Assembly: GCA_934630735.1 (NCBI GenBank)
Contig: CAKTWK010000043.1
Coordinates: forward strand, 1-16,631
Source of the DNA: an uncultured Collinsella sp.
GTDB taxonomy: Bacteria; Actinomycetota; Coriobacteriia; Coriobacteriales; Coriobacteriaceae
Reading direction: 5' to 3'
DNA length: 16,631 nt
Both the position numbers and the translations under genes were made by a program. The notes beneath the pieces are model-generated. The model was not told the DNA's origin. It saw only the letters and a list, made by a program, of their open reading frames with translations, and made no database searches. How positions within the stretch are numbered: position 1 is the stretch's first letter; every line of letters starts with the position of its first letter. This document shows, one piece after another, positions 1 to 16,631 of the stretch.

Positions 1-20
1 TTGTAATCGTAGCGCGCCAT
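1..20 (-). CDS. 5' end of an unidentified minus-strand gene
   Basis: An ATG at 20..18 on the minus strand opens a frame encoding MARYDY before the window ends. A good ribosome binding site (AAAGGAAG) lies about 5 nt upstream, and the start falls 88 nt after the stop of the GH13-GH77 gene on the same strand. Six residues are too few to identify a product. It could be co-transcribed with the glycogen locus if the hairpin at 43-64 does not terminate fully. Confidence 0.6.
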
Positions 21-42
21 AATACTTCCTTTTCAGCACAAA

Positions 43-64
43 GCGGGCAGATCGCTCTGCCCGC
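43..64 (-). terminator. Hairpin after the GH13-GH77 gene, possible weak terminator
   Basis: A perfect 9-bp GC-rich stem (GCGGGCAGA / TCTGCCCGC) closes a 4-nt loop between the stop of the fusion gene and the next minus-strand start. The minus-strand sequence after it begins TTTGTGCT, so the U-tract is poor. It may only attenuate transcription or stabilise the mRNA end. Confidence 0.5.
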
Positions 65-108
65 ATAAATTCAAACGTTTGTAACTGTACCCTATATCGG
101 GGGTTTTA

Positions 109-3100
109 TCACGCTTCGCCCCAGAATCTATGGGTGTTGCGCAGGAGCTGTGCAGTTTTGCCCTCGGCGGCCGCAACGTCGGCCTCATCGGCCTGCCACG
201 TCCAGTTGCCCGTGGCCACGCCCGGCACGTTCATGCGCGCGTCGTCGCCAAGCCCCAGGATATCCTGCAGCGGCATCATCACCAGGGGAGCGTCGCTTGC
301 CAGCGCATCGCCCATCAGCTTGGCCGCCACCTCAACACCGCTCGGCTCGTCGCCGCCCGCAAAGGAGCGCGTGCACCAACCGGCGAGCGTCGATGTGTCG
401 TGCGTCGAGGTATACAGAATCTTGCCCGGCGTTGGATGCACGCCGTCGCGGACGTCGTAATCGCTAAACTCCAGCACGTCCATGCCGGGGAAGCCGCAGG
501 TCGAAGCCATGGCGCGAACGCCGGGCGTCAGGTAGCCCAGGTCCTCGGCGATAAAGTTGAGCGGTCCCAGCTCGTCATAGGCAGTCTGGAACAGGTCCTT
601 GCCCGGACCCGCCAGCCAGCGGCCGTCGGCGCAGGCCTTGCCTGCGGGAATGCTAAAGTAGCTGTGGAAGCCCAGGAAGTGGTCCAGGCGCACGCGGTCG
701 TAGAGCGAGAACGCGCGACGCAGGCGATCCATCCACCAGCGGTAGCCGTTCTGCTTCATGTGGTCCCAGCGGAACGTCGGGTTGCCCCACACCTGACCCT
801 CGGGCGCAAAGTTGTCGGGCGGCGCGCCCGAAATCTCAATCGCCTTGCCGGTATCGGACAGCCAGAAGTTATCGGGCTCGCTCCACGCGTCGGCCGAATC
901 GTCCGAGACATACATCGGGATATCGCCGATGACCTCGATGCCCTTCTTATGCGCATAGTTCATGAGCTCGCACCAGGCCAAGTCAAATCGGTACTGCATG
1001 TACGCCTGCAGCTCTGCCTCGTCATGGAAACGCTTGTCGTCAATCAGATGCTCGTTGTAGCGCGCGACATCGGCCGGCCAATCGTGGCGCGACTCGCCCT
1101 CAAAGTACTTCTTAACGGCCATGTAGACGCAGTGCTTCTCGAGCCAATCGGCGTTGCGATGTTTAAACGCCGTGTAGAGCGGGTCTGCATCCTCGCCGCC
1201 ACGGGCCTTCCAAGTCTCAAAGTCGGCCGCCAGCTCTTCTTGGCTCTCGGGCAGCAGGTCAATATTGCCCGCAAAGGCCGAAGGCCCAGCGTAAGGGGAG
1301 CGGAAGAAGTCTGTCGGGTTGACGGGCAGGACCTGCCAGTAGCGCATACCCATAGCGGCCAGATGGTCGATAAAGCGACGCGTGGGTGCGCCGATCGTGC
1401 CGGGCTTGCCGTCATCGGTGGGCACCGAGGTGATATGGCACACAACGCCCGCGCCGTGATCGAGCGGCTCCTGCAGGCGCTGCTCGGCATGGTGATAGAT
1501 GATCGACGAGCCCAGCGGATACAGATCGAGCGTGACCGTACCGTTGTGTATCTCGCACTCGCGACCGCTGATGACGTCACTCGCGCATTCGCCGAGCGCC
1601 GGAATCGTCACGCGGTGCGAATTGCGCAGACTGCGGTTGATGATAACCGTCGCGGACTCGCCATCCTTGCCCGTACGGTTGTAGGCCAGCACCTCGTCGT
1701 TGAGCGCAAAGGCCTTGATCTCGCCGTCGATCATAAATGGCAGTGCGCGGCGTACGGCGGAGGCGTTCTTGACAATAGCCAGCGTGTCGAAGTCGTGCAG
1801 GTCTTCCTTCAAGGGCAGGGTGCGGCGGTTGCCCGGATCGGTAAGGCCCTCCAGGCCGTACTCGTCGCCGTAGTAGATCGAAGGCACGCCGGGGAAGGTC
1901 ATCTGCATGAGCGTGGCGAGCCAAAAGCGGCTCTTGGCCAGGCCCATCGAGTTCTCGTCCAGGCGCCACTTGCTGCGCTCGCACTCGGGCAGCTGCGACT
2001 CGTCGGGGCCGCCGCCGAGCACCGAGATGATACGTGGACGGTCGTGGCTCGACAGCAGGTTGAGCGCGCAGGACAGGGCCTCGCGCGGATAATTCTCGCG
2101 CAGGGTCTCGATATCCTCGGCTGCCTGGTAGGCGTTCTTGTAGCCCATCAAAAAGCCGATGACCATGTCGCGGAAGGGATAATCCATAGCCGAGTCAAGC
2201 TCGGATCCCTGCAGGTAACGACGCAAATGGCCGTAGCTAATCTTGTTGGAGGCGTCTTCCCAGACTTCGCCGAGCAACAGTGCATCAGGCTTTTCGGCAA
2301 GTACGGCCTTCTTGATCTCGGCCAGGAAGTCGTCGGAAAGCTCGTCAGCGACGTCCAGGCGCCAGCCATGAGCGCCGGCACGTAGCCATTTACGGATTAC
2401 GCCGTCCTTGCCCAGGAGCCGCTCCCGTACCAGCTCGGAGCTCTCATTGATGGCGGGCATGTTGCCCACGCCCCACCAGCAGTCGTACGAGCCGTCCTCG
2501 TGGAAATAAAACGCATCGCGCCACGGCGAATCCTCGCTCTGCCACGCGCCCACGCCGGGGTAGTTGCCATAGCGGTTAAAGTAGATCGAGTCATCGCCCG
2601 TGTGGTTGAAGACGCCGTCCAGGATGATGGAGATGCCCAGCTTCTCGGCTGCCTGGCACAGCTCGGTAAAGTCCTGCTCGGTGCCCAGGATCGGGTCGAT
2701 CTTGGTGTAGTCGGCCGTGTCGTAGCGGTGGTTGCTCGCGGCCTCAAAGATGGGGTTGAGGTAGATGGCCGTAAAGCCCAGCTCGGCGATGCGAGGCAGG
2801 TCTTCTTGGATGCCCTTGAGCGAGCCGCCGTAGAAGTCCCAGGTCTTGATGGAGCCGTCCTCGGCGCGCTCGTATACGGGCGGCTCGTTCCAGTCCTCGA
2901 TCATGCGGCGCTGGATTCCGTTGCGCGGTTTTTCGACCTCGGCCAGTGTGCGCTCGCGCCAGTTTTCGTCGCGGGCATAGCGGTCGGGGAAGATCTGGTA
3001 CACCATGCCGCGCTCGTACCAGGCGGGGCGGTTCTCGCGGTGCTTATAGACGGTAATTTGGAAGGACGGCACCTCGGCGTAGTCGTAGGTTACGCCCTCG

Positions 3101-3405
3101 CCGCCGGTGCGGCCTTGCGGCGCGCCCAGGCGAACCTCGGGCTGTCCCTCGATATTGCATATAAAGCTGTACCAGATAAGACAGGGCTCGGTGCACTCAA
3201 GCTCTACGGTAAATATGCCGTCGCCCTCGTGCGTCATGGGATACCTAGACTCGCCGATCTCATCGACCCAGGTGCGCAGCGTAAGCGTTGCCTGATTGGG
3301 ATCGGCATCCTCCAGAATCACGGAGAGCGAAAGGGTAGTTCCAGTGGTCACAGCGCCAAACGGAGTGCGAAACTGCGGCAGACGGCTGTTGTGTATCAAT
3401 CTCAT
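109..3405 (-). CDS. malQ: Two-domain alpha-glucan enzyme: neopullulanase-like GH13 fused to GH77 4-alpha-glucanotransferase
   Basis: This 1098-residue protein joins two complete glycoside hydrolases. Residues 1 to about 120 look like an N-terminal beta domain of the neopullulanase/cyclomaltodextrinase type. The GH13 barrel follows, with region I DGVFNH (D263-H268), nucleophile D351 in GWRLD, acid/base E380 in LGEVW and D455 in SSHD. The GH77 (MalQ) part starts near residue 650, with SPYAGPSAFAGN at 703-714, nucleophile D908 in RLDHF, acid/base E954 in AEDLG and D1003 in STHDT. Both catalytic triads are intact. There is no signal peptide, so it should be cytosolic. The expected role is to debranch and disproportionate the short oligosaccharides left by GlgP. 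Automated pipelines may call such proteins GlgX/4-alpha-glucanotransferase, but the N-terminal half looks like a neopullulanase rather than a typical GlgX. The ATG has only a weak GGA upstream. Exact GH13 substrate preference cannot be told from sequence alone. Confidence 0.9.
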   Translation of the reverse strand: MRLIHNSRLPQFRTPFGAVTTGTTLSLSVILEDADPNQATLTLRTWVDEIGESRYPMTHEGDGIFTVELECTEPCLIWYSFICNIEGQPEVRLGAPQGRTGGEGVTYDYAEVPSFQITVYKHRENRPAWYERGMVYQIFPDRYARDENWRERTLAEVEKPRNGIQRRMIEDWNEPPVYERAEDGSIKTWDFYGGSLKGIQEDLPRIAELGFTAIYLNPIFEAASNHRYDTADYTKIDPILGTEQDFTELCQAAEKLGISIILDGVFNHTGDDSIYFNRYGNYPGVGAWQSEDSPWRDAFYFHEDGSYDCWWGVGNMPAINESSELVRERLLGKDGVIRKWLRAGAHGWRLDVADELSDDFLAEIKKAVLAEKPDALLLGEVWEDASNKISYGHLRRYLQGSELDSAMDYPFRDMVIGFLMGYKNAYQAAEDIETLRENYPREALSCALNLLSSHDRPRIISVLGGGPDESQLPECERSKWRLDENSMGLAKSRFWLATLMQMTFPGVPSIYYGDEYGLEGLTDPGNRRTLPLKEDLHDFDTLAIVKNASAVRRALPFMIDGEIKAFALNDEVLAYNRTGKDGESATVIINRSLRNSHRVTIPALGECASDVISGRECEIHNGTVTLDLYPLGSSIIYHHAEQRLQEPLDHGAGVVCHITSVPTDDGKPGTIGAPTRRFIDHLAAMGMRYWQVLPVNPTDFFRSPYAGPSAFAGNIDLLPESQEELAADFETWKARGGEDADPLYTAFKHRNADWLEKHCVYMAVKKYFEGESRHDWPADVARYNEHLIDDKRFHDEAELQAYMQYRFDLAWCELMNYAHKKGIEVIGDIPMYVSDDSADAWSEPDNFWLSDTGKAIEISGAPPDNFAPEGQVWGNPTFRWDHMKQNGYRWWMDRLRRAFSLYDRVRLDHFLGFHSYFSIPAGKACADGRWLAGPGKDLFQTAYDELGPLNFIAEDLGYLTPGVRAMASTCGFPGMDVLEFSDYDVRDGVHPTPGKILYTSTHDTSTLAGWCTRSFAGGDEPSGVEVAAKLMGDALASDAPLVMMPLQDILGLGDDARMNVPGVATGNWTWQADEADVAAAEGKTAQLLRNTHRFWGEA

Positions 3406-3460
3406 AGTACGGTCCAGTTCAATAGAATCACGGCCTGTGGGCCATGGGCTTTACGCACAG

Positions 3461-3472
3461 AATATAAGTATA
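3461..3472 (-). promoter_or_regulatory. Candidate -10 elements for the GH13-GH77 gene
   Basis: On the minus strand, two overlapping -10-like hexamers lie 55-70 nt upstream of the ATG: TATACT (3472..3467) and TATATT (3466..3461), each matching TATAAT at five of six positions. No convincing -35 sits 16-18 nt upstream. A promoter that depends on an activator, or one further upstream, is possible. The preceding hairpin at 3561-3587 makes an independent promoter likely. Confidence 0.35.
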
Positions 3473-3504
3473 TCTGTTGTACACAGGCTGTATAAACAAC
3501 ATCC

Positions 3505-3547
3505 GTTTACCATCGGCGAACGGTTGTCCTAGAAAATCGTTTTACCA
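3505..3547 (-). promoter_or_regulatory. Two operator-like half-sites upstream of the GH13-GH77 gene
   Basis: GTTTACCA (3505-3512) and GTTTTACCA (3539-3547) on the plus strand read as TGGTAAAC and TGGTAAAAC in the direction of the gene. They are direct repeats about 35 bp apart. The same words form the inverted repeats in the glgB promoter region (13407-13494). The recurrence suggests a shared transcription factor. The regulator itself is not in the window. Confidence 0.45.
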
Positions 3548-3560
3548 ACTATCTAAAGAG

Positions 3561-3587
3561 AAGGGGCGCCCGGTTGGAGCGCCCCTT
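3561..3587 (-). terminator. Terminator hairpin of the glgB-P-C-D-A unit
   Basis: A perfect 9-bp stem (AAGGGGCGC / GCGCCCCTT) with a 9-nt loop begins 37 nt beyond the glgA stop. In the minus direction it is followed by a short pyrimidine run (CTCTTT). It is the best terminator candidate of the glycogen operon and separates it from the promoter of the GH13-GH77 gene. Confidence 0.6.
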
Positions 3588-3624
3588 GTTTAGGGTTTTG
3601 ATTAGGTTTTAGATCGTCTGTGGG

Positions 3625-5937
3625 CTAGCGGCGCTTGCGGGTGGCCGTTGCCTTGCGGACGGACGTCTTCTTGGATGGCGCCTTTTCCACGGTCGTGGCG
3701 GCAGGGGAGACCGGGGTCTCCTTGGCGGGTTCGGGCTTGGCCTTTACCTCGGTCTTGGGCTCCTCTTTGGCTGCATCGGGCTTGGTCTCTGCCTTGGGAG
3801 TTGCGGCCTTTGCCGTGGTCTTCTTGGTCGTCGTGGTGCGCTTTCGCGTGGTGGTCTTTGCGGCGGGCTTGGCCTTGACGGTTGCCTCCGCCTTGGACTC
3901 GGCAGGCATCTCCTCGACCTTAGCGGCCGGCTTTGCGGCTGCCTTGGGGGCAGTCTTCGTTGCAGTGGCCTTACTGGCCGTCGCCTTCGTAGCTGTAGCC
4001 TTCTTGGCGGTCGTGCTCTTGGTCGAGGTCGTCTTCTTGGCTGCAGTCTTGGCCTGAGCCTTCTTGGCCGGCTTGGTCTCGGTGGTCTCGGCCTTTACCT
4101 CGGGAGCAGTCTCGGCCTCGGCGGCCTTCTTGGCGGCGGCGGTCGTGCACTTGTGCGTGGTCGTTGCCTTGGCAACAGTCGTCTTTGCTGCGGCGGTCTT
4201 GATGGCAGCGGCCTTGGCTGTCGTAGCCTTCTTGGCGGTCGTCTTGCGCGTCGTGGTCTTCTTGGCGGCAGGCTTCGCAGCCGGCTTAGCCTCAACCTCG
4301 GGAGTCGCCTCAACCTTTACCTCAGGCTCTGCCTTTGCGGGCTCAGCCTCAACTGGCTTCTTCTCAGCCTTGGGCTCCTCAGCAGCAGCGGGCGCCTCAG
4401 CAACCGGCTCGGCCTTGGGCTCAGGCTCGGCCACAACCACAGGCTCGTCGGCAACAGCCGCCGGGCGCTCAATCTCCGGGTGCATAAAGAAATACAGGTC
4501 CAGATACTTGTCGGCCGAGCGCGTCCAGCTAAAGTCCTGGCTCATGGCCTGCGTGACCAGCTGGTTCCAGGCATCGCGGTTGTCCCAGAACAGGCGTGCC
4601 GCACGGAACACGGCGTCGCCCATTTCGTCGCCGTTAAAGTTAGTAAACGAGAAGCCCGTGCCTTCGCCGGTAAACTCGTTATACGGGATTACGGTGTCCT
4701 TCAGACCGCCGGTCTCGCGAACAATCGGCAGGGTGCCGTAGCGCATGGCGATGATCTGCGACAGGCCGCAGGGCTCAAATTTCGAAGGCATCAGGAACAT
4801 ATCGGCGGCGGCATACATACGCTGCGACAGCGCAGGATCGAACTCGATGCGTGCGGCCATGGTGCCGGGGTACTTGTCCTGGAAGTAGCGCAGGCCGTCC
4901 TCGTAGTCGCGGTCGCCGGTGCCCAGCACCGCCACCTGCACGCCGCCGGCCAAAATGCGGTCGAGCGCGTACATGACCAGGTCCATGCCCTTCTGGCGCG
5001 TCAGGCGCGTGACCATCACCATGAGCGGACGGTCGTCGCGAACCTCGAGCCCCAGCTCTTCCTGCAGCTTGGCCTTGCACACAGCCTTGCCAGAACGGTC
5101 CTCGACCGTGTAATTGGCGGCAATGCGCTTGTCGGTCGCCGGGTCAAAGCCCGCCACGTCAATGCCGTTCAAAATGCCCTGCAGCGCATAGGAGCGCTCG
5201 CGCAGCACACCGTCCAGGCCCTCGCCAAACTCGGGCGTCTGGATCTCGTTGGCATAGGTGGGGCTCACCGTGGTGATGGCGTCGGCATAGCGCAGGGCGC
5301 CCAGCATGTAGTTGATGCTGCAGGCGTCGCAACGCAGCTGCGAGGCGGCCGCCGGAATATGCGCCACGCCCAGGATGTCCTCCATCACGGTGTCGCTAAA
5401 CTGGCCCTGGAACGCCACGTTGTGGATCGAGAACACGGTCTTGACGCGGTCGTACAGCGGCAGGCCCTGGTAGAACTCGCGCAAGAACACGGGCGCCAGT
5501 GCCGTCTGCCAGTCGTTGCAGTGCAGGATGTCACACTCAAAGCCCTCGGGCAGGTGCTGCAGACTCTCGGTGATGGCCTTGGAGAAGAACGCAAAGCGCT
5601 CGCCGTCATCAAAGAAGCCGTACGGATAGTCGCGCGCAAAGTAGCGTTCGTTGTCGATGAACATATACGTGACGCCGTCGTGCTCGAGCTTCTCGAGCCC
5701 GCAGTACTCGTTGCGCCAACCCAGGCTCACGTAAAAGTCGGAGAAGTGCTCCATCTGCGCCTTGTACTCGTCCTTGATGGTGGCGTATTTGGGCACCATC
5801 ACGATGACTTCGGCGCCGGCGCGCACGAGCGCCGCAGGCAGCGAGCCCGCCACGTCGCCCAGGCCACCGGTCTTTACAAACGGTGCGCATTCGGCCGAGG
5901 CAAACACGATCTGCATCTTTTTGCTGGAATCTGCCAT
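3625..5937 (-). CDS. glgA: Glycogen synthase (GT5) with a histone H1-like C-terminal tail
   Basis: It transfers glucose from ADP-glucose to the non-reducing ends of alpha-1,4-glucan. The 770 residues divide in two. Residues 1 to about 488 are a normal GT5 synthase: K22-TGGLGDV for ADP-glucose binding, R311/K316 in RLTRQKG, and E388 in KFEPCGLSQ. Bacterial GlgA is usually about 480 residues, so this is a full enzyme. Residues about 490-770 are an extra tail of Ala, Lys, Thr, Pro and Glu. It starts with an acidic Pro/Ala/Glu stretch, passes into basic blocks such as KKTTTRKTTAKK, and ends RKATATRKRR. It has no recognisable fold. The ATG at 5937 is preferred because GGGAG lies 5 nt before it. 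An in-frame ATG four codons upstream (5949) lacks a Shine-Dalgarno sequence and itself overlaps that GGGAG. The gene follows glgD by 90 nt with a hairpin between them and is the last gene of the operon. The tail's role is unknown. Confidence 0.95.
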   Translation of the reverse strand: MADSSKKMQIVFASAECAPFVKTGGLGDVAGSLPAALVRAGAEVIVMVPKYATIKDEYKAQMEHFSDFYVSLGWRNEYCGLEKLEHDGVTYMFIDNERYFARDYPYGFFDDGERFAFFSKAITESLQHLPEGFECDILHCNDWQTALAPVFLREFYQGLPLYDRVKTVFSIHNVAFQGQFSDTVMEDILGVAHIPAAASQLRCDACSINYMLGALRYADAITTVSPTYANEIQTPEFGEGLDGVLRERSYALQGILNGIDVAGFDPATDKRIAANYTVEDRSGKAVCKAKLQEELGLEVRDDRPLMVMVTRLTRQKGMDLVMYALDRILAGGVQVAVLGTGDRDYEDGLRYFQDKYPGTMAARIEFDPALSQRMYAAADMFLMPSKFEPCGLSQIIAMRYGTLPIVRETGGLKDTVIPYNEFTGEGTGFSFTNFNGDEMGDAVFRAARLFWDNRDAWNQLVTQAMSQDFSWTRSADKYLDLYFFMHPEIERPAAVADEPVVVAEPEPKAEPVAEAPAAAEEPKAEKKPVEAEPAKAEPEVKVEATPEVEAKPAAKPAAKKTTTRKTTAKKATTAKAAAIKTAAAKTTVAKATTTHKCTTAAAKKAAEAETAPEVKAETTETKPAKKAQAKTAAKKTTSTKSTTAKKATATKATASKATATKTAPKAAAKPAAKVEEMPAESKAEATVKAKPAAKTTTRKRTTTTKKTTAKAATPKAETKPDAAKEEPKTEVKAKPEPAKETPVSPAATTVEKAPSKKTSVRKATATRKRR
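3628..4470 (-). repeat. Low-complexity, repetitive segment coding the GlgA tail
   Basis: About 840 bp encode the Ala/Lys/Thr/Pro/Glu tail from a narrow set of codons. Short words recur; for example CTTCTTGGCGGTCGT (plus-strand reading) appears near 4008 and near 4229. Such DNA can expand or contract by slippage or recombination, so tail length may differ among strains. The long plus-strand open frames opposite it follow from the biased composition and are not genes. Confidence 0.7.
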
Positions 5938-5942
5938 ATTGT

Positions 5943-5947
5943 CTCCC
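5943..5947 (-). promoter_or_regulatory. Ribosome binding site that decides the glgA start
   Basis: GGGAG on the minus strand lies 5 nt before the ATG at 5937. It overlaps the upstream in-frame ATG (5949..5947), which therefore cannot use it. This argues for the shorter, 770-residue GlgA. Confidence 0.6.
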
Positions 5948-5960
5948 ATGTTGCAATTCG

Positions 5961-5996
5961 AGAATAGCCGCCTGGCGCTAACCGGGCGGCTATTCT
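5961..5996 (-). repeat. Strong hairpin between glgD and glgA
   Basis: A perfect 12-bp inverted repeat (AGAATAGCCGCC / GGCGGCTATTCT) with a 12-nt loop fills most of the 90-nt gap after glgD. No T-run follows in the minus direction (CGAATTGC), so it is a poor intrinsic terminator. It is more likely an mRNA-stability or processing element that sets glgA output apart from glgCD. Confidence 0.6.
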
Positions 5997-6027
5997 ACAT
6001 GTTACGAGCGATGTTGCGGTGCCAACG

Positions 6028-7155
6028 TTAACGTACGATGGTGGTGTCGGAAGTTAACGGAGCCTTGCCCAGCACCAGGATGTTCTCGGGCGTGCCGCGA
6101 AGCTCGGTGTTGGTGGGAACCACGTTGTTCTTGTCCAGAATGGCGTTCTCGACGCGGGCGCCGCTCTTGATGATGCAGCTCTGGTTGATGATCGAGTTGG
6201 TCACCGAAGCGCCTTCCTCGACCACGACGCCGCGCGACAGGATCGAGTTGCGCACGGTGCCCTTGATGATGCAGCCGGCCGAGATGATCGAGTTGCACGC
6301 ATGGCTGCCGGTCGCATAGCGCGAAGGCGGCACGTCGTGGGCCTTGGTCAGGATCGGGCGCTCGGGATCGAAGAGCTGGTCGGCCACGGTCTGATCGAGC
6401 AGGTCCATGCTGCGGCGATATAGCGACTTCTCGCTAAACACGCCCACGACCTCGCCCTTGTACTCGTAGCTGCACACGTCGATGTTGCCAAAGTCGCCCT
6501 GGAGTGCCTCGAGCAGGTCCAGATAGTCGGCGGCCTGGTAGTGGTCGATGATCTCGAGCAGCGTCTCGCGGTTGACGATGCAGCAGTCCATGGAGGCGTT
6601 GTCGCCGTACGCGACGCCGGCGCTCACGCCCGTCAGGCGACCGTTCTCGTTAATCTCGAGCTTGGTCTCGTCATCGACGTTGCGCGTGGCCTTGCAGTAC
6701 ACCACGGTCATCTGGGCACCGGAGTTCTCGTGCGCCTCGATGATGGTGTTGAGGTCCATGTTAAAGATGATGTTGGTGCCCATCATCACGACATAGGGCT
6801 TCTCCGAGCGCTGGAACAGCGTCTTGTTGGAGATGATGTCGCGCAGCAGGAAGCGCATGCCGCCCTTGGTGGTGCCATATGCGTTGCCGGGCACCATGAA
6901 CAGGCCGCCCTTCTTGCGGTCCAGGCCCCAGTCCTTGCCCGAGCCCACGTGGTCGATCAGCGAGCGGTAGTTGCCCGGCATGACGACACCGACGGTCTTA
7001 ATGCCGGCATTCATCATGTTGGACAGCGGGAAGTCGATCAGGCGGTAGCGGCCCAAAAACGGAACGGACGCGATGGGGCGGTCCTTGAGCAGCACGCTGC
7101 CGTAAGTCGAAGAGTAGTTAGCGGTGATATAACCGATGGCCTTGCGATTGATCAT
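6028..7155 (-). CDS. glgD: GlgD, regulatory-type subunit of glucose-1-phosphate adenylyltransferase
   Basis: This 375-residue nucleotidyltransferase paralog has an N-terminal Rossmann-like domain and a C-terminal left-handed beta-helix (about residues 280-345, with repeats such as NSIISAGCIIKG). It lacks the catalytic signatures of its neighbour: the GGxGxRL loop is replaced by TANYSSTYGS (residues 12-19 region), and GDHLYRMD is replaced by GTNIIFNMD. This is the pattern of GlgD in Bacillus-type GlgCD heteromers, where GlgD raises the activity of GlgC. The ATG at 7155 is 4 nt past the glgC stop. Its Shine-Dalgarno sequence (AAGGGGG) lies inside the end of glgC at 9 nt spacing, implying translational coupling. 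An upstream in-frame start at 7194 would overlap glgC by 35 nt and add 13 residues absent from the family, so it was not used. Confidence 0.92.
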   Translation of the reverse strand: MINRKAIGYITANYSSTYGSVLLKDRPIASVPFLGRYRLIDFPLSNMMNAGIKTVGVVMPGNYRSLIDHVGSGKDWGLDRKKGGLFMVPGNAYGTTKGGMRFLLRDIISNKTLFQRSEKPYVVMMGTNIIFNMDLNTIIEAHENSGAQMTVVYCKATRNVDDETKLEINENGRLTGVSAGVAYGDNASMDCCIVNRETLLEIIDHYQAADYLDLLEALQGDFGNIDVCSYEYKGEVVGVFSEKSLYRRSMDLLDQTVADQLFDPERPILTKAHDVPPSRYATGSHACNSIISAGCIIKGTVRNSILSRGVVVEEGASVTNSIINQSCIIKSGARVENAILDKNNVVPTNTELRGTPENILVLGKAPLTSDTTIVR

Positions 7156-7159
7156 CGGA

Positions 7160-8308
7160 TCATTCCCCCTTCCCGATAACGACGTCATTTCCAACGACGG
7201 CCGTATCCTTGGTGGTATCGACAGAGCCGAGCTTCACGCCCTCTTCGACCGTGGAGTTCTCGCCCAAAATAGCGCGGCAGATGTGCGCGCCGCTCTTAAC
7301 GTGCGCACCCGGCAGCAGCACGGAGTCCTCGACCACGGCGCGCTCCTCGATGATGACATCGGTCGAAAGGATCGAGTGGCGAGCGGTGCCGTAGATCTTG
7401 CAGCCGTTGGAGACCAAGCAGTCGTCCAGGCGGCCGTCCGGTCCAATGTAGTGCGGCGGACGCGTGGTGATGTTGGACATGATGGGGAAGTTCTTGTCGA
7501 ACAGATCGAACTCGGGGTTGTTGCCCAGCAGATCCATCGAGGTCTCGTGGAAGCTGGCGATGGTGCCGACGTCCTTCCAAAAGCCGTGGAACTCGTAGCT
7601 GTACAGGCGCTTATTCTCGCCGAGCAGCTTGGGGATGATGTCCTTGCCAAAGTCGTGGCTCGAGCGCTGGTCCAGAGCGTCCTCCTCGAGCGCCTCGATC
7701 AGCACGTCGGCCGAGAAGATGTAGATGCCCATAGAAGCGAGGTTCGAATCGGGCTTGTCGGGCTTCTCGGTGAACTTGGTGATGCGACCGTCCTCGGGGT
7801 CGGTGGTCAGGATGCCAAAGCGGCTGGCTTCCTCCCACGGCACGGGCATAACGCTCACCGTGAGGTCGGCGTTGTTCTCAATATGCGTCTTGAGCATCTT
7901 GCGGTAGTCCATGCGATACAGGTGATCTCCCGAAAGAATCAGGACGTACTTGGGGTCGTTGGCCTTGATGTAGTCGAGGTTCTGCGTAATGGCGTCGGCC
8001 GTGCCCGCATACCAGGCGCCGCCGGTCTGCGTCTCGTACGGCGGCAGAATCGACACGCCGCCGTCGCGGCTGTCCAGATCCCACGCCTCGCCGGAGCCCA
8101 CATAGGCATGCAGCAGGTAGGGACGGTACTGCGTCAGAACGCCCACCGTGTCGATGCCCGAGTTGGAGCAGTTGGAGAGCGAAAAGTCGATAATGCGGAA
8201 CTTGCCACCAAAGCTAACCGCCGGCTTGGCGATCTTTTGGGTGAGTGCCCCCAATCGGCTGCCCTGTCCTCCTGCGAGGAGCATCGCGATGCATTCTTTC
8301 TTACTCAT
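7160..8308 (-). CDS. glgC: Glucose-1-phosphate adenylyltransferase, catalytic subunit
   Basis: It makes ADP-glucose and pyrophosphate from glucose-1-phosphate and ATP, the committed step of bacterial glycogen synthesis. The 382 residues match the short Bacillus-type GlgC (about 380) rather than the enterobacterial form (about 430). Visible motifs are GGQGSRLG (13-20) for nucleotide binding, YAGTADAI (100-107), GDHLYRMD (127-134), EKPDKPDSN (181-189) for the sugar phosphate, and WKDVGT (244-249). A beta-helix domain fills roughly 290-380. The start has a strong ribosome binding site, AAGGAG at 6 nt. It follows glgP by 106 nt and is coupled to glgD. The N-terminal Arg-rich allosteric segment of the E. 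coli enzyme is absent, so fructose-1,6-bisphosphate control of the E. coli kind is not expected; this is an inference. Confidence 0.96.
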
Positions 8309-8348
8309 CGATTTCTCCTTCTGTCATCGATGTTCCTAAACCCATTTG

Positions 8349-8379
8349 CGACGGGCGCGGCGCTCGGTCGCGCCCGTCG
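8349..8379 (-). repeat. GC-rich hairpin between glgP and glgC
   Basis: A perfect 11-bp stem (CGACGGGCGCG / CGCGCCCGTCG) with a 9-nt loop lies in the 106-nt gap. The minus-strand sequence after it is CAAATGGG, without a U-run. It may slow decay of the upstream message or partly attenuate transcription into glgC. Confidence 0.6.
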
Positions 8380-8414
8380 AATAATGCCGTGCGGCAAAGG
8401 GAGCTTGCGCGCCT

Positions 8415-10841
8415 TTACGCGTGCCAGATCTCGTCGCGGTACTCGCGAATGGTACGGTCGCTCGAGAACCAGCCGGAGGAGGCGGTGTTGAGCAGCGCCT
8501 TGCGGTTCCAGGTCTCCTGGTCGCCGTAGCTGTTCGTGAGCGCCTCCCACGCATCCACGTAGCTGCGGAAATCGGCCATGACCAGGTCGGGGTCGTTGTT
8601 GTTCATGAGCTCGTTGTAGATGCTTTCAAAGTTGCCCGAAAGGCCGGCAAATGTGTTGTCCTTGAGCTCGTCCATCACGCGGCCCAGACGCTCGCGGTCG
8701 CCGTTGAGGGTGTCCCACGCAAAGTAGCTGTTGGATGCCCAGAGCTGCTCGACCTCAGGAGCGGTCAGGCCAAAGATGGCCTCGTTCTCGCGGCCGGCTA
8801 GGTCGGCGATCTCGATGTTGGCGCCGTCGAGGGTGCCCAGCGTAATGGCGCCGTTCATCATGAGCTTCATGTTGGACGTGCCCGAGGCCTCCTTGCCGGC
8901 CGTGGAGATTTGCTCCGAGATTTCGGCGGCGGGGTAGATGAGCTGGGCGTTGCTCACGCGGAAGTTGGGGATAAAGCAGACCTTCATGACCTCGTTGACG
9001 CGGGCATCGTTGTTGATGACGTCGGCCACCGAGTTGATCAGGCGGATGGTCTCCTTGGCAAAGGTGTAGCTCGAGGCAGCCTTGCCGCTAAAGATGAAGG
9101 TCGTCGGCGTCACGTGGAAGTTGGGATCGGCGATGCGACGGTTGTAGATGTCCATCACCTTCATGATGTTCATGAGCTGGCGCTTGTAGGCGTGGAAGCG
9201 CTTGACCTGAACATCGAAGACGGTGTTGGGGTCAATGACCAGACCGGTCTCGGCCTTAACGTAGGCGGCCAGGCGCTCCTTGTTGGCGCGCTTGGAGGAA
9301 CCCACGGCCTTCAGGAACTCGGTGTCGTTCTGGAATTCTTTGAGCTTTTCCAGCTCAAAGGCGTCCTTGAGCCATCCGTCGCCAATGGCCTCGGTCACGA
9401 GCTTGGCATAGGTGGGGTTGGCCTCGGCAAAGAAGCGACGGTGCGAGATACCGTTGGTCTTGTTATTGAACTTCTCGGGCGTCAGGGCATAGAAGTCCTT
9501 GAGCACAATGTTCTTGATGATGTCGGAGTGAATCTTGGCCACGCCGTTGACGCTGTGGCTGCAGATCACAGACAGGTTGGCCATGCGAATCTCGCCGTCC
9601 CACAGGATGGCGGTCTGGCGCAGACGCTCCTGCCAGCCCTCCTGCGTGGTGTCGAACGACTCGTGCCAACGACGGCTGATCTCGTCGATGATCTGGTACA
9701 CGCGGGGGAGGAGCTTGGAGAACGTGCCGATGGGCCACTTCTCCAGGGCCTCGGGCAGGATGGTGTGGTTGGTGTAGCTCACGACCTGCGTCACGATGTT
9801 CCAGGCGTCATCCCACTCGAGCTTCTTCTCGTCGATGAGGATGCGCATGAGCTCGGGGCCGCACATGGCGGGGTGGGTGTCGTTGGTGTGGATGGCCACA
9901 AACTGCGGCAGCAGCTCCCAGTTCTCGCCGTGCTCCTTCTCAAAGGTGTCGAGCAGGCTGTAGATGCCGGCCGAAACAAACAGGTACTCCTGCTTCAGGC
10001 GCAGCAGACGGCCGTGCTCGCCGGCGTCGTTGGGGTAGAGGATGGCGCTGATGGCCTCGGCCTCGGCGCGCTCGGCATCGGCCAGGGCGTAGTCGCCGCG
10101 GTTAAAGGCCTCAAGGTCAAAGTGCTCCTCGACCGGCTCGGCGGCCCAGACGCGCAGCTTGTTGACGGTCTCGCCGGCATAGCCCACAACGGGGATGTCA
10201 TAGGGGACGGCCAGAATGTCCTGCGTGTCCACCGTGCGGTAGAACGTGCGGCCGTTCTCCTCAAAGCCCTCTACATGGCCACCAAACTTGATGGTCACGG
10301 CCTTGTCCTGACGACGGACCTCCCAAGGATAACCGTGGGTGAGCCACTCGTCGGTGGCCTCGACCTGGCTGCCGTTGACGATCTCCTGCTTAAACAGGCC
10401 GTAGCGGTAGCGCATGCCGTTGCCATAGCCTGCAATGCCCTCGGCTGCCATGGAATCCAGGAAGCATGCGGCCAGACGGCCCAGGCCACCGTTGCCCAGC
10501 GCCGGATCGGGCTCCTGGTTCTCGATGACGGACAGGTCGAAGCCCATGTCGTCGAGCGCCTCGGCGACCATGTCGCGCACGCCAAAGTTGAGCAGGTAGT
10601 TGTCGAGCAGGCGGCCGATCAAAAACTCGATCGAGAAGTAGTACACGCGCTTCTTGCCCTCGACGGTCACACGGGCGTCACTCTTGGTGGCAACGGTGCG
10701 TGCCTTCTCGGCCACGAGCTTGGCCAGGGCGTTAAAGCGGTCGAGGTCGCTGGCGGCCTCGACGCTCTTGCCGCTGATGCTCATGACGGCATCGCGATAG
10801 AGCTCGGTAAACTCCTGCTTGTTGTCGAAGATCTTATTCAT
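8415..10841 (-). CDS. glgP: Glycogen/alpha-glucan phosphorylase (GT35)
   Basis: It removes glucose as glucose-1-phosphate from the non-reducing ends of glycogen, using pyridoxal phosphate. At 808 residues it has the usual bacterial length. The PLP signature EASGTSNMKLMMNGA is at 651-665, with the Schiff-base lysine at K659, followed by LGTLDGANIE (668-677). The N-terminal motif NGGLGRLAACFLDS is at 117-130 and the HTNDTHPA region at 318-325. The ATG is preceded by AAAGGA about 4-5 nt upstream. It is cytosolic. It sits between glgB and glgC, so synthesis and breakdown are encoded on one transcript, and flux control must then be at protein level or by internal promoters. The tail seen on GlgA and GlgB is absent here. 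Confidence 0.96.
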   Translation of the reverse strand: MNKIFDNKQEFTELYRDAVMSISGKSVEAASDLDRFNALAKLVAEKARTVATKSDARVTVEGKKRVYYFSIEFLIGRLLDNYLLNFGVRDMVAEALDDMGFDLSVIENQEPDPALGNGGLGRLAACFLDSMAAEGIAGYGNGMRYRYGLFKQEIVNGSQVEATDEWLTHGYPWEVRRQDKAVTIKFGGHVEGFEENGRTFYRTVDTQDILAVPYDIPVVGYAGETVNKLRVWAAEPVEEHFDLEAFNRGDYALADAERAEAEAISAILYPNDAGEHGRLLRLKQEYLFVSAGIYSLLDTFEKEHGENWELLPQFVAIHTNDTHPAMCGPELMRILIDEKKLEWDDAWNIVTQVVSYTNHTILPEALEKWPIGTFSKLLPRVYQIIDEISRRWHESFDTTQEGWQERLRQTAILWDGEIRMANLSVICSHSVNGVAKIHSDIIKNIVLKDFYALTPEKFNNKTNGISHRRFFAEANPTYAKLVTEAIGDGWLKDAFELEKLKEFQNDTEFLKAVGSSKRANKERLAAYVKAETGLVIDPNTVFDVQVKRFHAYKRQLMNIMKVMDIYNRRIADPNFHVTPTTFIFSGKAASSYTFAKETIRLINSVADVINNDARVNEVMKVCFIPNFRVSNAQLIYPAAEISEQISTAGKEASGTSNMKLMMNGAITLGTLDGANIEIADLAGRENEAIFGLTAPEVEQLWASNSYFAWDTLNGDRERLGRVMDELKDNTFAGLSGNFESIYNELMNNNDPDLVMADFRSYVDAWEALTNSYGDQETWNRKALLNTASSGWFSSDRTIREYRDEIWHA

Positions 10842-10842
10842 A

Positions 10843-10877
10843 CGTTCCTTTCCCCCGGGGATGTTTCTCCCGGAACG
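10843..10877 (-). promoter_or_regulatory. Dyad that could hide the glgP ribosome binding site
   Basis: In the glgP leader CGTTCC can pair with GGAACG, which contains part of the Shine-Dalgarno sequence AAAGGA. A second inner helix GGGA / TCCC with a 6-nt loop would stack on it, leaving a 9-nt bulge. The pairing is seen in sequence. Regulation of glgP translation through it is a guess. Confidence 0.35.
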
Positions 10878-10915
10878 GTTATGACTTATATCCTACGCCA
10901 CGTCGGGGCGGGTAA

Positions 10916-10927
10916 TTACAGCTGTAA
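10916..10927 (-). promoter_or_regulatory. Perfect 12-bp palindrome downstream of glgB
   Basis: TTACAGCTGTAA is a perfect palindrome 8 nt past the glgB stop and about 75 nt upstream of glgP. A -10-like TATAAG (minus strand, 10890..10885) lies downstream of it, but there is no good -35. It could be an operator of an internal glgP promoter. A chance palindrome cannot be excluded. Confidence 0.3.
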
Positions 10928-10935
10928 CGGCTTTG

Positions 10936-13170
10936 TTACGCATCCTTGGCAGACGGCTTAACAGAAGCAGACTTGGCCTTGGTAGCGCCCTTTTTGGCAG
11001 TCGGCTTCTTGGTCGCGGTAGCCTTAGCAGCGGGCTTGGTAGCCTTTGCCTTAGCCGGAGCCTTCTTGGCAGCCGCGGGCTTGGGCTTTACCGAGGACGT
11101 GCGCTTCTTGGGCGCAGCCTTGGGCTCCTCAACCACCGGCGGCTTATAGCTGCTGGGGCCGCGGCGTTTAAGCACCACGCCGGCCAGTCCGGGTACCTTA
11201 ATCTCGATGGAGTCCATCTGCCCGTTCCAGGGATAGGGCTCGCTCGAGCAGGTGTAGGGCTCCTCGCCGGCATAGCCGCTGCCGCCAAACTCGGGACGGT
11301 CGGAATCGAAGATGACCTCCCAGTCACCCTCGCGCGGCACGCCCACGCGGAAGCTCTCGTAGCTCGCCGGATCAAAGTTGATCAGGATCACCAGGTCGTC
11401 GTCGATATCCTCGCCCTGACGCACAAAGCTCACGATGGACTGCTTGGAGTTGTCCGCATCGATCCAGGTAAAGCCGTCGTCGGTGTAGCCGCGCTCGTAC
11501 AGGGCGGGCTCGGCGGTGTACAGGTGGTTGAGTGCCTTGATAAACGCCTGATGATGCCTGTGGGTCTCGTACTCCTCGGTCAGGAACCACTGGATGGACT
11601 CGTAGTAGCGCCACTCGATAAACTGACCGATCTCGTTGCCCATAAAGTTGAGCTTGGCACCGGGGTGCGTCATCTGGTAGAAGGCGAGCGTGCGCAGGCC
11701 GGCAAACTGGCGCCACCAGTCGCCCGGCATGCGGCCGATGAGCGAGCACTTGCCGTGCACGACCTCGTCGTGGCTCAGTGGGCAAATGAAGTTCTCGGTA
11801 AAGGCGTACATGATGGAGAACGTGAGCAGTCCGTGGTTGCCGGGGCGCCACGGAAAATCGGTCTGCATGTAGTGCAGGGTGTCGTTCATCCAGCCCATGT
11901 CCCACTTGTAGTGGAAGCCCAGGCCGCCGTCCTGCGGCGGGTAGGTCACGAGCGGCCACGCGGTGGACTCCTCGGCCATCATCATCACGTCGGGGTAATG
12001 CGCCTCAACAGCGCAGTTGACCTGGCGGATAAACGCGCTGGCGTCCAGGTCCTCCTCGGTACCGTACTTGTTGAACTTCTTTTGGCCCGGATCGTCGATG
12101 CCAAAGTTGAGGTACAGCATGCTGGACACGCCGTCCATGCGAATGCCGTCAACGTGGAAGTTCTCGAGCCAGTACAGCACGTTGGAGACCAGGAAGGAGC
12201 GGACCTCGCCGCGGGCGAAGTCAAACTTATGCGTGCCCCAGTTGGGGTGAATCTCGTGCTCAAACAGCATGTGGCCGTTAAATGTGGCAAGGCCGTGGGC
12301 GTCGGCGCAAAAACCGCCGGGCACCCAGTCCATGATCACGCCGATGCCTGCCTCGTGGCATGCATCGATAAAGTGCATGAGCTGCTGCGGGTTGCCGTAG
12401 CGCGACGTGGCGGCATAGTAGCCGGTCGTCTGGTAGCCCCAGGAGCCGTCGAAGGGATGCTCCATGAGCGGCATGACCTCGATATGCGTGTAGCCCATGT
12501 CGCGCACGTAGTCCACGAGCTCCACCGACAGGTCGTCGTAGGTGTAGAACTCGCCGCGCTGCGCGGGGAAGGGATCCATGGGGCCGGGGTAGTTTCCGTA
12601 CTCGTCCGGCTCGCCCTGCGGCGCGTCGCCGTGGCGCTTCCACGAGCCAATATGCACCTCGTAGATGTTAAGCGGCTGCGACATGTGGTTATGACTGGCG
12701 CGGCGCTTAAGCCACGCGGCGTCGTTCCACTTGTAGCCATCGAGGGTCCACAGCACGCTGGCGGTACCCGGAGGGCACTCTGCCTTAAAGGCATACGGAT
12801 CGGCCTTGTAGAGCTTTTCGCCCTCGTTGGTCTCGATAAGGTACTTATATAGCTGGCCCTGCTCGGCGCCAGGAATAAAGCCTTCCCAAATAGCGCTCGT
12901 ATGCATGGGCACCAGCGGGTTGGCTTGTTCATCCCAGTCGTTAAATTCGCCAATGACATGGACGCTCTTTACGTCGGGCGCCCAAACGCAAAAACGCCAG
13001 CCGCGCGTACGGTTCTGCGTGTCGGGGTGCGCGCCCATCTTTTCCCAGCTGCGCTCCCACGTACCAATGCCAAACAGATAGACATCGTCCTTGGTGAGCT
13101 CCGGTGCGTGCGGGGCGGCTTTGCGGGTAGCAGGCTTTTTGGTTGCTGGCTTTAGCTTTGTATCGCTCAC
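10936..13170 (-). CDS. glgB: 1,4-alpha-glucan branching enzyme (GH13_9) with basic low-complexity tail
   Basis: It cuts alpha-1,4 chains and rejoins them as alpha-1,6 branches. Numbering from the GTG at 13170 (744 residues): residues 1-20 are a short Lys/Pro/Thr/Ala leader, about 50-150 a CBM48-like domain (FCVWAPDVKSVHVIGEFNDW), then the barrel with D281 in region I, nucleophile D346 in GIRMD, acid/base E400 in MAEEST and D468 in LSHDE. The C-terminal beta domain ends near 670. Residues 674-744 are an Ala/Lys/Pro/Thr tail, unlike typical GlgB. Region I reads DWVPGGF, while E. coli and Bacillus have DWVPGHF, so the conserved histidine is Gly286. The GTG is preferred because GGGA lies 6 nt upstream. 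The ATG codons at 13185 and 13182 lack such a site, and a TTG at 13230 is less likely still. First gene of the glycogen operon, with a leader of about 200 nt. Confidence 0.92.
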   Translation of the reverse strand: MSDTKLKPATKKPATRKAAPHAPELTKDDVYLFGIGTWERSWEKMGAHPDTQNRTRGWRFCVWAPDVKSVHVIGEFNDWDEQANPLVPMHTSAIWEGFIPGAEQGQLYKYLIETNEGEKLYKADPYAFKAECPPGTASVLWTLDGYKWNDAAWLKRRASHNHMSQPLNIYEVHIGSWKRHGDAPQGEPDEYGNYPGPMDPFPAQRGEFYTYDDLSVELVDYVRDMGYTHIEVMPLMEHPFDGSWGYQTTGYYAATSRYGNPQQLMHFIDACHEAGIGVIMDWVPGGFCADAHGLATFNGHMLFEHEIHPNWGTHKFDFARGEVRSFLVSNVLYWLENFHVDGIRMDGVSSMLYLNFGIDDPGQKKFNKYGTEEDLDASAFIRQVNCAVEAHYPDVMMMAEESTAWPLVTYPPQDGGLGFHYKWDMGWMNDTLHYMQTDFPWRPGNHGLLTFSIMYAFTENFICPLSHDEVVHGKCSLIGRMPGDWWRQFAGLRTLAFYQMTHPGAKLNFMGNEIGQFIEWRYYESIQWFLTEEYETHRHHQAFIKALNHLYTAEPALYERGYTDDGFTWIDADNSKQSIVSFVRQGEDIDDDLVILINFDPASYESFRVGVPREGDWEVIFDSDRPEFGGSGYAGEEPYTCSSEPYPWNGQMDSIEIKVPGLAGVVLKRRGPSSYKPPVVEEPKAAPKKRTSSVKPKPAAAKKAPAKAKATKPAAKATATKKPTAKKGATKAKSASVKPSAKDA
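10939..11151 (-). repeat. Low-complexity segment coding the GlgB tail
   Basis: About 210 bp encode a lysine- and alanine-rich tail with blocks such as KPAAAKKAPAKAKATKPAAK. The composition resembles the GlgA tail, but it is shorter and lacks its long acidic part. Plus-strand open frames here are compositional shadows. Confidence 0.65.
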
Positions 13171-13270
13171 GTTTGATCCCATCATGACGCGGCAGCGTGT
13201 TGCCTTGGTGACTAGATGCGAAAGGTCCAAGGCTGCACGAATCGAAGGGACGGCGATAGTTCTATGATTC

Positions 13271-13296
13271 GTTCCACCTCGCGTGCTCGGTGGAAC
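13271..13296 (-). repeat. Hairpin in the glgB mRNA leader
   Basis: A perfect 8-bp stem (GTTCCACC / GGTGGAAC) with a 10-nt loop sits in the untranslated leader of glgB, about 100 nt before the start. No U-tract follows it in the minus direction, so it is not an intrinsic terminator. It may be an mRNA-stability or attenuation element. Confidence 0.5.
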
Positions 13297-13382
13297 TTTC
13301 GGCAGAAACTACGATAACACCTGTACGTTAGTTTTATGGATGAAAGTGGATTTGCGGGGGCGTTTAATCGGTAAGCGCCATG

Positions 13383-13412
13383 TTTATACCACTGGCAGAA
13401 TTGCCGTGGTAA
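13383..13412 (-). promoter_or_regulatory. glgB: Predicted glgB promoter
   Basis: On the minus strand, a -35-like TTACCA (13412..13407) is 18 nt from a -10 TATAAA (13388..13383). The -10 is preceded by TGG, giving an extended -10. The -35 lies inside an arm of the inverted repeat 13407-13432, so a protein bound there would block it. Predicted transcription start is near 13376, giving a leader of about 200 nt. Confidence 0.5.
13387..13411. repeat. Bulged inverted repeat over the glgB promoter spacer
   Basis: TACCAC and GTGGTA flank GGCA-GAAT-TGCC, making a 10-bp dyad with one bulged T. It covers the spacer between the predicted -35 and -10 and overlaps the operator at 13407-13432. It could be a second binding site or an alternative pairing of the same half-sites. 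Confidence 0.4.
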
Positions 13413-13432
13413 AACTCTTGACAGTTTTACCA
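13407..13432. promoter_or_regulatory. Operator-like perfect inverted repeat TGGTAAAAC-N8-GTTTTACCA
   Basis: Two 9-bp arms (13407-13415 and 13424-13432) are exact reverse complements, with an 8-bp spacer that includes TTGAC(A). The half-site centres are 17 bp apart. The arm at 13407 overlaps the predicted glgB -35. On the plus strand TTGACA (13418-13423) could be a -35 for the HAD gene, but no good -10 follows at 16-18 nt. The arrangement suits a dimeric repressor acting on both directions. Confidence 0.5.
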
Positions 13433-13451
13433 ATTAGGGTTTCAAAACTGT
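13421..13451. repeat. Inverted repeat ACAGTTTT / AAAACTGT
   Basis: Two perfect 8-bp arms (13421-13428 and 13444-13451) with a 15-nt spacer overlap the right arm of the operator at 13407-13432. Taken with it, this gives a ladder of interleaved dyads. Confidence 0.4.
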
Positions 13452-13463
13452 TAGGCTGACGTT

Positions 13464-13494
13464 TGGTAAAACGTTTTTAGCAGGTTGTTTACCA
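13464..13494. promoter_or_regulatory. Second pair of TGGTAAAAC / GTTTACCA half-sites
   Basis: TGGTAAAAC (13464-13472) faces GTTTACCA (13487-13494) across 14 nt. The right arm lacks one T compared with the perfect operator. It ends 22 nt before the HAD start codon, so occupancy would interfere with HAD transcription or early elongation. Confidence 0.4.
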
Positions 13495-13516
13495 TTTGAC
13501 ATCGAAAGGCTCGTTT

Positions 13517-14206
13517 ATGAACCACATCGCTGCTCCAAGTGTTGCTTTTATTTTCGATTGCGACGGAACACTGGTTAATAGCTCCCCCGTCTGGGGCCAT
13601 GCACAGACCGAGTTATTGCGCCGTCATGGCATTGATGTAACGGTCGACGATTTTGCCCAGTTTGAACATCTTTCGCTGGAGGACGAGTGCCAGGCCTACC
13701 ACGACACGTGGGGCATTGGCGCGAATGGCGAGGAGCTGTATCGCGAGCTGAGCGAGATTTTGATGGAGGGGTACTCCAAGGTGCCGCCGCGCGAGGGGCT
13801 CCTGGCGTTTCTGGAGCAGGCGAAGGAGGCCGGTATTGCCATGTGCGTTGCCACGTCTACGCCGGCCAAACTGGTGCAGTCCGCCCTTGCGGGTGCTGGC
13901 CTTAATCGCTATATGGAGGTTATTACCACAACGGGCGAGGCTGGGCGCTCCAAGCAGTTTCCCGACGTGTACGAGCTGGCATTGCGTTGCCTGGAAGAGC
14001 GCCACGGGCACAAGTTTGAGCGCACCTGGGTGTTTGAGGACGCCGTCTTTGGCCTTAAGAGCTCTGGCGCCGCTGGATTTAAACGCGTGGGCATCTATGA
14101 TCCGCACGGCCGTATGGAGCGCGACGAGGTGCGTATCAACTGCGACATCTTTATCGACAGCTATGAGGACCTGGACCTGGCCCGCGTGCTTTCGTTTGAG
14201 GGCTAG
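13517..14206 (+). CDS. HAD-superfamily hydrolase, beta-phosphoglucomutase/phosphatase-like
   Basis: A 229-residue cytosolic phosphatase or phosphomutase of the HAD subfamily I type with a helical cap. Motif I is DCDGT (D14, D16), motif II VATST (111-115), motif III K146 in RSKQFPD, and motif IV VFEDAVFG (E174, D175). All catalytic positions are present. The cap (about 20-90) resembles the beta-phosphoglucomutase group, but the substrate cannot be read from sequence. The ATG at 13517 has AAAGG at 7 nt. A TTG frame opening at 13496 was rejected. It lies divergent from glgB and 9 nt before a thiamine pyrophosphokinase gene. The first neighbour suggests sugar phosphates and the second a thiamine or nucleotide phosphatase role. 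Neither is proven. Confidence 0.88.
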   Translation: MNHIAAPSVAFIFDCDGTLVNSSPVWGHAQTELLRRHGIDVTVDDFAQFEHLSLEDECQAYHDTWGIGANGEELYRELSEILMEGYSKVPPREGLLAFLEQAKEAGIAMCVATSTPAKLVQSALAGAGLNRYMEVITTTGEAGRSKQFPDVYELALRCLEERHGHKFERTWVFEDAVFGLKSSGAAGFKRVGIYDPHGRMERDEVRINCDIFIDSYEDLDLARVLSFEG

Positions 14207-14215
14207 GCGAGGGCC

Positions 14216-14857
14216 GTGGCTTGCAAAGTATTAGTGGTATGCGGCTCGCCGTTGTTGGCGAGCGCGGATCTGCTTCGTCAGCTGGCGGGGGAGTGCGGCC
14301 ACGTTGTCGCCGTGGACCGTGGGCTCGATGCACTGCTGGGCGCGGGACTGGGCTGCGACGTCTACGTGGGCGACGCCGACACCGTAAGCGATGAGGGACG
14401 CGCGTTGGTCGATGCCGCTGCCGATTTTGAAGTAGAACGCCACAACCCCTACAAGGACTACACCGATCTAGCGCTAGCGCTAGACGCCATCCGCCGTCGC
14501 TGGCCCGGCGCCGAGGTGGTGGCAACCTGCGCCACCGGCGGCCGCCCGGACATGGCCCTGTCTGTGTTGGGGCTACTGGCAGGCTATGCGGATGCTCCCG
14601 TCTGGATCGAAAAAGACGAAGTGACGGCCAGAATCCTTCACCAGGACGAGACCTGGACTATCGAGGGCGCCGAGGGCAAGACCTTCTCCATCATCGCCAT
14701 AGCCCCCAACACAGAGATAAGCGAACACGGCCTAGAATGGGAGCTTGATCACAGCCCCCTAGCCCTATTAGCCGACACGGGCATCTCAAATGTCGTTAGG
14801 AAAACGGCCAAGATTCAAGTCCATCAAGGCGTCGCGATCGCTTACCTCTACAAGTAA
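14216..14857 (+). CDS. thiN: Thiamine pyrophosphokinase
   Basis: It transfers pyrophosphate from ATP to thiamine, giving thiamine diphosphate, the cofactor of transketolase, pyruvate and 2-oxoacid enzymes. The 213 residues carry the family pattern: VDRGLDAL (33-40), GDADT (52-56, usually GDxDS), KDYTDLALAL (80-89) and GGRPDMAL (108-115, where GGRxDH is more usual). The C-terminal beta domain is about 140-213. The GTG start lies 9 nt after the HAD stop; GAGGG is upstream but very close (2 nt), so the start is only moderately certain. No thiamine riboswitch is visible upstream, and the gene appears to ride on the HAD transcript. The KDYTD and GDADT motifs make the assignment fairly firm. Confidence 0.88.
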   Translation: MACKVLVVCGSPLLASADLLRQLAGECGHVVAVDRGLDALLGAGLGCDVYVGDADTVSDEGRALVDAAADFEVERHNPYKDYTDLALALDAIRRRWPGAEVVATCATGGRPDMALSVLGLLAGYADAPVWIEKDEVTARILHQDETWTIEGAEGKTFSIIAIAPNTEISEHGLEWELDHSPLALLADTGISNVVRKTAKIQVHQGVAIAYLYK

Positions 14858-14871
14858 GGCGCTGTCGCGTG

Positions 14872-14955
14872 AGGGTTTTATCGGGACGGTGGGTTAATTG
14901 ACTGATTTTGCCGAAGTCAAAATCAGTCAATTCAGCCCCGTCCCAGGAAAACCCT
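14872..14955. repeat. 84-bp interrupted near-perfect inverted repeat
   Basis: Three nested arms pair exactly: AGGGTTTT / AAAACCCT (14872-14879 and 14948-14955), GGGACG / CGTCCC (14883-14888 and 14939-14944) and a 15-bp AATTGACTGATTTTG with its complement (14896-14910 and 14918-14932). A 7-nt loop (CCGAAGT) caps them. Small internal loops separate the arms. It starts 15 nt after thiN and ends before the tRNA promoter. No T-run follows on either strand. It could be a bidirectional terminator, a REP-like or MITE-like dispersed element, or a structured RNA. Confidence 0.7.
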
Positions 14956-14984
14956 TAAGTAAGACAATCAACTCAAAAAAGTCC

Positions 14985-15013
14985 TTGCACAACTAAGAAT
15001 CTTCCCCTATAGT
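14985..15013 (+). promoter_or_regulatory. Promoter of the tRNA-Ala gene
   Basis: TTGCAC (14985-14990) and TATAGT (15008-15013) are 17 nt apart, and the tRNA begins 13 nt after the -10. This is a near-consensus housekeeping promoter. Confidence 0.8.
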
Positions 15014-15026
15014 ATCTCCTCGTCAC

Positions 15027-15102
15027 GGGGGCGTAGCTCAGCTGGGAGAGCGCTTGACTGGCAGTCAAGAGGTCAGGGGTTCGATCCCCCTCGTCTCCAC
15101 CA
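15027..15102 (+). tRNA. tRNA-Ala, anticodon GGC
   Basis: A full cloverleaf folds by hand: acceptor GGGGGCG with CGTCTCC (15027-15033 and 15092-15098), D arm GCTC/GAGC, anticodon stem CTTGA/TCAAG with loop CTGGCAG (anticodon GGC at 15060-15062), T arm AGGGG/CCCCT with loop TTCGATC, and an encoded CCA end (15100-15102). The third acceptor pair is G-U, the classic alanine identity determinant, which agrees with the anticodon reading GCC. It has its own promoter and terminator. Confidence 0.97.
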
Positions 15103-15112
15103 TCGTGAATGC

Positions 15113-15139
15113 AAGGCCACTCAATCGAGTGGCCTTTTT
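15113..15139 (+). terminator. Intrinsic terminator of the tRNA gene
   Basis: A 9-bp stem (AAGGCCACT / AGTGGCCTT) with a 6-nt loop is followed directly by a T-rich run (TTTTTATTT). Stem plus U-tract is textbook rho-independent termination. Confidence 0.9.
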
Positions 15140-15223
15140 ATTTGCATACGATATCAAGTGGCCTGAACTGCATTTTTGCAAAATATGCAAATTGCTTCCC
15201 TGTTCAAGTTCGCCGTCAGCAGT

Positions 15224-15248
15224 AGTTGTCGCATATTTTGCGACAACT
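15224..15248. repeat. Perfect 10-bp inverted repeat AGTTGTCGCA / TGCGACAACT
   Basis: Two exact 10-bp arms flank TATTT. No U-tract follows on the plus strand (GCACCCC). It could be an operator or a short stem-loop. Confidence 0.5.
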
Positions 15249-15282
15249 GCACCCCAAAAAGTTGCGCAATTACCTTCCCGGT

Positions 15283-15318
15283 TTTGTACAAAGTTTGTTA
15301 GCCAAACTTAATAGTTTG
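15283..15318. repeat. Cluster of palindromes with alternative pairings
   Basis: TTTGTACAAA (15283-15292) is a perfect palindrome. AAGTTTG (15291-15297) pairs with CAAACTT (15303-15309), and CAAACT (15303-15308) can instead pair with AGTTTG (15313-15318). The two hairpins are mutually exclusive, as in a switch or in closely packed half-sites. Confidence 0.4.
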
Positions 15319-15481
15319 AGCAATTCGCGCCGGCAGCAATACAACTCAGGCAGTGATCGCCAACCCACACACCCCCATAAACCTGCGGCAATGTGTGCAT
15401 GCCGGCACAATATCCCCCATAACCACGGCAAATAAACAATATGTTGCTCAACACACCCCAAAACGCATGGGCCACCTGCTG

Positions 15482-15490
15482 TGCTAGGAT
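15482..15490 (+). promoter_or_regulatory. Possible extended -10 promoter for loaP
   Basis: TGTGCTAGGAT contains an extended -10 (TGC before TAGGAT, 15485-15490), but no -35 is evident. If used, it would give a leader of about 460 nt before loaP. Weak evidence. Confidence 0.25.
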
Positions 15491-15853
15491 ACCTAACGTC
15501 ACATGGGTTCAACTGTGCTCACGGCTCCAGCAAGCCGCTAAGCGCAGGGTCGATCAGCATCCGGCCGTAACGGCGGTGCCAGATAAACCACGAGCCCCAA
15601 TAGCGTCGCATGCGTATCGCGTCGAAAAACTTTGTTCTTGTCTATGTGCAAGCTGTTGTTTCGACTCGGTATTTCATGACAAAGCGCAGCAGTCCTGCAG
15701 TTGTTTGAGTGCGGTCCAGTTTTGTTCCCGCTTGACTGGTTCGCACGCAGTCAACTGGTGACGTGGTCATTTTGCGATACACGTCCGCGTCTCTAGCCAC
15801 TGCACTCATACATACCGTTCACGGTGGGGCAGAGCCACGCGCTTGTCTAACTG

Positions 15854-15926
15854 GGCTCAGGGTTTGAATATGGAGCGCCTTCGCGCACAAGCGCCCTGGC
15901 GAAGCCATACCCAAACCCCGTGAGCC
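15854..15926 (+). promoter_or_regulatory. 73-nt stem-loop just upstream of loaP
   Basis: Successive arms pair: GGCTCA / TGAGCC, GGGTTTG / CAAACCC, TATGG / CCATA and CTTCGC / GCGAAG, with small internal loops, capped by a loop that can form GCGC-ACAA-GCGC. It ends 30 nt before the start of the LoaP-type gene. LoaP proteins are known to bind hairpins in operon leaders, so this is a candidate binding or autoregulatory element. Confidence 0.6.
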
Positions 15927-15955
15927 ACACGTAAGACAGCAAGGGGGTGGTGCTC

Positions 15956-16501
15956 GTGTGGTATGCGATTCAGGTCATTAACGGTCGCGAAGATGTAATG
16001 CGCGAGCGCATCGAGCGCATGGTGCCGGCTAGCGCCATGCAGGAGCTCTTTTATCCCCAATTTCAAACCGAGATAAAGGTACACGGCGAATGGGTCAATA
16101 CGAACAAGCCGCTTTTTCCCGGATATCTAATCTGCGATACGGCAGATCCCTGCACCGTGCAACAGTATCTGCTGCGCATGGACGACTTTGCCCGGGTGCT
16201 TTCCCAGGATGGTCAGTTTGTGCCGCTGGCAAAAGAAGAGGTCCAGCTTATTGGCAGCTTTACTCATGCGGGAGACCGCGTAGTGCCTATGAGCGAGGCC
16301 CTAAAAGACGGTGATCAGGTCGTAGTGACGGCAGGTCCGCTGCTGGGCCATGAGGGACTTATCAAAACCATTAACAGACGCAAGAGCACTGCTTATTTGG
16401 AGCTAAACCTGTGCGGCCGACGCGTAACAACTCGCGTTGGCCTCGCCGTGCTTTCAGCCGAGCAGCGCGTCACGCGAAACCTTAAAAAGGCGATCGCCTA
16501 A
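15956..16501 (+). CDS. loaP: LoaP-type NusG paralog, transcription antiterminator
   Basis: NusG-family proteins bind RNA polymerase through an NGN domain and modulate pausing and termination. LoaP members promote read-through of long operons, often for polysaccharides or secondary metabolites. This protein has 181 residues: an NGN domain (MWYAIQV at the start, KPLFPGYLI at 51-59) and a KOW domain (about 118-166) with TAGPLLGHEGLIKTINRRKS, close to the GPLxGxEG...I...K pattern of LoaP. The GTG at 15956 is preferred because AAGGGGG lies 8 nt upstream and the family begins MWY. Two GTG codons at 15947 and 15950 are too close to that site. It is preceded by a large stem-loop and followed 67 nt later by a new gene on the same strand, so it probably opens an operon that continues past the window. 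Confidence 0.85.
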   Translation: MWYAIQVINGREDVMRERIERMVPASAMQELFYPQFQTEIKVHGEWVNTNKPLFPGYLICDTADPCTVQQYLLRMDDFARVLSQDGQFVPLAKEEVQLIGSFTHAGDRVVPMSEALKDGDQVVVTAGPLLGHEGLIKTINRRKSTAYLELNLCGRRVTTRVGLAVLSAEQRVTRNLKKAIA

Positions 16502-16520
16502 GTACGGGCGACTGTTTAAC

Positions 16521-16548
16521 GGGACAGGGAGGATCCCCGGGGGCGGGG
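16521..16548 (+). promoter_or_regulatory. G-rich segment between loaP and the next gene
   Basis: Runs of three, three, five and four G are separated by loops of 3, 9 and 1 nt, with an internal GGGA-GGA-TCCC hairpin. It could form a hairpin or a long-loop G-quadruplex in the mRNA leader of the downstream gene. LoaP or NusG contact here is conceivable but unproven. Confidence 0.3.
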
Positions 16549-16568
16549 ACGTAGGTTTGAAGGAAATA

Positions 16569-16631
16569 GTGACAGATAAAACTGAATATGTCGGTGCTGT
16601 AGCCGTGGGGTCAAAGCGGACTGCTTTAGAG
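16569..16631 (+). CDS. 5' end of the gene following loaP
   Basis: A GTG at 16569 with AAGGA 4 nt upstream opens a frame that stays open for 21 codons to the window edge (MTDKTEYVGAVAVGSKRTAL...). It is not enough to identify. Being directly downstream of a LoaP gene, a role in surface polysaccharide or another long LoaP-dependent operon is an inference from context only. Confidence 0.5.
   Translation, partial: MTDKTEYVGAVAVGSKRTALE

Follow-up and report, generated by a model that had tools for sequence, protein, structure and literature searches.

Basic histone H1-like C-terminal tails on glycogen synthase and branching enzyme in Collinsella and other Coriobacteriales: a possible tether between glycogen and the nucleoid

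A basic C-terminal tail on the branching enzyme GlgB is an order-wide trait of the Coriobacteriales, and in the gut bacterium Collinsella the glycogen synthase GlgA of the same operon ends in a Lys-rich tail as well. By analogy with known granule tethers we propose, at a probability of roughly 0.4, that these tails bind a polyanion, most likely chromosomal DNA, and would thereby tether the growing glycogen particle to the nucleoid.

The window, by which we mean the whole stretch of 16,631 nucleotides analysed from contig CAKTWK010000043.1, holds a Collinsella glg operon whose minus strand carries glgB, glgP, two ADP-glucose pyrophosphorylase genes (presumably for a glgC-like and a glgD-like subunit), glgA and a fused GH13-GH77 gene (Table 1). 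The position of glgA on the same strand as glgB, glgP and both pyrophosphorylase genes is that of a glg operon gene, and the nearest named matches of the GlgA core are Collinsella aerofaciens and Collinsella sp., at 99-100%. The fused gene is a single ORF of 1098 amino acids (positions 109-3405, minus strand) that joins an alpha-amylase (GH13) domain to a GH77 4-alpha-glucanotransferase domain. On the plus strand, positions 13496-16501 encode a HAD-family hydrolase, a thiamin pyrophosphokinase and a NusG-type protein with a KOW motif, and a tRNA-Ala(ggc) lies at 15027-15102 within this part. The hairpin directly 3' of glgA was absent from the output of a terminator scan of positions 3380-3660.

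Table 1. Features of the glg operon and of the GlgA and GlgB tails, in positions of the window.
Feature	Position	Strand	Basis
glgA, glycogen synthase (GT5) with C-terminal tail, 774 aa	3625..5949	-	ORF; NF001898 match
GlgA catalytic core, residues 1-488	4486..5949	-	family match ends; pLDDT; PDB relatives matched to 486-490
Acidic Pro/Glu/Val-rich spacer of GlgA, about residues 489-558	4276..4485	-	first two 30-residue blocks net -6 and -3
Lys/Thr/Ala-rich basic tail of GlgA, residues 559-774	3628..4275	-	composition; charge; pLDDT <35; lysine conservation
Conserved C-terminal end of GlgA, residues 755-774 (EKAPSKKTSVRKATATRKRR)	3628..3687	-	right-anchored information; aligned control
Strong hairpin directly 3' of glgA, 11 pairs, weak U run on minus strand	3561..3587	-	fold of 3540-3630, z -3.2
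glgD-like ADP-glucose pyrophosphorylase subunit (name presumed), tail-less	6028..7194	-	PF24894, PF00483
glgC-like ADP-glucose pyrophosphorylase (name presumed), tail-less	7160..8308	-	PF00483, PF24894
glgP, glycogen phosphorylase, tail-less	8415..10841	-	PF00343 over residues 97-807 of 808
glgB, branching enzyme with basic C-terminal tail; start codon uncertain	10936..13230	-	NF008967, 815 bits, residues 45-690
GlgB basic tail, residues 689-764, 76 residues (20 K, 3 R, 2 E, 1 D)	10939..11166	-	composition

GlgA is a bacterial glycogen synthase of family GT5 (NF001898, 659.2 bits against a cut-off of 603; PF08323, 274.7 against 22.7). An earlier note on this DNA had placed the end of the enzyme at about residue 488, and the present data agree: NF001898 and TIGR02095 cover residues 12-486, the curated family matches stop at 486-492, and in an AlphaFold2 model, usable when built from 17 alignment rows, the last catalytic helix closes at residue 489. 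Solved GlgA structures (e.g. 3d1j and 2qzs) share the same full-length GT-B catalytic unit and align with GlgA over residues 12-490, that is, through that unit only. No aligned PDB chain matches the basic tail, the chains stopping with the catalytic unit; a granule-bound starch synthase chain, 6gng, aligns as far as residue 525. Past the core the frame continues for about 285 residues of Ala, Lys, Thr, Glu and Pro, as the earlier note had described at some 280 residues: positions 487-774 of the protein comprise 76 A (26%), 56 K (19%), 51 T (18%), 33 E (11%) and 28 P (10%), with a net charge of +29. The block charges also bear out an acidic start followed by basic blocks that alternate with Glu-containing ones, and most Collinsella GlgA tails carry a net negative charge over their first 60 residues. 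The model gives a pLDDT mostly of 85-98 up to about residue 490 and below 35 from about residue 500 onward, so that the tail is predicted to be disordered; composition and low pLDDT together fit the H1-like polyampholyte character ascribed to it. The likeness to H1 is compositional only, as the tail matched no Pfam family at E<=10. The HU domain PF00216 had no match in GlgA or GlgB at E<=0.001. Within the basic part, TTTRK-type blocks occur at residues 565-571, 596-602 and 699-705; the second of these reads TTTHKCTT here and TTTRKRTT-like in other tails of the C. aerofaciens group, with two basic residues altered.

The frame of GlgA is open beyond the core in all 43 Collinsella genomes, and every one of the 42 with a readable stop has a net-basic extension of 105-469 residues and net +12 to +46; the remaining genome (G001) is the one whose contig stops 63 residues into the tail, and in a member of the 42 (G043, L129) the tail contains an ambiguous base, beyond which the translation looks unlike the others and is not relied on. 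The longest tails seen were 469 residues in G029 (L134) and 364 in G038 (L135). An assembly or frameshift artefact, or a tail unique to one assembly, as the earlier note had considered, is thus ruled out by these 43 in-frame readings together with named records. Tailed GlgA extends to four of the five sister genera, where the tail runs to a stop in 14 of 15 genomes, at 213-339 residues and a net charge of +6 to +38, and is cut by a contig end in the fifteenth, whereas both genomes read in the fifth sister genus (g67) are without a GlgA tail. The other Coriobacteriales read gave 11 tail-less GlgA, from f3, against 6 tailed, figures that are no rate since these genomes were partly chosen for long open frames. 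The tailed ones are G390 (249 residues), G315 (185), G251 (296) and the MAG L057 (64) in f3, and G271 (162) and G366 (99) in f5. Loss of the tail by a mere stop in the tail-less relatives was rejected, as a tail-like reading within 900 bases downstream of glgA was found in none of 13. In a tree of GlgA cores the tailed Coriobacteriaceae form one clade (39 of 39 rows), and the tail label needs five changes, four of them forced by starred branches, one of these hanging on L056, whose tail is cut off by a contig end. GlgA tails were gained or lost several times in the Coriobacteriales, and the sporadic ones suggest separate origins because their repeats are quite different (KPAAK in G251, a helix-like EKAKLEA repeat in G390).

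A basic tail on GlgB, encoded in the same operon, had escaped the earlier note. Of 50 Coriobacteriales genomes, 49 could be read at the end of GlgB, and each of these has a net-positive extension, 17-165 residues long and with a net charge of +5 to +35; the one left out is G366, where the gene is broken across contigs. The tail measured at least 29 residues in 47 of the 49, the shortest being 17 and 25. It was kept in seven genomes in which GlgA is tail-less (G098, G045, G206, G074, G147, G201 and G058). Outside the class, none of 22 actinobacterial loci had a basic GlgB tail, their extensions being of 0-13 residues, with one of 54 and net -4; these 22 are the readable ones among the 23 best-scoring loci and represent 71 matching non-Coriobacteriia genomes. 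GlgB tails are almost free of acidic residues, whereas GlgA has its acidic spacer. Across 27 genomes with both tails, the share of Thr/Ser in the GlgA tail rises with that in the GlgB tail (rho 0.70, without correction for kinship). In one genome, G189, the GlgA tail has 6% Lys and 12% Arg and that of GlgB is Arg-rich too; because both are nevertheless net positive, the sequences point to charge rather than lysine chemistry as what matters in the tails. In Pfam the GlgB tail matched just Mucin (E 0.49) and DUF6465 (E 7.8), neither of which reached its cut-off. A K-rich stretch is also found near the N terminus of GlgB (KLKPATKKPATRKAAP; positions 13100-13190, minus strand), where the start codon is uncertain.

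Within genomes such tails were rare. A strict six-frame scan of G003 (at least 20% Lys and at least 85% AKTPE over 40 residues), covering 800 kb of 2.31 Mb (35%) in 40 stretches, one of them picked for GlgB, with 605 proteins called by a simple gene caller, returned GlgA and GlgB only. Lowering the limits to 17.5% and 80% added a single protein, which we take to be ribosomal protein L17, and at 15% and 75% the count rose to 7 of the 605 proteins. A proteome-wide habit of Collinsella was therefore rejected, GlgA and GlgB being the sole proteins to pass the strict scan in this sample. Used as a sequence query, the tail matched only GlgA, in 3 of 7 genomes; a protein search with the tail region gave only GlgA-type proteins among the best 120 of 7957 scored, a result uninformative on other families. 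The same strict scan of 400 kb of a relative, G098, found GlgB and GatB. This GatB-type protein (L250, G098:C1:1520001-1540000, minus strand) has a long Lys/Ala/Pro tail of the GlgA/GlgB kind, its open frame measuring 758 against 504-597 in nine other genomes searched. The tails are thus nearly private to the glycogen enzymes in the Collinsella sample, and this is no law of the order.

Among 24 GlgA sequences of the C. aerofaciens group, pN/pS was 0.30 in the tail and 0.046 in the core. Because pS was also higher in the tail (0.32 versus 0.20), where in-frame indels are frequent, repeat slippage or misalignment plays a part in its divergence. The residues are not equally free to vary: Lys deviated from the column majority in 27 of 1176 cells (2.3%) and Arg in 6 of 238, as against 93 of 700 for Glu (13.3%), 268 of 1762 for Ala and 156 of 1047 for Thr. 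Glu is a fair control for Lys, having the same codon degeneracy, and by column 14 of 51 Lys positions were variable versus 24 of 31 for Glu (P 1.3e-5); a change from Glu to Lys was seen in 18 columns, while the reverse was not among the 40 commonest changes. Lysines were kept in GlgB tails too, with 14 of 440 deviating. Over 38 species-level tails the C-terminal 16 or so residues (consensus like SVSAARKxTTRKR) are the best conserved of the tail proper, with 22.2 bits over 20 right-anchored columns, a figure that flatters this end in that its null windows were unaligned; an aligned control was weaker, at 17.8 bits against an interior maximum of 14.1 over 12 columns. Together, the alignments show that the two enzymes working on the growing glycogen chain conserve the positive charge of their tails while the tail sequence drifts. 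Judging from the 43 open frames, the pN/pS of 0.30 and the far better conservation of Lys than of Glu, Ala or Thr, the tail is more than chance sequence.

Among the roles that the earlier note had listed, binding of a polyanion such as nucleic acid fits this conserved charge best, and we see its observation as confirmed and extended and its interpretation as partly supported. In our model, the tails would have a non-specific affinity for a polyanion of the cell, chromosomal DNA being the likeliest, and the acidic spacer adjoining the enzyme might keep the tail off the catalytic domain. Because the catalytic domains would sit on the growing glycogen particle, enzyme and tail would tether that particle to the nucleoid. 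Such a tether might keep glycogen out of polar, nucleoid-excluded condensates, limit the fusion of particles and give each daughter cell a part of the glycogen, in the way that AlgP, PhaF and PhaM act on polyphosphate and PHB granules; being borne by the enzymes, it would counter a polar glycogen and nucleoid asymmetry of the E. coli type. The genus-wide GlgA tails, the conservation of Lys, the order-wide GlgB tails, the specificity in G003, the covariation in Thr/Ser and the precedent of AlgP, PhaF and PhaM are all in favor of this proposal. On the other hand, RNA, ribosomes or polyphosphate could be partners of such residues just as well, the GlgA tail contains many Glu, some GlgB tails are as short as 17 and 25 residues, g67 and most f3 genomes were read without a GlgA tail, and such tails are not confined to glycogen enzymes, since GatB of G098 carries one. 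That GlgA and GlgB of the Coriobacteriales are themselves the tether fastening glycogen to the nucleoid, with glycogen shared out with the chromosome, is a narrower statement that we advance tentatively and consider somewhat doubtful.

Several other readings account for part of these data. The tails could form a condensate with RNA, ribosomes or polyphosphate that concentrates GlgA and GlgB at the site of glycogen synthesis and involves no DNA tether; a polyampholyte with Lys blocks and predicted disorder is consistent with it, as is the finding that 39 of 42 Collinsella genomes match a polyphosphate kinase family, in a search that covered PPK1-type kinases only (PF02503), and we regard this reading as rather unlikely. 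RNA is a possible partner in such a condensate, with nothing here against it, and polyphosphate, which the earlier note had listed, fits poorly and is unlikely as the sole partner because three genomes with no PF02503 match (G018, G026 and G028) retain GlgA tails of 214, 114 and 164 residues. Alternatively, the tails may act as charged bristles on the glycogen particle, keeping particles apart and soluble without any one partner. The free drift of their length and sequence at a kept net charge would agree with this, and of the two models put forward for AlgP, one has surface charge inhibit fusion (PMC9239181); bristles, however, require neither a net positive charge nor a conserved terminal motif, and yet conservation in the tail is highest at its C-terminal end. 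This explanation seems unlikely to us.

The earlier note had also considered that the tails hold GlgA and GlgB together. Both enzymes are tailed in one operon, and the acidic spacer of GlgA could pair with the nearly acid-free basic tail of GlgB, but the persistence of GlgB tails in the seven genomes with a tail-less GlgA makes such pairing quite improbable as the main role. We give still less credit to a neutral low-complexity sequence arising by repeat slippage: the raised pS, the indels and the one tandem repeat array found would suit it, whereas the pN/pS of 0.30, the column-wise conservation of Lys over Glu, the conserved terminal end and the repeated origin of tails on the same enzymes all argue against it. 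Least credible to us is lysine acetylation of the tail as a metabolic switch, another suggestion of the earlier note, for which the many lysines and the analogy with HupB speak, and against which stand the Arg-rich and still net positive tails of the single genome G189.

If the tether to the nucleoid is true, glycogen would join polyphosphate and PHB as a third storage polymer whose organisation relies on H1-like tails, a principle reused for all three, and would be the first of them in which the polymerising enzymes carry the tail. In this bacterial order, the Coriobacteriales, the glycogen enzymes themselves in any case bear a candidate device for positioning. To our knowledge, the placement and inheritance of bacterial glycogen are largely open questions. 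A storage-polymer synthase that reportedly affects granule number is starch synthase 4 of Arabidopsis; it has a non-catalytic extension, and both this extension and its mechanism are unlike the GlgA and GlgB tails. In E. coli, GlgA-GFP is described as marking glycogen at the old poles, where glycogen excludes the chromosome (PMC4836754), and glycogen condensates as shifting the nucleoid and giving asymmetric division (PMC12706056). Compared with this old-pole, unequal inheritance, the glycogen of Coriobacteriales would, under a tether, travel with the chromosome. Among the open-licence PMC papers listed by our searches, none was on a lysine-rich tail of GlgA or GlgB, and a word search of a 2025 review of organelle positioning returned no mention of glycogen.

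The long Lys-rich C-terminal tail of mycobacterial HupB, with PAKK and KAAK motifs, is reported to be required for nucleoid association (PMC5676037); HupB has an HU domain, whereas GlgA and GlgB are enzymes without one. The HU family profile PF00216 matched none of 42 Collinsella genomes, none of 80 from the order and none of 59 from the class, but 41 of 60 taken from the phylum. The Coriobacteriia are listed as having HU in a 2017 paper (PMC5683647), so that either the profile result or this listing is wrong, or the HU of Coriobacteriia is too divergent. PhaF and PhaM are described as holding the PHB granule with one end and DNA with a histone-like end, their loss altering granule number or clumping, and PhaM as forming complexes with the PHB synthase PhaC (PMC13052382); these are separate granule proteins, whereas in Collinsella the tail is fused to the synthase itself. 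AlgP of Pseudomonas aeruginosa is described as a granule-associated, DNA-binding protein with a 154-residue C-terminal tail of KPAA-type repeats and H1-like composition, which is required for the spacing of polyphosphate granules (PMC9239181). GlgA has in common with this type of tether a Lys/Ala/Pro-rich, H1-like C-terminal tail predicted to be disordered; in place of a non-enzymatic granule-binding N-terminal part, it has a catalytic enzyme. Like AlgP, GlgA and GlgB bear a long H1-like C-terminal tail, although the GlgA tails of the Coriobacteriales have more Thr and Glu than the KPAA repeats and an acidic spacer besides. AlgP is a separate protein and its polymer is polyphosphate, whereas GlgA and GlgB are the polymerising enzymes. 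Tethers with H1-like tails are already known from these granules, and what would be new here, in a model that we borrow by analogy from AlgP, PhaF and PhaM, is a tether built into the enzymes that make the polymer.
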